A DNA stretch of 64,000 bases from Alcaligenes faecalis (GTDB lineage Bacteria > Pseudomonadota > Gammaproteobacteria > Burkholderiales > Burkholderiaceae_B). This document shows, in pieces, positions 1-64,000 of this stretch (its first letter is position 1; the number at the start of each line of letters is the position of its first letter). A model generated the notes under the pieces. It saw nothing but the letters and a program-made list of their open reading frames with translations. It made no database searches and was not told the origin of the DNA. Position numbers and translations under genes: made by a program. The stretch is from positions 558,001 through 622,000 of the forward strand of contig NZ_CP031747.1 of assembly GCF_005311025.1 (NCBI RefSeq). The letters run 5' to 3'.

Positions 1-15
1 GGTAAGTTCAAGACA

Positions 16-798
16 ATGAGGCTGATTGAATCCAAAGATAATGCGCTGTTCAAACGAGTACAGCGCTTGGCTCACGATAAACGCGAGCTGGACGGGGGCG
101 ATCAACTGATTTGGTTGGAAGGCATTCATCTGTGCCAAATGTGGCTGGAACGCCGTGGTTTGCCGGAACTGGCTGTTTTCGAGATGGACCGCCACTCCGA
201 CGAGTTGCTGGAGCTGGCGCGTTTCTTGCCAGGCCATAGCAGCGTCACCTTCAATGCCACTTTGATGAATGCAGTCTCCCAGGTCGGCCAGGGGCAGGGC
301 ATAGGCTTTATTGTCCGCGTGCCTCGTGGACAGACCTGGACGGCTCCCACGAAACGCGCCATCTTGCTGGATCAGGTTCAAGATCCGGGCAATGTAGGCA
401 CGGTGCTGCGCACCGCCGTGGCGGTGGGCCTGGAAGCGGTGTATCTGACACCGGGCTGCGCCAGCGTGTGGTCGCAGAAAGTGCTGCGTAGTGCGCAGGG
501 CGCTCATTTCTCCATTCAAATCCATGAGCAGGTCGATGGCGTAGCACTGCTTGAACAAGCGGCCTTGCCGGTGCTGGTGACCTCTCTGGGCCCGAATACC
601 CAGGATCTGTACGAGTCCAGCCTGCCAGACCAAGGGATTTGGGTTTTTGGTAATGAGGGCCAAGGTGTCTGCCCGGCCTTGCTGGCCAAGGCGAATCAAC
701 GCTTGTTCATTCCCCAGGCGCCCGGTGTTGAGTCCTTGAACGTGGCCATTGCCACCGCACTTTGCCTGTACGAGCAACGTCGTCAGCATAGCCGCTAG
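16..798 (+). CDS. SpoU/TrmH-family RNA 2'-O-methyltransferase
   Basis: SAM-dependent SPOUT-fold methyltransferase expected to 2'-O-methylate a ribose in rRNA or tRNA. The C-terminal half carries the three SpoU motifs: motif 1 near residues 119-134 (QDPGNVGTVLRTA), motif 2 near 212-219 (FGNEGQGV) and motif 3 near 239-254 (ESLNVAIATALCLYEQ). The N-terminal ~100 residues look like the substrate-binding L30e-like domain. The 260-residue length is normal for the TsnR/RlmB-like group. The exact target nucleotide cannot be read from the sequence. The window begins only 15 bases upstream, so any operon partner on the left is not visible; the order methyltransferase / ppsR / ppsA is familiar from Bordetella relatives. 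Confidence 0.88.
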   Translation: MRLIESKDNALFKRVQRLAHDKRELDGGDQLIWLEGIHLCQMWLERRGLPELAVFEMDRHSDELLELARFLPGHSSVTFNATLMNAVSQVGQGQGIGFIVRVPRGQTWTAPTKRAILLDQVQDPGNVGTVLRTAVAVGLEAVYLTPGCASVWSQKVLRSAQGAHFSIQIHEQVDGVALLEQAALPVLVTSLGPNTQDLYESSLPDQGIWVFGNEGQGVCPALLAKANQRLFIPQAPGVESLNVAIATALCLYEQRRQHSR

Positions 799-1056
799 TT
801 CCAGTGGCTTTATTGCACAGCATCACGCAGAGTTAGCCTGTATGCGCTAATTTTGTCTTGATCTAGCACTTGTCTCTATTTGTAAAATCAAGTAAATCAT
901 CTAGTAAGGCGCCTGCTTATCGGTACGCTAACACGGAGTGCCTGGCGCAGTAGGCGCTTGTCTGTTAGCGGCTCGTGCAGAGTCGTCTTTCCCTCCCTTT
1001 ATCGCTGCATCGTTGTATCCGGCTGGATTCCTAATCTTTTTCAGATGAGGTCAACA

Positions 1057-2505
1057 ATGAAACTTAGCGAATACGCGACCTATGATGCCCTGGCTCTGGC
1101 TGAGCTGGTCGCCAAGAAACAAATCAGTGTTCAAGAATTAAGCCAAGTTGGCAAAAAAGCTGTCGACACCCTGAACAGTAAAATTAATGCGGTTGTAGAG
1201 AGCTGGGACGGGGAAGTTGATCCCCATGCCGACCGGGACTCCGTACTCTACGGCGTCCCGTTTTTGATTAAAGATTTGGCGATCACCATGAAGGGCAAGC
1301 GCTACGAGTTGGGCAGCAAGCTGGCGCAAGATATGGTGATGGATGCAGACAGCACCTTGATGAGCCTCTACAAGGAGGCGGGACTGGTTACGCTGGGGCG
1401 CACGACCACCTCGGAGTTCGCTATCAGTACCACGACGGAGGCGCGCTGCGTAGGCCCTACGCTGAACCCTTGGAACCCGGCTTTTAATGCTGGCGGCTCT
1501 ACAGGCGGGTCGGCCGCTGCAGTGGCGGCAGGGATGGTGCCGGTGGCGCATGCAACCGACGGCGGCGGTTCTATTCGTGTTCCTGCAGCAGTGAACGGCC
1601 TGTTTGGTTTGAAGCCCACTCGGGGGCGCGTCTCCAGCGGTCCTCAGCAAGATGAAGTGTGGAGTGGTTTGCTGGCCCACCTGGGTGTCAGCCGCAGTGT
1701 GCGAGACAGTGCGGCCTTGCTGGATGCGATTAGTCGTCCCGGTATCGGCGAGCCCTATTACACCGCGGCGCCCCCGCAGAGCTTTTTATCGGCCGTCAAG
1801 AAGAATCCGGGTTCCTTGCGTATCGGCTTGATGATGGACCCGCCCAGCGGCGATAAAACCCACTCTGCCATAGCGGCCAAGGCGATTGATATGGCCTCGG
1901 TGTTGGAGTCCTTGGGCCATCAGGTGGAGCCCCTGGTGTTTGATTCCGGCGTCAGTTGGGAGGCTTTTGTGCACGCCAATGCTCAGTTCTGGAACGTGAA
2001 TACGGCTGCATGGATAGACAGCATTGCAGCGGCGACAGGACGCCCGGTGAACGAGGAGTATCTGGAACAGGCCACGCTGGCGGCCTACGTCTACGGCAAG
2101 AAGATTAGCGGGATTGATATTCTGGGGGCGATTGCCGTGCGCAATACAGTCTCACGGAATTTAGGGGTGTATTTCCAGAAGTACGATGTGCTGATGACAC
2201 CCACCGTGCCTACGCTGCCCATGAAGGTGGGCGAGTACAACAAGGTACAGGATCAGGTGGATGGCCTGGGCTGGATTGCCCACGTCTTCCGGCAAGCGCC
2301 TTTTGCTGCTTTGGCCAATATCAGCGGTTCGCCCTCCATGTCCGTGCCTGCTGGGCAGGATGTGGCCACCTCTTTACCCATAGGGATGATGTTTACAGCC
2401 GGCTATGGCCAGGAATGCCTATTGTTCGGGCTGGCTGGGCAATTGGAGCAAGCCTTGCCTTGGGCCGATCAGCACCCGCAGGTTTGGGTGGGCAAGCTGG
2501 ACTAA
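1057..2505 (+). CDS. Amidase-signature family hydrolase (NylA-like)
   Basis: Amidase-signature enzyme, 482 residues from the ATG at 1057, which has an AGG ribosome binding element a few bases upstream; an in-frame extension to 958 is possible but has no clear Shine-Dalgarno. The Lys / cis-Ser / Ser catalytic triad is visible as K72 (GVPFLIKDLAI), S148 (GGSTGGSAAA) and S172 (DGGGSIRVPAA). Spacing and overall sequence resemble 6-aminohexanoate cyclic-dimer hydrolase (NylA, triad K72/S150/S174), but family members also cleave many other amides, so the substrate is open. No signal peptide, so cytoplasmic. It stands alone, convergent with ppsR. Confidence 0.85.
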   Translation: MKLSEYATYDALALAELVAKKQISVQELSQVGKKAVDTLNSKINAVVESWDGEVDPHADRDSVLYGVPFLIKDLAITMKGKRYELGSKLAQDMVMDADSTLMSLYKEAGLVTLGRTTTSEFAISTTTEARCVGPTLNPWNPAFNAGGSTGGSAAAVAAGMVPVAHATDGGGSIRVPAAVNGLFGLKPTRGRVSSGPQQDEVWSGLLAHLGVSRSVRDSAALLDAISRPGIGEPYYTAAPPQSFLSAVKKNPGSLRIGLMMDPPSGDKTHSAIAAKAIDMASVLESLGHQVEPLVFDSGVSWEAFVHANAQFWNVNTAAWIDSIAAATGRPVNEEYLEQATLAAYVYGKKISGIDILGAIAVRNTVSRNLGVYFQKYDVLMTPTVPTLPMKVGEYNKVQDQVDGLGWIAHVFRQAPFAALANISGSPSMSVPAGQDVATSLPIGMMFTAGYGQECLLFGLAGQLEQALPWADQHPQVWVGKLD

Positions 2506-2604
2506 GAGGGGGCAACAATAGTGGATGCAAGCCGGTATAGGCAAACCGACACCCGTAGAGGCGCAAGCGGATGCGTAGCAGACCTGATACCGTACCCGCA
2601 GCAA

Positions 2605-2646
2605 ACAAAAAGGCCTGCGCCAGGTATCACACCGGGTTCAGGCCTT
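2605..2646 (-). terminator. Rho-independent terminator of ppsR
   Basis: On the minus strand AAGGCCTG (2646-2639) pairs with CAGGCCTT (2617-2610) and is followed by a T-run. It lies about 50 bases beyond the ppsR stop codon and fits an intrinsic terminator. Confidence 0.75.
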
Positions 2647-2693
2647 GATGTTGAGGCTGTCCGAATACGCCCGAAGGGGTAGGGGTTCAATCC

Positions 2694-3527
2694 TTAGTAG
2701 GAGCGGCGGTCCAAACCGACATCATCCAGAATCTTGGTGGAGATTTCCTCGATGGATTTGGTGGTGGTGGACAGCCAAGGAATCCCTTCCATACGCATCA
2801 GACGCTCGGCTTCGGCCACTTCCATGCGGCACTGTTCGATGGTGGCGTATTTGCTACCCGGACGGCGTTCATTACGCACTTCGGACAGACGGTCTGGATG
2901 AATGGACAGGCCAAAAATCTTTTTCCGGTAAGGAGCCAGCGTGGCGGGCAGGGTACCGCGCTGGAAGTCTTCGGGAATGATGGGGTAGTTGGCGGCCTTG
3001 ACGGCATACTGCATTGCCAAGTACAAGCTGGTAGGCGTTTTTCCGCAGCGGGACACACCCACCAGAATCACGTCGGCTTGTTCCAGACCATTCACGTACT
3101 GACCATCGTCGTGCGCCAGACTGAAGTTGATGGCCTCGATGCGGCTGTTGTAGCGCTTGGACATGCCACCGGAGTGCGAACGGCCCACGGAACGGCTGGA
3201 TTTCACCCCCAGGGCGCGTTCAATGTGTCGTACAAAGGCACCAAACAAGTCCAGGAAGGTGCAATTGGCTGCGCCAATGATGTGCGCCATCTTGGGGTCA
3301 ACCAGGGTGCTGAAGACCAGAGGCTGCTGGCCCTGTTCCTGCGCGCATTGGTTGATGCGATCAGCGACAGACTGGGCTTTCTCGATGGTATCGATGAAGG
3401 GGATCCGGATGGCCTGAAATTCGAATTGAGCGAATTGCGACAGGACGGAGTTGCTGAAAGTTTCGGCGGTAATGCCCGTGCTGTCGGAAACGACAAAGAC
3501 GGTACGCTCAATAGGAGAAGAAGACAT
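2694..3527 (-). CDS. ppsR: PEP synthase regulatory protein (kinase/pyrophosphorylase)
   Basis: Bifunctional serine/threonine kinase and pyrophosphorylase (DUF299) that inactivates PEP synthase by ADP-dependent phosphorylation of a threonine next to its catalytic histidine and reactivates it by phosphorolysis. The nucleotide-binding loop GVSRCGKT sits at residues 157-164 and the N-terminus VFVVSDSTGITAE is typical. Starting at the ATG at 3527 gives 277 residues, the length of the E. coli protein; a TTG six codons upstream (3545) is possible but less likely. It is divergent from its target gene ppsA, with about 170 bases between them that should hold both promoters. Confidence 0.93.
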   Translation of the reverse strand: MSSSPIERTVFVVSDSTGITAETFSNSVLSQFAQFEFQAIRIPFIDTIEKAQSVADRINQCAQEQGQQPLVFSTLVDPKMAHIIGAANCTFLDLFGAFVRHIERALGVKSSRSVGRSHSGGMSKRYNSRIEAINFSLAHDDGQYVNGLEQADVILVGVSRCGKTPTSLYLAMQYAVKAANYPIIPEDFQRGTLPATLAPYRKKIFGLSIHPDRLSEVRNERRPGSKYATIEQCRMEVAEAERLMRMEGIPWLSTTTKSIEEISTKILDDVGLDRRSY

Positions 3528-3696
3528 GGAATAAGTCGTGCACAATGCTCGGGAAACGGTACAATTTGCAAGATTACCATTTACCGCTCGAATCGGGGGA
3601 TGGAAAGGCAGGTTTGCTTAGGACAGATCACACAGACAGCGCTGCTGGGATCACTGCCTTAAGCAAACACGCTTTTTTTTCTATTCAAGGTGACTT

Positions 3697-6063
3697 ATGT
3701 CTTACGTAATTGGTTTCGACAAGCTCCGCATGACGGACGTCGACACAGTGGGCGGTAAAAACGCTTCGCTGGGTGAAATGATCAGCCAGCTGGCTGATGC
3801 CGGTGTGCGCGTGCCAGGTGGTTTTGCCACAACAGCCGAAGCATTCCGCGTTTTCCTGAAAAACAAGGATCTGGACAAGCGCATTCAGCAGCGTCTGGAC
3901 GCGCTGGATGCCGACGACGTGCGTGAACTGGCTGCTGCCGGTGCCGAAATCCGTCAGTGGATCATCGACACTCCGTTCCCAGCCGAGTTTGAACAAGCCG
4001 TACGTGACGCGTTTGCTGAGCTGGACGCCGATGGCAAAGGTTCCTTTGCCGTGCGTTCTTCCGCAACCGCTGAAGACTTGCCTGACGCTTCCTTTGCCGG
4101 TCAGCAAGAAACCTACCTGAACGTGGTGGGCATTGACGAGGTGCTGAGCAAGATTCACCACGTGTTTGCTTCCCTGTACAACGACCGCGCTATTTCCTAC
4201 CGCGTGCACAAGGGCTACGCCCACGCTGAAGTGGCTCTGTCCGCTGGTATCCAGCGTATGGTGCGCTCCGACAAGGGCAGCGCCGGCGTGATGTTCACCT
4301 TGGACACCGAATCGGGCTTCAAGGACGTGGTTTTCCTGACCTCCTCCTACGGCCTGGGCGAAACCGTGGTGCAAGGTTCGGTCAATCCGGACGAGTTCTA
4401 CGTTTACAAGCCAACGCTGGCTTCTGGTCACTACCCCATCATCAGCCGCCGTATCGGCTCCAAGCTGATCAAGATGGAATTTGACGAAGGTCGTACCACC
4501 GATCACGCTGTGCGTACCGTGGACGTGCCGGTGTCCGAGCGCAACCGTTACTCCCTGAGCGACGAAGAAGTGATCGAGCTGGCCCGCTACGCCACCATCA
4601 TTGAAAAACACTACCAGCGTCCTATGGACATTGAGTGGGGTCGTGATGGTATCGACGGCAAGATCTACATCCTGCAAGCTCGTCCAGAGACGGTTAAGTC
4701 CCAGCAAGGCAGCAACGACGTACAAGAGCGTTACCGCCTGAAAGCCACCGGCGACGTGTTGGTTACAGGCCGCGCCATTGGCCAGAAGATCGGTTCGGGC
4801 AAAGTCCGTATTGTGGCGGATGCCTCCGAGATGGATCTGGTCAAACCCGGTGACGTGCTGGTGACCGACATGACGGACCCTAACTGGGAACCCATCATGA
4901 AGCTGGCTTCGGCTATTGTCACTAACCGTGGCGGCCGTACCTGCCACGCGGCGATTATTGCTCGCGAACTGGGCATCCCTGCCGTGGTCGGTTGCAACAA
5001 CGCCACAGACGTGCTGAAAGAAGGCCAGGAAGTGACGGTATCGTGTGCTGAAGGCGACGAAGGCCGTATTTACGACGGTCTGCTGGAAACCGAGATCGAA
5101 GAAGTCAGCTGGGGCCAAATGCCCGAGATCGGCCTGAAAGTCATGATGAACGTGGGTAACCCGCAACTGGCTTTCGACTTCTCGCAAATCCCGAACGATG
5201 GTGTGGGTCTGGCCCGTCTGGAATTCATCATCAACAACAACATCGCGATTCACCCCAAAGCCGTTCTGGACTACCCCAATGTGGATAGCGACCTGAAAAA
5301 GGCGGTGGAATCGGCGGCTCGTGGCTACGCCAGCCCACGTGCTTTCTTCGTGGAAAAACTGGCTGAAGGTATTGCGACTCTGGCCGCTTCCTTCTACCCC
5401 AAGCCCGTCATTGTGCGTTTGTCGGACTTCAAGTCCAACGAATACCGCAAACTGGTGGGTGGTTCGCGTTACGAGCCCGAGGAAGAGAACCCAATGCTGG
5501 GCTTCCGCGGTGTGGCTCGCTACCTGTCCGAAGACTTCGCAGAATGCTTCAAGATGGAATGCGAAGCCCTGAAGAAAGTGCGCGACGAAATGGGTCTGAC
5601 CAACGTCGAAATCATGGTGCCATTCGTGCGTACCCTGGGTCAGGCAGAGCGTGTGGTTGAGCTGCTGGCTTCCCACGGTCTGGCTCGTGGCGAAAACGGC
5701 CTGCGCCTGATCATGATGTGCGAAGTGCCTTCCAACGCTATTTTGGCCGAGAAGTTCCTGCAGTACTTTGACGGCTTCTCCATCGGTTCCAACGACATGA
5801 CTCAGTTGACCTTGGGTCTGGATCGTGACTCCGGTATGGAACTGTTGGCTGCTGACTTCGACGAGCGCGACGAAGCCGTGAAGTTCATGTTGAGCCGTGC
5901 CATCAAGGCATGTCTGGCACAAAACAAATACGTCGGTATTTGTGGCCAAGGCCCTAGCGACCACCCCGATCTGGCCAAGTGGCTGAGCGAAGAAGGCATT
6001 ATTTCGCTGTCGCTGAACCCTGACACGGTTGTGGACACCTGGCAGCGTCTGGCCAAGGCCTAA
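3697..6063 (+). CDS. ppsA: Phosphoenolpyruvate synthase
   Basis: Converts pyruvate, ATP and water to phosphoenolpyruvate, AMP and phosphate, the entry to gluconeogenesis from C3 acids. It has 788 residues: an N-terminal ATP-grasp (PPDK-N) domain, the swivelling phosphohistidine domain with catalytic H417 in [15 protein letters not shown], and a C-terminal PEP-binding barrel ([17 protein letters not shown]) with the conserved Cys near 749 ([11 protein letters not shown]). The ribosome binding site AAGGTGA precedes the ATG. Third positions are strongly G/C biased and codon use is that of a highly expressed gene, which is why a long open frame also appears on the opposite strand. Regulated by the divergent ppsR product. 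Confidence 0.97.
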
Positions 6064-6130
6064 GACCAAGACCTAAGCCACTGCCAGGGAAACGTCTCTG
6101 GCAGTACGCTGGTCAAGCCAGTCAAGACTC

Positions 6131-6170
6131 AACACCCCGACATGGAGCTTCCATGTCGGGGTGTTGTCGT
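6131..6170 (+). terminator. Rho-independent terminator of ppsA
   Basis: Perfect 16-bp stem (6131-6146 with 6150-6165) closed by a 3-base loop and followed by a T-rich tail, 68 bases after the ppsA stop. Confidence 0.88.
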
Positions 6171-6553
6171 TTTCGGGCGCATCTTTTGCCTGCGCTTCTG
6201 TTCTTGCTCTTGCCCGTGCTCAGGCGATTTCGTTTTGTGGTTCTTTTAGCCTGATAGTGCGTCTATGTTGCCGTATTGGCAGGCTGGAGTCGGTGTGCGA
6301 GCTTGTACAGGTATCGCCGAGTGCTCGTGGTGTAGGACAGGGAGAAGCACAGGTTCAATCCTGACGACCGGCACCGATCAGGGGCAGGGCGCTGGTGAAA
6401 GGTAGTGATGGGGAAAAGGGAATCGCCGTCACCGCCCTGGATCGGGCGGCATGGATTCAGATTGTCTTGAAAGGTTCGCTGTCAGCTGTAGAGCATAAAA
6501 GCCGGGAACCGTAGGGAGATGGCAATCAGTGGTTGCCGCCGATTGATACAGCC
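6171..6553. other. Intergenic region without recognisable gene
   Basis: About 380 bases between the ppsA terminator and the end of the TetR gene. Short open frames exist on both strands but none has a ribosome binding site or a recognisable protein. No repeat or RNA gene seen. Confidence 0.5.
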
Positions 6554-7195
6554 TTAGTTTGCGGTGTCGTTTTGATAAACGTGCAAGAACATATCCAGAA
6601 TATGTTCGGTTTCGCTTTGAATGTGTTCTTCGCTCCAGGGTTCCATAGCACCCATTAGCAGGAGAATAATTTCGCCTTCGCTCAGGCAGCGGAAGTGTTC
6701 CACCATCAATGCCGGGTCCAGCTTGCGCAAGGTCCCGCGTTCGATGTGGCGGGCAAAAAAGCACTTGACGCCGTCCCAGATCTGGTCATCCAGCATCTCC
6801 ATGAAACGCTTGCCGATATCGCTGTGGCCACCTACAGAGACGACGATACGTAACAACTGGGCGGTTTGCTTGGAGTAAAGATTGCGCAGCATGGGCAGCA
6901 AGAAGCGCTTCAGTTCTTCGCGAATATCGCCTTCGCAGTCCAGCTTGGTCAAGACCTGTTCGGTAAATTCCTGGGCGCCTGTCAGCAGGACAGCCAGCAA
7001 GAGGTCTTCTTTGGAGGGGAAGTAGTTGTAGAGTGTGCCCTTGGAGCCGCCTGCCAATGCAGCGATTTGGGACATGGATGTGGCCTCAAAACCATTCTCG
7101 CGAAAAACCTCGGAAGCCACTTCCAGGATTTTGTCGCGGCGTTCGCGCCCTTTTCGAGTCGCGCGTTGGGATTTTCGGGGAACATCGTCGTGCAT
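6554..7195 (-). CDS. TetR/AcrR-family transcriptional regulator
   Basis: One-component repressor, 213 residues from the ATG at 7195. The helix-turn-helix lies at about residues 17-64 (DKILEVASEVFRENGF, then GGSKGTLYNYFPSKEDL), followed by a helical ligand-binding domain. An in-frame extension upstream to 7324 does not look like a TetR N-terminus and is probably not translated. It is divergent from the NDH-2 gene with ~340 bases between, so it may control itself and that gene; the ligand is unknown. Confidence 0.85.
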   Translation of the reverse strand: MHDDVPRKSQRATRKGRERRDKILEVASEVFRENGFEATSMSQIAALAGGSKGTLYNYFPSKEDLLLAVLLTGAQEFTEQVLTKLDCEGDIREELKRFLLPMLRNLYSKQTAQLLRIVVSVGGHSDIGKRFMEMLDDQIWDGVKCFFARHIERGTLRKLDPALMVEHFRCLSEGEIILLLMGAMEPWSEEHIQSETEHILDMFLHVYQNDTAN

Positions 7196-7536
7196 AATGG
7201 CAGGCAAAAAATAAGTGAATAGGACAAAGTCAGCATCATACCGTATCAATAGCTGCTGTGCTGCTGCTCTATTTCGATCGTTAAGGGGAAGCAAGACCAA
7301 ACCCCTTGATTTTACGACATGCACTGCTGCTGGACCTATTTGTTTGCGTCGGTCTTTGATCTAAGGCCTATTAAAGCGCAAAAGAGCCACAACTTCGGGT
7401 GGTAGCACAGGCCGGCGCTTCTGGTCGCGCCTGGCGGCGTCTACAGATCGCTATAGTCCTTATCTGTTTTGATTTAAAGTATAAGGCGGCGGTTCTGATA
7501 CTCTCTTTGCTCAAGACAAGTCCCAAGGAGTTCTGG
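7196..7536. other. Divergent promoter region between tetR-type gene and ndh
   Basis: About 340 bases separating two divergent genes. Contains the ndh Shine-Dalgarno AAGGAG (7525-7530). No clear operator palindrome for the TetR protein was found by eye. Confidence 0.45.
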
Positions 7537-8847
7537 ATGTCTACTACGCAGTCGTATCAAGTGGTGATCGTGGGGGGCGGGGCAGGTGGCCTGGAGCTGG
7601 CTGCCAAGTTAGGACGTCAGTTCGGGCGTCAGCATATCTTTCTGGTCGACAAAGACAGTGACCATATCTGGAAACCGTCCTTGCACGAGGTGGCCGCCGG
7701 CACCTTGGATATTCACCGCGAAGGGCTGTCATATTTCATGCTGGCACGAGACTGTGGTTTCACCTTTATTCAAGGTGAAATGACCGGTATAGACCGCGAG
7801 CAGCGCAGCATTACGCTGGCTCCTGTCCTGGGGCCCGATCATGAAGAAGTCTTTCCGGAACGCAGCCTGTCCTATGGCACCCTGGTGATGGCCGTGGGTA
7901 GCAAATCCAATTTTTTCAATACGCCTGGCACCCATGAACACGCGCTGGCCTTGGACTCGACCCATCAGGCAGAGCGTTTTCGTTTGAAATTGCTCAATGA
8001 ACTGATCAGTGTGACACGCCGCGCGCAGCGTGAACCGGGGGCACCGCTGTACATCAATATTGTCGGGGGCGGGGCAACGGGGGTGGAACTGGCTGCCGAG
8101 TTGCTGGAAGCCCGTGCTGATTTAAGCATTTACAGCATTCCGGGCAGCAGTTCGGACCGCGAAGTGCGCATTACCTTGCTGGAAGGCGCCGATCGCATTC
8201 TGTCTGCTCTGCCGCCCAAGCTGTCCGCCACCGCTCAAAGTCTGCTGGAGCAGCGTGGCGTAGCGGTACGGACCTCGGTGCGGGTCAGCCGTCTGGCGGC
8301 GGACCACATCGAGGATGCGAACGGTGGTCAATATCCCAACGATTTGTGCGTTTGGGCGGCGGGGATTGAAGCCCCTGCCTTTTTGGGCCAGTTGGGTTTG
8401 CCCGTCAACCGCATCAATCAGCTGGTGCTGGATTCCTGTCTGTCCACACCCGATCCCTATATCTGGGCCTTGGGCGACTGCGCACAAGTGCCCTGGGACA
8501 AGGAAGGTCAGTTCTTGCCTGCACGTGCCCAGGTCGCGCACCAGCAAGCCAGTTACTTGCGCAAACGTCTGGCCGCTCGCATCCAGGGCAAGCCTGTGGA
8601 TGAAGCACCCTTTGTCTATAAGGATTACGGCTCGCTGGTTTCCGTGGGCCACAGCCGTGGGGTAGGGAGCCTGATGGGGGTCTTGTCCGGCAAGAGCTGG
8701 TTTGTGGAAGGTTTGCTGGCTCGCATCATGTACATGAGTCTGCACCTGATGCACCACATGGCGATTTTAGGGGTTGCGCGAACGGCAACCTTGGCTTTGG
8801 GCCGCTTGCTCAGCAAACGGGCCGCCCCTCGTGTTAAATTACATTGA
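7537..8847 (+). CDS. ndh: Type II NADH:quinone oxidoreductase
   Basis: Single-subunit, non-proton-pumping NADH dehydrogenase (FAD flavoprotein) of the inner-membrane face. 436 residues from the ATG at 7537, chosen because AAGGAG lies 6 bases upstream; the extension to 7399 is rejected. The FAD-binding Rossmann motif VIVGGGAGGLELAAKLG is at the N-terminus (~10-26) and the NADH-binding motif NIVGGGATGVELAAEL is near residue 175; WALGDCAQVP near 310 is the second FAD contact. The C-terminal ~50 residues form the amphipathic membrane anchor (LLARIMYMSLHLMHHMA). Confidence 0.88.
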   Translation: MSTTQSYQVVIVGGGAGGLELAAKLGRQFGRQHIFLVDKDSDHIWKPSLHEVAAGTLDIHREGLSYFMLARDCGFTFIQGEMTGIDREQRSITLAPVLGPDHEEVFPERSLSYGTLVMAVGSKSNFFNTPGTHEHALALDSTHQAERFRLKLLNELISVTRRAQREPGAPLYINIVGGGATGVELAAELLEARADLSIYSIPGSSSDREVRITLLEGADRILSALPPKLSATAQSLLEQRGVAVRTSVRVSRLAADHIEDANGGQYPNDLCVWAAGIEAPAFLGQLGLPVNRINQLVLDSCLSTPDPYIWALGDCAQVPWDKEGQFLPARAQVAHQQASYLRKRLAARIQGKPVDEAPFVYKDYGSLVSVGHSRGVGSLMGVLSGKSWFVEGLLARIMYMSLHLMHHMAILGVARTATLALGRLLSKRAAPRVKLH

Positions 8848-8857
8848 GATTTGGAAC

Positions 8858-8881
8858 AAAACGGGCTTTTTAGCCCGTTTT
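8858..8881. terminator. Bidirectional terminator between ndh and smpB
   Basis: 10-bp stem AAAACGGGCT (8858-8867) / AGCCCGTTTT (8872-8881) with a TTTT loop; A-run on one side and T-run on the other allow termination in both directions. It overlaps the last bases of the smpB stop codon. Confidence 0.82.
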
Positions 8882-9344
8882 ATTCATTCGTCTTACGGCG
8901 GGTGTCGTGTTTCATCAAGCGTTCTTGTTCGCGCTTCCAGTCTTTGTCGCGGGAAACATCACGTTTATCGTGCAGTTTTTTACCGCGTCCCAGACCGAAG
9001 TCCAGCTTGATACGACCTTTCTTGTAGTGGAGGTTCAGGGGAACCAGGGCGTAACCACGTTGTTCAACCTTGCCGATCAGCTTGCTGATTTCTTCGGCTT
9101 TGAGCAGCAGTTTACGTGTACGAGTGGCATCGGGCCGGATATGAGTGGACGCTGTCGGCAAAGCGCTGACGTGCATCCCTAAAATAAACAGCTCGCCCTC
9201 GCGTACGATGACATAGCTTTCTTTGAGCTGAACATGCCCAGCTCGGATCGCCTTGACCTCCCAGCCCTCCAAGACCAGACCGGCCTCAAAGCGCTCTTCG
9301 ATAAAATATTCGTGGGTAGCCTTGCGATTATCAACAATACTCAT
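8880..9344 (-). CDS. smpB: SsrA-binding protein SmpB
   Basis: RNA-binding partner of tmRNA in trans-translation, which rescues stalled ribosomes and tags incomplete peptides. 154 residues with the OB-fold core ([20 protein letters not shown], then [16 protein letters not shown]) and a basic C-terminal tail ([20 protein letters not shown]) that enters the empty mRNA channel. Divergent from ratA with 59 bases between, the usual smpB / ratA arrangement. The tmRNA gene itself is not in this window. Confidence 0.95.
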
Positions 9345-9403
9345 GAATTAATTGCCAACCATAGATTGTAAAATCAGAACATTCTATCTATTAACCAGAC
9401 CTG

Positions 9404-9838
9404 ATGCATACAGTAAAACGCTCCGTCCTCCTTCCTTATAGCTGCGAACAGATGTTTGACCTGGTTGCAGAGGTGGAAAAATACCCTGAATTCATGCCGT
9501 GGTGTGGTGGCGCCAGTGTCAACCAGCGTGACGAAAAGGGGATGGAAGCCTCGGTTACCATCAGCATTGCGGGTATTCGTCAAACCTTCACCACACGTAA
9601 CGAACACGATTATCCCAATCGTATTGTCTTGCGCCTGGTCAAAGGGCCCTTCTCGGCCTTGACGGGGGATTGGCAGTTTACTCCTTTGGGCGAAGACGGT
9701 TGCAAGATCGTGTTCACCATGGAGTACGAGTTCTCCAGCCGCGCGCTGGAAATGGTGGTCGGTCCCATCTTTAACCGCGTTGCCAACAGCTTTATCGATT
9801 CCTTCACCCGCCGTGCCCAAGAGGTCTACGGTGACTGA
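9404..9838 (+). CDS. ratA: RatA / COQ10-like START-domain protein
   Basis: 144-residue SRPBCC (START-like) protein. E. coli RatA was reported to block 70S assembly, while the wider family (COQ10) binds ubiquinone and supports respiration; which role applies here is not decided by sequence. Visible family motifs: SCEQMFDLVAEVEKYPEFMP near the N-terminus and VVGPIFNRVANSFIDSFTRRA at the end. First gene of a two-gene operon; its last 8 bases overlap the next start. Confidence 0.9.
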   Translation: MHTVKRSVLLPYSCEQMFDLVAEVEKYPEFMPWCGGASVNQRDEKGMEASVTISIAGIRQTFTTRNEHDYPNRIVLRLVKGPFSALTGDWQFTPLGEDGCKIVFTMEYEFSSRALEMVVGPIFNRVANSFIDSFTRRAQEVYGD

Positions 9839-10184
9839 ATTATCCGTCAGCGTGATTGTCGCTACCCAGGCGCAGGTCTGGAAAGCCGCCCTGCGTTTGC
9901 CTGCGGGCAGTTGTGTACGTGATGCCCTGTTAAAAGCTGGCATTGCCGAAGGCCTGCGTGAATGCGGCTTGCCGCCGCTGGACGATGAACAGGGACTGGA
10001 CGGGCTGCACGTCGGTGTCTACGGCCAACGCTGCCAGCTGGACCAACTCTTGCAGGATCAGGACCGGGTAGAAGTCTATCGCGAGCTGGTCTTTGACCCC
10101 ATGGATTCCCGCCGTCGCCGTTATGCGCACAAGCTGGCCGCCCGCGCTGCCGCCAGACCCCGCCGCAAACCCGCCCGCGCCTAG
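9831..10184 (+). CDS. ratB: RnfH/RatB-family ubiquitin-fold protein
   Basis: 117-residue small beta-grasp protein of the UPF0125/RnfH family, function uncertain. The start is the GTG at 9831, overlapping the end of ratA by 8 bases, with GAGG six bases upstream; this implies translational coupling. The C-terminus is very basic (RRRRYAHKLAARAAARPRRK), as is common in the family. The smpB - ratA - ratB cluster is conserved in beta- and gamma-proteobacteria. Confidence 0.88.
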   Translation: MTELSVSVIVATQAQVWKAALRLPAGSCVRDALLKAGIAEGLRECGLPPLDDEQGLDGLHVGVYGQRCQLDQLLQDQDRVEVYRELVFDPMDSRRRRYAHKLAARAAARPRRKPARA

Positions 10185-10333
10185 TTCTTCTGCGCCTGAT
10201 CATCAGGCCGCTACTTTCAGCTAGACTGTCGCCTCCTGCCTGGCACTGCCCCCTATGAAACGGCTGATTGTCATCAGCACGACAACTAAAGGGGGCGGCT
10301 CGCATTATGGTGGGTAAAAATAAGGAGACAGAC

Positions 10334-11482
10334 ATGATACTGACAGACGATCAGAACGCTTTTGCGCAAGCGGCTCGCGAGTTTGCACAAGGGGAACTGG
10401 CACCGCATGCGGCACGTTGGGATGAGGAACAGATTTTCCCGATCGAGGCGTTCCGTAAAGCCGGCGAGTTGGGTTTTTGCGGCTTGTATGCCCCGGAATC
10501 CATCGGCGGCCTGGGCCTGGGGCGTCTGGAGTCCAGCCTGGTGTTCGAAGAAATGGCGGCAGTTGATCCCTCGACCACCGCATTTTTGACTATCCACAAT
10601 ATGGTTACCTGGATGGTCGGCACCTGGGGTACGGACGAAGTCAAATCCCAATGGGGCGAGCTGCTGAGCAGCGGCCAGAAACTAGGCTCTTACTGTTTGA
10701 CCGAACCGGGCGCAGGCTCGGATGCCGCCTCGCTGCGGACACGTGCCGAGCGTGATGGTGACGACTACCTGATCAGCGGCAGCAAAGCCTTTATCTCCGG
10801 TGCCGGAGACACGGACTTGTTGGTGGTTATGGCTCGTACCGGAGGGGATGGCGCAAAGGGGATTTCCGCTTTTGCCGTACCTGCCGATGCCGCCGGTATC
10901 ACTTACGGCCGTAAAGAGTTGAAGATGGGCTGGAATAGCCAGTCCACACGGGGCATTACCTTTGAGCGCGTACGCGTTCCTGCCTCGGCCATGCTGGGCC
11001 AGGAGGGCGAGGGCTTCAAACTGGCCATGAAGGGCCTGGACGGTGGGCGCATCAATATTGCCTGCTGCTCGGTAGGAGCCGCCCAGGGTGCTTATGATGC
11101 TGCCCGTCAATATATGCAGGAGCGCCGCCAGTTCGGCAAGCATCTGGACCAGTTCCAGGCTCTGCAATTCAAGTTGTCCGACATTCTGACCAGCGTGGTT
11201 GCCGCCCGCCAAATGGTGCGCCTGGCCGCTTCGCACCTGGACGCCGGTAGCAGTCAGGCCAGCACCTACTGCGCCATGGCAAAGCGTATGGCCACGGATC
11301 TGGGTTTTCAGGCCTGCGTGGATGCACAACAGCTCTTTGGCGGTTATGGTTACCTGAAGGATTATCCTGTTGAGCGACTGGTGCGCGATACTCGGGTGCA
11401 CCAGATTCTGGAAGGCACAAACGAGATCATGCGTGTCATCATTGCACGACAAATCATAGATCTTGGAGCTGATATTCGATGA
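10334..11482 (+). CDS. Acyl-CoA dehydrogenase, probable isobutyryl-CoA dehydrogenase
   Basis: FAD-dependent acyl-CoA dehydrogenase of 382 residues; the ATG at 10334 follows AAGGAGA. The catalytic base is E360 in HQILEGTNEI, and family signatures CLTEPGAGSDAASLRT and GGYGYLKDYPVERLVRD are present. The neighbours fix the likely substrate: the next genes encode 3-hydroxyisobutyryl-CoA hydrolase and 3-hydroxyisobutyrate dehydrogenase, so this should be the isobutyryl-CoA to methacrylyl-CoA step of valine breakdown. Its stop overlaps the following start by 4 bases (ATGA). Confidence 0.87.
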   Translation: MILTDDQNAFAQAAREFAQGELAPHAARWDEEQIFPIEAFRKAGELGFCGLYAPESIGGLGLGRLESSLVFEEMAAVDPSTTAFLTIHNMVTWMVGTWGTDEVKSQWGELLSSGQKLGSYCLTEPGAGSDAASLRTRAERDGDDYLISGSKAFISGAGDTDLLVVMARTGGDGAKGISAFAVPADAAGITYGRKELKMGWNSQSTRGITFERVRVPASAMLGQEGEGFKLAMKGLDGGRINIACCSVGAAQGAYDAARQYMQERRQFGKHLDQFQALQFKLSDILTSVVAARQMVRLAASHLDAGSSQASTYCAMAKRMATDLGFQACVDAQQLFGGYGYLKDYPVERLVRDTRVHQILEGTNEIMRVIIARQIIDLGADIR

Positions 11483-12606
11483 CGGATTCTGTTTTGTTTG
11501 ATCGCCTGCCCGGCCAGAACGGAAAGGCGATTGGTGTTGCTACGCTGAACCGCCCGCAAGCCCTGAATGGGCTTAATTTGGAGATGTGCCAGCTGCTGTT
11601 CAAGCAGTTTCAGGAATGGGCGCAGGATTCCAGTATTGCCATGATCGTGTTGCATGGTGCCGGCGAAAAGGCCCTGTGTGCCGGGGGCGATCTGCATTCG
11701 CTGTATGCCTCCATGCAAAAGAACCAGGGTGGTTCGGCCTGGGATAACGAGTACGCCCGCGAATTCTTCGATGTGGAATACCGCCTGGATTATCTGATCC
11801 ACACCTTCCCAAAACCTATCCTGTGCTGGGGTGACGGGATTGTAATGGGTGGGGGCGTGGGCTTGTTCAACGGCGCCAGCCATCGTGTGGTGACCGATAC
11901 CACGCGTTTTGCCATGCCCGAGATCTCCATTGGCCTGTTCCCCGATGTAGGTGGCACCTGGATGCTGTCACATCTGCCTGCGGGTATCGGCCATTTCCTG
12001 GCACTGAGCGGCGCGCAAATCAACGCCTCGGATTGCTTGTTCCTGGGCTTGGCCGATGCCTACTTGCCACGGGTGCATTTCGATGCCTTGCTCAAGGCCT
12101 TGCAAGCCACGAACTGGTCTGATGAACGTGACGCTCGTGATAGCAGCGTGCATCAGGTCCTGCGTGGTCTGGCAGAGGGCGCTCGCCCCGATACCGGCCC
12201 GTTGGAGCAAAACTACGCCATGCTGCGTGATGTCTGCGCCAGTCGCGAGTTTGAACGCATTACACAGGCTTTGCAGCAGTGGCAGGACAGTGCCGACCCC
12301 TGGCTGTCCCGTGCCGCACAGACCTTCGCCAAAGGTGCTCCAGGTTCGGCTCGTTTGTCCTTTGAACTGCTGGAGCGTGTCCACCACCTGTCTTTGGCTG
12401 ATGTCTTCCGCCTGGAATACATTGTGTCGCTGCAATGTGGCGTACAGGGTGACTTCCAGGAAGGCATACGCGCACTGCTGATTGATAAAGACAAACAGCC
12501 ACGCTGGAATCCGGCCTCGCTGGAACAGGCTGATGCCCGCTGGGTGGAACGCTTTTTTGTTCCCGCCTGGCCCGCAGAAACGACTCATCCCTTGGCTGAC
12601 CTGTGA
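11479..12606 (+). CDS. 3-hydroxyisobutyryl-CoA hydrolase / enoyl-CoA hydratase family
   Basis: 375-residue crotonase-fold protein. The length and motifs (LCAGGDLHSLY, GDGIVMGGGVGLF, PEISIGLFPDVGGTWMLSHL) match 3-hydroxyisobutyryl-CoA hydrolase rather than the ~260-residue enoyl-CoA hydratases. It would release 3-hydroxyisobutyrate from its CoA ester so that MmsB can oxidise it. Overlaps the preceding dehydrogenase gene by ATGA, indicating coupled translation. No separate methacrylyl-CoA hydratase is in this cluster. Confidence 0.88.
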   Translation: MTDSVLFDRLPGQNGKAIGVATLNRPQALNGLNLEMCQLLFKQFQEWAQDSSIAMIVLHGAGEKALCAGGDLHSLYASMQKNQGGSAWDNEYAREFFDVEYRLDYLIHTFPKPILCWGDGIVMGGGVGLFNGASHRVVTDTTRFAMPEISIGLFPDVGGTWMLSHLPAGIGHFLALSGAQINASDCLFLGLADAYLPRVHFDALLKALQATNWSDERDARDSSVHQVLRGLAEGARPDTGPLEQNYAMLRDVCASREFERITQALQQWQDSADPWLSRAAQTFAKGAPGSARLSFELLERVHHLSLADVFRLEYIVSLQCGVQGDFQEGIRALLIDKDKQPRWNPASLEQADARWVERFFVPAWPAETTHPLADL

Positions 12607-12622
12607 TCCAGGCAGACCGCTG

Positions 12623-12644
12623 CGGCGCCTGACGGCGCCGTTTT
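12623..12644 (+). terminator. Hairpin with T-run inside the valine operon
   Basis: CGGCGCC (12623-12629) and GGCGCCG (12634-12640) form a short GC-rich stem followed by TTTT. It lies between the hydrolase and mmsB genes and could be a partial terminator lowering mmsB expression or simply an mRNA-stabilising hairpin. Confidence 0.5.
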
Positions 12645-12664
12645 CATAATGACGAGGAGACAAA

Positions 12665-13561
12665 ATGAGTAACACGATTGCATTTATCGGGCTGGGCCAT
12701 ATGGGCAAACCCATGGCGCTAAATCTGCTCAAAGCCGGCCATAGCCTGAAGGTCTTTGACCTGAATGCAGAAGCCATGAAGGAGCTGCAGGCAGCGGGGG
12801 CGCAAGTGGGCGAGTCGGCGGTGCAGATCGTCAAAGACGCGCAGACGGTCTTTACCATGCTGCCTGCTGGCCGCCACGTTCGTCAGGTTTACGAGGGCGA
12901 GAACGGCTTGTTGCAGGCCGTGGCCCCTGGCACAGTGCTGGTCGATTGCAGCACGATTGATGCTCAAACCAGCCAGGATCTGGCGGCCAAGGCGGCCAAG
13001 CTGGGTCTGTTGATGCTGGATGCGCCTGTTTCCGGTGGTACTGGTGGCGCAATGGCCGGCACCTTGACCTTTATGGTCGGGGGCGAGGATCCAGCGCTGG
13101 AAAAGGCGCGTCCTTACCTGGAAGCCATGGGCAAGAACATTTTTCATGCTGGTAAAGCCGGTGCGGGCCAGGTTGCCAAGATTTGCAACAATATGCTCTT
13201 GGGGATTTTGATGGCGGGTACCGCCGAGGCCCTGGCTCTGGGCGTTGCTCACGGTCTGGACCCGGCAGTGCTATCGTCCATCATGGCGCGCAGCTCCGGC
13301 CGTAACTGGGCGACCGAACTGTACAACCCCTGGCCTGGCGTGATGCCGGATGTACCGGCTTCGCGTGATTATCAGGGTGGGTTTGCAACAGGTTTGATGC
13401 TGAAAGATCTGGGTTTGGCGGCCGATGCGGCCGTGAGCCAAAACAGTGCGACACCGTTAGGCGAACTGGCACGTAACCTGTTCGCCTTGCATGCCGCACA
13501 GGGTCAGAATGCCGGGCTGGATTTCTCCAGCATTCTTAATTTGTACCGTCAGAAGAGCTAA
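12665..13561 (+). CDS. mmsB: 3-hydroxyisobutyrate dehydrogenase
   Basis: Oxidises 3-hydroxyisobutyrate to methylmalonate semialdehyde with NAD in valine degradation. 298 residues: Rossmann motif GLGHMG at 8-13, substrate motif DAPVSGGTGGAMAGTLT, and catalytic K172 in GAGQVAKICNN. GAGGAG precedes the ATG. Third gene of the valine operon; the partner semialdehyde dehydrogenase mmsA is not nearby. Its 3' end overlaps the convergent ygfZ gene by 26 bases. Confidence 0.93.
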   Translation: MSNTIAFIGLGHMGKPMALNLLKAGHSLKVFDLNAEAMKELQAAGAQVGESAVQIVKDAQTVFTMLPAGRHVRQVYEGENGLLQAVAPGTVLVDCSTIDAQTSQDLAAKAAKLGLLMLDAPVSGGTGGAMAGTLTFMVGGEDPALEKARPYLEAMGKNIFHAGKAGAGQVAKICNNMLLGILMAGTAEALALGVAHGLDPAVLSSIMARSSGRNWATELYNPWPGVMPDVPASRDYQGGFATGLMLKDLGLAADAAVSQNSATPLGELARNLFALHAAQGQNAGLDFSSILNLYRQKS

Positions 13562-14462
13562 GTTCTGGCAGAGCGTAGGGCAGGGGCTGCAATTCCAGCG
13601 CCTGTCCTTGCTCCAGTTGAAACTGGCCTTGTTCCAGGTCCGCCAGTACCACTTCCATCAAGACATACAGGCGCTGCTGCTCGGCTTGCCAGGCGCGGTT
13701 GATAATGCGCGCAGCCGCAACCGGCTCTGCACCTTGAGAGACCAGGAACACATCGGCGGCTTCTTGCACCTGTGGTGCCGTGTCCAGAATGGCGCTGCGG
13801 GCGGCCATCATGCGGCGCTTGATCGTGCCTCGATAGTGGCTGCGTGCCACCACTTCCTGGCCGGGATAGCAGCCTTTCTTGAAGTTGATGCCGTCGATCA
13901 GGTCCAGGTTCAGAGTCTGGGGAATGAACAGATCCTGCGTGTCGGCGCTGATCCAGGGCAAGCCCGCCAAAATATCCGCCGTTTCCCAACGGCCCTCAGA
14001 AGCCTGAGCGTTCGTATCCTGTTGGGGAGAAATCCGCCAGGAGCGATTCAAGCCGTCCAGCTCGCCGGGGGCTTGGATTAAGGTGTCGTCACCATCGCGC
14101 TGCAAATTCCAGACCGCTTGGGCAGCGGATTGATCTGCCACACCGTAAACCTGCAACTCGGCCAGACTGATCGTCACTTTGCTGCGCAGCACGAACATGC
14201 GCAGGCGCTTGATCAGGGCCTCGCTCAGGTCACGGCGCACCAGGGCATAGACGGTCTCGTCCTGTTCGCGCCACAAGACCATGGTCGCCAAACTGCGACC
14301 TTTGGCGGTGCAATAGGCCGCGATGCAGGCGCGGTCGGCTGCCAGATGCTCCAAATCATTGCTGACTTGAGCATGGAGAAAGGACACGGCATCGGCTCCC
14401 TGAAACTGGAGGACGCACAAATCAGGCAGGGCGAAAGAGGAGGGGGCTGGCATTCCGGTCAT
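13536..14462 (-). CDS. ygfZ: Folate-binding protein YgfZ (Fe-S cluster assembly/repair)
   Basis: 308-residue member of the YgfZ/CAF17/IBA57 family, which binds tetrahydrofolate and helps mature or repair some Fe-S enzymes. The diagnostic KGCYPGQE motif is near residue 200, with the redox-relevant cysteine. The N-terminal half has the GcvT-like fold (QFQGADAVSFLHAQVSNDL). Convergent with mmsB with overlapping 3' ends; divergent from mltG. Confidence 0.92.
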   Translation of the reverse strand: MTGMPAPSSFALPDLCVLQFQGADAVSFLHAQVSNDLEHLAADRACIAAYCTAKGRSLATMVLWREQDETVYALVRRDLSEALIKRLRMFVLRSKVTISLAELQVYGVADQSAAQAVWNLQRDGDDTLIQAPGELDGLNRSWRISPQQDTNAQASEGRWETADILAGLPWISADTQDLFIPQTLNLDLIDGINFKKGCYPGQEVVARSHYRGTIKRRMMAARSAILDTAPQVQEAADVFLVSQGAEPVAAARIINRAWQAEQQRLYVLMEVVLADLEQGQFQLEQGQALELQPLPYALPELSSSDGTN

Positions 14463-14656
14463 GGCTGAGCGAAAAAAATAAATTTAAACATCAATGATAC
14501 CGTGTGTGAGGCCGGTTTCAGGGGCATATCCCCGCTGGGATCAGGGCATGAGCTGGATAGCGCAATCCGGTAGCGCGGGCCTGTCCCGGTTTCTGTGTTT
14601 GACTGTGACACATATTCAGGAATATGCCGCCTTATTCTGATTACAATAGCGCTCGC

Positions 14657-15664
14657 ATGAAAAAAACTGTCAAGATCTTCTCTGCCCTGTTGGGCCTTCT
14701 GGTGGTCGTCGCCTGTGTGATAGCGGGTGGCGCCTGGTATTGGGCCAAGAAGCAGCCCGTGACGATGAGTGCTGAACGCATCGACTATGTGGTGCCTGCA
14801 GGCTCAGGCCCCCGTGCGATTGCACGCAGCATGCAGCAGGCCGGGATCGATATTCAGGAAGATGCTTTTGTCTGGATGGCGCGTCTCTCTGGCCTGGATA
14901 CCTCCTTGCAAGCGGGGGCCTACGAGGCCGTGCGTGGTGATACGCCATGGATGGTGATGGAGCGCATGTCCAGCGGCAATATGCTGCAAACCCGCCTGAC
15001 CATTCCTGAAGGCTGGACCTATCAACGCATTCGCGAGACGTTGGCGAGCAATCCCCAGGTTCGCCAAACCTTGAGTGATATCAGTGATGCAGACTTGCTG
15101 CAGCGTTTTGGCTTGGACGCTGTACATCCTGAAGGTCTGTTCTATCCCGATACCTACGTTTTTGTACCGGGTACGGCAGATGTGGATATCCTGCGGCGCG
15201 GGTTTCAGGCTCAGCAGGAACTGCTGGAGCAGCTATGGGCGGACCGGGATGCAGATTTGCCCTTGAAGACCCCGTATGAAGCCTTGATCATGGCTTCCAT
15301 CGTGGAGCGTGAGACGGGCCACAGTCAGGATCGAGCGCGTGTAGCCGGGGTGTTCATGAACCGTTTGCGCGTAGGCATGCCATTGCAGACAGACCCAACG
15401 GTTATTTATGGCATGGGTTCAGCCTATGACGGCCGTATTCGCAAGCGCGATTTGACGACGGATACCCCTTGGAACACGTACACGCGCAATGGATTGCCTC
15501 CCACGCCGATAGCCAGTCCTGGCAAGGCTTCCTTGATGGCGACTTTGCATCCCGAAAAGCATAATTTCTATTATTTTGTATCGCGTGGCGATGGAACCAG
15601 CGAGTTCTCGACGAATCTGGCTGCCCATAACCGGGCCGTCGCCAAATATATTCTGAAACGCTAA
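14657..15664 (+). CDS. mltG: Endolytic murein transglycosylase MltG (YceG)
   Basis: Inner-membrane lytic transglycosylase that cleaves nascent glycan strands and sets their length. 335 residues from the ATG at 14657 (the upstream frame to 14624 adds 11 residues without support). One membrane helix at about 8-30 (SALLGLLVVVACVIAGGAWY), a LysM-like region, then the YceG domain with catalytic E217 in ASIVERETGH. Followed by a strong terminator. In related genomes tmk normally comes next; here it does not. Confidence 0.93.
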   Translation: MKKTVKIFSALLGLLVVVACVIAGGAWYWAKKQPVTMSAERIDYVVPAGSGPRAIARSMQQAGIDIQEDAFVWMARLSGLDTSLQAGAYEAVRGDTPWMVMERMSSGNMLQTRLTIPEGWTYQRIRETLASNPQVRQTLSDISDADLLQRFGLDAVHPEGLFYPDTYVFVPGTADVDILRRGFQAQQELLEQLWADRDADLPLKTPYEALIMASIVERETGHSQDRARVAGVFMNRLRVGMPLQTDPTVIYGMGSAYDGRIRKRDLTTDTPWNTYTRNGLPPTPIASPGKASLMATLHPEKHNFYYFVSRGDGTSEFSTNLAAHNRAVAKYILKR

Positions 15665-15700
15665 ACCATTCAGGCCCTATCAGGGGCCTGAATGGTTTTT
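15664..15700 (+). terminator. Rho-independent terminator of mltG
   Basis: 14-bp stem AACCATTCAGGCCC (15664-15677) / GGGCCTGAATGGTT (15684-15697) with a 6-base loop and a T-run, directly at the mltG stop codon. Confidence 0.9.
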
Positions 15701-15752
15701 GGGGGCGGTTTGGTGACACTTGTATGGCTGAGCGCTATCCAAGGCCAGGGAG

Positions 15753-16562
15753 TCAAAGCTTCAAGCCGTGACGTTGCGTGAAGCCCGTCCACAAATCATG
15801 GACCTTGCTGGCCAGTTCTTCCAGGCCTGCGTCATTGCGAATCAGATAGTCCTGGGCGGCGCGTTCTACACCCCATTCGGAAGAGTGCTGGCTGATCACT
15901 GGATTGCCAGGGCGTTCGATATGCCAGATCTCTCCACCATGTTCACGGATGAAATTGGCCTCGTTTTCGTAACGAATGTCTTTAATCAGCAGACAACGGG
16001 CCTGACTCATATCAGGAAGCTGGTGGCTGGGCAGGAACAGGGGCAAGGTTTGTCGACGCTGCTCGTAATCCGGGTATTCGGCCAGAACCTGATTGCGTAG
16101 ATGTTCGGCCGCCTGACGCGGACTCAAACCCCAAAAGGCATCCACATGATCCGCCCGCTCATCATCCAGGTGCTCAGGCACCATGCCGTAAATCGCGACC
16201 AGAGCCAGCGCCCAGACCGAGTAGCCCTGAATGCTCCTGGCAAGGGGGGAGCCCGGTCCAAACTCCAGCACATGTTGGGCGCGGCGTAGCCAATGATCGG
16301 GATCGCGCTGGCGCATCCAGTCCGTTCCCAGTAGCTGGAAACACTGTCTGGGGGAGCGCTGCCACAGGGCAATAGGCACTTCTTTCAGGCTATCGTCTGT
16401 CCAGGCTTGGGCTGGACTTAGACCAAACAGCACTTCACAGCCCATTTTCACGGGGTCGGCCAAGGCATAAGCGGCCAATAAAGGGTTTTGTGCCAGTAGT
16501 AGATTGGCGACGGTATCTTTGCCTGAACGCGCTTTGGCGGCCAGCCCGATCAATAAGCTCAC
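15753..16562 (-). CDS. Phage-T4-type deoxynucleoside monophosphate kinase-like protein
   Basis: 269-residue P-loop protein. The N-terminal Walker A is GLAAKARSGKDTVA (residues 6-19), followed by LADPVKMGCEVLFGL, FQLLGTDWMRQRDPDHW, and LIKDIRYENEANFI then IWHIERPG. This order of motifs matches the T4 gp1 dNMP kinase family (dGMP, dTMP and hydroxymethyl-dCMP to diphosphates), not the bacterial thymidylate kinase fold signature. It is oriented against mltG and holB and occupies the place where tmk is usually found, which suggests acquisition from a phage and possibly a substitute for Tmk. The substrate range is inferred. Confidence 0.75.
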   Translation of the reverse strand: MSLLIGLAAKARSGKDTVANLLLAQNPLLAAYALADPVKMGCEVLFGLSPAQAWTDDSLKEVPIALWQRSPRQCFQLLGTDWMRQRDPDHWLRRAQHVLEFGPGSPLARSIQGYSVWALALVAIYGMVPEHLDDERADHVDAFWGLSPRQAAEHLRNQVLAEYPDYEQRRQTLPLFLPSHQLPDMSQARCLLIKDIRYENEANFIREHGGEIWHIERPGNPVISQHSSEWGVERAAQDYLIRNDAGLEELASKVHDLWTGFTQRHGLKL

Positions 16563-16698
16563 TTCATCATCCTTGGTAGTGGAGCAGGCATTTTACCGGT
16601 TCATATTACAATGTGCGCTGAGCTGTTCAAGCGGGGGCGATTGCCAGGTCTTTCCTGCGTGAATCAGGCCTTTTGATGTGCAACCTTGAGGCAATACG

Positions 16699-17748
16699 GT
16701 GTCTGATAGTTTGACTTTTCTACCTTGGCAAATCGCGACCGCCCAAAATTGGCTGGGCAATCAGGAGCGTTTTGCCCATGCCTGGCTGATCCACGGTCTG
16801 CCGGGCATCGGCAAGACGCAATTCGCCCGTGCGGCCGCCGCCAGTTTACTGTGCGACCAGCCGGTGCAGGGTCTGGCTTGTGGCCACTGTCAGGCCTGTC
16901 AGTGGGTGCGGGGGGGAAATCACCCGGACTTGCGCCTGCTGCGCCCGGATGCGGTTGCGCTGGAAGAGCAGGGGCCAGACACCCAGGAAGGGGACTTGGC
17001 CAAAGAGTCGGCTGCCCGCAAAAATCCTTCCCGGGAAATCCGGGTGGAGCAATTACGGCAGTTGCAGCACTGGTTCAATACGGCCACTCATAGAGGCGGG
17101 TGGCGAGTGGCGGTACTTTATCCGGCTCAGGCTCTGAATCTGGTATCGGCCAATGCCTTGCTGAAGGTGCTGGAAGAACCTGCGGACCGCACGGTTTTTC
17201 TGCTGGTAGCCGATGCGCCAGATCGGCTGTTGCCTACACTGGTATCGCGTTGCCGCCGTTTGCCTTTGCCCGCACCGGATGCTCAGCAATCGGTGCAATG
17301 GCTGGAGCAACAAGGGGTGGATCAAGCCTCGGACTGGTTGGCTGCCTGGGGTGGTGCCCCACTAAAAGCGTTAAGCGCCAGCCAGGATATGAATGCGCCG
17401 TGCCCCGATTGGTTAAGCGTCTGGATGGATGGGGTATTGAAAGCAGGCCGTGAGGCGGATTTGTCCTTGGCCGATACGCTGGAAAAACTGCCTGCTCAAG
17501 AGTGGATTGACCATTGGCAACGCTTGTTTGTCGATATTCAGCTGGGTGGTTTTGCCCAACCGGCGCGTTACTATCCTTCCCTGCAAAAGCGCATTGATGC
17601 CTTGGCAGCCCAATCCAACACCACAGCGGTGACGGAAGCTCTGAAGTGGCTGGTGCAGCAAAAGCGGCTGGGGAATCATCCGCTCAATGCTAAATTGTTT
17701 ATTCATCATGCCCTGGACCGTTTGCACCAGGCATGTCGTCGTGTTTAA
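16699..17748 (+). CDS. holB: DNA polymerase III subunit delta'
   Basis: Clamp-loader subunit of the replicative polymerase, an AAA+ protein without motor activity. 349 residues from the GTG at 16699, with TTGAGG seven bases upstream. Visible: P-loop-like GLPGIGKTQFA near residue 35, zinc module CGHCQACQW near 60, and VSANALLKVLEEPADRTVFLL near 155. Followed 17 bases later by tatD, as in Bordetella-type genomes. Confidence 0.92.
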   Translation: MSDSLTFLPWQIATAQNWLGNQERFAHAWLIHGLPGIGKTQFARAAAASLLCDQPVQGLACGHCQACQWVRGGNHPDLRLLRPDAVALEEQGPDTQEGDLAKESAARKNPSREIRVEQLRQLQHWFNTATHRGGWRVAVLYPAQALNLVSANALLKVLEEPADRTVFLLVADAPDRLLPTLVSRCRRLPLPAPDAQQSVQWLEQQGVDQASDWLAAWGGAPLKALSASQDMNAPCPDWLSVWMDGVLKAGREADLSLADTLEKLPAQEWIDHWQRLFVDIQLGGFAQPARYYPSLQKRIDALAAQSNTTAVTEALKWLVQQKRLGNHPLNAKLFIHHALDRLHQACRRV

Positions 17749-17765
17749 AAAAGTACCGTCTAATC

Positions 17766-18536
17766 ATGTTTGTTGATTCGCATTGCCATCTTAATTTCCC
17801 TGAACTTGCTGAAAATCTGGACGACATCCTGGACAAGATGCGCCAGAACCAGGTGGGCTGTGCGCTGGTGGTCAGCGTGGATATGGACGACTGGCCCGGT
17901 TTGATGGAGCTGGTGCGTCCCCACGGCCATTTGTTTGCCTCGGTTGGCGTGCATCCGGATTATGAGAAAGTCACCGAGCCTACCGTCCAGGAGCTGATCA
18001 AACATGCTCAAGATCCCAAAGTGGTGGCTATTGGCGAAACGGGTCTGGACTATTACCGCTTGCAAGAGCCCCTGGATTGGCAGCGTGAGCGTTTCCGCAC
18101 CCACATCCGTGCCAGTCGCGAATCGGGCCTGCCCTTGATCATCCATACTCGCTCGGCCAGTGAAGACACCATTGCCATCATGCGTGAAGAGCAGGCGCAG
18201 ATTGCCGGGGGCGTGATGCACTGTTTCACTGAAACCTGGGAAGTGGCACAAGCGGCCTTGGATCTGAATTTCTACATTTCCTTCTCCGGGATTGTGACCT
18301 TCAAGAACGCTACCCAGCTGCAGGATGTGGCGCAACGCGTGCCGCTGGATCGTTTGTTGATCGAAACGGACTCGCCGTTTTTGGCTCCTGTGCCGTATCG
18401 AGGCAAAACCAATAATCCTTCTCTGGTCATTCATGTGGCTGAGAAGATTGCGGAGCTTCGTGGGATCTCGGTAAAGGAAGTTGAAGAGGCTAGTGCGGAG
18501 AATTTTTTCAAATTATTCAGTAAGGTACAGATTTAA
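17766..18536 (+). CDS. tatD: TatD-family metal-dependent DNase/hydrolase
   Basis: 256-residue TIM-barrel hydrolase of the TatD/YcfH group (3'-5' exonuclease and D-aminoacyl-tRNA deacylase-like activities reported in the family). Metal ligands are visible: DSHCHL near the start, the glutamate in GETGLDYYR, IHTRSA, MHCFTE and ETDSPFLAP. The start is the ATG at 17766, which begins the first strand (MFVDSHCH). The gene follows holB closely and is probably co-transcribed with it. Confidence 0.9.
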   Translation: MFVDSHCHLNFPELAENLDDILDKMRQNQVGCALVVSVDMDDWPGLMELVRPHGHLFASVGVHPDYEKVTEPTVQELIKHAQDPKVVAIGETGLDYYRLQEPLDWQRERFRTHIRASRESGLPLIIHTRSASEDTIAIMREEQAQIAGGVMHCFTETWEVAQAALDLNFYISFSGIVTFKNATQLQDVAQRVPLDRLLIETDSPFLAPVPYRGKTNNPSLVIHVAEKIAELRGISVKEVEEASAENFFKLFSKVQI

Positions 18537-18884
18537 GTTAATCTGGTTTAGAGATTTTGATGAGGCTTTTGTGACTGCTTGAGCCAAGGTACAGGATCTT
18601 GAGCGGAGGTGGCTTAAAGTTGATTTAAAACTTTAAGAAAATAGTTTAACTGATTGATTTTTATAGTAAAAATTAAAATTTTTTTATTTTCTCTGCCTTT
18701 CGGGTTTAGTTCGGATTCACTAAAAAATCTAAATTTTTGTTAGTAATCAATGGCTTATTGATCATTCTTAAACCTGTTTGTAGTTAAATGCTTCTCGCCT
18801 GGATAGAGAGAAGCAACGCCTGAAGCGGCATCTATCTGTACTTTCATAACCTGATAAAGCACTTTATGAAAAGGATTTAACAGC
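18537..18884. other. AT-rich intergenic region
   Basis: About 350 bases, clearly richer in A/T than its surroundings (notably 18640-18760), between tatD and the ankyrin gene. It should hold the ankyrin gene promoter. No coding potential, repeat or clear terminator hairpin was seen. Confidence 0.45.
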
Positions 18885-19781
18885 ATGAATTTTAAAAGAA
18901 AAATACCCAATAAAACCATCCTTTCTGTGGTGCTTCCTTTGGCCTTTCTGCTGCCAGTCCCTGTGTCGGCGCAGGAACCGGAGCTTGAAAGCCGAAATTG
19001 GTATTTGGCGCTGGAAAATGACCGACCCAACATCATCGAGCAGGAGTTCATCAAGGGGGCGAACCCCAACGCAGTCGATTCCAAGGGCAATCCTTCCTTG
19101 ATGCTGGCGATCCGCAACAAGTCCTGGAAAGTGGTGGACACTTTGCTGGCTAACCGTCAAACCAATGTGAACATCGAGAACGAGGCCCGCGAAACTCCCA
19201 TGATGTATCTGGCCCTGATGGGGGAGACCGCTCGTTTGCGTGATCTGCAAGCACGAGGGGGGCAGGTGAATCGGGTGGGCTGGTCACCTTTGCACTATGC
19301 CGCTTCCAAAGGACATGAAGAGACGGTGCGCTATCTGCTGTCTCAGAAAGCGATTGTGAATGCACCTGCACCAGACGGAACCAGCCCCTTGATGATGGCG
19401 GCTTTGTCGGGCAAACGGGCGGTGGTGGATGTGCTATTGGCTGCCGGAGCGGATCCGAGTATGCAAAATGCCCAAGGTTTGAGTCCGGCAGACTGGGCGC
19501 GTTCAGCCAATCATGAACAATTGGCCAGTTATCTGGATCAAGCTGTCGCTCGTAAAGCGGCCGCTGCACCAGCCGCAGCGGGGACTTACTCCGGTGGAGC
19601 GGTACAGACTTATGGTGTGCCAGAGCGGGTAGAGCAGCCTGATCTGAATCGGGTGCACACGGTGACGGTAGAGCCCGAGCCAGCTCCTGCAGCAGACAGC
19701 TCCAGTTCGAAACCTGCTTCGTCCAGCAGTACCAGTCGCTATTTTGACCTGGATCGTTTCGACAAGCCTGTACAGCCTTAA
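18885..19781 (+). CDS. Secreted ankyrin-repeat protein
   Basis: 298 residues with a Sec signal peptide (basic KRKIPNK, hydrophobic core, cleavage after VSA at ~30), so periplasmic or exported. The middle (about 40-220) contains around five ankyrin repeats, for example GWSPLHYAASKGHEETVRYLL and GTSPLMMAALSGKRAVVDVL. The C-terminus is a low-complexity Pro/Ala/Ser tail ending in RYFDLDRFDKPVQP. Ankyrin repeats are protein-binding scaffolds; the partner is unknown. A gene of this type following tatD is common in Bordetella relatives. Confidence 0.85.
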   Translation: MNFKRKIPNKTILSVVLPLAFLLPVPVSAQEPELESRNWYLALENDRPNIIEQEFIKGANPNAVDSKGNPSLMLAIRNKSWKVVDTLLANRQTNVNIENEARETPMMYLALMGETARLRDLQARGGQVNRVGWSPLHYAASKGHEETVRYLLSQKAIVNAPAPDGTSPLMMAALSGKRAVVDVLLAAGADPSMQNAQGLSPADWARSANHEQLASYLDQAVARKAAAAPAAAGTYSGGAVQTYGVPERVEQPDLNRVHTVTVEPEPAPAADSSSSKPASSSSTSRYFDLDRFDKPVQP

Positions 19782-19800
19782 GTCTGGGGGCAGGATGTAA

Positions 19801-19827
19801 AAAGGAGCCTTGAGGGCTCCTTTTTTG
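19801..19827 (+). terminator. Rho-independent terminator of the ankyrin gene
   Basis: AAAGGAGCC (19801-19809) pairs with GGCTCCTTT (19815-19823) and continues into a T-run, 19 bases after the stop codon. Confidence 0.88.
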
Positions 19828-19944
19828 TTACGGCAATAATCGGGAATGGTTGTAGTGATACTGACGTCCTGCACTGCGTTCGCAGCTGTGGTGACTCAGT
19901 ATCTCTATAGGCAGGAAACCAAAACCCTTTTTATCTATTGCCGC

Positions 19945-20784
19945 TTAATGGGTCTTTCCTTGCGCCTTGGCCATATGGGAGGCATGCACAAAGGTCTGGA
20001 AACCTTGCAGGTAGTTGCTGAGCATTTTCTGGATATTCTCATCTTGCAGTTTGCCTTCCGCATCAAAGGAATTCTGCGCACGAGACACCAGCAACGAGCC
20101 GCCGCTGTACAGGGACACGCCCAGCATTTTCAGCGTAGGTAACCAGGCTGCCTGGGAGGAGATCGTGCCAAAGCCCCCCATGGAAGCGCCAATCAGCCCG
20201 GTGATACGGCCCGAGAAGATGGCTTTCATGTCTGTGCGAGACAGCCAGTCGATTCCGTTCTTGAATACGCCGGGTACGCCATTGTTGTATTCCGGGGTAA
20301 CCAGCAAGAGAGCATCGGCGTTCAGGATCTTTTCTTTCAAGGCCAGTACGGCTTCTGGAATGCCGTCCTTGCTTTCGAGATCGCCGTCATACAGGGGGAT
20401 GCCGTGTAGGGTGGCGACTTCAATCGCCATGCCTTGGGGGGCCAGGGCTTGAGCGGCGTGTGCCAAAGCGGTGTTGAAGGAGCTTTGGCGCAGGCTGCCT
20501 GATAAAGCCAGAACGCGGCAAGGGCCGGACAGATTCACCACGCCAGTCGTTTGACGCAGGGCCTCGCTTAACTGGTCAATGATCTGGATCCATTCCGGGG
20601 AATCCTGGAGTCGTTTTTCCCGAATGAACTCGGCTTGAGACTCGTTCCAGAAGGGAGCGTCAGCCAGCAGCACGTCATTAGGCAAAGGGCGGTGTTTTTC
20701 CAGAAAGCTGGCAATCGCCTCGGGGGTGTTGGGCAGACCCAGTTGAGCAAACAGGTCGTGAAAGCGGAACAAGTTATCAGACAT
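19945..20784 (-). CDS. DUF2789-like domain fused to NADPH-dependent FMN reductase
   Basis: 279 residues from the ATG at 20784. Residues ~1-80 (FRFHDLFAQLGLPNTPEAI, then LADAPFWNESQAEFI) look like the small DUF2789 family, otherwise found as a free ~75-residue protein. The rest is a flavodoxin-like NAD(P)H:FMN reductase/quinone reductase with the FMN phosphate loop LSGSLRQSSFNTALAH and the TPEYNNGVPGVFKNGIDWLSR motif. It would reduce FMN, quinones or azo compounds. The role of the N-terminal domain is unknown. An upstream in-frame extension to 20883 is not supported. Confidence 0.83.
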   Translation of the reverse strand: MSDNLFRFHDLFAQLGLPNTPEAIASFLEKHRPLPNDVLLADAPFWNESQAEFIREKRLQDSPEWIQIIDQLSEALRQTTGVVNLSGPCRVLALSGSLRQSSFNTALAHAAQALAPQGMAIEVATLHGIPLYDGDLESKDGIPEAVLALKEKILNADALLLVTPEYNNGVPGVFKNGIDWLSRTDMKAIFSGRITGLIGASMGGFGTISSQAAWLPTLKMLGVSLYSGGSLLVSRAQNSFDAEGKLQDENIQKMLSNYLQGFQTFVHASHMAKAQGKTH

Positions 20785-20902
20785 GGTGGTAGGGGAGCTT
20801 GGAAGAGGGGATGATCGGACGCTAAGGGCGGGCGCGGCTCCAGCATGTATGGCTAAAGGTTCCGGGCTTTGAGTAGCGTACAAAAAAATACTGTTTTTAT
20901 TA

Positions 20903-20929
20903 ACAGGCAGCCTGATATAGGCTGCCTGT
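20903..20929 (-). terminator. Hairpin downstream of the DUF3298 lipoprotein gene
   Basis: 11-bp perfect stem ACAGGCAGCCT (20903-20913) / AGGCTGCCTGT (20919-20929), loop 5. On the minus strand it follows the lipoprotein gene; the downstream T-richness is weak, so termination is plausible but not certain. Confidence 0.6.
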
Positions 20930-20951
20930 CTATTTACGGTGACCCAAACGC

Positions 20952-21743
20952 TTAATTGGCGGGCAAGTAGTCAGGACGCAGAATGCCACGCAGTTCCGAG
21001 TAGGGCAGCAGTAGCTCTGGCTGACCGAAGGAATACGGGGCGACCTCGTACGGGTTGTACTTCACCAGCAAGCCCTGATCGGTCAGAGCAATGTTCTGGG
21101 CGGGCTGGAAGGGCCACATTCTGTCCCAACCAGCTCGGTCTTCACGTGCCTCACTCAGGCTGGAAACCCAGTTGTTGTGCGCCTGGCGTACCAGTTCCTG
21201 GAAAGGCTTGATCTTGCCGGGGGCAATAATGCGGTCCAGAGGCAAAGCGGTCTTCAGGCGATTGTCCCAGTTGATGAACTGGGTTGCTGTAATGCCGTGA
21301 GCCGCACCTGTCATGTAGATACCCGAGCTTAGCTCTACGACCGTCAGGTCCCGGTTCCGGTAGCGCGTACGGGCGGATAAATGCACTTCGTCACGATTAT
21401 TGGCGGTAGCCCAGTAGTAGTTCTCGAATTCCTTCAAACCGCGATAGCCAGGATGGCGGTCAGAGATAACCGTCATATGAGCCAGGCTTTCATCGACCAG
21501 CTTGGTCAGCTCGGCATTGCCGGGGAAAATCAGAGATTTCACTTCCAGGCGCGGGCATTCACCGGTACAGCCTGGCTTGACGTGCTTGTAGTCCAAGGGC
21601 TGGGTAAAAACGCCATCTTTTTCAGTCTGATCCTGGGTTTGCGTTGGAATCAGGGAGATATTGCTGGGCGTGCTGGAACACGCAGACAGAGCCATGGCTG
21701 TCAGGCCAATAAGCAGCAGCTGATAGGGGCGCTGTAAGGTCAT
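20952..21743 (-). CDS. Outer-membrane lipoprotein with DUF3298/RsiV-like domain
   Basis: 263 residues with a lipoprotein signal peptide (LLLIGLTAMALSAC, lipidated Cys at ~22). The C-terminal half (about 170-260: SGIYMTGAAHGITATQFINW, then LTDQGLLVKYNPYEVAPYS) has the features of the DUF3298/PdaC/RsiV fold, which in other proteins binds lysozyme or carries peptidoglycan deacetylase appendages. The function here is unknown. Its start lies 12 bases past the end of the upstream GST gene, so the two are likely co-transcribed. Confidence 0.8.
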   Translation of the reverse strand: MTLQRPYQLLLIGLTAMALSACSSTPSNISLIPTQTQDQTEKDGVFTQPLDYKHVKPGCTGECPRLEVKSLIFPGNAELTKLVDESLAHMTVISDRHPGYRGLKEFENYYWATANNRDEVHLSARTRYRNRDLTVVELSSGIYMTGAAHGITATQFINWDNRLKTALPLDRIIAPGKIKPFQELVRQAHNNWVSSLSEAREDRAGWDRMWPFQPAQNIALTDQGLLVKYNPYEVAPYSFGQPELLLPYSELRGILRPDYLPAN

Positions 21744-21755
21744 GGGATCGTAGTC

Positions 21756-22454
21756 CTATCGGATGGTTTTGGAATCTTGGCCAAAGAGGATTTGACGGGC
21801 CTTGTCGTCATGGACGGGCGAGCCGGGGTTGATCTGTTCGACCAAGGCATAGGCACGCTCAGTTGCGGGACGCGCACTAATACGCTCAAACCAACGCTTC
21901 AGATGCGGGAAGTCGTCCAGGTTCTGGCTTTGGCGCTGGTGGGAGACAATCCAGGGGTAGCTGGCCATATCGGCAATGGAGTAGTCCCCAGCAATAAAGT
22001 CGCGCTGCTCCAGATGTTTGTTCAGCACGCCGTAGAGACGGCCAGTCTCACGCACATAGCGGTCGATGGCGTACTCGATTTTGACGGGGGCATAGACATT
22101 GAAATGGTGGTTCTGGCCTGCCATGGGGCCCAGGCCACCCATTTGCCAGTACAGCCACTGTAAGGTTTCGGTACGCACTCGCAAATCGGTCGACAGGAAC
22201 TGGCCGGTTTTTTCTGCCAGATATTGCAGAATGGCGCCGGACTCGAACAGGGAGATAGGTTCGCCACCGTCTTGCGGAGCCTGGTCCACAATGGCGGGAA
22301 TGCGATTATTGGGGGCGATACGCAGGAATTCAGGTTTGAATTGATCGCCTTGGCCAATATTGATGGGGTGGACGGTGTAAGGCAGACCGGACTCTTCCAG
22401 AAACATCGTGACTTTATGTCCGTTGGGAGTGGTCCAGTAATACAGGTCGATCAT
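21756..22454 (-). CDS. yfcG: Glutathione S-transferase, YfcG-like disulfide reductase
   Basis: 232-residue Nu-class-like GST. The N-terminal thioredoxin fold begins IDLYYWTTPNGHKVTMFLEE and contains NNRIPAIVD and ESGAILQYLAEKTG; the C-terminal helical domain has GGLGPMAGQNHHF and DYSIADMASYPW. These follow E. coli YfcG closely, an enzyme that reduces disulfides with glutathione and has little classical transferase activity. First gene of a two-gene minus-strand unit with the DUF3298 lipoprotein. Confidence 0.88.
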   Translation of the reverse strand: MIDLYYWTTPNGHKVTMFLEESGLPYTVHPINIGQGDQFKPEFLRIAPNNRIPAIVDQAPQDGGEPISLFESGAILQYLAEKTGQFLSTDLRVRTETLQWLYWQMGGLGPMAGQNHHFNVYAPVKIEYAIDRYVRETGRLYGVLNKHLEQRDFIAGDYSIADMASYPWIVSHQRQSQNLDDFPHLKRWFERISARPATERAYALVEQINPGSPVHDDKARQILFGQDSKTIR

Positions 22455-22576
22455 GTGTTCTCCTGGCTAAGTGAAGACGCTGGCCTGTCTGCAGCAAGCT
22501 ACCCAGATGACGTATCCGGCGGCGCTGGGCTACTATTGTTCGCCTGAATACGGTTTATAGGAAGTCAAAGACTGTC

Positions 22577-22921
22577 ATGAGCAAAATCTATCATAATCCG
22601 CGCTGCAGCACTTCGCGTAATGCCCTGGCCATGATGCGTGAAAAAGGTCTGGAACCCGAGATCATCGAGTACCTGAAAACACCCTTGTCGCGCAGCGAAC
22701 TCAAAACTCTGATTGCGGCAACGGGCTTGACGGTACGCGAGGCCATGCGCAGCAAAGAGGCTGTTTACAGCGAGCTGAACCTGGGCAATCCCGATCTGAG
22801 CGACGAGGACTTGCTGGCAGCGATTGAAGCTAATCCTGTTTTGTTGAACCGTCCTATCGTGGTGACAGAAAAAGGGACGCGTCTGGCGCGTCCCCTGGAA
22901 GTGGTTCAGGAAATTCTGTAA
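22577..22921 (+). CDS. ArsC-family (glutaredoxin-type) reductase, YfgD-like
   Basis: 114-residue Spx/ArsC thioredoxin-fold protein. The catalytic cysteine sits in YHNPRCSTSRNAL (C10) and the arginine in LLNRPIVV near 90, both as in glutathione/glutaredoxin-linked arsenate reductases. There is no arsenic operon around it (no arsR, arsB or acr3), so a housekeeping YfgD-type role is as likely as arsenate resistance. Divergent from the GST gene. Confidence 0.87.
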   Translation: MSKIYHNPRCSTSRNALAMMREKGLEPEIIEYLKTPLSRSELKTLIAATGLTVREAMRSKEAVYSELNLGNPDLSDEDLLAAIEANPVLLNRPIVVTEKGTRLARPLEVVQEIL

Positions 22922-22935
22922 TCAGACTTCCTGAG

Positions 22936-22952
22936 TAGCGCTCAAAGCGCTA
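22936..22952. terminator. Short hairpin between convergent genes
   Basis: TAGCGCT (22936-22942) / AGCGCTA (22946-22952) with a 3-base loop between the ArsC-like gene and yceI; no T-run, so only a weak bidirectional terminator candidate. Confidence 0.35.
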
Positions 22953-23525
22953 TTACTGGGCAATGGCTTCCAGCGCAATGCGGATAGTGACTTCATCACC
23001 GACGTAAGGCACGTTGGCGGCCATGCCAAACTCGCTACGCTTGATCTCGATCTTGCCGTCCGCGCCCAGGGCGGGTTTGTTCATCATGGGGTGCTTGGGC
23101 ATGGTCAGGAAGGACTCAATGGTCATGGTAACGGGCTTGGTAATGCCCTTGATGGTCAGATCGCCCTTGGCGGACACAGGCTTGTCACCGTCGAACTGAA
23201 TGTCCTTGGACACAAAAGTTGCTTCGGGGAACTGCTCGGTGTCGAAGTGATCCTTGCCCTGGATGTGTTCGTTGAACAGGGGAAAGCCGGTGCTGACCGA
23301 ACGGGTGTCGACTTTCATGTCGATGCTGCCGGTCTTGGCTTCCTGGTCCAGGGTAACGGTGCCTTGTGCCTTGTCAAAGCGCTGGCTTTGCGTGCTCAGG
23401 CCCAGGTGCTTGTAGCTGAAGTGCACGAAGGTGTGGCTGGGTTCAACCTGATAGGTCGCCGGCGCTGCCTGAGCGGCAAAAGCAAATAGAAAACTGGCGG
23501 ACAGGGCAATCACTGGCTTGATCAT
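22953..23525 (-). CDS. YceI-family periplasmic protein (first of two)
   Basis: 190 residues from the ATG at 23525 with a signal peptide ending AAQA. The YceI lipocalin-like barrel binds polyisoprenoids/quinones; motifs YQVEPSHTFVHFSYKHLG, HFDTEQFPEATFVS, and KGDLTIKGITKPVTM are standard. The open frame continues far upstream (to 23903), but that part is antisense to the next yceI gene and lacks a start signal. It follows a second yceI gene (52-base gap) and cytochrome b561, a well-known trio. Confidence 0.9.
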   Translation of the reverse strand: MIKPVIALSASFLFAFAAQAAPATYQVEPSHTFVHFSYKHLGLSTQSQRFDKAQGTVTLDQEAKTGSIDMKVDTRSVSTGFPLFNEHIQGKDHFDTEQFPEATFVSKDIQFDGDKPVSAKGDLTIKGITKPVTMTIESFLTMPKHPMMNKPALGADGKIEIKRSEFGMAANVPYVGDEVTIRIALEAIAQ

Positions 23526-23577
23526 GAGGGTGTAATCCTTGTTATGCAGGGAGAGAGAGGGGCGCTGATGCGTCTGC

Positions 23578-24141
23578 TTACTTGGCATCAATCTTGAAGT
23601 TGACGGTGATCTCGTTGGCCACGATGTCGTAGCTGGACCAGGAGCCTTCACCGATAGAAAAATCGCCACGCTTGATTTCAAAGGCACCGCTAAAAGTGGC
23701 TTTGTCGCCTTCGGGAGCCATGGTCGCCATGACAGTGACGGGTTGCTCACGGCCTTTGATCTGCAGCGTGCCTTGCACTTCATATTGCTGGTCGCTGACA
23801 GCGCGGAAACTCCTGGAGCTGAAAACGGCCTGGGGATGCGCGTCAATATCGAACCAGCGCACGTCTTGCAATTCATCATCGGCTTCTTCTGAGCCGGTAT
23901 CAACGCTATCCAGGGCGACCTTCAAGACCACCTTGGACTGATCCAGGGCGTCGGGGTTGAAGTTCAGTTCGCCTTCAAATTTACGGAACTGACCATCCAG
24001 CTTCACACCCATCTGGGAATACTGAAAGCCGATTTCGCTATTTTGGGTGTCCAGAGCCTGGTAGTTCTTGGCGTTGACGGCCAGACTGGTGCCCAGGCCC
24101 AGAGAGCCGATCAGCAGGGACACGAAGACAGATTTTTTCAT
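23578..24141 (-). CDS. YceI-family periplasmic protein (second)
   Basis: 187 residues, signal peptide with cleavage after VNA. YceI fold as in its neighbour but diverged (NSEIGFQYSQMGVKLDGQF, FDIDAHPQAVFSSRSF, GTLQIKGREQPVTV). Its start overlaps the end of the cytochrome b561 gene by 4 bases (ATGA), so the two are translated together. Together with the b561 it may form an isoprenoid-quinone or electron carrier pair in the periplasm; this role is inferred from gene association. Confidence 0.9.
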   Translation of the reverse strand: MKKSVFVSLLIGSLGLGTSLAVNAKNYQALDTQNSEIGFQYSQMGVKLDGQFRKFEGELNFNPDALDQSKVVLKVALDSVDTGSEEADDELQDVRWFDIDAHPQAVFSSRSFRAVSDQQYEVQGTLQIKGREQPVTVMATMAPEGDKATFSGAFEIKRGDFSIGEGSWSSYDIVANEITVNFKIDAK

Positions 24142-24707
24142 GATTTGGCTTTGCCTAAAGTAAAGGTGATGCGGCCAAGCAAGCCGTCACGGTCTATGAA
24201 CTGATGCTTCAAGGCCGCCAGAACATGCAGGCTGACCATGGCAATCAGGGCGTAATTCAAAAAGATGTGGACTTGGACCAGTAGCTCGCCCAAAGGTTTA
24301 TCTTTGGAAACCAGATCGGGCAGGGGGATCACGCCAAACCACACCGTCTGAAAGCCTTTGGCAGAACTCATCAGCCAGCCTGTCAGGGGAATACCAATCA
24401 TCAGCAGGTATAAAGCGGCATGACCACAGTGGGCCAGAGCCCGGCTGAAAGCAGACATGCCAGGGGGTAGAGCAGGGGGGCGGTTGAACAAACGCCAGAG
24501 CAGGCGCAGGATCACCAGTACCAGCAGGGAAATACCGGCCCATTTGTGCCAGGAATAGACTTGCAGTTTCAAAGGGGACAGGGGCAAGGTTTTCATGGTG
24601 TAGCCCACGGTCACCAAGGCGGTCAGGGCCAGTGCCATCAGCCAATGCAAGATGCGTGCGACTCGGGTGTAGCGTTGGCGATTCACTGGAACAGGGGTGA
24701 TGCTCAT
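24138..24707 (-). CDS. Cytochrome b561
   Basis: 189-residue four-helix di-haem membrane protein. Candidate haem-ligand histidines are in ARILHWLMAL (helix 1), VYSWHKWAGIS (helix 2), LAHCGHAALYLLM (helix 3) and VSLHVLAALKHQF (helix 4). It probably moves electrons between the quinone pool and a periplasmic partner, the YceI proteins encoded downstream being obvious candidates. First gene of the b561-yceI-yceI operon. Confidence 0.92.
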   Translation of the reverse strand: MSITPVPVNRQRYTRVARILHWLMALALTALVTVGYTMKTLPLSPLKLQVYSWHKWAGISLLVLVILRLLWRLFNRPPALPPGMSAFSRALAHCGHAALYLLMIGIPLTGWLMSSAKGFQTVWFGVIPLPDLVSKDKPLGELLVQVHIFLNYALIAMVSLHVLAALKHQFIDRDGLLGRITFTLGKAKS

Positions 24708-24921
24708 TGATAATGCCTTTCATTTACGAAGCCAAGAAACTTTAACCTGTTTGTAAGCATCGTAAAAGACCAGATTTTGCAATGCAGTAATGCAATATTG
24801 GGGGTATTGGTCGTGCATCTCTTGCAAGATGACTATTTTCTTGCAGCGTGTGACAAGGCTTTCAGGGTGGGGTGGGGGCGGGCTAAACTCCTTTTTTCAG
24901 CTCGCAAGCAAGGAAGTCTCT

Positions 24922-25506
24922 ATGTGGAAAACAGCGTTGGTCGTCGTGGTAGCCGGTTTGTTGGCAGGATGCCAGGACTCGAAAAAGGCCAATGAGGAAA
25001 ATTTCAGCACGGCAATCCAGAGCTATCTGGATACGCGAGACGGCTTGTGTGTAGGAGTGCCTGGACGTGTGTATCCCTATCAGGCCGAGCACGATTCCCC
25101 CTTGATTGTGGAAGATCGAGCTCGTCTGGCTGCCTTGGCCAAGGTAGGTTTGTTGCGTCAGGTAGGAAAGGAAGAGGCACCGCGCTACGAGCTGGATGCC
25201 AATGCAGACACCTATTTGCGTCGTTCCAGCTCCGAACAGTCGCAGGGCGAGCATGATGCATTTTGTACGGGCCGCCTGGTTCTGGACCGTATCGACTACT
25301 TTACCGAACCGGCCAGCGCAGGCGGGTTTACCGTCAGTCAGGTGAGTTATGTCTATCATCTGGCCGATGCGGCGGGCTGGATCAAAGATAGCGCGGTTCA
25401 GGATACCTACGAGGATCTGCGCGCGTTGACGGCCCAGGAAGTCGAGGGGCAGGCACGAATGATTCTGACCAATAAGGGCTGGGTTCATCAGAATCTGTAC
25501 AGATAG
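24922..25506 (+). CDS. Small lipoprotein of unknown function
   Basis: 194 residues from the ATG at 24922 (AGGAAG upstream); the lipobox is LLAGC with the lipidated Cys at ~16. The body has two cysteines (near residues 34 and 114: DGLCVGVPG and HDAFCTGRL) that could form a disulfide. I do not recognise the family; similar lipoproteins of Burkholderiales are annotated as hypothetical. Confidence 0.75.
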   Translation: MWKTALVVVVAGLLAGCQDSKKANEENFSTAIQSYLDTRDGLCVGVPGRVYPYQAEHDSPLIVEDRARLAALAKVGLLRQVGKEEAPRYELDANADTYLRRSSSEQSQGEHDAFCTGRLVLDRIDYFTEPASAGGFTVSQVSYVYHLADAAGWIKDSAVQDTYEDLRALTAQEVEGQARMILTNKGWVHQNLYR

Positions 25507-25662
25507 CCCGGTTCAATAGTGCAGCTTTGCATGATTGAGAGCTTGGGACGCAAGCAGCGAACTGTGCTTGGCAAGTAGCCGTAACAATGCGGCCGTTGTC
25601 ACTTGTATTGATGCCAAGCGTTGCCCTGGTGCTGCTGTTGCTGCCAGTCTCGCTGCCAGCAA

Positions 25663-26028
25663 TCAGGTTTCAGCAAGCAGGGGAGAGAGGTGGCTGACAG
25701 GCACCCAGCCCAGGGCGCCATCCTGGGGGCGCTGGCACCAGCACCAGCCATTCAGGATTTTCTCTCCTTGAACCCGATCGCCTTCATCCACATTCATTTC
25801 CAGCGCGCTGTAGTCTTGCAGGGCGCGACCGGTCCCAGCATCGGGCAGGCGCTCGATAATTTGTTCGGGCACCCATCCTCCAGGGTGTTCCTGAGTAGAG
25901 CAGTAAATCCAGTTATCCCAGTCTTCCGGGCCTTGATACCGTTCCCCAACTACAAGAAAGTCGCCTTTTTTCAGGACTAAGGGATTTGGATACTCAGAGC
26001 GATGTGGGGTGGTGACCAGGTACTTCAT
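25663..26028 (-). CDS. Tandem SH3-like domain protein
   Basis: 121-residue cytoplasmic protein made of two SH3-like barrels: the first ends WIYCSTQEHPGGWVPEQII, the second ends WCWCQRPQDGALGWVPVSHL. The ALQDYSALEMNVDEGDRV segment is the SH3 ALYDY-like start. No signal peptide. The partner and role are unknown; such proteins occur alone in many beta-proteobacteria. Confidence 0.8.
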   Translation of the reverse strand: MKYLVTTPHRSEYPNPLVLKKGDFLVVGERYQGPEDWDNWIYCSTQEHPGGWVPEQIIERLPDAGTGRALQDYSALEMNVDEGDRVQGEKILNGWCWCQRPQDGALGWVPVSHLSPLLAET

Positions 26029-26208
26029 CGTGGCGTAGCTCGCAAAGGTTGTCAGGCTGTAGCATTGTACGCATTAGCATGAGACGAACATGCTTTCCAA
26101 GAACCTTCCAGTTTCTCCTTTATTCGCTTCCCCTTAGCGCTGCGTCAGCCCTTGCCATACAGACTGATTCCCCGATAAAATGCAATTAACGGAAAAGATG
26201 GGTGCGAA

Positions 26209-27333
26209 ATGAAAAAACGGTCTACAAGAGAAGAAGGGCAGTTTGATCTGCCTATTTTAGGCTCGCAGGCCGCCGACATTTCGGCGGAGGCCTTGTTTGA
26301 TACCTGGTTGCAGCATCAACGCCCACCCATGGCACCCAGCACGCAGCGGGTGTATCGCACCTTGTGGCGGCGCTTCTTGCAGGCACTTCAGGATCATAAA
26401 AAGCAGTACACCCAGATCAAGCCTGTGGATATACGGAACTTTTTGAGCAATCTGGACGAAGTGCGCCGCCCGCAGCGTGAACGCTATCAACAAGTAATCG
26501 CCCGTGCTTATGAAGAACTATGCCGCCAGGATGGACGCTCCGAAAATCCTGCACTGGCCCCCGCCATCAACGACCCCTTCAAGGAAAGCTGGCGCCAGGC
26601 CCCTGACAATCAGGCCACCCAATTTCTTTCTGTAGATCAATGCTCTGCCACCATCAAGGCATTGCAAAATCGACGGCGTGTCCTGGAGTTGGCCAGTGAT
26701 ATGACCATTGCCGCCCGTTGGCGTGAATATCGAGATATGACGATTGTGGCTGTGATGCTGGGCACAGGCTTGCGGCCGGTGGAGTTGGGGCAGTTGCACC
26801 CTTCAGCTATCGGAGTGGCCCAACGCAGGGCCGACCCGGTGAAGTCGGACGAAGCAGATGAGGAGCACACCACGCAATGGCGCGATGGAACTATCCTGCT
26901 GAAATTGACTGGAGCGGCCAAGCGCGAGGTCGTAGCCCCCATCTGGTGCGAAGCCATATTGCGTAGCTGGCTGATTTTCAGTGGTGCAGAGGACGCTTCA
27001 GCTTGGGCCAAGGACAGCCGCGTTTTCCCCGGCTCTCGTCAAGTCAGCGCTGCCCGACCCCAGGCACAAATGAATCCGGCCACGCTGGCTCGCATTGTCA
27101 GCAAATGGGGCATCAAGCAGATGGATCTGGTGATGACGCCTCAGCGTCTGCGCAATACCTTTGGGGCGGGTTTGATCGAACGAGGTTTTTCCTTGCCTGA
27201 GATCGAAGAAATTATGGGTTATGCCCCCGGCGCAGCCAGTGCCTGGCGCCTGCAGGCGTCCTGGCTAGCATGGCTGGAAGCGCAAAAGACTCCGGCCCAT
27301 CCCGCAATTACCGAGAATACGCAATCGGAATGA
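26209..27333 (+). CDS. Tyrosine-recombinase-like protein lacking the catalytic tyrosine
   Basis: 374 residues with the layout of an XerC/D-type recombinase: an N-terminal SAM-like DNA-binding domain (~30-125, PSTQRVYRTLWRRFLQAL) and a C-terminal catalytic-type domain with the first arginine in GTGLRPVELGQL. The remaining active site is altered: the H-x-x-R box reads TPQRLRNTFGAG (Gln for His), the next box reads MGYAPG instead of G-H, and no tyrosine follows at the expected distance (ASAWRLQASW). It is therefore probably a DNA-binding, non-cleaving relative rather than an active integrase. A decayed piece of the same gene occurs at 30815-30905. Confidence 0.75.
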   Translation: MKKRSTREEGQFDLPILGSQAADISAEALFDTWLQHQRPPMAPSTQRVYRTLWRRFLQALQDHKKQYTQIKPVDIRNFLSNLDEVRRPQRERYQQVIARAYEELCRQDGRSENPALAPAINDPFKESWRQAPDNQATQFLSVDQCSATIKALQNRRRVLELASDMTIAARWREYRDMTIVAVMLGTGLRPVELGQLHPSAIGVAQRRADPVKSDEADEEHTTQWRDGTILLKLTGAAKREVVAPIWCEAILRSWLIFSGAEDASAWAKDSRVFPGSRQVSAARPQAQMNPATLARIVSKWGIKQMDLVMTPQRLRNTFGAGLIERGFSLPEIEEIMGYAPGAASAWRLQASWLAWLEAQKTPAHPAITENTQSE

Positions 27334-27406
27334 AGGGCTAGTCACGGTTTCGTCAGCTCCGGGAGGCATAATTTCAGATCCATTTCGCTTTATTGAGGAG
27401 TTTGAA

Positions 27407-27868
27407 GTGACGTCGACACCTGTTTTTCGTCGTGCTGTGGCAGCGGATCTGGAGGCCATCGTAGCCATGTTGGCCGACGATATTTTGGGCCAGAAACGGG
27501 AAAACACCAGCCTGCCTTTGGCTCAGTCCTATCTGGACGCTTTTGAGGCGATAGAAGCGGACCCCAATCAGTATCTGGCCGTTGTAGAGCTGGATGGCAC
27601 GGTTGTGGGCACTTTGCAGATCACGTATATGCCAGGCCTGTCGCACCAGGGCGCGTGGCGTGGGGAGATTGAGTCTGTACGTATTGCCAGCGCTGCCCGT
27701 GGTACGGGTTTGGGGCGCTTGATGATTCAGTGGGCCATCGAACAATGCCGTGCACGCAATTGTCACCTTGTGCAGCTTACCTCGGATATGGCTCGTATCG
27801 ATGCACATCGGTTTTATGAGCAACTGGGTTTCACGGCCAGCCACAAGGGTTTCAAGATGACGCTGTAG
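27407..27868 (+). CDS. GNAT-family N-acetyltransferase
   Basis: 153 residues starting at GTG 27407 with AGGAG upstream. The acetyl-CoA loop motif is ARGTGLGRLMIQWAIEQ (about 103-119) and the C-terminal HRFYEQLGFTASHKGF is typical. The substrate is unknown (small-molecule amine or peptide). Stands 73 bases after the recombinase-like gene. A frameshifted partial copy of this gene lies at 30918-31290, beyond the toxin operon. Confidence 0.88.
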   Translation: MTSTPVFRRAVAADLEAIVAMLADDILGQKRENTSLPLAQSYLDAFEAIEADPNQYLAVVELDGTVVGTLQITYMPGLSHQGAWRGEIESVRIASAARGTGLGRLMIQWAIEQCRARNCHLVQLTSDMARIDAHRFYEQLGFTASHKGFKMTL

Positions 27869-28003
27869 GATTCTTGCTTCAGGATGGATCTGGGCCAAGA
27901 GCGGTCATAGAACAAGAACTATAAGCACCGCATTAATGGAAAAGCTCCCCAGACATGATTGATGCCTGAAGAGCCTTTCATGGGGGAGACTGTTAAGGGA
28001 ATT

Positions 28004-28018
28004 GCCTGAGTTTCAGGC
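28004..28018 (-). terminator. Weak hairpin after the toxin operon
   Basis: GCCTGA (28004-28009) / TCAGGC (28013-28018), 3-base loop, immediately after the stop of the MACPF gene on the minus strand. Short and without a good T-run. Confidence 0.35.
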
Positions 28019-28022
28019 CAAG

Positions 28023-30134
28023 TTATCCAAATATACTGTTGATTTTCTCAACGGTTCCGATATAGGTAGTGCTTATTTTTCTCAGAGTGTAGGGAACGGT
28101 ATAAGTCCAATCCTTAGACCAGGAATCGCTGCTTAAGGTGCAAATGTTGAGATTGCCCAATTCTTTTTCCAAGGCGGCAAATTGATCTTGTAGAGATTGG
28201 CTTGACGCAAGACTCCGGCCCTGGCCTTGACCCCGCCATTGAACTCCCTTGGCGGCAGAGTATGGAATAGGTATCAACCTGACACTGTCGTTAGTCAGAA
28301 TCCCTTTGTCTTTATCAGCCGTTAGCTTCATTGCCATTTCGCCGCCTTTAGTGAAAATCATTTTTTCAGGCAAGGCTTTTCGCAATAGCATCAGGGACGG
28401 CCCGAAGGCATAAATATCACCATTCGTATCAATGAATGGGAGCATTTTTATGAACGAGCTAAACGCAGTCGGATTGTTGCTCCCATAGCTGCAATAAGCA
28501 GCCTTGTAGGTCACCTCGGGATACGGTATCGGCTTAACGTCGATAATTTCACTGCTTACTGACTGGTCCCCAATGAGCAGGCCCAGACCAAGCTCCGCAT
28601 TACGCAAGAAACCAATTTCGTTCCAGGCAGTATAAATCTTCTTGGCTTCATCGCTTAAGGAGTTGAATGCGATTTCCACCGCATCGTCACTCTCTACGTT
28701 GTCGCTCAATACACCCTGTGCAATTTTGAACGAATCGGCTACTTGAGACGCTGAATTAAGATGGCAGAAATCCAGCTTGATATTGCAAGCGTTAAAGGTA
28801 TTGTAAATAGTGTTCAAGGTGGACAAATCTTGCATCATGCAACGAATTTTCAGGATGTACTCGGCCACTTCAGCATCGTTGATTTCGTTCATGTATCCCA
28901 TCGACATCCATGGGAAAATATCTGACCAGTTTGCTATCCAGGCGCCTAGAACGGCGTAGTCTGAGCTTGAATCCAAACTGCTTGCTCTGACCCCTTGAAG
29001 CGAGATGTTCTTCTTCCTTCTGGAGACGCTTCCTTCTGCTAACACGTCCAATGAGTTTTCCTGTACTTTGGAGGCCAGGTCGTTTAAGCCATCAATATTG
29101 TTCTTGTCCCGAACAGTTGATTTGAATTCTTCAAACGTTAAATTCGGGTTCGTTTTTTTGGCTTCTTCATATCCGGACGCGAGCGAGAATTCTTCAGAAT
29201 CGCCCAGTTTCTTAATGGTATCCAGCTTTTCCGTGACTTCTTCATTTTTTTCCGGTTTGAGAAAATCAGGGATTTTTGGAGGAGGGCTTACCGAACTTTG
29301 CATTGGCGCTTTATCGAGCAGGCTAATTCCTGAGATCTCGGCAAAGGATTTGTTGGCAACAACATCAAACCAGGAATTTACCTGGCTTTCAACGCAACCT
29401 CCACTGGCGAGAGCCTTGCACGATACCTCAACTTCAGAGCTTTGATCTTTTTGAGATCCATTATAGGTTTGCGCTATGGATACGGAACTTCCTATCCCTG
29501 AATAGCTGAATTCAGCCGTTTCTCCATACTTCCAGCTGTCTTCTGATTTTTTGCTCGTCATCTCCGTAGAAACAGAGCCCATTCCACCCCAGATGGCTCC
29601 AACGACCAGGCCATCCCCGTAGGATGAAATGAAGTTCTGCAGAGATTTGACCCATTCTTTCATGAGCTCGTCTTTTTCTGTAGACGATCCAGTGCAGTCA
29701 CGGGCAGCAATAAATTTCTCTAAAACCTTTAACGAAAGATTTTTAGGTCCTGCGCTTAAGGAATTTAATACGTCTTCTACCGTCAGGTTGTCAAAGTCTA
29801 TGTATTCTATTCCCGAGATCATGGAAATGTTGTAGGAAACTTTAATGGACTTGTACTCCGAAGCAGTCGCATTGCTGACGGATACAGCAACTGCTGACGT
29901 AAACTTGGCGATCCCCGAGGGGCCATAGGCTCCTGAAAAGCCAATGGTTCCCTCGTTCAAGGAGTCAGTATAGACATATTGGCTTTTACCACTCATACCC
30001 ATTTCAATTTCTTTTTGGGTAATCATTCTGGTAATTGGATTTATCAGAACTGAAGGTTTGAAATCATTCCCAAGAACAGTAGATCCAACTGTGATTCCCA
30101 GTAATGGGTTGATGGATTTAGCTTCTATGCCCAT
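28023..30134 (-). CDS. MACPF-type pore-forming toxin subunit (AfIP-1B-like)
   Basis: 703 residues (~77 kDa). A MACPF-like signature SSYGDGLVVGAIWGG is at about residues 170-184, flanked by the long serine-rich strands expected of membrane-inserting hairpins (TSAVAVSVSNATASEYKSIK; SVSTEMTSKKSEDSWKYGE). The partner gene 11 bases upstream encodes an aegerolysin, and the two sizes match AfIP-1B (77 kDa) and AfIP-1A (16 kDa), the two-part Alcaligenes insecticidal protein active on western corn rootworm. It has no obvious signal peptide, as in fungal pleurotolysin B relatives with other export routes. Clear Shine-Dalgarno (AAGGAAG). The gene is much more A/T-rich than the core genome, indicating acquisition. 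Confidence 0.87.
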   Translation of the reverse strand: MGIEAKSINPLLGITVGSTVLGNDFKPSVLINPITRMITQKEIEMGMSGKSQYVYTDSLNEGTIGFSGAYGPSGIAKFTSAVAVSVSNATASEYKSIKVSYNISMISGIEYIDFDNLTVEDVLNSLSAGPKNLSLKVLEKFIAARDCTGSSTEKDELMKEWVKSLQNFISSYGDGLVVGAIWGGMGSVSTEMTSKKSEDSWKYGETAEFSYSGIGSSVSIAQTYNGSQKDQSSEVEVSCKALASGGCVESQVNSWFDVVANKSFAEISGISLLDKAPMQSSVSPPPKIPDFLKPEKNEEVTEKLDTIKKLGDSEEFSLASGYEEAKKTNPNLTFEEFKSTVRDKNNIDGLNDLASKVQENSLDVLAEGSVSRRKKNISLQGVRASSLDSSSDYAVLGAWIANWSDIFPWMSMGYMNEINDAEVAEYILKIRCMMQDLSTLNTIYNTFNACNIKLDFCHLNSASQVADSFKIAQGVLSDNVESDDAVEIAFNSLSDEAKKIYTAWNEIGFLRNAELGLGLLIGDQSVSSEIIDVKPIPYPEVTYKAAYCSYGSNNPTAFSSFIKMLPFIDTNGDIYAFGPSLMLLRKALPEKMIFTKGGEMAMKLTADKDKGILTNDSVRLIPIPYSAAKGVQWRGQGQGRSLASSQSLQDQFAALEKELGNLNICTLSSDSWSKDWTYTVPYTLRKISTTYIGTVEKINSIFG

Positions 30135-30145
30135 GATTTTCTTCC

Positions 30146-30586
30146 TTAGGATTTTTTTACGACAGTAATGAAGATATTGCCTGTTGCGCCACTTGGGCTA
30201 CCGCCACCTTTTTTACTCACTGTGTAGTTTTCTTTATCCTTTACGGTGAGTTCATCGCTGTTGGACCCACTCCAGGGGCAATCCCAGTAATATTCGAAAA
30301 CTAATTTATCACCATCGTATAAAGAAAAGCCTCCTTCCGTTCCAGATGAAGCATTTTCACGTCCGCAAGAGGCAATGGTGTATGAGTCTTCGTCTTTAAT
30401 AATGGTGCCATTGATTTGGCTAGGACTTATTTCCTTATCCTTATTTCCAGGGACATGAAACTTTCCCCACTTCAGATAAGCGCCTTCTACTTTGAAGTTT
30501 GAGTTAACAACGAAGATGGTAATTTCTATCCATTGTGCATAAGCCCGAACCTTGCTTTCTTCAGTTGCAATATCTTTAGCAGTCAT
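30146..30586 (-). CDS. Aegerolysin, membrane-binding toxin subunit (AfIP-1A-like)
   Basis: 146-residue aegerolysin (~16 kDa). Family hallmarks are RAYAQW (14-19), ASCGRENASSGTEG (72-85) and YYWDCPWSG (99-107). Aegerolysins such as ostreolysin A bind sphingolipid-rich membranes and recruit a MACPF partner that forms the pore; here that partner is encoded directly downstream. First gene of the operon, start ATG at 30586 with GAGGA upstream. No signal peptide. A/T-rich like the MACPF gene. The insecticidal role is known for the Alcaligenes homologues; for this strain it is inferred. Confidence 0.9.
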   Translation of the reverse strand: MTAKDIATEESKVRAYAQWIEITIFVVNSNFKVEGAYLKWGKFHVPGNKDKEISPSQINGTIIKDEDSYTIASCGRENASSGTEGGFSLYDGDKLVFEYYWDCPWSGSNSDELTVKDKENYTVSKKGGGSPSGATGNIFITVVKKS

Positions 30587-30633
30587 GGTTAAGTCCTCAG
30601 CTTGTTAATTAAGTTGCGCCTAACTACATTGTT

Positions 30634-30684
30634 TTGCACTTATGTGCAAGCAGAGAATAGCAGTTGAATTGTTTTAATACAATT
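30634..30684 (-). promoter_or_regulatory. Promoter and operator-like repeats of the toxin operon
   Basis: On the minus strand TTGTAT (30682-30677) and TATTCT (30659-30654) are separated by 17 bases, a fair sigma-70 promoter about 70 bases before the aegerolysin start. One inverted repeat (AATTGT/ACAATT, 30667-30684) covers the -35 box and a second (TTGCAC/GTGCAA, 30634-30649) covers the expected start site, positions suited to regulator binding. Assigned by eye. Confidence 0.45.
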
Positions 30685-30814
30685 TAATTTAAATAAAAAA
30701 ATAGCTGCTTTTCTATCTCCTTTATTATTCGCAACCTAACTTAAATTAATATCGTAATTACGATGTTTTTATATGAATGAAGTGTCTGAATTTTTCTTGA
30801 TTAGTACGAAAACT

Positions 30815-30905
30815 GTTTTCTGCCCCTTCAGTCATGGCGTTGGCCCAATGCAGGTTCGACCTGGTGGAATGGGACAACGTAGTGAAGAGCACGTCACGCA
30901 TTGGT
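30815..30905 (+). pseudogene. Remnant of the recombinase-like gene
   Basis: Roughly 90 bases recognisably similar to 26795-26887 of the intact recombinase-like gene (for example CTTCAG..AT.G..GTGGCCCAA.GCAGG, and later GAGCAC..CACGCA.TGG.GCGAT). No intact frame. It runs almost directly into a GNAT remnant, with the 3' part of the recombinase gene missing. Confidence 0.65.
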
Positions 30906-30917
30906 GCGATCGGACCA

Positions 30918-31290
30918 AGCAGCTGAGCAAGCCATCGTAGCCATGCTGGCCGACGATAATCTGGGCGAGAAGCTGGTGAACATCGGCCTGCTTTTGGCCC
31001 AGTCCTCTCTGGAAGCCTTTGCGGCGATAGAGGTAACCACAATCAGTATCTGACGGTTGTTGAGCTTGATGGTGCGGTGGCAGATGCTTTGCAGATCACG
31101 TATATGCCAGATTTGTCGCACCCGGAGGAGTGGAGTGGAGAGATTGAGTCTGTGCATATGGCTAGCGCAGCTCGTAGTAGGGGATTGGCCCGTTTGATAA
31201 TTCAGTGGACTATCGAACAATGCCGTGTGCGCGCAAGTGCCACCTTGTGCAGCTAAGCTCGGATACGGCTCGTATCAATGCCAAGCTGGC
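30918..31290 (+). pseudogene. Frameshifted partial copy of the GNAT gene
   Basis: Collinear with 27447-27820 of the intact acetyltransferase gene; identical runs include GCAGATCACGTATATGCCAG and GAGATTGAGTCTGT. It has no start codon, a one-base deletion near 31032, a two-base insertion near 31232, an in-frame stop (TGACGG at about 31051), and no 3' end. Not functional. Together with the recombinase remnant it forms a decayed duplicate of the pair at 26209-27868. Confidence 0.85.
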
Positions 31291-31546
31291 TATTTCTTTG
31301 GTCAATTTGCCGTCCTTCAAACTCAAAGGGCATTTGCCGATAGGCAACCCTGTACTGAATCCGGCGCTTGGAATCACAAACTCGAATACTTTCATGAAGA
31401 CTAGACCGGCTTTGCCCCTGGCATCTTGCAGCATAAAGGTCGGGATTACCTCGTCCTTTATGCTGTCTGGAAAAATGGACAGCTAGCCCTGAGCTTGGTT
31501 TTTAGCCTTATGATGTTTTCTCAAACTGTATGTTGGAGATAGGCAG
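31291..31546. other. Spacer between GNAT remnant and SDR gene
   Basis: About 255 bases. A short minus-strand frame (e.g. MKVFEFVIPSAGFSTGLPIG) reads protein-like and may be another gene fragment, but I do not recognise it. The promoter and ribosome binding site (GGAGA) of the SDR gene are at its end. Confidence 0.35.
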
Positions 31547-32308
31547 ATGGGTGTAGCGTCAAATTATCCAGTCATATTGATTACCGGCGGGAGTCGAGGG
31601 ATAGGTGCTGCGACGGCGCGTCTGGCGGCGAAGCAGGGCTATAACGTTGTTCTTAGCTATGTCGCCAGTGAATCTGATGCCTTGTCAGTGGTCGCTGAAG
31701 TAGAGGCGACAGGTCGTCAAGCTGTTGCTTTCAAGGCGGATTGCGCGGACCCGGAGCAGATTACTCAACTCTTTGAGCAGGTTGACCAAAGGTTTGGGCG
31801 GATTGATGTTTTGGTAAATAACGCAGGCGTGTTGTTTCAGCAGTCTCGTCTGGAAGATCTCAGCTTCGAGCGTATACAACACACTTTTGCGGTCAACACG
31901 ATTGGTCCCATGCTTTGTGCGCAACAGGCGGCCAAACGCATGGCTTATCGCCATGGTGGGAAAGGCGGTTCTGTCATCAATGTTTCCTCTATAGCGGCCA
32001 AGCTTGGCAGTCCAAACGAATATGTGGATTACGCCGCTTCGAAAGGAGCTGTGGAGACTTTCACAACAGGTTTTGCTAAAGAGGTTGCCCGAGAAGGGAT
32101 TCGTGTTAATTGTGTTCGGCCTGGGCATATTTATACCGAGATGCATGCCAGTGGCGGCGAGCCAGACCGTGTAGACCGATTAAAGGACAGCATCCCGATG
32201 GGCCGTGGTGGCCAAGCAGAGGAAGTGGCGCGTGCAATTTTATGGCTAGCCAGCTCTGAGGCGTCCTTTATCACGGGAACATTCCTGGATGCGAGCGGTG
32301 GCAAGTAG
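31547..32308 (+). CDS. Short-chain dehydrogenase/reductase
   Basis: 253-residue classical SDR. NADP(H)-binding motif TGGSRGIGAATARLA (13-27), NNAGVL near 90, catalytic Ser in NVSSIAAKLG and Y-x-x-x-K in DYAASKGAVE near 160. Similar proteins are annotated as glucose-1-dehydrogenase or 3-oxoacyl reductase homologues; the substrate cannot be told. Last gene before the conjugative-element block. Confidence 0.9.
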   Translation: MGVASNYPVILITGGSRGIGAATARLAAKQGYNVVLSYVASESDALSVVAEVEATGRQAVAFKADCADPEQITQLFEQVDQRFGRIDVLVNNAGVLFQQSRLEDLSFERIQHTFAVNTIGPMLCAQQAAKRMAYRHGGKGGSVINVSSIAAKLGSPNEYVDYAASKGAVETFTTGFAKEVAREGIRVNCVRPGHIYTEMHASGGEPDRVDRLKDSIPMGRGGQAEEVARAILWLASSEASFITGTFLDASGGK

Positions 32309-32438
32309 CCATTGAGGGTGACGAGGTTTTGGGCCTTGAAATACGATGTTCTGGATAATTATAAAAATCGCATAATGTCGCTTTATGTTAAGTCCACCTG
32401 TTTATTAGTATTTTTTATACAGTAATTTAAGCAGAAAA

Positions 32439-32458
32439 CTCGTTGCTTTTTCAACGAG
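32439..32458 (+). promoter_or_regulatory. Leader hairpin over the parA ribosome binding site
   Basis: CTCGTTG (32439-32445) / CAACGAG (32452-32458) with a 6-base loop, followed by GTTTTT. The 3' arm contains the GAG(G) element 9 bases before the parA ATG, so folding would either hide the ribosome binding site or act as a small terminator. Confidence 0.45.
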
Positions 32459-32467
32459 GTTTTTAAA

Positions 32468-33412
32468 ATGCTTACGTTCACAACTGTCGCCACTAAAGGT
32501 GGTGTTGGCAAAACTACATTAACTGCTAATTTAGGTGGATTGCTTGCTGATTTCGGATATCGCGTTCTTTTAATTGATGCGGATATTCAGCCATCCCTGA
32601 CTCGCTATTACAAACTGACTCATCAAGCCCCTTACGGCTTAACGCAAATGGTGATGTCGGGAGCACTCACCACGGACTGCATTAGTCACGTCGAATTTCC
32701 TCCAGCCGAATTCGAGGGTGACCGTTCAAGTTTGAACGTGCAGGGCGGCTTCTTGCATATTGTGTGCTCTGACACTCAGCGAGATGACAGCCCCCTTCAA
32801 ATCTGGTTGTCCAATCAGCTTGATCGCCTGGTGCGTATTCGGATGGCCCTGAGTAACCCGGATATCCGTGCTCAGTACGATGTCTGCATCATCGATACCC
32901 AAGGGGCAGTGGGCCACTTACAAGACGCCGCCGTCAATGCTGCGGATGTGCTTCTCGCTCCTGTAGCCCCTGATGTTCTGTCGGCCCGTGAGTTTGTTGA
33001 CGGTACGATCAAACTGGTCGCCCGCCACGAATCTGCCTCCAACCTGGGCTACAAAGTGCCCGCAATCCAGTGCGTGATTAACCGTAGCGAGAACACGGTC
33101 GACAGTCGCACCATGTCCAGCCTAATCCGCAATCAGTTCATTGAAATGAGCGGGCGTGTGACCGTGCTGGCCACCCAGATTCCCCAAGCGGTCGCCTACA
33201 AAAAAGCCGCTACCGCCCAAGTCCCTGCTCACTGGATTGATCCGGTCAGAGCGGGCGATCACATGCACAGTTTGCTGTGGGAATTGATCCCCAATCTGAG
33301 CAATAAATTCACTCCCAATCACCGCAATGAGTTAGCTCCCGCGCTAGCGGCATTGCATGTCCCTATCTCCGCGTCAGACGAGCCAGACAGCCCGCTCACG
33401 ACTAACTCGTAG
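32468..33412 (+). CDS. parA: ParA-family partition ATPase
   Basis: 314-residue Walker-type ATPase. Deviant Walker A KGGVGKTTLTANLGG (residues 10-24), Walker A' VLLIDADIQPSL, and DVCIIDTQGAVGHLQDAAVNA. It segregates or stabilises the circular form of the element with the ParB encoded 8 bases downstream. The sequence type and the following gene order are those of PFGI-1/SPI-7-class integrative conjugative elements, where parA (soj) is needed to keep the excised element. Confidence 0.93.
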   Translation: MLTFTTVATKGGVGKTTLTANLGGLLADFGYRVLLIDADIQPSLTRYYKLTHQAPYGLTQMVMSGALTTDCISHVEFPPAEFEGDRSSLNVQGGFLHIVCSDTQRDDSPLQIWLSNQLDRLVRIRMALSNPDIRAQYDVCIIDTQGAVGHLQDAAVNAADVLLAPVAPDVLSAREFVDGTIKLVARHESASNLGYKVPAIQCVINRSENTVDSRTMSSLIRNQFIEMSGRVTVLATQIPQAVAYKKAATAQVPAHWIDPVRAGDHMHSLLWELIPNLSNKFTPNHRNELAPALAALHVPISASDEPDSPLTTNS

Positions 33413-33420
33413 AGCGCGCC

Positions 33421-35160
33421 ATGTCTAAAACTCCGGAATTGCTGACCGCCAGTCAGCGTGCCGCGCAGTTGCGCATGAACGCTGAGTTGAGCTCAACACT
33501 AAGAGATACCAGTCCCGTGTCCTCAAAAAAATCGAATTACGAAGACATCGCCAAACGTTCCCTGATGGGCACGCCGCCACCGCTGAACGCCATGGGTGCG
33601 ATGACGCCCATGGATGTGGTCGATGGCAGTATTTCAAATTTGGCAGTCACTGATATTGATCGGTACGAATTTGACCCGCGTACCGAAATAAACCCACTCT
33701 ATGACGAGATCAAGGCGTCGATTCGGGCCAACGGCATCCTGAACCATATCAGCGTTACCAGGCGTCCTGGTCAGCTGCGTTATATGGTCTACGGTGGCGG
33801 GAATACACGGCTGCGTATTGCGAAAGAGCTGTACGAAGAGGGTGACCAACGCTTTGCGCGGCTGACGGTCATCGTCAAGGTCTGGAAAGGGGACGCGCCG
33901 ACCATTGCGGCGCACCTGGCTGAAAACGAGCAGCGTGGCGAGATTTCGTTCTGGGAGAAAGCTCAGGGCGTGCTGTCGTTTAAGGAGCATTTCGAGAAAG
34001 AATCGGGCAAATCGCTTTCAACCACGGAACTGAACAGGGAGTTGCGCCAGGCCAGCGGCCTGAATTTCGGCATGAGCATGCTGCAAAACTTCCTTTTTGC
34101 GGTTGAGTATCTGACCCCGATCGGGCGCTGGCTACAAACACGCGATGTGAACCTGCTATTGAAACCGCAGATCTCGCAGTGGCTAAAACTAGCTGACAAG
34201 TTTAGCCAGCAAGCAGTCGCTGAAACAGCGCTACAGACAATCCTGCACAAGTACGCCGCTGTGATGAGCCAACAATCTGTCACGGCAGATCAAAGTGCTC
34301 AGCAGGTTTTAGACGTCTCGCAGTTGCTTGATGAGGTCAACGCAGCCATCGCTGACACCTTGGGTGTAGCCCCTGAGAAACTGCTGGCCATGGCCCAGGC
34401 TCTAGAGGCGAACCCGCGCCTGGAGGTTGAGACCCTGAGGCTGATCGAAGCCACTCCTACGGCGCCAGTGGCCTCCAAGCCGTTAGCAATTCAACCACCT
34501 ACTCAGCCTCCACTCGGTCGAATGTTGGCCAGTGTGCCTACGCCTAAGAGTAAGCCCGACAGTTCTGGCGGTGCCTTTTTGCCAGCTTCCCCATCGGTCT
34601 CCCAGAACGTGGTCTTGAGCGGAGAGGGGGAGGGTGAGGGGTTCGATCCACAGCCGATATTTACGGTGTTAGGCGAGTTTCAGAGCCTGATCGACATGTC
34701 GGATGTGCTTTTTAAAAGCGATCAGCCCTACCACATCTTTGGCTTTTACCTGGACTTTCCTTCACAAGGTATTGGGTATGTTGATGGGATTGAGCTGGAA
34801 CCAGAATTGGTCATTTACCGCAGAGCCCTGTGGAAAATCCTAGTCAGTCTTACCGGTCAGCTTGATCGTCGATTTACGCAGCTCATCCCATACGAAGCCG
34901 ATGGCTTCACCATTGCGTGGAAACAGCTTTGGGAGCAGGGCGAGGAGCAGTTTCAGGAAGGAGCGCAGGAGTTACTGGGCGAGGCATTTGACCATGTCTC
35001 GCTCCAAACCGTGAGCCTGGTACTGCGACATGAGCAATTGGGGCCGTTGGTCACACGTCTGCTCTCAGAAATGGAACGGGTTCGGATCCGTTACCCAGAG
35101 CGTCAACTGGACGGGTTTGTGCCCTTGTTCATGCCGGATGTGACGGAGGAGATTTCATGA
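33421..35160 (+). CDS. parB: ParB-family protein of PFGI-1-class elements
   Basis: 579 residues, larger than chromosomal ParB (~300). The ParB/Srx nuclease-like domain lies at about 78-200: DIDRYEFDPRTEINPLYDEI, then MVYGGGNTRLRIAKELYEEG and HLAENEQRGEISFWEKA. The C-terminal half is element-specific with a Pro/Ser-rich linker near 350-400 and no domain I recognise. TIGR03764-like. Directly follows parA and overlaps the next gene by 4 bases (ATGA). Confidence 0.88.
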   Translation: MSKTPELLTASQRAAQLRMNAELSSTLRDTSPVSSKKSNYEDIAKRSLMGTPPPLNAMGAMTPMDVVDGSISNLAVTDIDRYEFDPRTEINPLYDEIKASIRANGILNHISVTRRPGQLRYMVYGGGNTRLRIAKELYEEGDQRFARLTVIVKVWKGDAPTIAAHLAENEQRGEISFWEKAQGVLSFKEHFEKESGKSLSTTELNRELRQASGLNFGMSMLQNFLFAVEYLTPIGRWLQTRDVNLLLKPQISQWLKLADKFSQQAVAETALQTILHKYAAVMSQQSVTADQSAQQVLDVSQLLDEVNAAIADTLGVAPEKLLAMAQALEANPRLEVETLRLIEATPTAPVASKPLAIQPPTQPPLGRMLASVPTPKSKPDSSGGAFLPASPSVSQNVVLSGEGEGEGFDPQPIFTVLGEFQSLIDMSDVLFKSDQPYHIFGFYLDFPSQGIGYVDGIELEPELVIYRRALWKILVSLTGQLDRRFTQLIPYEADGFTIAWKQLWEQGEEQFQEGAQELLGEAFDHVSLQTVSLVLRHEQLGPLVTRLLSEMERVRIRYPERQLDGFVPLFMPDVTEEIS

Positions 35161-35762
35161 ACAAAATTCCCATTCAATGTCCTGTTCTACGGCGCATGTT
35201 GCTGGCCCACATTATTGAGCAAATCGATGGCGGGCACATGGACTCTCTACTGCGTGCGGGCTACTCACCCGAGTTTCTCGATGATTTGCGTTACCGAACC
35301 ACTCGGGACATCACGAATCTGGCCAACTCACCGCAGGAAATGTGGTTCTCACTGTCTGAACAGCTCATCAGCAAGGGGCTACATCTGCTCGATATGCGGC
35401 GTGAGCACGCCAAGTTACGCGAATATTTTGTGATTCATGGCGCTTCGCGTCGGATGGTGTGTACGTATTTCAAGCTGTCCCACGAGGAGTATCGGGACTT
35501 GCGCGCACAGCTCAGACCGGGAGGGGAGCCTGGCGGTCGTACAGCCCTGCCTCCAGTCGTTGTACGTGATGCCATCCATCGAGCGTGGTTCGATATTCAG
35601 CAATCGATGTCTGAGCAACCCTGCCGAGACCGAATCTACGCCTTACACCAACAGTTTCCTGAGCTGCGAATCAGTGTCCTCCAACAAACCATTGTCGAGT
35701 TTGCTGAAGATGATGAGCTTGGTTTGGAAATAAAGCCGACGACACCACCACTGCAAGGATAA
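35157..35762 (+). CDS. DUF2857-family element protein
   Basis: 201 residues: QCPVLRRMLLAHIIEQIDGG at the start, a helix-turn-helix-like stretch RRMVCTYFKLSHEEYRDLR in the middle (~95-115). DUF2857 proteins are found almost only in this position of PFGI-1/SPI-7-type elements; in Pseudomonas and Klebsiella relatives some act as FlhC-like or heterodimerising regulators, otherwise the role is unknown. Start overlaps parB (ATGA). Confidence 0.8.
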   Translation: MNKIPIQCPVLRRMLLAHIIEQIDGGHMDSLLRAGYSPEFLDDLRYRTTRDITNLANSPQEMWFSLSEQLISKGLHLLDMRREHAKLREYFVIHGASRRMVCTYFKLSHEEYRDLRAQLRPGGEPGGRTALPPVVVRDAIHRAWFDIQQSMSEQPCRDRIYALHQQFPELRISVLQQTIVEFAEDDELGLEIKPTTPPLQG

Positions 35763-35768
35763 AGCCAC

Positions 35769-36365
35769 ATGGATGAAATTATGACTATGCCAATTACTTC
35801 TACAACTGCGCCGCATCCGTCGACTCTGCCTCCGTCAGAGCGTGCTTGTGATGGCCAGACACAGGGTGGGTGGACCTTGCCGTCCTCTCATGCCGATGGC
35901 TCCCAGAACAATAAAGACGCGCCAAAGGAAGACTTTTTAGCGCAAGCGGCGCTGTTGAATTTGATGGGGCAAACGCCAATCAGCTTCCATCGCCTATATG
36001 TCGATATCACAGGCAATGTCATCACGGGATTATGGCTTTCGTCTGTGCTGGAGCGTGTTGCTCAAGCCAAACCCGAGGAGTTTCAGGATGATGATTATGT
36101 TTTTCGCCTATCAGCGACTCAATGTCATCAGGTCACCGGGATTACTGCCTCTCAGCAGCGGACATGCCGACGAGATTTGATCGCATTGGGCATGTTAAGT
36201 GAACAGTCGGGGCCAGGCCGTGTACCGGAATACCGCTTGCATCTGAATGTTGTCGCGGATGCCATTCTCCAAGCATCCGCTTCATTAGCTAACTCGCTCG
36301 AAGAGGTTCATCAACAACAAGGCTCATCGTCGTCACAACCCGTTCTTTCCAAGCGCTACGGATGA
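35769..36365 (+). CDS. Element protein with one winged-helix-like domain
   Basis: 198 residues. After a disordered N-terminus, residues ~65-165 (SFHRLYVDITGNVITGLWLS, later RLSATQCHQVTGITASQQRT) match the repeated domain of the next gene product, so the two are paralogous. The domain resembles a replication-initiator winged helix. Ends one base before the next ATG. Function unproven; probably DNA binding in element replication or control. Confidence 0.7.
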   Translation: MDEIMTMPITSTTAPHPSTLPPSERACDGQTQGGWTLPSSHADGSQNNKDAPKEDFLAQAALLNLMGQTPISFHRLYVDITGNVITGLWLSSVLERVAQAKPEEFQDDDYVFRLSATQCHQVTGITASQQRTCRRDLIALGMLSEQSGPGRVPEYRLHLNVVADAILQASASLANSLEEVHQQQGSSSSQPVLSKRYG

Positions 36366-36366
36366 G

Positions 36367-38007
36367 ATGGCTATGGGTGCCGCATTAAACACCGATACAA
36401 CGACGGCGTCTCTAATTGATGAGGCTATGCAGTTGCTCACCAGCCAAGGGTTTGTGCAGTACTACCCAAACCTGGCTCAAACGCTGGGCAATTTCAAAGC
36501 TGCTTTGTTTTTGGGGCACGCGCTCTATTGGGCTCGGCATACTGCCGTTCACTATAAAAATCGTGATGGCTGGTTCTTTCTGACGGCAAAACAGTGTACG
36601 CAAGCAACGGGATTAAGTACCCGAGAGCAGGAGAGCGCTCGTCTCTTACTTGTTCAACATTCGCTGATTCAGGAAAAGCTGGCTGGTGGACCGGCCAAGC
36701 TCCATTACCGTATCAACCTTGATCGTCTCGCTTCTTGCCTGGGGATATCGGTTGTTGATCAGAAAGCAAGCTGGGCGCAGCTCGCACCATTGCTGAAGCG
36801 CTACGTGAGCTTCTACCGGCCCTTGGCGGATATTGCAGGCAATGTGGCCTCTGGCTTGTACCTATCGTATCTGCTGATTCAGCAACGTCATGTTCTCACT
36901 TACAGCCGAAGCATCGAGGGTGAATTTACGCTGTCTCAACAGGCGATTCGTAGCGCCCTCTGCTTGACCAGCAAAACACAACGCAATGCCCGTGATCGCC
37001 TGAAACAGATGGGTTTACTCCGGGAAGCCGGCAATCGCATACGCATTAACTTGTTGGCCTTATGCCCTTTGTTGCACGGTCAGGAGCAGTACCCGCTCAA
37101 GTCTGAGTCTACCGATCAGCCCCCCATTGCTGATGCACCGAAACTGACATCGGTATCCAAACCTGTCCCTGTGAATGGGCATAAGCCTGCGCCATCACGA
37201 TCAAGCAAATTATTTGGAGTTGGCACACAGTCACAACGGCCGCTGTTTGATTTGGATAGTGCTGGCGCAGCACGGGCGAACGCAACCGTCCAGCACGCGC
37301 TGCGTGACCCTGCCAGTATGAATCCTGGACGTCTCTTTGCTCAGACCCCAGTGAGTCCCAAGGCAGCTTGTGGACAACTCACAAAAACAAGCGACCTCAC
37401 AACTTGCCCAGTTGCCCAAAACGCGAAACTTGATTCCCAAACCGCAAAACTAACTTGCCCAAACCGCGAAACTAAGCTGCCCAAACCGCGAAACAACAAT
37501 ACAACAATATCTCTTCAAACAACTACAAGACCCGCCGTCACCACGGCGTCTGCAGGGGATAAGTCCAAGGCACTGGCCGAGATAGCGGATTGTCGTCGTG
37601 ATGATTTGAATTTTCAAAACGACGAGGTTGATGTCACTTTACCCAGCGTGCTTGGCAAGCAATGGCATGAGGCTGTGCGCAAGGTGCTATCCATTGCCAA
37701 GCCAGAGCATCGTCAGAGTTTGCTTGATGAGTTGGAAGGCCAGTTGCGCAATCCAGGCAAGCACATCGCAAATCCTCCTGGCTACTTGCATTCGCTGCGT
37801 GTCGGCTTGGAATCCGGTCGTGTGCAACTGGCATATGCGCAAAGCATTGCAAGCCAGCGTGAACACAATCGACATGCTCAAGATGCCGTCCAAGAGCACA
37901 TCAAGGCTCTCAATACAAACCTGACGACAACTCTGCCTCCAATGACGAAAGAGGAGGCCTTTGCTCAGTTGCGCCAGCAGGTGCAGGCCATGAGGAAGCT
38001 GCCATGA
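36367..38007 (+). CDS. Replication-type protein of PFGI-1/SPI-7-class elements (STY4528-like)
   Basis: 546 residues. Two tandem winged-helix-like domains: residues ~25-120 (YYPNLAQTLGNFKAALFLGH, then FFLTAKQCTQATGLSTREQE) and ~145-235 (FYRPLADIAGNVASGLYLSY, then FTLSQQAIRSALCLTSKTQR). A Gln/Thr/Pro-rich linker near 250-420 contains imperfect repeats (NAKLDSQTAKLTCPNRETKL), and a C-terminal region ~430-546 is helical. The position between parB and ssb and the domain type fit the 'pathogenicity island replication protein' group. Its stop overlaps the start of the repeat ORF by ATGA. Confidence 0.72.
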   Translation: MAMGAALNTDTTTASLIDEAMQLLTSQGFVQYYPNLAQTLGNFKAALFLGHALYWARHTAVHYKNRDGWFFLTAKQCTQATGLSTREQESARLLLVQHSLIQEKLAGGPAKLHYRINLDRLASCLGISVVDQKASWAQLAPLLKRYVSFYRPLADIAGNVASGLYLSYLLIQQRHVLTYSRSIEGEFTLSQQAIRSALCLTSKTQRNARDRLKQMGLLREAGNRIRINLLALCPLLHGQEQYPLKSESTDQPPIADAPKLTSVSKPVPVNGHKPAPSRSSKLFGVGTQSQRPLFDLDSAGAARANATVQHALRDPASMNPGRLFAQTPVSPKAACGQLTKTSDLTTCPVAQNAKLDSQTAKLTCPNRETKLPKPRNNNTTISLQTTTRPAVTTASAGDKSKALAEIADCRRDDLNFQNDEVDVTLPSVLGKQWHEAVRKVLSIAKPEHRQSLLDELEGQLRNPGKHIANPPGYLHSLRVGLESGRVQLAYAQSIASQREHNRHAQDAVQEHIKALNTNLTTTLPPMTKEEAFAQLRQQVQAMRKLP

Positions 38008-38264
38008 CCGCCAGACTCATCCGTACCCCATTCGGTAGGACATTTTGTCTTAATCCCCAACAGGTGGGAGGTAAGACATTCTGTCTCAATCCCCACCGGG
38101 TGGGAGGTAAGACGTTTTGTCTCAATGCCCAACGGTTGGGAGGTAGCCCGTTTCGGGTCACCTCCCACCGGGTGGGGAGTAGCCCGTTTGGGGCCACCGC
38201 CCAACGGTTGGGAAGTAGCCCGATTGGGGCTACTCAAGAGAACAGACTTAGGAGACCGTATTAA
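38004..38264 (+). CDS. 86-residue peptide built from 12-residue tandem repeats
   Basis: Starts with ATG overlapping the previous stop (ATGA) and ends with TAA overlapping the next start (TAATG), which is strong evidence that it is translated as part of the operon. After a 10-residue lead (MTARLIRTPF) come units of 12 residues: GRTFCLNPQQVG, GKTFCLNPHRVG, GKTFCLNAQRLG, GSPFRVTSHRVG, SSPFGATAQRLG, then a partial unit and a basic end. The first three units share FCLN, the later ones drift to FRVT/FGAT. It is basic, has one Cys in each of three units, and has no signal peptide. I know no family for it. The DNA below it may matter more than the peptide (see repeat entry). Confidence 0.6.
   Translation: MTARLIRTPFGRTFCLNPQQVGGKTFCLNPHRVGGKTFCLNAQRLGGSPFRVTSHRVGSSPFGATAQRLGSSPIGATQENRLRRPY
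38034..38240 (+). repeat. 36-bp tandem repeat array with paired inverted repeats
   Basis: Five complete 36-bp units start at 38034, 38070, 38106, 38142 and 38178, and a partial one at 38214. Each unit holds arm pair A (TAAGACA-TTC-TGTCTCA in unit 2; TAGCCCG-TTT-CGGGTCA in unit 4) and arm pair B, a 13-base palindrome alternating CCCACCGGGTGGG (units 2, 4) and CCCAACGGTTGGG (units 3, 5). The differences between units are largely compensating on both arms, so pairing is kept while sequence changes. The array sits between a replication-type gene and a small wHTH-like gene, so iteron/origin, RNA structure or protein-binding array are all possible. Confidence 0.9.
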
Positions 38265-38653
38265 TGACTAACGAACAATTGTTTATTCATCTTCTGCATA
38301 GGCTACAGAAATACAGCGATGCCCTGGTTCTTCATGTACTGCTACAAGACCACGGAGATGAGCGTCGAGTCCGGACGTCCGCTACCAAGATGGCTTTGGA
38401 CTCATTGCGAGGTCAGATTAACCGCCGTCAAGTTCAACGTGCCTTCGAGCGGTTGGAATCCATGGGGCTTATTAACGTGATGCCTCAGCCCAATTACCGC
38501 ACCTTGGTCACAGTCAACAGTGACGCCTTGTTGGAATTTCTCAATCAAGACCCTTTGAGCGGCATGTTGCCTGGGTTCCGTGCCAATACGTTCCCGTTTC
38601 TGGATGCTGTCAACGCAACACCGCTGGCAGATTTCAAGGGGTCAACGATCTGA
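38264..38653 (+). CDS. Small helix-turn-helix-like element protein
   Basis: 129 residues; the start ATG overlaps the stop of the repeat ORF (TAATG) and has its own GGAGA upstream. The middle (TSATKMALDSLRGQINRRQV, then FERLESMGLINVMPQ) reads as a winged helix. Its neighbours suggest a role in replication or its control. Family not recognised. Confidence 0.65.
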   Translation: MTNEQLFIHLLHRLQKYSDALVLHVLLQDHGDERRVRTSATKMALDSLRGQINRRQVQRAFERLESMGLINVMPQPNYRTLVTVNSDALLEFLNQDPLSGMLPGFRANTFPFLDAVNATPLADFKGSTI

Positions 38654-38700
38654 TGATGTCCGTCACCACCCATTCATTTTTCTCTTCTCAGTGATTACCT

Positions 38701-39819
38701 ATGCCTACTTCGACTGATAAGCAGCCACGACTCAAGTCCAGCGACAAGCCCGCTACCATTCCCGCACCCAAGTCTCTTATTGAGTTCTCTACGGAGGAGA
38801 ACTCCCCCTTCACCGATGGGTATTCGATTACCGGCGAAGAAGCCTTGCTGGCCTCGTATATGGCGGGCCCGATGAGTGAAGATGATCCGCTTTATGAGCG
38901 GTATATCGAATTGGAAGATCGTAGAGATCAATTGGCTCGTATGCAGGCCAAATTCCATACGCGCAAGGGTTCTGATCCTGACGTCAAACCAGCTGAGTTC
39001 TTCGCTATGGATGACCTGGGCTCTCTGGTCGATTCAGAAGACGATCTGATGACCCTGCATACCAAGGAGGCATTTAGGCTGTTTATGGGGCGTGTGCGTG
39101 AGCCTGGCTCAGATGTGGCCCCTATCGTAGGTGGTCGCCGTGTTGCCAGTTCGTTGCGCAGCTTATGGCTATTGACGGGCAATGACAATCCCTATGCCGA
39201 TTGGTCTTTGCTGCGTCATGAGCAATCCATGGAAGAAGTGAATGAGCGGCTGCAAGAGGAGATCAAGGCTGCCGAGACTTTGCTGTCAAGCCAGCAGCAA
39301 CGTGGGTTGAGTTATTCCGTGTTGAAGTCTGCTCAACCGCAGTCTTTGCAGCTGGGATTCCGATCCCCCTACGGATACAGCATCAGCCGCTTGATTGTTG
39401 ATTATGACTACTTCATCCGTTTGCAGAAAACACTGGGTCGCAAGACGCTCTTAAGCGATCAGCAAATGCGCCGCTCGATCACAGAAATGACTCGCTTTAT
39501 CCGTCGCGTATTCAATGAGGTCGCCAGGTTTTCACGTTGGCTCATGCAGCCAGACATCAATGCACTGTCCCGACTGGACTTCATTACGGAGCATGCTTCA
39601 GAAGAGGGCAAGCGGCGGGTGGAATTCGTGCGCGAAGTATTCGGCATGGTGCCTGCCGATGTGTTCACCGCCAAGCTGCAACCACGTCACTCTCGACGCC
39701 GGTACACATTAACTGAGAAGGAAAGGAGCCTGTTGCAGTCAGTAGGTGTGCAACTGGCTGAAGCTGAAGCACAGCGCGAAGCCGACGAGTTTCAGGATGC
39801 CAATTCGGGTTTGGTGTGA
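38701..39819 (+). CDS. Integrating conjugative element protein, PFL_4669 family (TIGR03761)
   Basis: 372 residues. Typical core at about 115-300: HTKEAFRLFMGRVREPGSDV, SLRSLWLLTGNDNPYADWSL, PYGYSISRLIVDYDYFIRLQ. This family is confined to PFGI-1/SPI-7-class elements and always lies near ssb; its biochemical role is unknown. It supports classing the whole 32.4-40.8 kb block with those elements. Confidence 0.82.
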   Translation: MPTSTDKQPRLKSSDKPATIPAPKSLIEFSTEENSPFTDGYSITGEEALLASYMAGPMSEDDPLYERYIELEDRRDQLARMQAKFHTRKGSDPDVKPAEFFAMDDLGSLVDSEDDLMTLHTKEAFRLFMGRVREPGSDVAPIVGGRRVASSLRSLWLLTGNDNPYADWSLLRHEQSMEEVNERLQEEIKAAETLLSSQQQRGLSYSVLKSAQPQSLQLGFRSPYGYSISRLIVDYDYFIRLQKTLGRKTLLSDQQMRRSITEMTRFIRRVFNEVARFSRWLMQPDINALSRLDFITEHASEEGKRRVEFVREVFGMVPADVFTAKLQPRHSRRRYTLTEKERSLLQSVGVQLAEAEAQREADEFQDANSGLV

Positions 39820-39850
39820 AGAAAGGGATTTGTGAGAAAAGGGCGAAAGG

Positions 39851-40345
39851 ATGACAAAGCGAACTCGAAGTCTACGTGTCAATGTGGTTGAGTGGGCAAG
39901 GAAGACCTTGGAGAACGAAACGTGTCAGAGCGTGATTGACACAAAGCCCTTTACGGGTAGGGGCACCGCCCAGTCGTTGCGCCACCATCTTATGCAAGTT
40001 GACCAGGTTGAAGCAGACATGGTCGCTCTCTGTGCTGCCACAAAGAAAGTGGCTGGCTATTCCATGTATCTGGCCGAGCACCGTCGTAAAGCGGACGGCT
40101 ATATGGCGCTGCGTTGGCGAGAGATTGGCACAAGAAAGCATCTGTCATGGGAAGAGGCGCACTCAAGATATGCGGTCCTACCGACCGTGCTGCGGCAGTG
40201 GTACGAACAGGCCAATGCTCAGGCACAAGAATTCAATTCGCAACATCTCAAATTGCGCGGACTCGTACGTGAGCTGAAGTTACTGAGTCAGCAACGCAAA
40301 GTTCCCACTTTTGCTAGGCCAATTCCGAGTCGAAGTGGGGCGTGA
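39851..40345 (+). CDS. DUF3158-family element protein
   Basis: 164 mostly helical residues (RGTAQSLRHHLMQVDQVEAD, then LSWEEAHSRYAVLPTVLRQW) ending in a basic tail. DUF3158 genes sit between the PFL_4669 gene and ssb in this element class. Function unknown. Confidence 0.75.
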   Translation: MTKRTRSLRVNVVEWARKTLENETCQSVIDTKPFTGRGTAQSLRHHLMQVDQVEADMVALCAATKKVAGYSMYLAEHRRKADGYMALRWREIGTRKHLSWEEAHSRYAVLPTVLRQWYEQANAQAQEFNSQHLKLRGLVRELKLLSQQRKVPTFARPIPSRSGA

Positions 40346-40411
40346 TCCAGTTAATGCAGGGCAATCCGACCATATGGTCAAGTCGTTTGTTTTTCACCGA
40401 AAGGAGTTGAT

Positions 40412-40849
40412 ATGCAGAACTTGTTTATTGGTAAGGGCAACCCGGGCGACTCACCCACCTTGAAACGTATTCCTCGTAAGAACAATTCGGGCGAAGAGTT
40501 TAGTGTGTGCAGTATGCGTGTGTACTTTGGGCGTTACGGGGTGGACCAGGCCACCGGCGAAGTTGGGCAGATTGGGGGCTTCTGGCGCGAGGTTGAGATC
40601 TACGGCAGCAAGGCCGAGGCGTGCGCACAGTTTTTGCGCAAGGGAGCTCGCGTGCTGGTCATTGGTGAGGAGCGGGATTTCTTTGCCAAAGATGAGACCA
40701 CGAATGCCGAGGTACAGGTGATCAAGATCGTCGCTGAGGATGTGGCCCTGCAGCTCACACGCATTGAATCGATCACCTACAAGCAAGCAAACCGGCCTGC
40801 GGCAGCTCGTGATCAAGATGTGCCGTCGGATGAGGATGTTCCAGCGTAA
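40412..40849 (+). CDS. ssb: Single-stranded DNA-binding protein of the element
   Basis: 145-residue OB-fold protein (FIGKGNPGDSPTLKRIPRKN; FWREVEIYGSKAEACAQFL; GARVLVIGEERDFFAKDE). It lacks the chromosomal SSB acidic tip of the DDDIPF type but ends in an acidic segment (DQDVPSDEDVPA). It should coat single strands during element replication or transfer. AAGGAG precedes the ATG. Confidence 0.87.
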   Translation: MQNLFIGKGNPGDSPTLKRIPRKNNSGEEFSVCSMRVYFGRYGVDQATGEVGQIGGFWREVEIYGSKAEACAQFLRKGARVLVIGEERDFFAKDETTNAEVQVIKIVAEDVALQLTRIESITYKQANRPAAARDQDVPSDEDVPA

Positions 40850-40901
40850 TTAACAAGATAGGGGGCAATGTTCATAGATATGGAGGTGTTATGAAAGTAA
40901 G

Positions 40902-42371
40902 GTGCTGCCGTTGAATATTGTCCCAATCTCGCTTAAGGCCCCTGAGTTACTTATTCAAGCTGTTTTTGATGGGCGCAGGCTTGGGCTACAACTGTTCAAT
41001 ATTTCAGGAATGGCCGCCCGGTTGTCTAAAGCTGGGGCATGGTGGTGTCCTGGACGGCGGATGTGGGTATTGGAGCAGGGCAGTGCTGACCATGCCTTAG
41101 CTTGGTTGCAGGCGCACTATCTGCGTGAGCATGTTGATTTTGACGGGGCTGCTGTGCTATTAAAGGCGGCTATAAGGGCCCCCGAGCCTGATTACTTTAC
41201 CCAACTGCTCGACGTCCAAATTTTTGAGCTGGCCAGAGGCGAGCTCAACCATGGCCAACATGCCGTCAGCTTTTCTTACGATGGGCTGTGCGTGCGTGCC
41301 ATGCGTGCGCTACAGGGGAGATTTCATAAGCCCGCTGCGGCGTGGCAAGTACGCGGTGAAGTGGCGCACATCCAGCACGTGCTCCGTGACCTGGCAGGCG
41401 TGGCGCCTGAGTATACGTTCGTGCATGAGCAGCCCGTCGTACTCGAAGAACTGGTTTCATCAAGCGCGGATGAATCGCCCATCCAGGTACCTGCTGCGAC
41501 TCCTGAGCAAGGGGAAAGCGGCCCCGCCCAAGATGTGGATGGAGCGGGTTTTTTGTCTGCCGACCTGGAGCAAAGCAACGCGGTCGACATCGATGAAGCA
41601 GTGCTGGCTGCGATCGCTGTGGGCGCAGGTTTACGGGAGTATCAAGTCGATGGCGTCCGTCACCTAGCAGGTCAGACAGGAGCGTGCTTGGGCGACGATA
41701 TGGGCTTGGGTAAGACACGGCAGACTGTTGTAGGTGCTCGTCTAGCTGCGGGGCAGGGTAGAGTGCTTATAGTCTGTCCCGCCTCTTTGCGTATCAACTG
41801 GGAACGCGAGATCCACGCAGTGTATCCCGATGCTGTAGTCGGCTTTGCCGGGGATGATCGGATCTCAACCTTGTACGGTTGTCAGTGGGTCATTGCGAAT
41901 TACGAACGATTGGGTGGCCTGGTGCGCGAGGTCGAGCTTGAGTTTGGGGCCATGGCTATTGATGAAGCGCATTATCTTAAGGAGCATAAATCCGGGCGTA
42001 CGCGCAATGCTTTTGTGATGGCCACGCGTATTCCGAAACGCTATGTGGTAACCGGTACACCTCTTCTGAATCGTGAAATTGAGCTGCACACGCTCTTGCG
42101 ACTTACCGGCCACCCGCTTGGCCGTATGGAACTGAAAGAGTTCCGCAAAGAGTTCACCGGCTCCCGTGATCGTCGAGCGGCCTTAGCCCGCGCCTTGGGC
42201 GGGTGGATGCTACGCAGGCGTAAGGATGTACTCGACCTGGGCGCCAAGACCCATTCAGTCCGTTACATCTCGCCTAGTGAAGGCCTGGCGGCCTATAAGG
42301 AGATCTACGATGATATGAGCCTGATGGCCATGCCCAAAATCACTAAGCTGCGCCTGAACATTGATTGGTAA
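40902..42371 (+). CDS. SNF2-type helicase, truncated before the second helicase domain
   Basis: 489 residues from a GTG at 40902 (start uncertain). Residues ~245-420 are a SNF2/HARP-like ATPase domain: REYQVDGVRHL, Walker A GDDMGLGKTRQTV, motif Ia VCPASLRINWERE, DEAH box AIDEAHYLKEH, motif III VTGTPLLNRE. The protein stops shortly after KDVLDLGAKTHSVRY, so the C-terminal helicase domain (motifs IV-VI) is missing. Intact relatives (SMARCAL1-like) need it for translocation. The cut coincides with the end of the element block and the beginning of unrelated DNA, so this is likely a deletion or insertion junction. Confidence 0.75.
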   Translation: MLPLNIVPISLKAPELLIQAVFDGRRLGLQLFNISGMAARLSKAGAWWCPGRRMWVLEQGSADHALAWLQAHYLREHVDFDGAAVLLKAAIRAPEPDYFTQLLDVQIFELARGELNHGQHAVSFSYDGLCVRAMRALQGRFHKPAAAWQVRGEVAHIQHVLRDLAGVAPEYTFVHEQPVVLEELVSSSADESPIQVPAATPEQGESGPAQDVDGAGFLSADLEQSNAVDIDEAVLAAIAVGAGLREYQVDGVRHLAGQTGACLGDDMGLGKTRQTVVGARLAAGQGRVLIVCPASLRINWEREIHAVYPDAVVGFAGDDRISTLYGCQWVIANYERLGGLVREVELEFGAMAIDEAHYLKEHKSGRTRNAFVMATRIPKRYVVTGTPLLNREIELHTLLRLTGHPLGRMELKEFRKEFTGSRDRRAALARALGGWMLRRRKDVLDLGAKTHSVRYISPSEGLAAYKEIYDDMSLMAMPKITKLRLNIDW

Positions 42372-42556
42372 ATAAAAAACAATAAAAATCAATCAGCTAA
42401 ATGTATTTTTCAGCCTATTTTTCAATTGTACCCACCAGTGTACTCACCATTTGGGTTGGGGCTTTAGCTGTCAGGCCTGTTTTTAGCACAGATAGGCTCA
42501 CTTGCATGGTGCTATTTTTAGCTCTATATTTGTAGCTGATTTAACGGGAGGTACCT

Positions 42557-42808
42557 ATGGACACCATTTACGCAGATTATTCGGTCAGCATGTCCGAGTT
42601 CAAAAAGAACCCCGCTCAGGTCCTGCGCACGGCGGGTGAGAAGCCCGTGGCGGTACTCAACCACAACCGCCCGGCGTTCTACATGATCACCCCCAAGCTC
42701 TTCGAAGCGCTGGTCGAGGAGCTGTCCGATCGTGACTTGGCGGAACTGGCCCGTCAGCGCCTGGCGAACAAGGGCGCAGCGGTCGAGGTGGACATTGACA
42801 GTCTCTGA
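42557..42808 (+). CDS. Phd/YefM-type antitoxin
   Basis: 83-residue antitoxin. The N-terminal DNA-binding part (YSVSMSEFKKNPAQVLRTAG, EKPVAVLNHNRPAFYMI) is the Phd/YefM fold; the C-terminal helix (DLAELARQRLANKGAAVEV) would wrap the toxin. GGGAGG precedes the ATG. It should repress its own promoter in the ~185 bases upstream. Overlaps the toxin start by 14 bases. Confidence 0.9.
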   Translation: MDTIYADYSVSMSEFKKNPAQVLRTAGEKPVAVLNHNRPAFYMITPKLFEALVEELSDRDLAELARQRLANKGAAVEVDIDSL

Positions 42809-43121
42809 TGCCTCCCCGGCACCGGCGCGTTACCGTCTCAAGTTCTTGCCCGAGGCACTGGCCGAGTGGAACGCGCTGGACGGCAGTGTCAAGGCAGTCC
42901 TTAAAAAGTTGCTGTTGAAACGCCTGGAACAGCCACGTCCGCCAGGCGCTGAACTGCGCGGTGACTTGCGCGATTGCTACAAGATCAAGCTGCTCAAACA
43001 GGGGTACCGGTTGGTTTATCTGGTTGAGGATGACGTTCTGGTCGTCCTCGTGTTGGCGGTGTCCAAGCGCGAAGACATGGAGGTCTACCGGGCATCAGTT
43101 GATCGCTTGCTTTCGGGCTAG
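42795..43121 (+). CDS. RelE/ParE-family toxin
   Basis: 108 residues from the TTG at 42795, inside the end of the antitoxin gene (coupled translation). RelE fold: RYRLKFLPEALAEWNALDGS, GAELRGDLRDCYKIKLLKQG, YRLVYLVEDDVLVVLVLAV, SKREDMEVY. The basic residues and the terminal Y of the active centre are present, so ribosome-dependent mRNA cleavage is likely. The pair could stabilise the mosaic element. Confidence 0.9.
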   Translation: MTVSDASPAPARYRLKFLPEALAEWNALDGSVKAVLKKLLLKRLEQPRPPGAELRGDLRDCYKIKLLKQGYRLVYLVEDDVLVVLVLAVSKREDMEVYRASVDRLLSG

Positions 43122-43217
43122 CAGAGGCACGGCCTGCTTACCTGCTCATACGTTCGCCAGGGAGTCGAAGCCTTCCGTGATTTCTGAGAACAGGTTCCGC
43201 TTTTGCATCGCCTTCAT

Positions 43218-44045
43218 TTAGTTCAAGGATCCTATCTCATGGGCGCGTTGAATGAGGAGCTCGATAATTTCTGTCTTGCTCATGCGTTCTCTTTCGGCGA
43301 GTTGGTCGAGCTGTATCCTGGCGGCATCAGAGAGAGAGAGGTTAGTTTGTCGCTTGCCTCGGCGGTTGGCGTAGGTTTGCTTGGCCTTGAATCTCTTCTT
43401 GATTTGCTCAAGGTGATGAAGCTTTTCCTCTTGGCTGAAAGGTGTGCCATCTAGAAATTCCAGAATTTCTACAAACCGCGAGAACTTTATGGCTTGAACG
43501 GCTACTGACCTGTGATGTTCCTGGTACCACATCCAAGCGATCTCACATTTCTGCTTTTCTTTCCCCGCGCTTGCGTACCAAGAGAGGGCTTTGTCTTGAA
43601 GTTGCTGCTCGACCCAGGCTTCTTTCAGCCGTTCCAAGACATCTAATTTTCTGCTCTTCTCGGCATTTGAAAAATCAAACCAGGAGACTAGGCATTCCCT
43701 TGGTGTTAGGGCGTCAGGACATACCAAGGTGCCTCCATATTTGTTCTGCGCCGTTTGTAGTAGCCAGCCCGGTTGCCGTCCACGTTTATCGATCCAGTCG
43801 AATACATGCTCTGGAAGGAGAGAGTGGTATCGCTGATTATTTACTATGGCAACAAGGTCATTTCTCTTTATGTAATCAGCTATTTGAGTGCGCGTATCGC
43901 GTGTATCAAAACTGGCAGGGTGAAAGTGGGCCCCTACCGATTGAAGATACATCCATAGCCAAATGGTTTCGCGACGCCCTAGGACCCAGGGGAAAAACAA
44001 ACCTTGCAGCTCATCGTTGATCGTGACGGCCATATCTAATTTCAC
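43218..44045 (-). CDS. Uncharacterised protein with ribbon-helix-helix-like C-terminus
   Basis: 275 residues. I do not recognise the N-terminal ~215 residues (WLWMYLQSVGAHFHPASFDT; LPEHVFDWIDKRGRQPGWL), which are Trp- and charge-rich. The last ~45 residues (RQTNLSLSDAARIQLDQLAE, then RMSKTEIIELLIQRA) resemble a CopG/MetJ ribbon-helix-helix DNA-binding unit. Start may be 44045 or the Met four codons later. Opposite in direction to its neighbours and not in an operon. A role in element control is a guess. Confidence 0.65.
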   Translation of the reverse strand: MKLDMAVTINDELQGLFFPWVLGRRETIWLWMYLQSVGAHFHPASFDTRDTRTQIADYIKRNDLVAIVNNQRYHSLLPEHVFDWIDKRGRQPGWLLQTAQNKYGGTLVCPDALTPRECLVSWFDFSNAEKSRKLDVLERLKEAWVEQQLQDKALSWYASAGKEKQKCEIAWMWYQEHHRSVAVQAIKFSRFVEILEFLDGTPFSQEEKLHHLEQIKKRFKAKQTYANRRGKRQTNLSLSDAARIQLDQLAERERMSKTEIIELLIQRAHEIGSLN

Positions 44046-44486
44046 GGATATCGATAGTTATATCAATTATAAACTAGACCGCAACTAGCCACGCGCTATG
44101 GCCGTTCTGCATTGCAACTATACTGGGAACTATATTGGTACTACATAGACAAAATTGTCACTCTTACGTACGAATAACGGGTGAGAAGGTCATCGTAGTC
44201 CGCAATGTATGTGCACACAAGGTCGGCCTACTGTAGCTGGTCGAGCTCTCAGCGTAGTCATCCCAGATCAGCAGAGCAACTGCTGCTCGATAACATCAGA
44301 GCTTTATTTAGCGTATAGGATGCCAGTCCGTCAGCCGCGTGGTGGCCAAGCAATGGACTTTCGGACCTCTGTCTCATCGAGATATTGTTGGTTTAGTAAT
44401 AGAGCTGGATGTGACTTGGGAGAACAGGCATCCAGAATGCCTGTAAAGCGATGACGAGTGATTGATATAAAAAAATATAGAACAAC
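44046..44486. other. Intergenic region upstream of the Gp2-like gene
   Basis: About 440 bases, variable composition, ending in an A/T-rich stretch (44462-44480). A short plus-strand frame at 44209-44454 has no ribosome binding site and no recognisable product. Probably promoter DNA for both flanking divergent genes. Confidence 0.4.
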
Positions 44487-44518
44487 CATTACCTATGACA
44501 AAAACGCCATAGGTAATG
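44487..44518 (+). promoter_or_regulatory. Perfect inverted repeat over the ribosome binding site of the Gp2-like gene
   Basis: CATTACCTATG (44487-44497) and CATAGGTAATG (44508-44518), 11 bp each, 10-base spacer. The right arm contains the AGG element used by the ATG at 44522. It could be an operator, or an RNA hairpin that hides the ribosome binding site. Confidence 0.7.
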
Positions 44519-44521
44519 AGA

Positions 44522-45100
44522 ATGAAATCGCAGCGCTATAACCCTGAATACCAAGCAATCAACTTTAATACGATTCTTAAAGCCTTAGAGGCTCATCCGA
44601 GGCTTCTAGTTGTTCGCTGTGATCTGCGGTTTCCTGAATTGGAAACGCTATCGACAGACTCACGTGTTATCACACGATTTTTCGCATCGCTGAAAGCCAA
44701 GATCAATGCGGATCTGAAACGAAAAGAGAAGGCATGGCGTAGGAGGCTGTCATGTTTCCTGAATTACGTTTGGGTTCGGGAGTATGGCGATGTGAATGGG
44801 AAAAAACACTATCACGTTTTGTTGTTTTTCAATAAAGACGTATATCACTCGTTAGGAGATTATCTGGCTGAAGAAGGAAATTTATCCGCCATGATTAGAC
44901 AGGCCTGGCTCAGTGCTACGCGTTTGAAACATCCAGATTTTTATTCACTGGTTCAGTTCGGACGAAAATTTTATCTTGACAGAAATAGCGCTGATATTAG
45001 CTCCCAAATTCAAGACGTTGTGAGGAGCGCAGGTTATTTAGCGAAAAATCACACAAAGCGTTATGGGGATGGCGAACGGTCAATCGGGAGCAGTTTGTAG
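44522..45100 (+). CDS. Inovirus Gp2 / YagK-YfjJ-type replication protein
   Basis: 192 residues from the ATG at 44522 (8 bases after AGG; an ATG two codons upstream is too close to it). LEAHPRLLVVRCDLRFPE begins the HUH-like core, GKKHYHVLLFFN holds the His-hydrophobe-His metal motif, and the C-terminus has SQIQDVVRSAGYLAKNHTKR. Proteins of this family (PF11726) are relatives of filamentous-phage replication initiators and are frequent in P4-like satellites and conjugative elements. Followed by an alpA-type gene, a common pairing. Confidence 0.82.
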   Translation: MKSQRYNPEYQAINFNTILKALEAHPRLLVVRCDLRFPELETLSTDSRVITRFFASLKAKINADLKRKEKAWRRRLSCFLNYVWVREYGDVNGKKHYHVLLFFNKDVYHSLGDYLAEEGNLSAMIRQAWLSATRLKHPDFYSLVQFGRKFYLDRNSADISSQIQDVVRSAGYLAKNHTKRYGDGERSIGSSL

Positions 45101-45186
45101 TTTTTTATCGCAGCAGGTCATGTTGTGGAAGAGATGTCGGTCGCCTTGATCGACATCGGCTTCTGCCTTCACGACAGGAGAACAAC

Positions 45187-45431
45187 ATGACTGAGAAAAT
45201 TGTCTTTTCGGCCGCTTCTCAAAACGGCAGCACATTCCCTTTGATCGACGATCAGTTCGTGGATATGTCCTTCATGACGAAGTACACAGGCCTGACCGAC
45301 AATGGTTCTACAAGCTCATTCAAGAGGGGAAGTTCCCCAAGCCGGTGAAGTTCGGACGCAGCTCCCGGTGGTTGAAGAGTGAGTTGGAAGCATGGATACA
45401 GGAGCGTATCCATGCTTCTAGAGCTGCGTGA
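45187..45431 (+). pseudogene. AlpA-family regulator with a one-base deletion
   Basis: Starts well (AGGAG, then ATG at 45187) and reads to DMSFMTKYTGLTD, then shifts frame at about 45302 (GACAATGG). With one base added the rest reads WFYKLIQEGKFPKPVKFGRS, SRWLKSELEAWIQERIHASR and stops at 45431, a complete ~80-residue MerR-like AlpA excisionase/regulator. As it stands the frame closes early at about 45348. It may be a real inactivating deletion or a sequencing error in the short A-run. Confidence 0.8.
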
Positions 45432-45470
45432 ACGATACGTTTCCTTCCCGCAAAGGGATGGCAGTCGTCT

Positions 45471-45617
45471 TTATGGGGGTTTTGAGCCCACGCAATCTTT
45501 CCAGCGCTGACGTAAGTGTTCGTTCTCGGACTTGAGCCGTTGGAAATGCAGGTAATGTTGGTAGCCGTAATGCACGATCACCGCGAAGCCGACGGTGGCA
45601 AGTAGATTCTTGATCAT
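45471..45617 (-). CDS. 48-residue single-helix membrane peptide
   Basis: ATG at 45617 with AAGGAG eight bases upstream. Reads MIKNLLATVGFAVIVHYGYQ, then a charged half (FQRLKSENEHLRQRWKDC), and stops at 45471. One N-terminal hydrophobic helix followed by a short coiled-coil-like segment. Last gene of the minus-strand module after the gp3-like gene. Function unknown. Confidence 0.6.
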   Translation of the reverse strand: MIKNLLATVGFAVIVHYGYQHYLHFQRLKSENEHLRQRWKDCVGSKPP

Positions 45618-45668
45618 TGTTTCGCTCCTTATTGTTGCTGCAGTAATGGGGCGCCTGATACCTCCTCG

Positions 45669-46562
45669 TCACGCAGGCTCTGCTTCCGCTTCCGCAGCAA
45701 TCCTTTCCAGCTTTGCGTTCAACGACGGCTTTTGTATGGGCTTGGAGTCTTCTACCGGTCGGCCTGAATAGAACTCCTCCATCACATCCAGCGCCTCATC
45801 TGGATCATCCTCGAACGCGCCATTGCCAAATCCAGCGCGAGCAACGGCATCCAAGGCCTGCTGGTCGTAAGCAAGGGCTTGGCGTTGCGCATAGGTCTGT
45901 TGCGCGTGGGTGAGCGCTTCGTCCAGCGTCATTCCTTCTCGTACGGTCAGATCAACGTAGTAGATTGGCGTGCCACGCGACTGCGCGGTACTCTTTCCCC
46001 GTAGACGTAATTCCAGTGGCAGGCAGGCCAGGAGATCGCCAGAAATAGCTTTGAAGTAATGCAGACGTGCCGCCAAGGTACGGATGCTGTTGTAGCCAGT
46101 GGTGCGAAAGATGAAGGTGCCCAGTTCATCGTCGTCACCTAACTTCACATTGAGACGTCCGTAAGGCTTGCAGGCACCGCCTTTGGCCATGTCGCAGCCA
46201 TCGGTGCCGGGGCATGGCAGGGTTTGGATGCCAGTCGTGGTAACTCGTCGGCATGTTTCTCCGTTCCCGACACACATCGGGCGTCCATTACTGCGGTCAA
46301 ACAGTGAATACTCTGCTCGCAGGTTCAGATCCGGGTCACTGAAAAGCAGGGTCACGGGAATCGAGCGTAGCTTTCCGTTGGGGCTGTTCTTTCGCAAGGT
46401 TTCGTCCAAGGGGTGCAGAATCCAGCCGTCTTTGGTTTGTACCTGGCTGGTGATGGTGAACTGGTCGTCCTTTTCGGGAAGGCGTTTGCCGTTGCGTTCC
46501 ACGACGCGACCGATAGAAATCCGACCCAGTACGGGTGGCGTGATGGATAGTCCTTTGATCAT
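45669..46562 (-). CDS. Phage gp3-like / putative metal-binding element protein
   Basis: 297 residues from the ATG at 46562 (GGAG upstream); an upstream extension overlaps radC and is unlikely. Begins IKGLSITPPVLGRISIGRVV. A cysteine cluster at about 105-140 (CVGNGETC, CPGTDGCDMAKGGACKPYG) looks like a zinc-binding site. Relatives in phages and elements are annotated 'hydrolase or metal-binding protein' or recombination directionality factor. The C-terminal ~60 residues are acidic and helical. The neighbours, YqaJ and RadC, point to DNA recombination. Confidence 0.7.
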   Translation of the reverse strand: MIKGLSITPPVLGRISIGRVVERNGKRLPEKDDQFTITSQVQTKDGWILHPLDETLRKNSPNGKLRSIPVTLLFSDPDLNLRAEYSLFDRSNGRPMCVGNGETCRRVTTTGIQTLPCPGTDGCDMAKGGACKPYGRLNVKLGDDDELGTFIFRTTGYNSIRTLAARLHYFKAISGDLLACLPLELRLRGKSTAQSRGTPIYYVDLTVREGMTLDEALTHAQQTYAQRQALAYDQQALDAVARAGFGNGAFEDDPDEALDVMEEFYSGRPVEDSKPIQKPSLNAKLERIAAEAEAEPA

Positions 46563-46647
46563 GGTGATCTCCAAAAACGAATGCCCGCTGATCAAGCAAC
46601 GGGCATGTGCAAATGGATAACGAGGATGCGAAAAAGATGGCGGGCGT

Positions 46648-47148
46648 TTATATGGCACCTTGCTCAGCCAGTGACACGCACCCTTCAGTCGCTACAACGA
46701 TGTGATCGAGCACCTTTACATCGACCAGTGCCAAGGCGTCTCTCAGCGTCTTGGTGAGGGCGACGTCAGCAATGCTTGGAGTGGGATCGCCTGACGGATG
46801 GTTATGAGCCATGATGAGCGCGGCTGCGTTGTGCTGCAAAGCCAGTTTGACGACTTCCCGCGGGTAAACGCTGGCCGTACTGATAGTGCCCCGGAACAAC
46901 TCATGAAACCCGATGATCCTGAACCTGGAATCGAGCAGAAGTACCGCGAAGACTTCATGCTGATAGTCGTGCATGAGCTCGCGAACGTGGTCTTTGACGA
47001 CGTGTGGTGCCGTCAACGACCGGCCTTTGCTTAACCGTTTGCGAGAGAGCTGTTTGGCCATCGTCAGTATGTCGTCTTCCGTGACAAGGGCAGACTCCAT
47101 GAGGTAGCTGCCCGGCTCTGAGCTTGCTTTCAGTTTGTGATACCGCAT
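46648..47148 (-). CDS. radC: RadC-family JAMM-domain protein
   Basis: 166 residues, the JAB/MPN(+) domain only: the metal motif is AHNHPSGDPTPS (H-x-H...D) with the upstream glutamate in VFAVLLLDSRFRIIGFHELF. It lacks the N-terminal helix-hairpin-helix of chromosomal RadC, as in most element-borne copies. The family's function is still unsettled; it is regularly linked with mobile DNA and recombination genes, as here. Confidence 0.9.
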   Translation of the reverse strand: MRYHKLKASSEPGSYLMESALVTEDDILTMAKQLSRKRLSKGRSLTAPHVVKDHVRELMHDYQHEVFAVLLLDSRFRIIGFHELFRGTISTASVYPREVVKLALQHNAAALIMAHNHPSGDPTPSIADVALTKTLRDALALVDVKVLDHIVVATEGCVSLAEQGAI

Positions 47149-47241
47149 GCTGTGTCCTTCACAACGAAAAGGCCGCCTCGAAGGACGGACAGATGAAGAT
47201 AATGGGATGGGGTGTAGATAGTTTGCTTCTGCGCCAATGCG

Positions 47242-48237
47242 TCATGCGTGGATCAGAAAACGACGACTTCCAGCGCGGGTGAAGCTGTATTGCGCCAAGA
47301 GTTCCGGCGAATCGGCCAGAAGGCGCTTGGTGTCCAAGGCAGTACTGTCCTTACTGCGCTTCCAGCTGACTGAGCCAGTTTCAAACGTGGCGTGACTGGC
47401 ATTACCCATGGCCTGCTGGATCTTCTGTTTGTACCGTTCCTCCAGCTTCTTGTATTTATCCAACTGGAAACGCGCATCCTGGAGGTCAGTGAAGAGTGCA
47501 GACATTTGACTGTCCTGGCTGAAATCCAGGCGGTCCCCGTTATCGCGAGGATAGAGGCATTGCAACGCAGTGGCCGCTGAATCTGAACCATCGACAGGGG
47601 GCGGCGTGTCGCTGGTTACGTAATGCCAAAACCGCTCTTGAAGCATCATGAGCTTAGCGATCAGATCGTCATCACGCTGAATTCGGTGGACTTGTAGCTG
47701 TTGTCCGCAAATCAATACGGCGACATCTGCTGCGTGTTTGCCCGTCACGGCTAACTGATGCTGCACCTGCAGTTGAACGTACTCGGGAACGCCATCCTTC
47801 CAGAGACGTGCGCCGAATTCCCCGGCTGTCTTGCACTCCAGAATCTGCACATCGCCCGCAGCGATCACTTCACGGTCAATATTGGCAAGCATCCAAGGCC
47901 GCTCGGGATGCTGTAGCACCGCATTAACCTTACGTACCCGGCGACCGGTCTGCTTGGTGTAGGACGCGGCGACGATGGGTTCCAGCAACGTACCCCAATA
48001 GACGGGAGACGTCGTATCGTCGGGATCGGGTTGGGGTAGATCAGCATCCCGACCTGTTTTCTCCATCCAGAGCTGTAGCTGGCTCTTGTAGGGGTCCAGG
48101 CCGACGGCGGCGGCAGCGTCCGAACTGCCGATGCCATGTTTGCGCACTTCCAGCCATTCATCGCGGGAGAGCGTATTGGTTTTGACCAGACGTAGAGCAG
48201 GACGAAGCTGCGGCTGAATTTGAACAGCGGTATTCAT
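47242..48237 (-). CDS. YqaJ-family viral recombinase / exonuclease
   Basis: 331-residue lambda-exonuclease-like nuclease. N-terminal RDEWLEVRKHGIGSSDAAA AVG, then catalytic residues in MLANIDREVIAAGDVQILEC-K (D...E-x-K) and the QLQVQHQLAVTGKHAADVA helix. A helical C-terminal part (~230-331) follows. It would resect double-stranded ends for annealing-type recombination. Starts right after the terminator of the DUF932 gene, so it can have its own transcript. Confidence 0.88.
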   Translation of the reverse strand: MNTAVQIQPQLRPALRLVKTNTLSRDEWLEVRKHGIGSSDAAAAVGLDPYKSQLQLWMEKTGRDADLPQPDPDDTTSPVYWGTLLEPIVAASYTKQTGRRVRKVNAVLQHPERPWMLANIDREVIAAGDVQILECKTAGEFGARLWKDGVPEYVQLQVQHQLAVTGKHAADVAVLICGQQLQVHRIQRDDDLIAKLMMLQERFWHYVTSDTPPPVDGSDSAATALQCLYPRDNGDRLDFSQDSQMSALFTDLQDARFQLDKYKKLEERYKQKIQQAMGNASHATFETGSVSWKRSKDSTALDTKRLLADSPELLAQYSFTRAGSRRFLIHA

Positions 48238-48250
48238 GAGTGAACTCCAT

Positions 48251-48294
48251 AAAAAGCATAAGGCCCGGCAGCTGGAGAGCGCCGGGCCTTATGC
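48251..48294 (-). terminator. Strong terminator between DUF932 and YqaJ genes
   Basis: On the minus strand GCATAAGGCCCGGC (48294-48281) pairs with GCCGGGCCTTATGC (48269-48256), 14 bp, loop 11, followed by TTTTT (48255-48251). It closes the DUF932 transcript only about 15 bases before the YqaJ start codon. Confidence 0.85.
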
Positions 48295-48317
48295 CGTGAT
48301 CGTGAAAAGGGTATGTT

Positions 48318-49277
48318 TCATGCCAGCATCGCAAGCGTGCGATCCAGCGCTTTTTGTTTCAAGGCTGCGCCTTGGCCGAACCACGCAGAATCCAGTTGGT
48401 AGTCGGTATTGCGCGCGCGTCGCTCATGGTCAACGAACTCCGTCACGGAATTGAGCAGACCGAGCGCTGTTCCTTTGGAAGAGCCCAGCTCTGCACCCCG
48501 ACCCCGACCGTTATAGATCTCCAGGGCTTTGGACATGGCGCGTTCATTAGGCTGTGCAGCGGCATCTTGACGTGGATCGGTAAACAGGTGCCGGAAGAAC
48601 GCTTCCGCTTCGGAGTTCTTGACCGGGCGCTCACTGAGCATCTTCATGCGGTACATGAACGTGTCCCAACTGGATACCGAGATGCCTAATTGACGCTTGA
48701 CGGCCTCTGCATCGAAGGTGGTGCTGTGAGGCACCTTCACGGCGCTACGACTGTCATCGATAGCGACCGCCAAAGTGTTGTTGCAGACGACCCGCACGGC
48801 GGTGAACTGAGCGGTGGTTGCCAAGGTGCCGTCACACGCCGTGGCAAGCAGCACATACGCGTTAGTAACATCGGTCGCCTGAATCGTGGCCGAATGGCCT
48901 GTACGTGCCAATGCCCAGACCTTCTTGCCGCCCTTCAGGACACCGGCCGTTTCCAGCTGAAAGCCGGAGACTTCCGTCAGATCGCGATAGAACTCGAGAA
49001 TCTGACGAGGCTGCACGACCTGATAGCGCTGACTGACAACAGACAAAGGGGCATGGGTGTCGGAGCGGTACAGAACCTTGCTCTGTGGGAAGGTGATGAG
49101 GCGGCTTTGCGTCTCGTCCACCACATCGGTGAACTGCACGGGCCCTTCTTTGATCTCCCAGTCCATGCCCGCTTGTTTTTGCCAGACTTCAATGGGTTGG
49201 TTGGCAGAGAGTTGATTGCCCAAGCCATGCCAGGGTGTTTGGCCGACATAGGCCATTTGCTCGACGAGATGAGCCAT
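48318..49277 (-). CDS. DUF932-domain phage/plasmid-like protein
   Basis: 319 residues: starts MAHLVEQMAYVGQTPWHGLG and contains PLSVVSQRYQVVQPRQILEF, VWALARTGHSATI, YVLLATACDGTLAT and VRVVCNNTLAVA, all standard for DUF932 (TIGR03299-like). Function unknown; such genes occur with YqaJ, RadC and SSB on plasmids, phages and conjugative elements, suggesting a role in DNA recombination or replication. Confidence 0.85.
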   Translation of the reverse strand: MAHLVEQMAYVGQTPWHGLGNQLSANQPIEVWQKQAGMDWEIKEGPVQFTDVVDETQSRLITFPQSKVLYRSDTHAPLSVVSQRYQVVQPRQILEFYRDLTEVSGFQLETAGVLKGGKKVWALARTGHSATIQATDVTNAYVLLATACDGTLATTAQFTAVRVVCNNTLAVAIDDSRSAVKVPHSTTFDAEAVKRQLGISVSSWDTFMYRMKMLSERPVKNSEAEAFFRHLFTDPRQDAAAQPNERAMSKALEIYNGRGRGAELGSSKGTALGLLNSVTEFVDHERRARNTDYQLDSAWFGQGAALKQKALDRTLAMLA

Positions 49278-49298
49278 TAGGGGCCTCCAGAAGAATGG

Positions 49299-49685
49299 TT
49301 ATGGCGTGGGAAAGGAATGACCGCAGCGCAGGCACAGGTGGTTATTCAGCACAGTTTCATCGATGACTTGGCCAAGTGCCGCGCCGGTGGCGCAGCCCAT
49401 GGCTCCACCGGCCAGAGCGCCGAGCACGGCCGCGGTGACGCTGTTCAGGGGGGAAGTCGGAGCAGTTGCCTTCAAGCCGAGGGCAGCACCGGCGGCGGCA
49501 CCCTTGGCAGCGCCAGAGAACGAACTGGCGATACCGAAGCACGTACCGAAGGCGCCACTGAGCTTCTTGGCGCGATTCTTAGTCTGGGTTTGGGGAGAGG
49601 CGCAGCGCGGGCAGAAGATGATGCCTCGAGTGGGATGCGGAGCCTGCTGTTCACCCGGAGGCGGGGTAGCGAAGGATTCAGACAT
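49299..49685 (-). CDS. Zinc-ribbon protein interrupted by a glycine-zipper membrane segment
   Basis: 128 residues. Two halves of a zinc ribbon, CPRC near residue 25 and CLRCG near 118, flank a long Gly/Ala-rich region (GAAKGAAAGAALGLKA; AAVLGALAGGAMGCATGAAL) that looks like two glycine-zipper transmembrane helices. No signal peptide. I do not recognise a named family. It is the first gene of the minus-strand module, 21 bases before DUF932, and divergent from the defence operon. Confidence 0.65.
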   Translation of the reverse strand: MSESFATPPPGEQQAPHPTRGIIFCPRCASPQTQTKNRAKKLSGAFGTCFGIASSFSGAAKGAAAGAALGLKATAPTSPLNSVTAAVLGALAGGAMGCATGAALGQVIDETVLNNHLCLRCGHSFPTP

Positions 49686-49908
49686 TGGAACTCCTTGACG
49701 AAGAGGAAGAGGGCATAAGCAGACAGCAATCGCTGTCTGCGTTCATCAAGGTGATATGTGAGTGAAAAAATCTGCGATCCCAGTCAGGCCATCTCTCGAG
49801 CGGTAGTGTGCTCGCTGAGTCAGGCTTTACCCAGGGGACGCCACAACCATCGCGGCCAAAAACCGGTGGTTATAAAAATAGGATCATGTGAGTATCAAAA
49901 AAATACGA

Positions 49909-49937
49909 TAGACGTCTGCTGATATGGCCAATATACT
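49909..49937 (+). promoter_or_regulatory. Sigma-70-like promoter of the defence operon
   Basis: TAGACG (49909-49914), a 17-base spacer and TATACT (49932-49937), 44 bases before the WYL regulator start. The near-palindrome GATATGGCCAATATAC around the -10 box could be the regulator's own site, since BrxR-type proteins often repress themselves. Confidence 0.55.
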
Positions 49938-49981
49938 GTCGTCGATATTTACGTAGTAATACCTGGACCCATTTAGTCACA

Positions 49982-50887
49982 ATGTCTTTAGAAAAGCTTG
50001 CAGACCTCACCCAGCCACAACGTGACCGACTCGCGTTTGTGGAGTTGCGCGTGCGCTTTATGGGGGAAATACGTCGTCAGGACGTGGTTCTGCGATTTGG
50101 GATTCAGTCTGCTGCTGCCTCCCGAGATCTGGCGCTGTACCGGGACTTGGCGCCTGGCAACCTTGATTACGACCCCAGAGGTAAGTCCTATGTGTTGGGT
50201 TCGGAATTCCGACCGATATTTAACTCTCCGCCCGAACGTGTGCTGTCGTGTCTTACGAAGGGATTCGGTGATGGCGAGCCGACGAGACTCAAGGCGTGGG
50301 TGGCGAGCGAAAGCCAGTCACGGCTCACTCAACCAGATCTGGATGTTTTGGCAAGCTTGACCCGGGCTATTCACCAAGAGTGTTCGGTCGGCATCGTTTA
50401 CCACTCCATCTCCAGTGGTCGCACCGAGCGGCAGCTCGTTCCGTTCGCGCTGATCGACAACGGGCTGCGTTGGCACGTCCGTGCCTTTGACCGGAAGTCG
50501 CAGGAGTTCCGGGATTTCGTCATCACCCGGATCAAGAACCCTGTCGTGCTCAAGGGCCAGCCTGTGGCGCCCCATGAGATGAGCGATCAGGACATTCAGT
50601 GGACCCGAATCGTCGAGCTGGAGCTGGTGCCTCACCCTGATCAGCCCCGGCCGGAGATCACCGAGATGGATTACGGCATGCAAGGTGGTGTGCTGCGGAT
50701 AAAGCTGCGCGCTGCCACTGCCGGGTACTTCCTGCGCAAATGGAGTGTGGACTGCTCGCCTGACCATAGCTTGCGCGGGCACGAGTACCGCCTGTGGCTG
50801 AAGGAACACCTGGCCATCTACGGTGTGCGCAGTGCCGTGCAGGCGCCGGGCTACCGGTCGCCCGACCAAAACGAGGGAGGGCAATAA
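49982..50887 (+). CDS. WYL-domain transcriptional regulator (BrxR/CapW-like)
   Basis: 301 residues. N-terminal winged helix (~10-70: RDRLAFVELRVRFMGEIRRQ, then QSAAASRDLALYRDLAP), WYL domain at ~130-200 (CSVGIVYHSISSGRTERQLV, IDNGLRWHVRAFDRKS), and a C-terminal WCX extension. This architecture is that of BrxR/CapW regulators, which sit in front of BREX, CBASS and other defence operons and respond to an infection signal, probably a nucleic acid or nucleotide. First gene of the operon; ~60 bases before the helicase gene. Confidence 0.87.
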   Translation: MSLEKLADLTQPQRDRLAFVELRVRFMGEIRRQDVVLRFGIQSAAASRDLALYRDLAPGNLDYDPRGKSYVLGSEFRPIFNSPPERVLSCLTKGFGDGEPTRLKAWVASESQSRLTQPDLDVLASLTRAIHQECSVGIVYHSISSGRTERQLVPFALIDNGLRWHVRAFDRKSQEFRDFVITRIKNPVVLKGQPVAPHEMSDQDIQWTRIVELELVPHPDQPRPEITEMDYGMQGGVLRIKLRAATAGYFLRKWSVDCSPDHSLRGHEYRLWLKEHLAIYGVRSAVQAPGYRSPDQNEGGQ

Positions 50888-50950
50888 CGTGGCATACGAC
50901 CCAAAACGCGCCGATGCTAATGGTGTACCTTGTCTGGCGCAGGAATGAAC

Positions 50951-53900
50951 ATGAAGAAAGAAAAAACTAATCCAGGCTTGGATAAGGACAGTCTTCCCCG
51001 TGTCGGCATGCTCGCCACCGTTCGCAACCGCCGTGGCGTTATCTCCGCCGTCGAACCTTTCAGTGACAGCAAAAGCTCAGCCCTTCTGCATTTGGTCACT
51101 ATCGAGTTCAGTGATGCCGATGGTGATGCCGAAGAGTCGCTGTTGTGGGAGCGTGAACGTTCTCCGGTGGTGCTGGAACCCAATGCACTGCCCAGACTAG
51201 ATCGCGAAGCGCCCATGCAGCAGGACGAGTTTCTGGCCCTGCAGCGCGCCGCTCGCTGGAGTGCGCTCACTCCCTTCTTGTCAGCCAGCAATCCGGCTGA
51301 GCGCTCCGACCCGGTACCGACTGCTCCCGTCTACGGTGCCGTGAGTGTTGATGATTTCCAGTTAGTGCCGCTGGCTAGGGCCATGCGTATGCCGCGTGTG
51401 TCGCTGTTACTGGCTGATGACGTGGGTTTGGGTAAAACCATTGAAGCCGGGTTGATCCTTGCCGAGCTGATTCGCAAGCGTCGCATTCGGCGCGTGCTGA
51501 TCATTACCCCGGCATCGCTGCGCACCCAGTGGCAGCAGGAGATGGAAGAGAAGTTCTCTGTCGGCTTTGACATTGTCGACAAGGCTGCCACCCACAAGCT
51601 GCAAAAGGAAATGGGGCTGGACGCCAACCCCTGGCGGGCACTGCCGCGGATCATCACGTCCTACCACTATCTGCGTCAGCCGGATGTGCTGGAACAATTC
51701 ATTGCCAACTGTGAATCGATCAAGCAGCGGGGCGGGGCACAGCTGCCCTGGGATTTGCTGATTGTCGATGAAGCGCACAACCTGATGCCGTCCAACTTTG
51801 GTGAAGACAGCGACCTGGCCAAGATGCTGCGGCTGCTGACGCCGTATTTCGAGCACCGACTGTTCCTCACAGCGACCCCGCATAACGGGCATACCCGGTG
51901 CTTCTCCGGGCTGTTGGAACAACTGGACCCGGTACGATTCACCCAAACCCCGGACTTCACCGACAAAGAACGTAAGATGATCGGCGATGTGCTGATCCGC
52001 CGACTAAAAAGTGAGATCAACGATCAGGACCGTCAGGCAGGCCGCGCGCCGCGATTTGCCAAGCGTTACCTTGAACCGCTGCCGCTGTATATGTTTAGGC
52101 CGGAGCAGGAGCTGGCGGTTGCCGTGCGTAAGTTCTGTACGCAGCTGAAAGGCATCATCCGTACAGCGCCGGAAGCGCGCATGGTGCTCAATTTTGCCAT
52201 TGAGATTCTGCGCAAACGGTTGCTGTCGTGCCCGGTAGCCTTTGCCGACAGCTGGCTGCGCTTCAAGGAGGGCTTGGCCACGAAGGAGGCACTGCAGGCC
52301 GCCGAAGTCGCAGCAGCCCGCCGCGCCAGTGAGGAAGACATCGACGATGACCAGGAGCGCGAGAGCCGCAGCCGGCATGCCGCTCAGGTGGTCGGCGCCT
52401 GGATGCATCCCTATGTCGAGCTACTGCAGCCAGAAATTGAGGCGATTGATGCCGCACTCACGTCACTGGGGCTGGACAAGCAGCCTGTTATCAAAGCCAA
52501 GCCGAAATCGGATGCACGCTTCGAGCGTTTGCGTGAACTGATTGGCAAGGAACTGCGTAATGCCGAGCAGTGGAAAGGTGATGAGCGCCTGATCATCTTC
52601 ACCGAGTACAAAACCACCCTCGATTACCTGGTCAGTCGCCTGAATGCCGAATACAGCGCCGAGCCCGGCAGCATTTGTCAGCTCTACGGTGGCATGCATG
52701 AGGATGAGCGCGAGGCCGTCAAGCGCGCCTTTAACGACCCGGATTCCCCGGTGCGTATTCTGGTGGCCACCGATGCAGCCTCCGAAGGTCTCAACCTACA
52801 GCACACTGCCCGCCTGCTGATGCACTACGAGATACCCTGGAACCCGTCGCGTCTTGAACAGCGTAATGGTCGTATCGACCGTCACGGCCAGTCACGCGAC
52901 GTCACCATTTTCCACTTCACCAGCGAAGACGACAGCGACCTGCAGTTTGTTGCCCGCGTACTGGGCAAGGTCAACGATATCCGCGAGGATCTGGGATCGG
53001 TCGGTGAACTCTTTGATGCCGCCTTCCAGCGCCGCATGATGGAGATGAATGAAGACCAGGATGTGCTGGGTGATCTGGACCTGCAGATCAATAACCGACG
53101 CAGCGCCACGGAAGATGCCCAGGTGCACACCGAAGAGCGTGGCGAAGAGGAAAAGCAGCGTCTGCAACAACTGATGGACGATCTGGATTTAAGCCCCGAC
53201 ACCCTCAAGGCAACCCTGGCTATCGCCATGGGACTGGGTGCGACCCGCGAGGTACTGGAGGGGCCGGATGCGTTGGGTCGGATGCGGCTTCGCACGCCGC
53301 TACCCAGCCGCTGGCAGGCCGTGGTCGATGACAGTCTGCGGCTGCCCTCACAAAAGGGTGTCAGCGGCGCCATGCCTTGGCTGGTGTTCGATAACCGTTT
53401 TTTCATTCACAACGTTAATGGCCGGCCGGTATTTCGCCCCTCTCCCGACACGGTATTGCTGCATCTGGGGCATCCGTTGCTGCGCCAGTCGCTCAATGCC
53501 TTTGCGCGTCTGCGCTTCCCCGGTGGCCAGACTGACTTCCAGCCGCCCAGCCGCTGGTTGGTGAGTCGGGGAGAGGTCCCCGCCGGCGCCCAGGCGCTGG
53601 TGCTGTTCACGGTTGAGGAAATGGCCGTCAACGATCTGCGTGAAACCTTTCACCACTGGACGCGAACTTTGGCACTGCCGGTGCAAAACCGCTCACTGGG
53701 TCAGCCGTTACCCTACAACGGACCTCACTGTGGCCCACTTGGCAGCCAAAGCGCAGGTGATATGGCCGCTGCCCGTGATCTTTGGGATGACGTCGAAGAC
53801 GACATCAGAAACTTGCTGGCCGGCTATCGCCGCGAGTTGACTCAGACCCTGCGCACCCAGCTGAAATCTGCCTATGACCAGGCCAAGAGCCATGAAAAAG

Positions 53901-54229
53901 AGGCCTTTGAGCAACGCATTCGTGAAGTGGCAGCCCTGCAGAAGGTGCAGAGCATCGACAAGCTGAAGCGGGAAATCGAGGAGCAGCGCAAGACCCACAT
54001 TCAGTTCAGCCTGCTCGACGACGCCAACGCCCTGGCGGAAAAGCGCCTGCGCGATCTGGAGGATGAACTCAAACGTCGGCAGAACCAGTTTGGCGACCTG
54101 CAGGAGCGCCTGAGTCAAGAGAAAACCCGCATTCTTGAACAGGTGCTGCCACGCCGCTTTGCCCTGCGTGGCGAAGCCCAGGTATTCCCGGTCACCATTG
54201 AAATTCGCTTTCCGGAGGTGGGTGCATGA
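50951..54229 (+). CDS. drmD: SNF2-like helicase, DrmD-type (DISARM-like)
   Basis: 1092 residues from the ATG at 50951 (AGGA six bases upstream; ATG 50945 and TTG 50930 are alternatives). Domains: N-terminal region with VGMLATVRNRRGVISAVEPF, SNF2 ATPase with Walker A ADDVGLGKTIEAG near 155 and DEAH box (IVDEAHNLM) near 272, helicase C with LIIFTEYKTTLDYL near 545 and motif VI RNGRIDRHGQS near 640, then a long C-terminal coiled coil (~960-1060: EKEAFEQRIREVAALQ). SNF2-type DrmD is the accessory helicase that defines class 1 DISARM. It overlaps the methyltransferase gene by ATGA, as expected for a joint system. Confidence 0.8.
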   Translation: MKKEKTNPGLDKDSLPRVGMLATVRNRRGVISAVEPFSDSKSSALLHLVTIEFSDADGDAEESLLWERERSPVVLEPNALPRLDREAPMQQDEFLALQRAARWSALTPFLSASNPAERSDPVPTAPVYGAVSVDDFQLVPLARAMRMPRVSLLLADDVGLGKTIEAGLILAELIRKRRIRRVLIITPASLRTQWQQEMEEKFSVGFDIVDKAATHKLQKEMGLDANPWRALPRIITSYHYLRQPDVLEQFIANCESIKQRGGAQLPWDLLIVDEAHNLMPSNFGEDSDLAKMLRLLTPYFEHRLFLTATPHNGHTRCFSGLLEQLDPVRFTQTPDFTDKERKMIGDVLIRRLKSEINDQDRQAGRAPRFAKRYLEPLPLYMFRPEQELAVAVRKFCTQLKGIIRTAPEARMVLNFAIEILRKRLLSCPVAFADSWLRFKEGLATKEALQAAEVAAARRASEEDIDDDQERESRSRHAAQVVGAWMHPYVELLQPEIEAIDAALTSLGLDKQPVIKAKPKSDARFERLRELIGKELRNAEQWKGDERLIIFTEYKTTLDYLVSRLNAEYSAEPGSICQLYGGMHEDEREAVKRAFNDPDSPVRILVATDAASEGLNLQHTARLLMHYEIPWNPSRLEQRNGRIDRHGQSRDVTIFHFTSEDDSDLQFVARVLGKVNDIREDLGSVGELFDAAFQRRMMEMNEDQDVLGDLDLQINNRRSATEDAQVHTEERGEEEKQRLQQLMDDLDLSPDTLKATLAIAMGLGATREVLEGPDALGRMRLRTPLPSRWQAVVDDSLRLPSQKGVSGAMPWLVFDNRFFIHNVNGRPVFRPSPDTVLLHLGHPLLRQSLNAFARLRFPGGQTDFQPPSRWLVSRGEVPAGAQALVLFTVEEMAVNDLRETFHHWTRTLALPVQNRSLGQPLPYNGPHCGPLGSQSAGDMAAARDLWDDVEDDIRNLLAGYRRELTQTLRTQLKSAYDQAKSHEKEAFEQRIREVAALQKVQSIDKLKREIEEQRKTHIQFSLLDDANALAEKRLRDLEDELKRRQNQFGDLQERLSQEKTRILEQVLPRRFALRGEAQVFPVTIEIRFPEVGA

Positions 54230-57200
54230 GTCTGCATGCAGAAGGATGGGCACAGCTGCGGCATGGCGGCCTGTTGATATCTCCGGCCAAACTGGATGAG
54301 TTCTTTCCAGATCCGGCCGCGGCCATGTCCGATTACCAGGCTGAAAAGCTCCGTCGCGCCCTCACGGCCTTTGATGGCAGCAGCGAGAGCCTGGGCAACC
54401 TGCTGGATTACATCCTGCAGGACCTTTCGGGTCTACCCGCCGAAGAGTGGCAAAAAGCCCAGGCTGTCGACAGCCGCTGGGCGGTACGCAGCTTCACTGG
54501 TGTTCAGATCAAACCCCGCCGCCTGTGGCTAGGGCCAAACGGGGAAACCCTGGCTCTGTTTACCCCCGACGATAGCGGTTCGCGGCAATTTGTCAGCCGC
54601 CTGGGTGTCGGGCGCTCAAAGCAGTTGCTTGGCCGGGTGGTGGAATGGCTGCGTCGTACCGGGCAGGCATTGGCGCTGGTTACCAATGGCCGGCAGTGGC
54701 GATTGGTACACGCCGGTGCCGATTACGAGGCCTGGTGTGAATGGGATATCGAACTGTGGTTCAGTGAGGGCCAGCCAGCAGCGCAAACCCTGATCTGGCG
54801 CACCCTGCTCAACCGCAGCACCTTGCTGGCAGAGCATGGGCAGAGCCTGCTGGCGCAGGCCATCAGCGCCTCACGCAAGGGCCAGGCGGAACTGTCCAAT
54901 GTGCTGGGCGAGCGTGTTCGTCAGGGCGTCGAGGAGCTGATTACCGCCTCCCACGTCGCTATCGAGCAGGCCCAGCAGCAAGGGCAGGCTCACGACTACA
55001 AGGATCTGTACGTGGCTGGCTCGCGCATCATCATGCGCTGCATTATTACCCTGTTCGCCGAAGCCCGTGGGCTGATGCCGGTCGACAATCCCATCTATCA
55101 GCAGGCCTACAGCCTGGAAGGGCTGCGCCATCAGCTGGATCGGCGTGCCGGTGGCCGCGGCAACGAGCGCTTGAGTCAGGGCCGTAGTGCTTGGCCGCGC
55201 CTGATTGGCTTGTTCAATCTGATCCACGAAGGCTCGGCCCATGAACGCCTTAGCGTCCCGCAATACGGCGGCGCGCTGTTTGAGCCGGGCAACCCTGCCA
55301 GTGACGACGGCATTTCCCGCGCGCTAGCGCTACTGGAAAGCAGTCAGAACCTGGTCAGCGACCTGCAGGTACACAAGCTGCTGCGCCTGCTGACCCGTAC
55401 CAAGATGAAAGTGCGGCAGGGCCGCAGCAGCCGCTGGGTGGATGCGCCGGTGGATTTCTCCACCCTGTCCTCCGAATACATCGGCATTCTCTATGAAGGC
55501 CTGCTTGATTTTGAACTCAAGCAAGCAGCCGACAATGACCCGGTTATTTTCCTGGCGGTCGGCAACCAGCCGGCACTGACCCTGTCGCAGCTGGAAGCCA
55601 TGGACGACAAGGCGATCAAGCAACTGTTTGAGGCGTTAAAGAAAAAGGACAAAGCCGGTGACGACAGTGACGAGGGAGCGGATGAGGACGCGGATGAATC
55701 GGTAGAATCCGCAGACCTCGACGACAACGATGACGAGGCAGACGCCATCGAAGACGACTCAGAGGAAGACACCAACACCAGTGACGACAACGAAGAGCTG
55801 ACCCTCAGCGAAGATCATCTGCTGCGCGCCAACACCTGGCTACAGCATGCCGCGCAGATTGCCGGGCTGGTGAAAAAGCCCCGTGGCCGCAAAGCCAATA
55901 CCGCTGCCGACGAAGCCCAGCAGGCGCTGGAAAAGGCCGCCAAGCAGCTCTGCGCCCGCATTGTGGCGCCCGGCCAGTTTTTTCTGGTGCGCTGGGGTGG
56001 CACCCGCAAGGGCGCGGGCACCTTCTATACCCGTCCGCAACTGGCCGCACCCACCGTGCGCCGTACCCTGCAGCCGCTGGCCTATGACGCCGTGCAAACC
56101 GAGACCGACCCGCGCACCGGCCTGGACAGCGTGGTGGAGTGGGCTCCGAAAACCCCGGAACAGATACTGGCCCTGAAAGTGTGCGATCCGGCCATGGGCT
56201 CTGGCTCCTTCCTCGCTGGCGCCCTGCGCTACCTCACCGAAGCGCTCACCCAGTCGCTGTTCCATCACAAACTGATCGAGCGCAGCGAAGACGGCGGTGT
56301 GCCGCGCATGGCCGACGGCAAGCTGGCTGAACTGCTCAGCGACGAGATGACCAAGCTCAACCCCAAGGATGATGGTTTTGAAGAGGCCCTGCGCGCCCAG
56401 CTCAAGCGTCACATTGTGGAGCGATGCCTGTACGGTGTGGACCTTGATCCGCTGGCGGTGGAACTGGGGCGTATGGCGCTGTGGGTCGAAACCATGGATC
56501 GCGACCTGCCCTTTGGCTTCCTCGACCACAAGCTCAAGGTCGGTAACGCCCTGGTCGGTACCTGGTTTGATACCTACCGTGATTACCCGGCCATGGCCTG
56601 GCAGCGCGAGGGCGGTGACAAGGATTACCAGAAGAACAAGCCGGACAACCTAATCAACCACTGGTACGAGGACGCCAAAAGCAAGCGCAAGGGCGATGTC
56701 TTTACCGATGCGATCAAGGCGCGAGCCAAAGCCGTGCCTGAACAATTACAGGCGCTGCTCAGCGGTCAGCTGACACTGGAAGGCGGGCTGGACGCGGCCA
56801 ATGTGCACGACGAGCTGCTCAAGGTGTTCCGCAAGCTGCATCGCCTGCCGGTGCACGAAAGTGAAAAACGCGCCGAGATGTACCAGCGCGAAGTACTCAA
56901 CAACCCGCATTACCATGCTCTGAAAGCACGTATGGATCTGTGGTGTGCACTATGGTTCTGGCCGGGTGAGCAGATCGAGCTGGCGCCCTTGCCACGCGAG
57001 TTTGCCAACCCCACAGAGCAGGCACTGGCCATTGTCGCCGAGGTGGCGCGCCGCCAGCGCTTCTTCCACTGGGAGCTGGAATTTCCGGATGTGTTCACCG
57101 CCAGCCAGGACGGTTTTGATGCGCTGTTGGGCAACCCGCCATGGGAAATCCAGAAGCCCAACTCCAAAGAGTTCTTCTCCAACCACGATCCTCTTTATCG

Positions 57201-59313
57201 CGCCTATGGCAAGCAGGATGCCTTGGCTAAACAACTGGAGTATTTCCGCGACTGGCCACAACTTGAGCACGACTGGATTGCCTACAACGCCGGTCTTAAA
57301 GGCATGTCCAACTGGGCGAAGTACGTGGGCAAGCCCTTTGGTGATCGCGTTAGCGAAGACAAAAACGGTAAGAAGAAACATGACCTGAATCTGGGCAGTG
57401 GCCGCAACAGTTTCGAAGCCTCCGCAGCCGCACACAAAAAATGGCAGCAGCAGCGTAAAAAGAACAAGGGCTTTGCCGATACGGTGCACCCCTTCCTGTA
57501 TCAGGGTTCGGCCGACCTCAATACTTACAAGCTGTTTCTGGAACTCAGCCACGCCTTGCTACGCACTCAGGGGCGGCTGGGCATGATCGTGCCCAGTGGC
57601 ATCTACACCGACAAGGGCACCACCGACCTGCGTGAGCTGTTTCTGGCCCAGTGCGACTGGCAATGGCTGTTTGGCTTCGAGAACCGTGAAGGTATTTTTG
57701 ATATTCACCGTTCTTTTAAATTCTGCCCGCTGATTGTGCAGAAGGGCGGGCAAACCCAGGCCATCCGCGCCGCCTTTATGCACCGCAACGTAGACGACTG
57801 GGAACAGGCCGAGCGCCATGTGCTGGCCTATCCCCGGGCGCGGGTGGAGGAGTTCTCGCCTTACTCCAAGGCCATTCTGGAAATCCGCAGCGAGCAGGAT
57901 CTGCGCGTGCTGCAGAAGATCTACGCCAACGGCGTGCTACTGGGCGACCAGAGTGAAAACGGCTGGGGCATCAAGTACGCCCGCGAGTTCGATATGACGA
58001 ACGACTCCAAGCTGTTCCCGCCGCGGCCCAAATGGGAGGAAAAGGGCTACCGCCCCGACGAATACGGCCACTGGCTAAAAGGCCCCTGGCGTGATTACGC
58101 CGGCCCGCAGCATATTCTGGAGCGCGAGCCAGGGCTGGTGCTGTCGCGGGATGGGCAGCAGGCGCTGCGGGTGGATGAGATTGAGGATGTGGCGTTGCCG
58201 CTCTATGAAGGGCGGATGATTGGGCAGTTTGATTTCAGTGAGAAGGGTTGGGTGAGCGGTAAGGCTAGATCGGCCGTTTGGCGCGATATTCCTGCTGCCG
58301 AGAAAACCATTGAACCGCAGTATCTAATGGCTCTTACTGACTACTACGAGGGAAGCAGGGGAGGTGTAAATCGCTTTAAGGTTTCGTTTATGGATGTGAC
58401 TTCAGCAACCAACAAGCGAACAATGATTGCATCCGCTGTGGGAGCTTTCCCATGTAATCACAAAACTCCGACTCTGACAAAGATTGGTACATCACCCGCC
58501 GAAGTAATGTCGCTTGTTGGTGTTTTGAACTCTTTTGTATATGACTATTCATTGAGGCTAAGGCAAGGTGGCCAGTCACTGATTTGGGGTGCGCTGGAGG
58601 AAACGCCAGTAATAGAAAAGGGCCTAATCGCCTCCGAGGTAGGAAGGCTAGCTGCATCTCTTAATCTCGTTAGCCATCTTTTCGATGCTGACTATTGGGT
58701 GAACGTTGCAAGAAATGTTGCAAGAAATAATGCTTCGTTGCACAAATGTTGGGCACTTACGACTCACGAACAGATTAGGCTGAGATCGCTCATTGATGCG
58801 CTGACAGCTTTTGGCGCTGGTCTTTCATGGGATGACTACTTGGTAATACTTGCTGGTTCCGATTTGAGCCTTCAGTCACTCAGTGACACGAGCTTGAGCA
58901 GGTTGCTTGACCCCAAAGGCTTCTGGCGTATCGACAAGGACAAAGACCCGGAATTGCGCCATACCGTCCTGTCGCTGGTCGCCTTCCACGATCTGCAGCA
59001 AAAGGGCCTCGAAGCCTTCCTCGCCCAGAATGACGGCGAAGGCTGGATGATTCCCGAGCAGCTGCGCCTGGCCGACTATGGTCTGGGCCATGACCAGCGT
59101 GCCCAAGAATATCAGCCGGTGGCCTCACGCCTTGGCCCACGCTTCTACGATTGGCAACTCAATGAGGATGTGGAGCGTTCCTGGCAGGAATGCGCCGCCC
59201 ATGCCGAGTTGATCCGGCGTATCGTGCCGCTGCCCGAGCCCGAACCCGCAGATGGCGCTCCCGATGCGCGCGCCACCAATAAAAACGAATCACCGCAGGG
59301 AGCACTGTTCTGA
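54226..59313 (+). CDS. Very large adenine-specific DNA methyltransferase (DrmMI-like)
   Basis: 1695-residue class I SAM methyltransferase. SAM motif I VCDPAMGSGSFLAGAL near 652-667, catalytic N6-adenine motif NPPW at 970-973, and a target-recognition/C-terminal part with weaker conservation. A ~470-residue N-terminal domain of unclear function is joined by a very acidic linker at about 474-525 (runs of Asp/Glu such as DDNDDEADAIEDDSEED). In class 1 DISARM, DrmMI marks host DNA. The patch 58290-58900 is more A/T-rich than the flanks, perhaps a swapped specificity segment. Overlaps the upstream helicase (ATGA) and the downstream helicase (TGATG). Confidence 0.82.
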   Translation: MSLHAEGWAQLRHGGLLISPAKLDEFFPDPAAAMSDYQAEKLRRALTAFDGSSESLGNLLDYILQDLSGLPAEEWQKAQAVDSRWAVRSFTGVQIKPRRLWLGPNGETLALFTPDDSGSRQFVSRLGVGRSKQLLGRVVEWLRRTGQALALVTNGRQWRLVHAGADYEAWCEWDIELWFSEGQPAAQTLIWRTLLNRSTLLAEHGQSLLAQAISASRKGQAELSNVLGERVRQGVEELITASHVAIEQAQQQGQAHDYKDLYVAGSRIIMRCIITLFAEARGLMPVDNPIYQQAYSLEGLRHQLDRRAGGRGNERLSQGRSAWPRLIGLFNLIHEGSAHERLSVPQYGGALFEPGNPASDDGISRALALLESSQNLVSDLQVHKLLRLLTRTKMKVRQGRSSRWVDAPVDFSTLSSEYIGILYEGLLDFELKQAADNDPVIFLAVGNQPALTLSQLEAMDDKAIKQLFEALKKKDKAGDDSDEGADEDADESVESADLDDNDDEADAIEDDSEEDTNTSDDNEELTLSEDHLLRANTWLQHAAQIAGLVKKPRGRKANTAADEAQQALEKAAKQLCARIVAPGQFFLVRWGGTRKGAGTFYTRPQLAAPTVRRTLQPLAYDAVQTETDPRTGLDSVVEWAPKTPEQILALKVCDPAMGSGSFLAGALRYLTEALTQSLFHHKLIERSEDGGVPRMADGKLAELLSDEMTKLNPKDDGFEEALRAQLKRHIVERCLYGVDLDPLAVELGRMALWVETMDRDLPFGFLDHKLKVGNALVGTWFDTYRDYPAMAWQREGGDKDYQKNKPDNLINHWYEDAKSKRKGDVFTDAIKARAKAVPEQLQALLSGQLTLEGGLDAANVHDELLKVFRKLHRLPVHESEKRAEMYQREVLNNPHYHALKARMDLWCALWFWPGEQIELAPLPREFANPTEQALAIVAEVARRQRFFHWELEFPDVFTASQDGFDALLGNPPWEIQKPNSKEFFSNHDPLYRAYGKQDALAKQLEYFRDWPQLEHDWIAYNAGLKGMSNWAKYVGKPFGDRVSEDKNGKKKHDLNLGSGRNSFEASAAAHKKWQQQRKKNKGFADTVHPFLYQGSADLNTYKLFLELSHALLRTQGRLGMIVPSGIYTDKGTTDLRELFLAQCDWQWLFGFENREGIFDIHRSFKFCPLIVQKGGQTQAIRAAFMHRNVDDWEQAERHVLAYPRARVEEFSPYSKAILEIRSEQDLRVLQKIYANGVLLGDQSENGWGIKYAREFDMTNDSKLFPPRPKWEEKGYRPDEYGHWLKGPWRDYAGPQHILEREPGLVLSRDGQQALRVDEIEDVALPLYEGRMIGQFDFSEKGWVSGKARSAVWRDIPAAEKTIEPQYLMALTDYYEGSRGGVNRFKVSFMDVTSATNKRTMIASAVGAFPCNHKTPTLTKIGTSPAEVMSLVGVLNSFVYDYSLRLRQGGQSLIWGALEETPVIEKGLIASEVGRLAASLNLVSHLFDADYWVNVARNVARNNASLHKCWALTTHEQIRLRSLIDALTAFGAGLSWDDYLVILAGSDLSLQSLSDTSLSRLLDPKGFWRIDKDKDPELRHTVLSLVAFHDLQQKGLEAFLAQNDGEGWMIPEQLRLADYGLGHDQRAQEYQPVASRLGPRFYDWQLNEDVERSWQECAAHAELIRRIVPLPEPEPADGAPDARATNKNESPQGALF

Positions 59314-62300
59314 TGCTGAACCCCATTACCTACACCGAAGAGGTCGTCAGCGATTTTCTGCGCTACCAGCTCAGCACCTATGCCTTTGCCGATGAGGGGC
59401 TGTATCGGCAGATGCGTGAGCTGCTCAACCTGGAGCACACTCGCAATACGCCGCTGCTGAAGGGGCCGTTTATCTCGCTGTCGCGCACCTTTATGAAAGG
59501 CGCCAGCCTGGAGCAACTGGTCAAGGAAGGCGTGCTGCATCCGCATATTCGCCAACTGTCACCTTATCCCGGCGCTTATCTGCACCAGGAAAAGGCCTTC
59601 CGCTCCATCAAAGCTGGTCGGACCACGCTGGTGGCGACCGGTACCGGTTCGGGCAAGACCGAGTCCTTCTTGTTGCCGATCATCAGTCGTTGCCTGCAGT
59701 TGCGTGATGAGGGCGCCGAAGCAGGGGTAACGGCTGTGATCGTTTACCCGATGAACGCCCTGGCCGAAGACCAGCTGCAGCGGATGCGCGAGCTGCTGGT
59801 CGGTACGGGTGTCACCTTCGGTATGTATGTGGGCAAAACACCTCGCACTGAGGCCGACATTAACGGTGTGCGCCTGGCTCCTGGCAGCACGGTGGCGGAT
59901 TACCGCAGTAAGTTGCAGCAGATGCAGCAGCAGAAGATTGATGTCGCTTTGCATCCCGCTGAGGAGCGGGTGAGCCGTGAAGCTATGCGCACCAACGGCC
60001 AGCAGCCGCGTATTCTGCTGACCAACGTCAAACAGCTGGAACTGCTGCTGACCCGCCAGCAGGACCTGGAACTGTTCGATAACGCCCGTCTGGAGTTTAT
60101 GGTATTCGACGAGGCGCACACCTTTACCGGCGCCGGTGGTGCCGAAACCGCCTGCCTGATCCGCCGACTGCGCGCCTATTGCGGCAAGGATGAAAACAGC
60201 ACCACCTGCATCGCCACCTCGGCCACCATTGCCGATCCGCGTCGCGGCATCGAGGCTGGTCGCGAGTTTGCCAGCCGATTTTTTGGCATTGATGGCCAAA
60301 ATGTCGAGCTGATTGGAGAGGCCTACGAAGAGGACATCTGGGGCGAGCCGCGCAGCGTGAGTGCGCCGTTCAATGGCGATCAGGCCATGCAGCTGAAAAC
60401 CGTGCTGGAAATGCTTGGCACCCTGGACAAAGCCGAGGTTGATGCTGCTGACCTGCAAGCCTTTCGCATCTGGTTCCAGACCACCAGCGGCATGCGCATG
60501 GCTGGCGATAACTGGCGTGAAGCGCTGAACCAATGGCTCAGCCACAACGAGGTGGTCTACCAGATTGCCGAGGCCCTGCGCCGGCCGCGGGCCGTCGCCA
60601 GTCTGTTGGAAGATTTGAACGCAGCTCTGGGTCGCCCGATTACCGAAGAGGAAATTTTGATCTGGCTGGCGCTGGGCGCTGCGGCACGCAATGGCGACCG
60701 CCCTTTGCTGCGCCCGGTGGTGCACGGCTTTGTGCGCGGGGTTAGCGGTGCGGTGGTGACCTTCGAGGAAGGCCAAGGTCAGCCTGCCAAGTTGTGGCTG
60801 TCTGCCGAAGATGCCATCAGCGACGATGCAGGCCGTGACACAGAGTTGAAGCCTTTCCCGCTATCCAGCTGCACCACCTGCGGCCAGCATTATTTCGAGC
60901 ACGGATTGGAAGACTTCAACTTCACCGGCAGCGAACCGGGTGGCGGCTCCGCTGAAGGCAAGAACCGCGCTTGGCGGGCAACCGACATTACCCTGGGTGG
61001 GGTGCGTGCGGTTTCGTTGGACCACCAGGTGGGTTCGGATGGGGAGGAGGAGCCTTCGCGCACCGAAGTGCTGTTTGTCTGCCGCTACTGCGGCACCACC
61101 CACGACCGGCAGTTGCCGGAGTGCGTCGGCTGCGGCCGTAACAAGGTGCTGAAGGCGCTGCATTTTGTGCAACAAAAAGAAGACCACATTGGTCGCCTGA
61201 CCCGCTGTGTGTCCTGTGGCGCCCACGGCCGCCGGGTGACCGGCAGTTACCGTGAGCCGGCGCGTCCGGTGCGTGCCACCGGTGTGGCCGACGTGCATGT
61301 ACTAGCGCAAAGCATGATTCACCGGGCCGAGCGCAAGCGTCTGCTGGTATTTGCAGACAATCGACAGGATGCGGCCTTTCAGGCCGGGTGGATGCAGGAC
61401 CGTTCGCGCCGCTATCGTCTGCGGGAGTTGATCTACAAGAAACTGAGTGCCGGTGCGGTGTCGGTCAGTGATCTGGTGCTGTGGCTGGATCAGTACCTGG
61501 ATGCCGACGACGAGTTGTCGCGCGCCTTGATTCCTGAAGTCTGGCGGGTGGAGAGCAAGTCGGAAACCAGTCTGGCGCACGCCGAGGAACGCAAATGGTT
61601 CCTGCGTGCCCAGGTGCTACGCGAGCTGACATTGGGTGCACGACAAAGCACCGGTTTGGAACCTCTGGGCCGACTGAAAATTCATTACCGAGGGCTGGAT
61701 GAGACTCATCCGGTGATTCAGAAGTGGGCAGCAAGCCTGGGGTGCACGGCGCAGGACCTGCGTGAAGGCATTGCCTCGCTGCTGGATGCCGCCCGCTCCC
61801 GGCGTATGCTGTTCGATCCCATTACCCGTATGTTTTCCAAGTTCTGGCTGGATGGCGAGAAAGAGGTGTTGCGCGGTTATCTGCCTATCATGCGCGGTGT
61901 GCCTGAGGCGCTGGTATTCGAACGGGATGGCCAGCACGACAAGGGCCGCATCAAGCAATGGTTCAGCAACTACGACAGCTCAGCCAAGCAGGCGGCTGGC
62001 GCTTGGGGCGTGCCGCATGACCAAATCCAGGCGTTTTTGCACGACGTATGGCGCCTGTGTAGCGATGAGCTTGAGCTGCTCACCCAGGTCCAGCTTAAGG
62101 GTGCCCGTGGCAAGAACCTGCCGGGCTGTCACGGCTCCACCCAGGTGCACGTGGACAACCTGATGTTGGTGCCCTCCACCGGCATGTACCGCTGCCAGAC
62201 CTGCCGTCGGCTGCATGCCCGGGTCAACCCGGGGATGACCTGTATGGCCTGGCGTTGTAACGGCAAGCTGGTGTTCGAGGAGGAAAACCCGGACAACTAC

Positions 62301-64000
62301 GACTTGCTCTTGCTGGATCAAGAATTTTCCATGCTGCGCGCCCGCGAGCATTCGGCACAGATTCCCGGCCCTGAACGTGAGCGCATCGAGAATGCCTTCA
62401 AGGGTGAAAGTGAGCGCATCAATACGCTGGTGTGTACACCTACGCTGGAAATGGGCGTGAATATCGGTGCGCTGGATGCGGTGCTGATGCGCAACGTACC
62501 GCCATTGCCGGCCAACTACTGGCAGCGTGCCGGCCGGGCTGGGCGCCAGTTCCGCATGGCGCTGGATCTGACCTATGCCCGCACCACCAGCCATGACCGC
62601 GCCTACTTCAACGAGCCATTGAAAATGCTCGAAGGGTTGGTGGAGCCACCCAGCTTCAACCTGCGCAACCCGGTGATGGTCGCCAAACACGTTAATGCCA
62701 CGGTGTTGACCACCCTGCTGCAGATGCTGCGCTCCAACAGCTTGCCAGACACGCAGGCAAGGAATCTGGAGCAGGCGCTGGGTACTTGTTTGCCAGGCCA
62801 GATCCGGCCTTATCTGTTTACTGCCGAAGGCATGGTGCGTGAGGCACCTTTGTCGGTTACGCCACTGGCTCAACAAATTGCTGCGCACCAATCCAGCCTG
62901 TTAAGTGCGGTATTGAAGGCCTTCCAGCAGGGTTGGCCTGTAGGCGATAGCGAAGTGGTCAGCCGTGAACAGCTAGAATCGGTCATTGGCGGCTTTGCCG
63001 ATCAGTTGCAAGGAGTGATCGATCGCCTGTTCCAGCGCTTGCAGTGGGCGCTCGCGCAGCTGGAGCGGCTGCGTAAGGTCGCCGCAGGCAAAGGTGCGCT
63101 GGATGCGGACGAAGAGGCGCTGCGTGCCCGTTGCGAGCGTCTGGTGAAAAAACTCAAGGGTGAGGCGCGCCGCAACCGCAATCAGGCTGAAGGCATCGAC
63201 GATACCAACACCTACGGCGTGCTGGCGGCTGAAGGCTTCCTGCCGGGTTACGGCCTAGATACCGGCGCGGTCACCCTGACCCATGTGGCACCCCGCCACA
63301 GCAGTGACATCAGCGATTGGGAGCTGCGGCGCAATACGGCGCTCGCTGTGCGCGAGTATGTACCCGGCAACTTGATCTATGCCAACGCTCACAAGTTTGT
63401 GCCGCGGCATTTTCATCTGATTCCTGAAGAACCGTTGACCTTTGCCGTGGATGTTGCCAGTGAATCTGTTCAGGAGACAGGCCCGACATCCAAGTCGGGC
63501 AGCGAAGCCAGCTCGATGTCGATAGCGCAGATTCCCGGCGTCGTCATCTGCGATGTGGACGCGCCGCACCATTCCTACATTTCCGATGATGAGGACTACC
63601 GCTTTCAGATGTCGGTGGCGGTGTTTGCCCAGGATCAGGGGCGGCATTCCGGCGGCAGTCTTTACGAGTGGGGTAAATCCCAGCTGCAACTCAAACACGG
63701 TATGCACATGCGTCTGGTCAATGTCGGCGCTGCCTCCCAGGTACGCTCTGGCACCTTGTTGGGCTATCCCTTATGTCTGGTCTGCGGCGCCAGCCGCTCG
63801 GCCATGAGCAGTCAGCAGGAACTCGACAAGTTTAACGAGCACCATGTCGAACGATGCGGGCGGCCGATTCAGAACATTGCTTTTTACGCTGAGGTGGTGG
63901 CTGATGCACTGGTGCTGCAGGACTGTGCCTCCCAGGAAACAGCCTACAGCGTCATGGAGTCGCTGCGACAGGGTGCGGCCGATGTGCTGGATATGGAAAT
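59313..64000 (+). CDS. DEAD-box helicase with DUF1998-like zinc region, partial
   Basis: Open from the ATG at 59313 (TGATG overlap with the methyltransferase stop) to the window edge, over 1560 residues and incomplete. Q/Walker A region TGTGSGKTESFLLP (G110, K115), MNALAEDQLQRM motif, DEAH box VFDEAHTFTGAGG near 265, TSATIADPRRG near 305. A Cys-rich insert (~519-640: SCTTCGQHYF, CRYCGTTHDRQLPECVGCG, CVSCGAHGR) lies before helicase C (CTPTLEMGVNIGAL, then QRAGRAGRQ near 1070). CLVCGASRSAMSS and HHVERCGRP near 1490-1520 look like the DUF1998/MZB zinc site. It thus joins DrmA-like helicase and DrmB-like parts in one chain. Confidence 0.8.
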   Translation, partial: MLNPITYTEEVVSDFLRYQLSTYAFADEGLYRQMRELLNLEHTRNTPLLKGPFISLSRTFMKGASLEQLVKEGVLHPHIRQLSPYPGAYLHQEKAFRSIKAGRTTLVATGTGSGKTESFLLPIISRCLQLRDEGAEAGVTAVIVYPMNALAEDQLQRMRELLVGTGVTFGMYVGKTPRTEADINGVRLAPGSTVADYRSKLQQMQQQKIDVALHPAEERVSREAMRTNGQQPRILLTNVKQLELLLTRQQDLELFDNARLEFMVFDEAHTFTGAGGAETACLIRRLRAYCGKDENSTTCIATSATIADPRRGIEAGREFASRFFGIDGQNVELIGEAYEEDIWGEPRSVSAPFNGDQAMQLKTVLEMLGTLDKAEVDAADLQAFRIWFQTTSGMRMAGDNWREALNQWLSHNEVVYQIAEALRRPRAVASLLEDLNAALGRPITEEEILIWLALGAAARNGDRPLLRPVVHGFVRGVSGAVVTFEEGQGQPAKLWLSAEDAISDDAGRDTELKPFPLSSCTTCGQHYFEHGLEDFNFTGSEPGGGSAEGKNRAWRATDITLGGVRAVSLDHQVGSDGEEEPSRTEVLFVCRYCGTTHDRQLPECVGCGRNKVLKALHFVQQKEDHIGRLTRCVSCGAHGRRVTGSYREPARPVRATGVADVHVLAQSMIHRAERKRLLVFADNRQDAAFQAGWMQDRSRRYRLRELIYKKLSAGAVSVSDLVLWLDQYLDADDELSRALIPEVWRVESKSETSLAHAEERKWFLRAQVLRELTLGARQSTGLEPLGRLKIHYRGLDETHPVIQKWAASLGCTAQDLREGIASLLDAARSRRMLFDPITRMFSKFWLDGEKEVLRGYLPIMRGVPEALVFERDGQHDKGRIKQWFSNYDSSAKQAAGAWGVPHDQIQAFLHDVWRLCSDELELLTQVQLKGARGKNLPGCHGSTQVHVDNLMLVPSTGMYRCQTCRRLHARVNPGMTCMAWRCNGKLVFEEENPDNYDLLLLDQEFSMLRAREHSAQIPGPERERIENAFKGESERINTLVCTPTLEMGVNIGALDAVLMRNVPPLPANYWQRAGRAGRQFRMALDLTYARTTSHDRAYFNEPLKMLEGLVEPPSFNLRNPVMVAKHVNATVLTTLLQMLRSNSLPDTQARNLEQALGTCLPGQIRPYLFTAEGMVREAPLSVTPLAQQIAAHQSSLLSAVLKAFQQGWPVGDSEVVSREQLESVIGGFADQLQGVIDRLFQRLQWALAQLERLRKVAAGKGALDADEEALRARCERLVKKLKGEARRNRNQAEGIDDTNTYGVLAAEGFLPGYGLDTGAVTLTHVAPRHSSDISDWELRRNTALAVREYVPGNLIYANAHKFVPRHFHLIPEEPLTFAVDVASESVQETGPTSKSGSEASSMSIAQIPGVVICDVDAPHHSYISDDEDYRFQMSVAVFAQDQGRHSGGSLYEWGKSQLQLKHGMHMRLVNVGAASQVRSGTLLGYPLCLVCGASRSAMSSQQELDKFNEHHVERCGRPIQNIAFYAEVVADALVLQDCASQETAYSVMESLRQGAADVLDME

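What the first reader, a model, noticed from the sequence alone, without database searches (positions are those of the whole stretch)
38004..38264. Translated 36-bp tandem repeat array with covarying palindromes inside a conjugative-element replication operon
Seen directly: five full units and one partial unit of exactly 36 bp, each with two inverted repeats. Between units both arms change together (GAC/GTC core in units 1-3 to CCC/GGG in units 4-6; CCCACCGGGTGGG alternating with CCCAACGGTTGGG), so pairing is conserved more than sequence. The array is also an 86-codon ORF coupled to the genes on both sides (ATGA and TAATG), and because 36 is divisible by 3 it stays open in further frames on the minus strand. 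Possible readings: origin iterons bound by the adjacent wHTH proteins, a structured RNA, or a repeat peptide. I know no description of this element.
Basis: partly seen in the sequence, partly recalled or inferred. Interest (0 to 1): 0.85.

Follow-up and report, generated by a model that had tools for sequence, protein, structure and literature searches.

The report
Palindrome array, possible ICE centromere
Beside the replication gene of a mobile DNA element lies a row of small mirror-image DNA sites that most likely serves as the handle by which the element's own partition protein holds and sorts its copies, rather than coding for a repeat peptide or a folded RNA.

Summary
The array is real: six 19-bp A palindromes alternate with five 13-bp B palindromes at 18-bp spacing (38035-38233), between a phage-O-like initiator gene and a winged-helix gene of a PFGI-1/SPI-7-type element. 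Many relatives carry palindromes in the same gap with unrelated arms; some have none. The palindromes look like double-stranded dyads: complementarity runs through the centre, coding-strand G-U pairs are not favoured, and third codon positions vary no more than their mirror bases. Read-through is kept in 13 of 15 elements but its frame is not. The likelier origin is a set of 22-bp repeats inside the initiator gene. In five close Thiobacillus-type elements the palindrome switches together with the DNA-binding centre of ParB and with little else over 6.6 kb; a relative of the window shows a weaker echo. I read B sites as ParB (centromere) sites and A sites as operators of the winged-helix protein. 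Against: distance tests in the window's clade favour the initiator, not ParB, for B. Similar repeats in PFGI-1 were described in 2009 as part of a putative oriV (PMC2647930), so this is a new variant of a known, untested kind.

The parts
38035..38233 (.). Palindrome array: six A sites (19 bp: 38035-38053, 38071-38089, 38107-38125, 38143-38161, 38179-38197, 38215-38233) alternating with five B sites (13 bp: 38056-38068, 38092-38104, 38128-38140, 38164-38176, 38200-38212); candidate centromere (B) interleaved with operators (A)
38004..38264 (+). 86-aa open frame through the array; read here as a passage frame, not a selected peptide
   Evidence: frame differs among relatives; no wobble signal
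33421..35160 (+). ParB (TIGR03764, above cut-off); proposed binder of B sites; its centre (about 34068-34617) is strongly diverged in G054/L035
32468..33412 (+). ParA-type ATPase
35157..35762 (+). DUF2857 protein
35769..36365 (+). 198-aa protein (x198) similar to part of the initiator
36367..38007 (+). Replication initiator (Init): N-terminal match to PHROG 'replication initiation O-like'; model with two winged-helix-like domains, a disordered linker (240-420) and a helical C-terminal part
37412..37494 (+). 22-bp direct repeats (3.8 copies) in the lowest-GC part of Init: probable oriV iterons, encoding part of the disordered linker
38264..38653 (+). 129-aa winged-helix protein; proposed binder of A sites
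38701..39819 (+). PFL_4669 / AcaB family protein

Best explanation
The array is a cis-acting cluster of double-stranded dyad sites. Shown by computation: dyad symmetry through the centre (B), a shared place among relatives, element-private sequence in the genomes checked, and co-switching with the ParB centre in one set of five elements. Inferred: B sites are parS-like sites on which the element's ParB dimer nucleates, so that the array with ParA and ParB acts as a sopC-like centromere that keeps the excised, replicating element in dividing cells; A sites, nearly confined to the lineage that has the winged-helix gene, are operators of that protein just upstream of its own gene. The array sits inside a closely packed gene string, so it is kept open in some reading frame (36 is a multiple of 3) and ribosomes leaving Init can pass to the next gene; which frame, and so which peptide, does not matter. 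Replication itself most likely starts at the 22-bp repeats inside Init.
For: (1) Place: in up to 350 bp upstream of AcaB in 109 loci, 31 of 62 distinct hairpins are complementary through the dyad, against 2 of 24, 2 of 22 and 2 of 25 in three control stretches. (2) B pairs at offset 1, which was not used to choose rows: 28 of 31 complementary, four pair types, highest of 2000 shuffles 20. (3) Private clusters: in 18 genomes searched with their own palindrome (up to 1 mismatch in 16 of them, none in two) it occurs 2-7 times per genome, in tight clusters (G1033: two clusters on two contigs); seven copies within 4.2 kb in G930, at least two of them inside long reading frames of Init and AcaB. (4) Co-switch in five close elements (two with GATGG, three with GTTGG palindromes): columns fixed between the groups are 47 of 785 in the ParB centre and 14 of 156 in the Init-AcaB gap, but 3 of 1364, 13 of 2794 and 8 of 1111 elsewhere; fixed protein differences ParB 23 (4 of them one insertion, 5 clustered at residues 194-204), ParA 0, DUF2857 1, x198 2, Init 1, AcaB 1 apart from a start-extension artefact of 35. 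(5) G054/L035 against the window: DNA identity 0.61-0.75 in the ParB centre and 0.75 at the array, 0.83-0.98 elsewhere. (6) A sites by a strict motif in 12 of 18 loci scored as having the winged-helix gene and 3 of 91 scored without; G059/L036, whose winged-helix N-terminal half is diverged (0.72), has no CCC-type A site. (7) Read-through in 13 of 15 against 2.9 expected.
Against: In the window's clade Mantel tests do not single out ParB: B distance correlates with Init 0.41, AcaB 0.32, ParB HTH block 0.30, winged helix 0.28 (n=14) and with the ParB N- and C-terminal parts 0.40 and 0.36 (n=15); the partial correlation is 0.38 (p 0.0008) for Init and -0.03 for the ParB HTH block. The five-element switch is one evolutionary event. 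In L035 one of two B sites equals the first B of L036 although ParB differs; x198 (0.83) and the Init 3' end (0.87) also dip there. The winged-helix lineage is one clade, so its tie to A sites may be plain descent. The array lies 2.9 kb from parB, not beside it. In Paraburkholderia one palindrome copy lies inside Init, which also suits an origin role. Change of A arms within one array is odd for one binding protein. Only 22 of 108 loci exceed all 20 shuffles in hairpin number. No binding or stability data exist.
Confidence: 0.5

Rival explanations
1. The palindromes are replication-control sites of the initiator (second half of oriV, or an incA/incC-like locus behind the rep gene): Init or its dimer binds them and titrates or pairs origins.
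For: The same place in PFGI-1 was read as half of a putative oriV; B distance correlates best with Init in the window clade (r 0.41; partial 0.38, p 0.0008); Paraburkholderia palindromes also occur once inside Init; in the window, L035, L056 and L058 the in-gene repeat segment is the part of Init most like the A sites.
Against: Init shows 1 group-fixed residue in the five-element palindrome switch where ParB shows 23. The likeness of A sites to the in-gene repeats beats every other Init segment in only 4 of 15 elements, that of B sites in 0 of 15.
Confidence: 0.25
2. The whole array is a set of transcriptional operators: the winged-helix protein, AcaB or another regulator binds it and controls the downstream genes.
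For: Position upstream of the winged-helix and AcaB genes; A sites track the winged-helix gene (12 of 18 against 3 of 91; Mantel 0.35, p 0.0002, partial 0.31, p 0.011, n=14).
Against: Five or six tandem copies in some elements, copies inside long reading frames in G930; AcaB does not change with the palindromes. Probably true for A, less for B.
Confidence: 0.15
3. A hairpin array acting as RNA in the operon transcript or as single-stranded DNA during transfer.
For: Symmetric change of arms within one element (A arms GAC to CCC in the window); palindromes can fold on either strand; A sites do have a non-complementary centre that could be a loop.
Against: In B, complementarity continues into the would-be loop; among mismatches in A offsets 3-7 and B offsets 1-6, G.T number 6 against A.C 23 (summed), so no wobble preference on the coding strand; no Rfam match at gathering scores in the window. 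The A.C excess lies mostly at one A position and would be G.U on the minus strand, so an antisense hairpin is not strictly excluded.
Confidence: 0.07
4. A repeat peptide of 12-residue units is the selected product.
For: An array-spanning frame starting at the Init stop is kept in 13 of 15 elements; nine of the 13 share one phase.
Against: The frames fall in three phases; a one-base difference shifts it between the window and G059; no excess variation at codon third positions over palindrome mirror positions; units of 57, 58 and 59 bp in relatives.
Confidence: 0.03

Closest known systems
Putative oriV repeats of PFGI-1 in Pseudomonas fluorescens Pf-5 (PMC2647930, section 10 read)
   Same: [quoted passage not shown] a further set of 23-bp repeats in the same putative origin
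   Different: There 46-bp units with one 21-bp inverted repeat; here compound 36-bp units with two palindromes, followed by a winged-helix gene. Its authors saw no Rep; here the upstream gene is an O-like initiator. Function predicted only, in both
sopC centromere of plasmid F (recalled)
   Same: Tandem array of units each with an inverted repeat, partner of ParA/ParB-type proteins
   Different: 43-bp units right after sopB; here 2.9 kb from parB and inside a read-through frame; ParB binding untested
parS sites of IncC plasmids (PMC10954446, passages read)
   Same: ParB-bound inverted repeats in several copies, some inside ORFs, as with the G930 palindromes here
   Different: Scattered through the backbone with one conserved core; here clustered at Init-AcaB and private to each element
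incA of P1 / incC of F (recalled)
   Same: Repeat array directly behind the initiator gene
   Different: Those are copies of the iterons; here the array is not generally like the in-gene repeats
Lambda-type origin inside gene O (recalled)
   Same: Direct repeats and low-GC DNA within the initiator gene
   Different: This describes the in-gene repeats at 37412-37494, not the array itself

Membership tests
ParABS centromere (parS/sopC type) | Cluster of inverted-repeat (dyad) sites | tested here: met
ParABS centromere (parS/sopC type) | Cognate parA and parB on the same element | tested here: met
   ParA 32468-33412, ParB 33421-35160
ParABS centromere (parS/sopC type) | Site specificity changes with the ParB DNA-binding part | tested here: inconclusive
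   Met in five close elements, suggestive in G054, not singled out by Mantel tests in the window clade
ParABS centromere (parS/sopC type) | Bound by ParB; stabilises a replicon in cis | not testable with these tools
   needs EMSA/ChIP and a stability assay
Iteron origin (oriV) | Direct 18-24-bp repeats next to AT-rich DNA | tested here: not met
   The array has 36-bp compound palindromic units; the feature is met instead by 37412-37494 inside Init
Iteron origin (oriV) | DnaA boxes and autonomous replication | not tested
   boxes not scanned; replication needs an experiment
PFGI-1-type putative oriV repeats | Repeats with an inverted repeat between the replication-protein gene and PFL_4669 | tested here: met
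   The link of Init to the STY4528 family rests on homologues (L191 113 bits, L184 19 bits, cut-off 130); the window Init itself has no NCBIfam match at 0.001
Structured RNA family | Conserved stems with loops, G-U tolerated, known family | tested here: not met
Protein-coding repeat | Conserved frame and selection on the peptide | tested here: not met
CRISPR array | Repeats separated by unique spacers | tested here: not met
   units abut head to tail

The most novel reading that the evidence does not exclude
PFGI-1/SPI-7-type conjugative elements each carry a private, fast-changing ParB-centromere pair: the DNA-binding centre of ParB and a palindrome cluster behind the initiator gene are inherited as a linked pair across 2.8 kb of otherwise unlinked genes, which would set compatibility between elements; in the window's lineage the centromere is fused with the operators of a second protein into one 36-bp unit that ribosomes read through.
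Probability: 0.35. Interest if true: 0.78.

Novelty: new variant of a known kind. Interest (0 to 1): 0.6.

Why it matters
Elements of the pKLC102/SPI-7/PFGI-1 group are widespread in Proteobacteria (recalled; here TIGR03761 was found in 30 of 369 class genomes), carry parA and parB, and some replicate when excised (passages). In the search listings and passages I saw no centromere of theirs is named and the origin is only postulated. If the reading holds, it names the centromere, its partner protein and the likely origin, and gives a direct test of why some of these elements can live together in a cell and others cannot. It also shows how covarying palindromes can look like RNA structure or a repeat peptide, and how to tell these apart.

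Tried and rejected
Repeat peptide: a shared-looking motif (V-x-Q/R-N-x-P) appears in one phase in many relatives, but it follows from the A-site consensus, and the mirror-position test shows no coding signal. RNA structure: dropped for lack of wobble preference on the coding strand and for complementarity through the centre; I therefore built no covariance model. Init operators that share the iteron sequence: the likeness seen by eye in the window holds against all other Init segments in 4 of 15 elements for A and 0 of 15 for B. Viral contigs: two scans found no relative. Plasmid collection: no DNA match; Init matches in 20 records, one over at least 80% of its length. Structure search: neither the winged-helix model (best E 0.0092) nor the Init model matched a solved structure at E 0.001 or better; Init has no sequence match among solved structures at 0.1.

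Rows left out. Clade tables: L059 (near copy of L058), L065 (no clear A series) and L078 not used; one irregular L056 unit dropped; 18 of 53 B rows failed a palindrome filter on offsets 2-7, so only B offset 1 is free of that choice. Mantel tests: L067 also left out because its ParB hit proved to be another protein; the ParB frames of L055 and L066 hold a stop and were read to the stop; 108 of 109 loci scored (L110 too short), 134 hairpins against 41.8 in shuffles and 55 in AcaB; 72 of 108 have at least one, 22 exceed all 20 shuffles. L057 stands among the 91 although it has the winged-helix gene; L055 was likewise missed, and L067 has a winged-helix-like reading frame by eye; 35 of 36 AcaB differences come from a longer reading frame through the array and were set aside; another grouping (L184+L187) has 34 fixed columns in the parA/parB 5' stretch, so single stretches can group by chance or exchange. 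One search kept 80 of 99 relatives; the A pattern gives 6 forward hits in the own genome, 4 in the array, and its reversed control 5, so outside the array it is at chance. One search aligned two loci on the wrong strand and was not used.

Full report
Setting. The window lies in an unnamed 4.2-Mb genome of one contig. The finding sits in a gene string ParA - ParB (TIGR03764, PFGI-1 type) - DUF2857 - 198-aa protein (x198) - 546-aa protein - array - 129-aa protein - PFL_4669/AcaB - further genes including SSB, which I take for the replication/partition end of a PFGI-1/SPI-7-type conjugative element. The 546-aa protein (Init) matches PHROG 'replication initiation O-like' at E 7e-25 over residues 30-127. 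Its model (mean pLDDT 66; block means mostly 74-94 in residues 11-240 and 79-91 in 431-510) shows two winged-helix-like domains (10-124, 136-236), a low-confidence stretch 240-420 and a helical C-terminal part. The 129-aa protein is modelled as a winged helix (mean pLDDT 81.5).

Observation. The array is as described, with A sites of 19 bp and B sites of 13 bp whose centres are 18 bp apart, so that the unit is 36 bp. In the 64-kb window A- and B-type sites occur nowhere else at the mismatch levels used. In the whole genome a degenerate A pattern has 6 forward hits, 4 of them in the array; the pattern read backwards has 5.

Relatives. A protein search of 268 family genomes found the 129-aa protein in 3, all of one genus: the window, G054 (L003/L035) and G059 (L004/L036). 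All three have the array, with 6, 3 and 4 A sites, so unit number varies. A scan with an AcaB alignment gave 99 relatives, 80 kept. Sixteen elements with the order Init - gap - winged helix - AcaB (window, L035, L036, L055-L058, L060-L064, L066-L069; Init of L055 lies off its contig and the L067 winged helix was seen by eye) carry A-like sites 36 bp apart in runs, with breaks in L056 and L067, and with arms that differ between and often within elements. Relatives scored without the winged-helix gene have other units in the same gap: 36 bp (L039/L104), 48 bp (L071), 57-59 bp (L079, L080, L083-L085), one or two palindromes (Paraburkholderia and others), or none that I could see. In L042 and L044 Init and AcaB overlap and there is no gap.

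Dyads, not hairpins. In 48 distinct A rows, offsets 4, 5 and 6 each show four kinds of complementary pair and more pairing than any of 2000 shuffles; in B the same holds at offset 1, which played no part in choosing rows. B is complementary at offsets 1 and 2 in 28 of 31 rows each, where a hairpin would have its loop; A is not (7 and 15 of 48), and has an AT-rich centre. Over 109 loci, 31 of 62 distinct hairpins in the 350 bp before AcaB are complementary through the centre, against 2 of 24, 2 of 22 and 2 of 25 in control stretches. The rows are related by descent, so these are not independent events. G.T pairs, which an RNA on the coding strand would tolerate, number 6 against 23 A.C in A offsets 3-7 and B offsets 1-6 (summed).

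Coding. A frame that starts at the Init stop and spans the A sites exists in 13 of 15 elements against 2.9 expected from shuffled gaps (L055 could not be tested). Its phase relative to the palindromes is 0 in nine, 1 in two and 2 in two; between the window and G059 a one-base difference shifts it. In L067 and L069 the frame runs on into the next gene's stretch. Codon third positions vary no more than the positions that mirror them in the palindrome, whether or not the element uses that frame (mean entropy difference 0.04 and 0.02 in users, 0.08 and 0.03 in the others). So passage of ribosomes seems kept, the peptide not.

Origin. In 10 of 16 Init genes of the clade TRF reports repeats of 22-24 bp at gene position 1044-1207, and in 15 of 16 the lowest-GC 100 bp begins at 1011-1171. 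In the window this is 37412-37494, which encodes residues about 349-376 of the disordered linker. By analogy with the lambda origin inside gene O (recalled) this is the better candidate for oriV.

Which protein. In 18 genomes searched with their own palindrome it occurs 2-7 times, clustered: 2-3 copies in eight Paraburkholderia-type genomes of 7-10 Mb, one of them 0.8-0.9 kb upstream inside Init; 2-6 in five genomes of the Thiobacillus type; 3-5 in three others (in G1033 on two contigs); 2 and 7 in G737 and G930, the seven within 4.2 kb. In G930 at least two copies lie inside the long reading frames of Init and AcaB. Five close elements (records labelled Thiobacillus in three cases, Proteobacteria and Gammaproteobacteria in two) fall into two palindrome types: GATGG in L184 (=L079) and L186 (=L084), GTTGG in L185 (=L083), L187 (=L086) and L188 (=L090). 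Along 6.6 kb, columns fixed between the two groups are 47 of 785 in the ParB centre and 14 of 156 in the gap, but 3 of 1364 before, 13 of 2794 between and 8 of 1111 in AcaB. Other 2-versus-3 groupings give at most 5 in the ParB centre and 2 in the gap, though one gives 34 in the parA/parB 5' stretch. Five of the 23 ParB differences lie at 194-204, at the start of the helix-turn-helix block as I place it by eye in the alignment; Jalal et al. 2020 (PMC7383237, passages) place ParB specificity in that motif and the helix next to it. In the window's genus, L035 differs from the window mainly in the ParB centre (0.61-0.75) and the array (0.75); x198 (0.83) and the 3' end of Init (0.87) dip less. 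L036 has a diverged winged-helix N-terminal half (0.72) and only GAC-type A sites. A strict A motif occurs in 12 of 18 loci scored with the winged-helix gene and 3 of 91 scored without.

Against this: Mantel tests over 14-15 elements of the clade give B correlations of 0.41 (Init), 0.40 and 0.36 (ParB N- and C-terminal parts), 0.32 (AcaB), 0.30 (ParB HTH block) and 0.28 (winged helix); the partial test favours Init (0.38, p 0.0008) and gives the ParB HTH block nothing (-0.03). For A the winged-helix protein comes first (0.35, p 0.0002; partial 0.31, p 0.011). Many such tests were run on shared ancestry, so I weigh them less than the two-place switch, but they are why I stop at 0.5.

Literature. 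PMC2647930 (2009; [quoted passage not shown] PMC2258188 (passages) mentions iteron-like repeats in the group. The pKLC102 paper was not held. PMC10954446 (passages) shows ParB-bound inverted repeats scattered through IncC plasmids. Searches for a centromere of this group gave none in their listings, nor did the passages of PMC6812849, PMC3739013 and PMC6945700 that I saw.

Verdict. A real feature with counterparts in many relatives, of a known but untested kind. It is most likely a DNA-site array, with B as ParB centromere sites and A as operators of the next gene's product; the initiator rival is open.

Noticed in passing
window 37412-37494: 22-bp direct repeats (3.8 copies) inside the initiator gene at its lowest-GC stretch, with counterparts in 9 of 15 further Init genes of the clade: probable oriV.
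   Followed up: yes
window 50930-54229: DISARM SNF2-like helicase DrmD (NF038317, 645 bits, cut-off 610): anti-phage defence cargo; a second SNF2-related gene lies at 40902-42371.
   Followed up: no
window 46648-48237: RadC-family and lambda-exonuclease-family genes on the minus strand.
   Followed up: no
window 28001-32000: G+C drops to about 0.45 against about 0.55 to its left; it holds a 703-aa minus-strand ORF without an NCBIfam match, perhaps cargo or the element's edge.
   Followed up: no
L039:2914-3618: 336-bp unit repeated 2.1 times just upstream of Init in the element with the identical-unit 36-bp array.
   Followed up: no
L069:3327-3992: The array frame runs in frame into the winged-helix gene, so the array would encode an N-terminal extension.
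   Followed up: partly
L049:6489-6544, and L050 read on its reverse strand near 6111-6229: Palindromes like those before AcaB recur downstream of AcaB, so the cluster is not confined to the Init-AcaB gap there.
   Followed up: partly
L077:3088-3905: An inverted pair GTGGCTCAAAATGGCAC / GTGCCATTTTGAGCCAC, like an A half-site, lies in the stretch between Init and AcaB (seen by eye).
   Followed up: no
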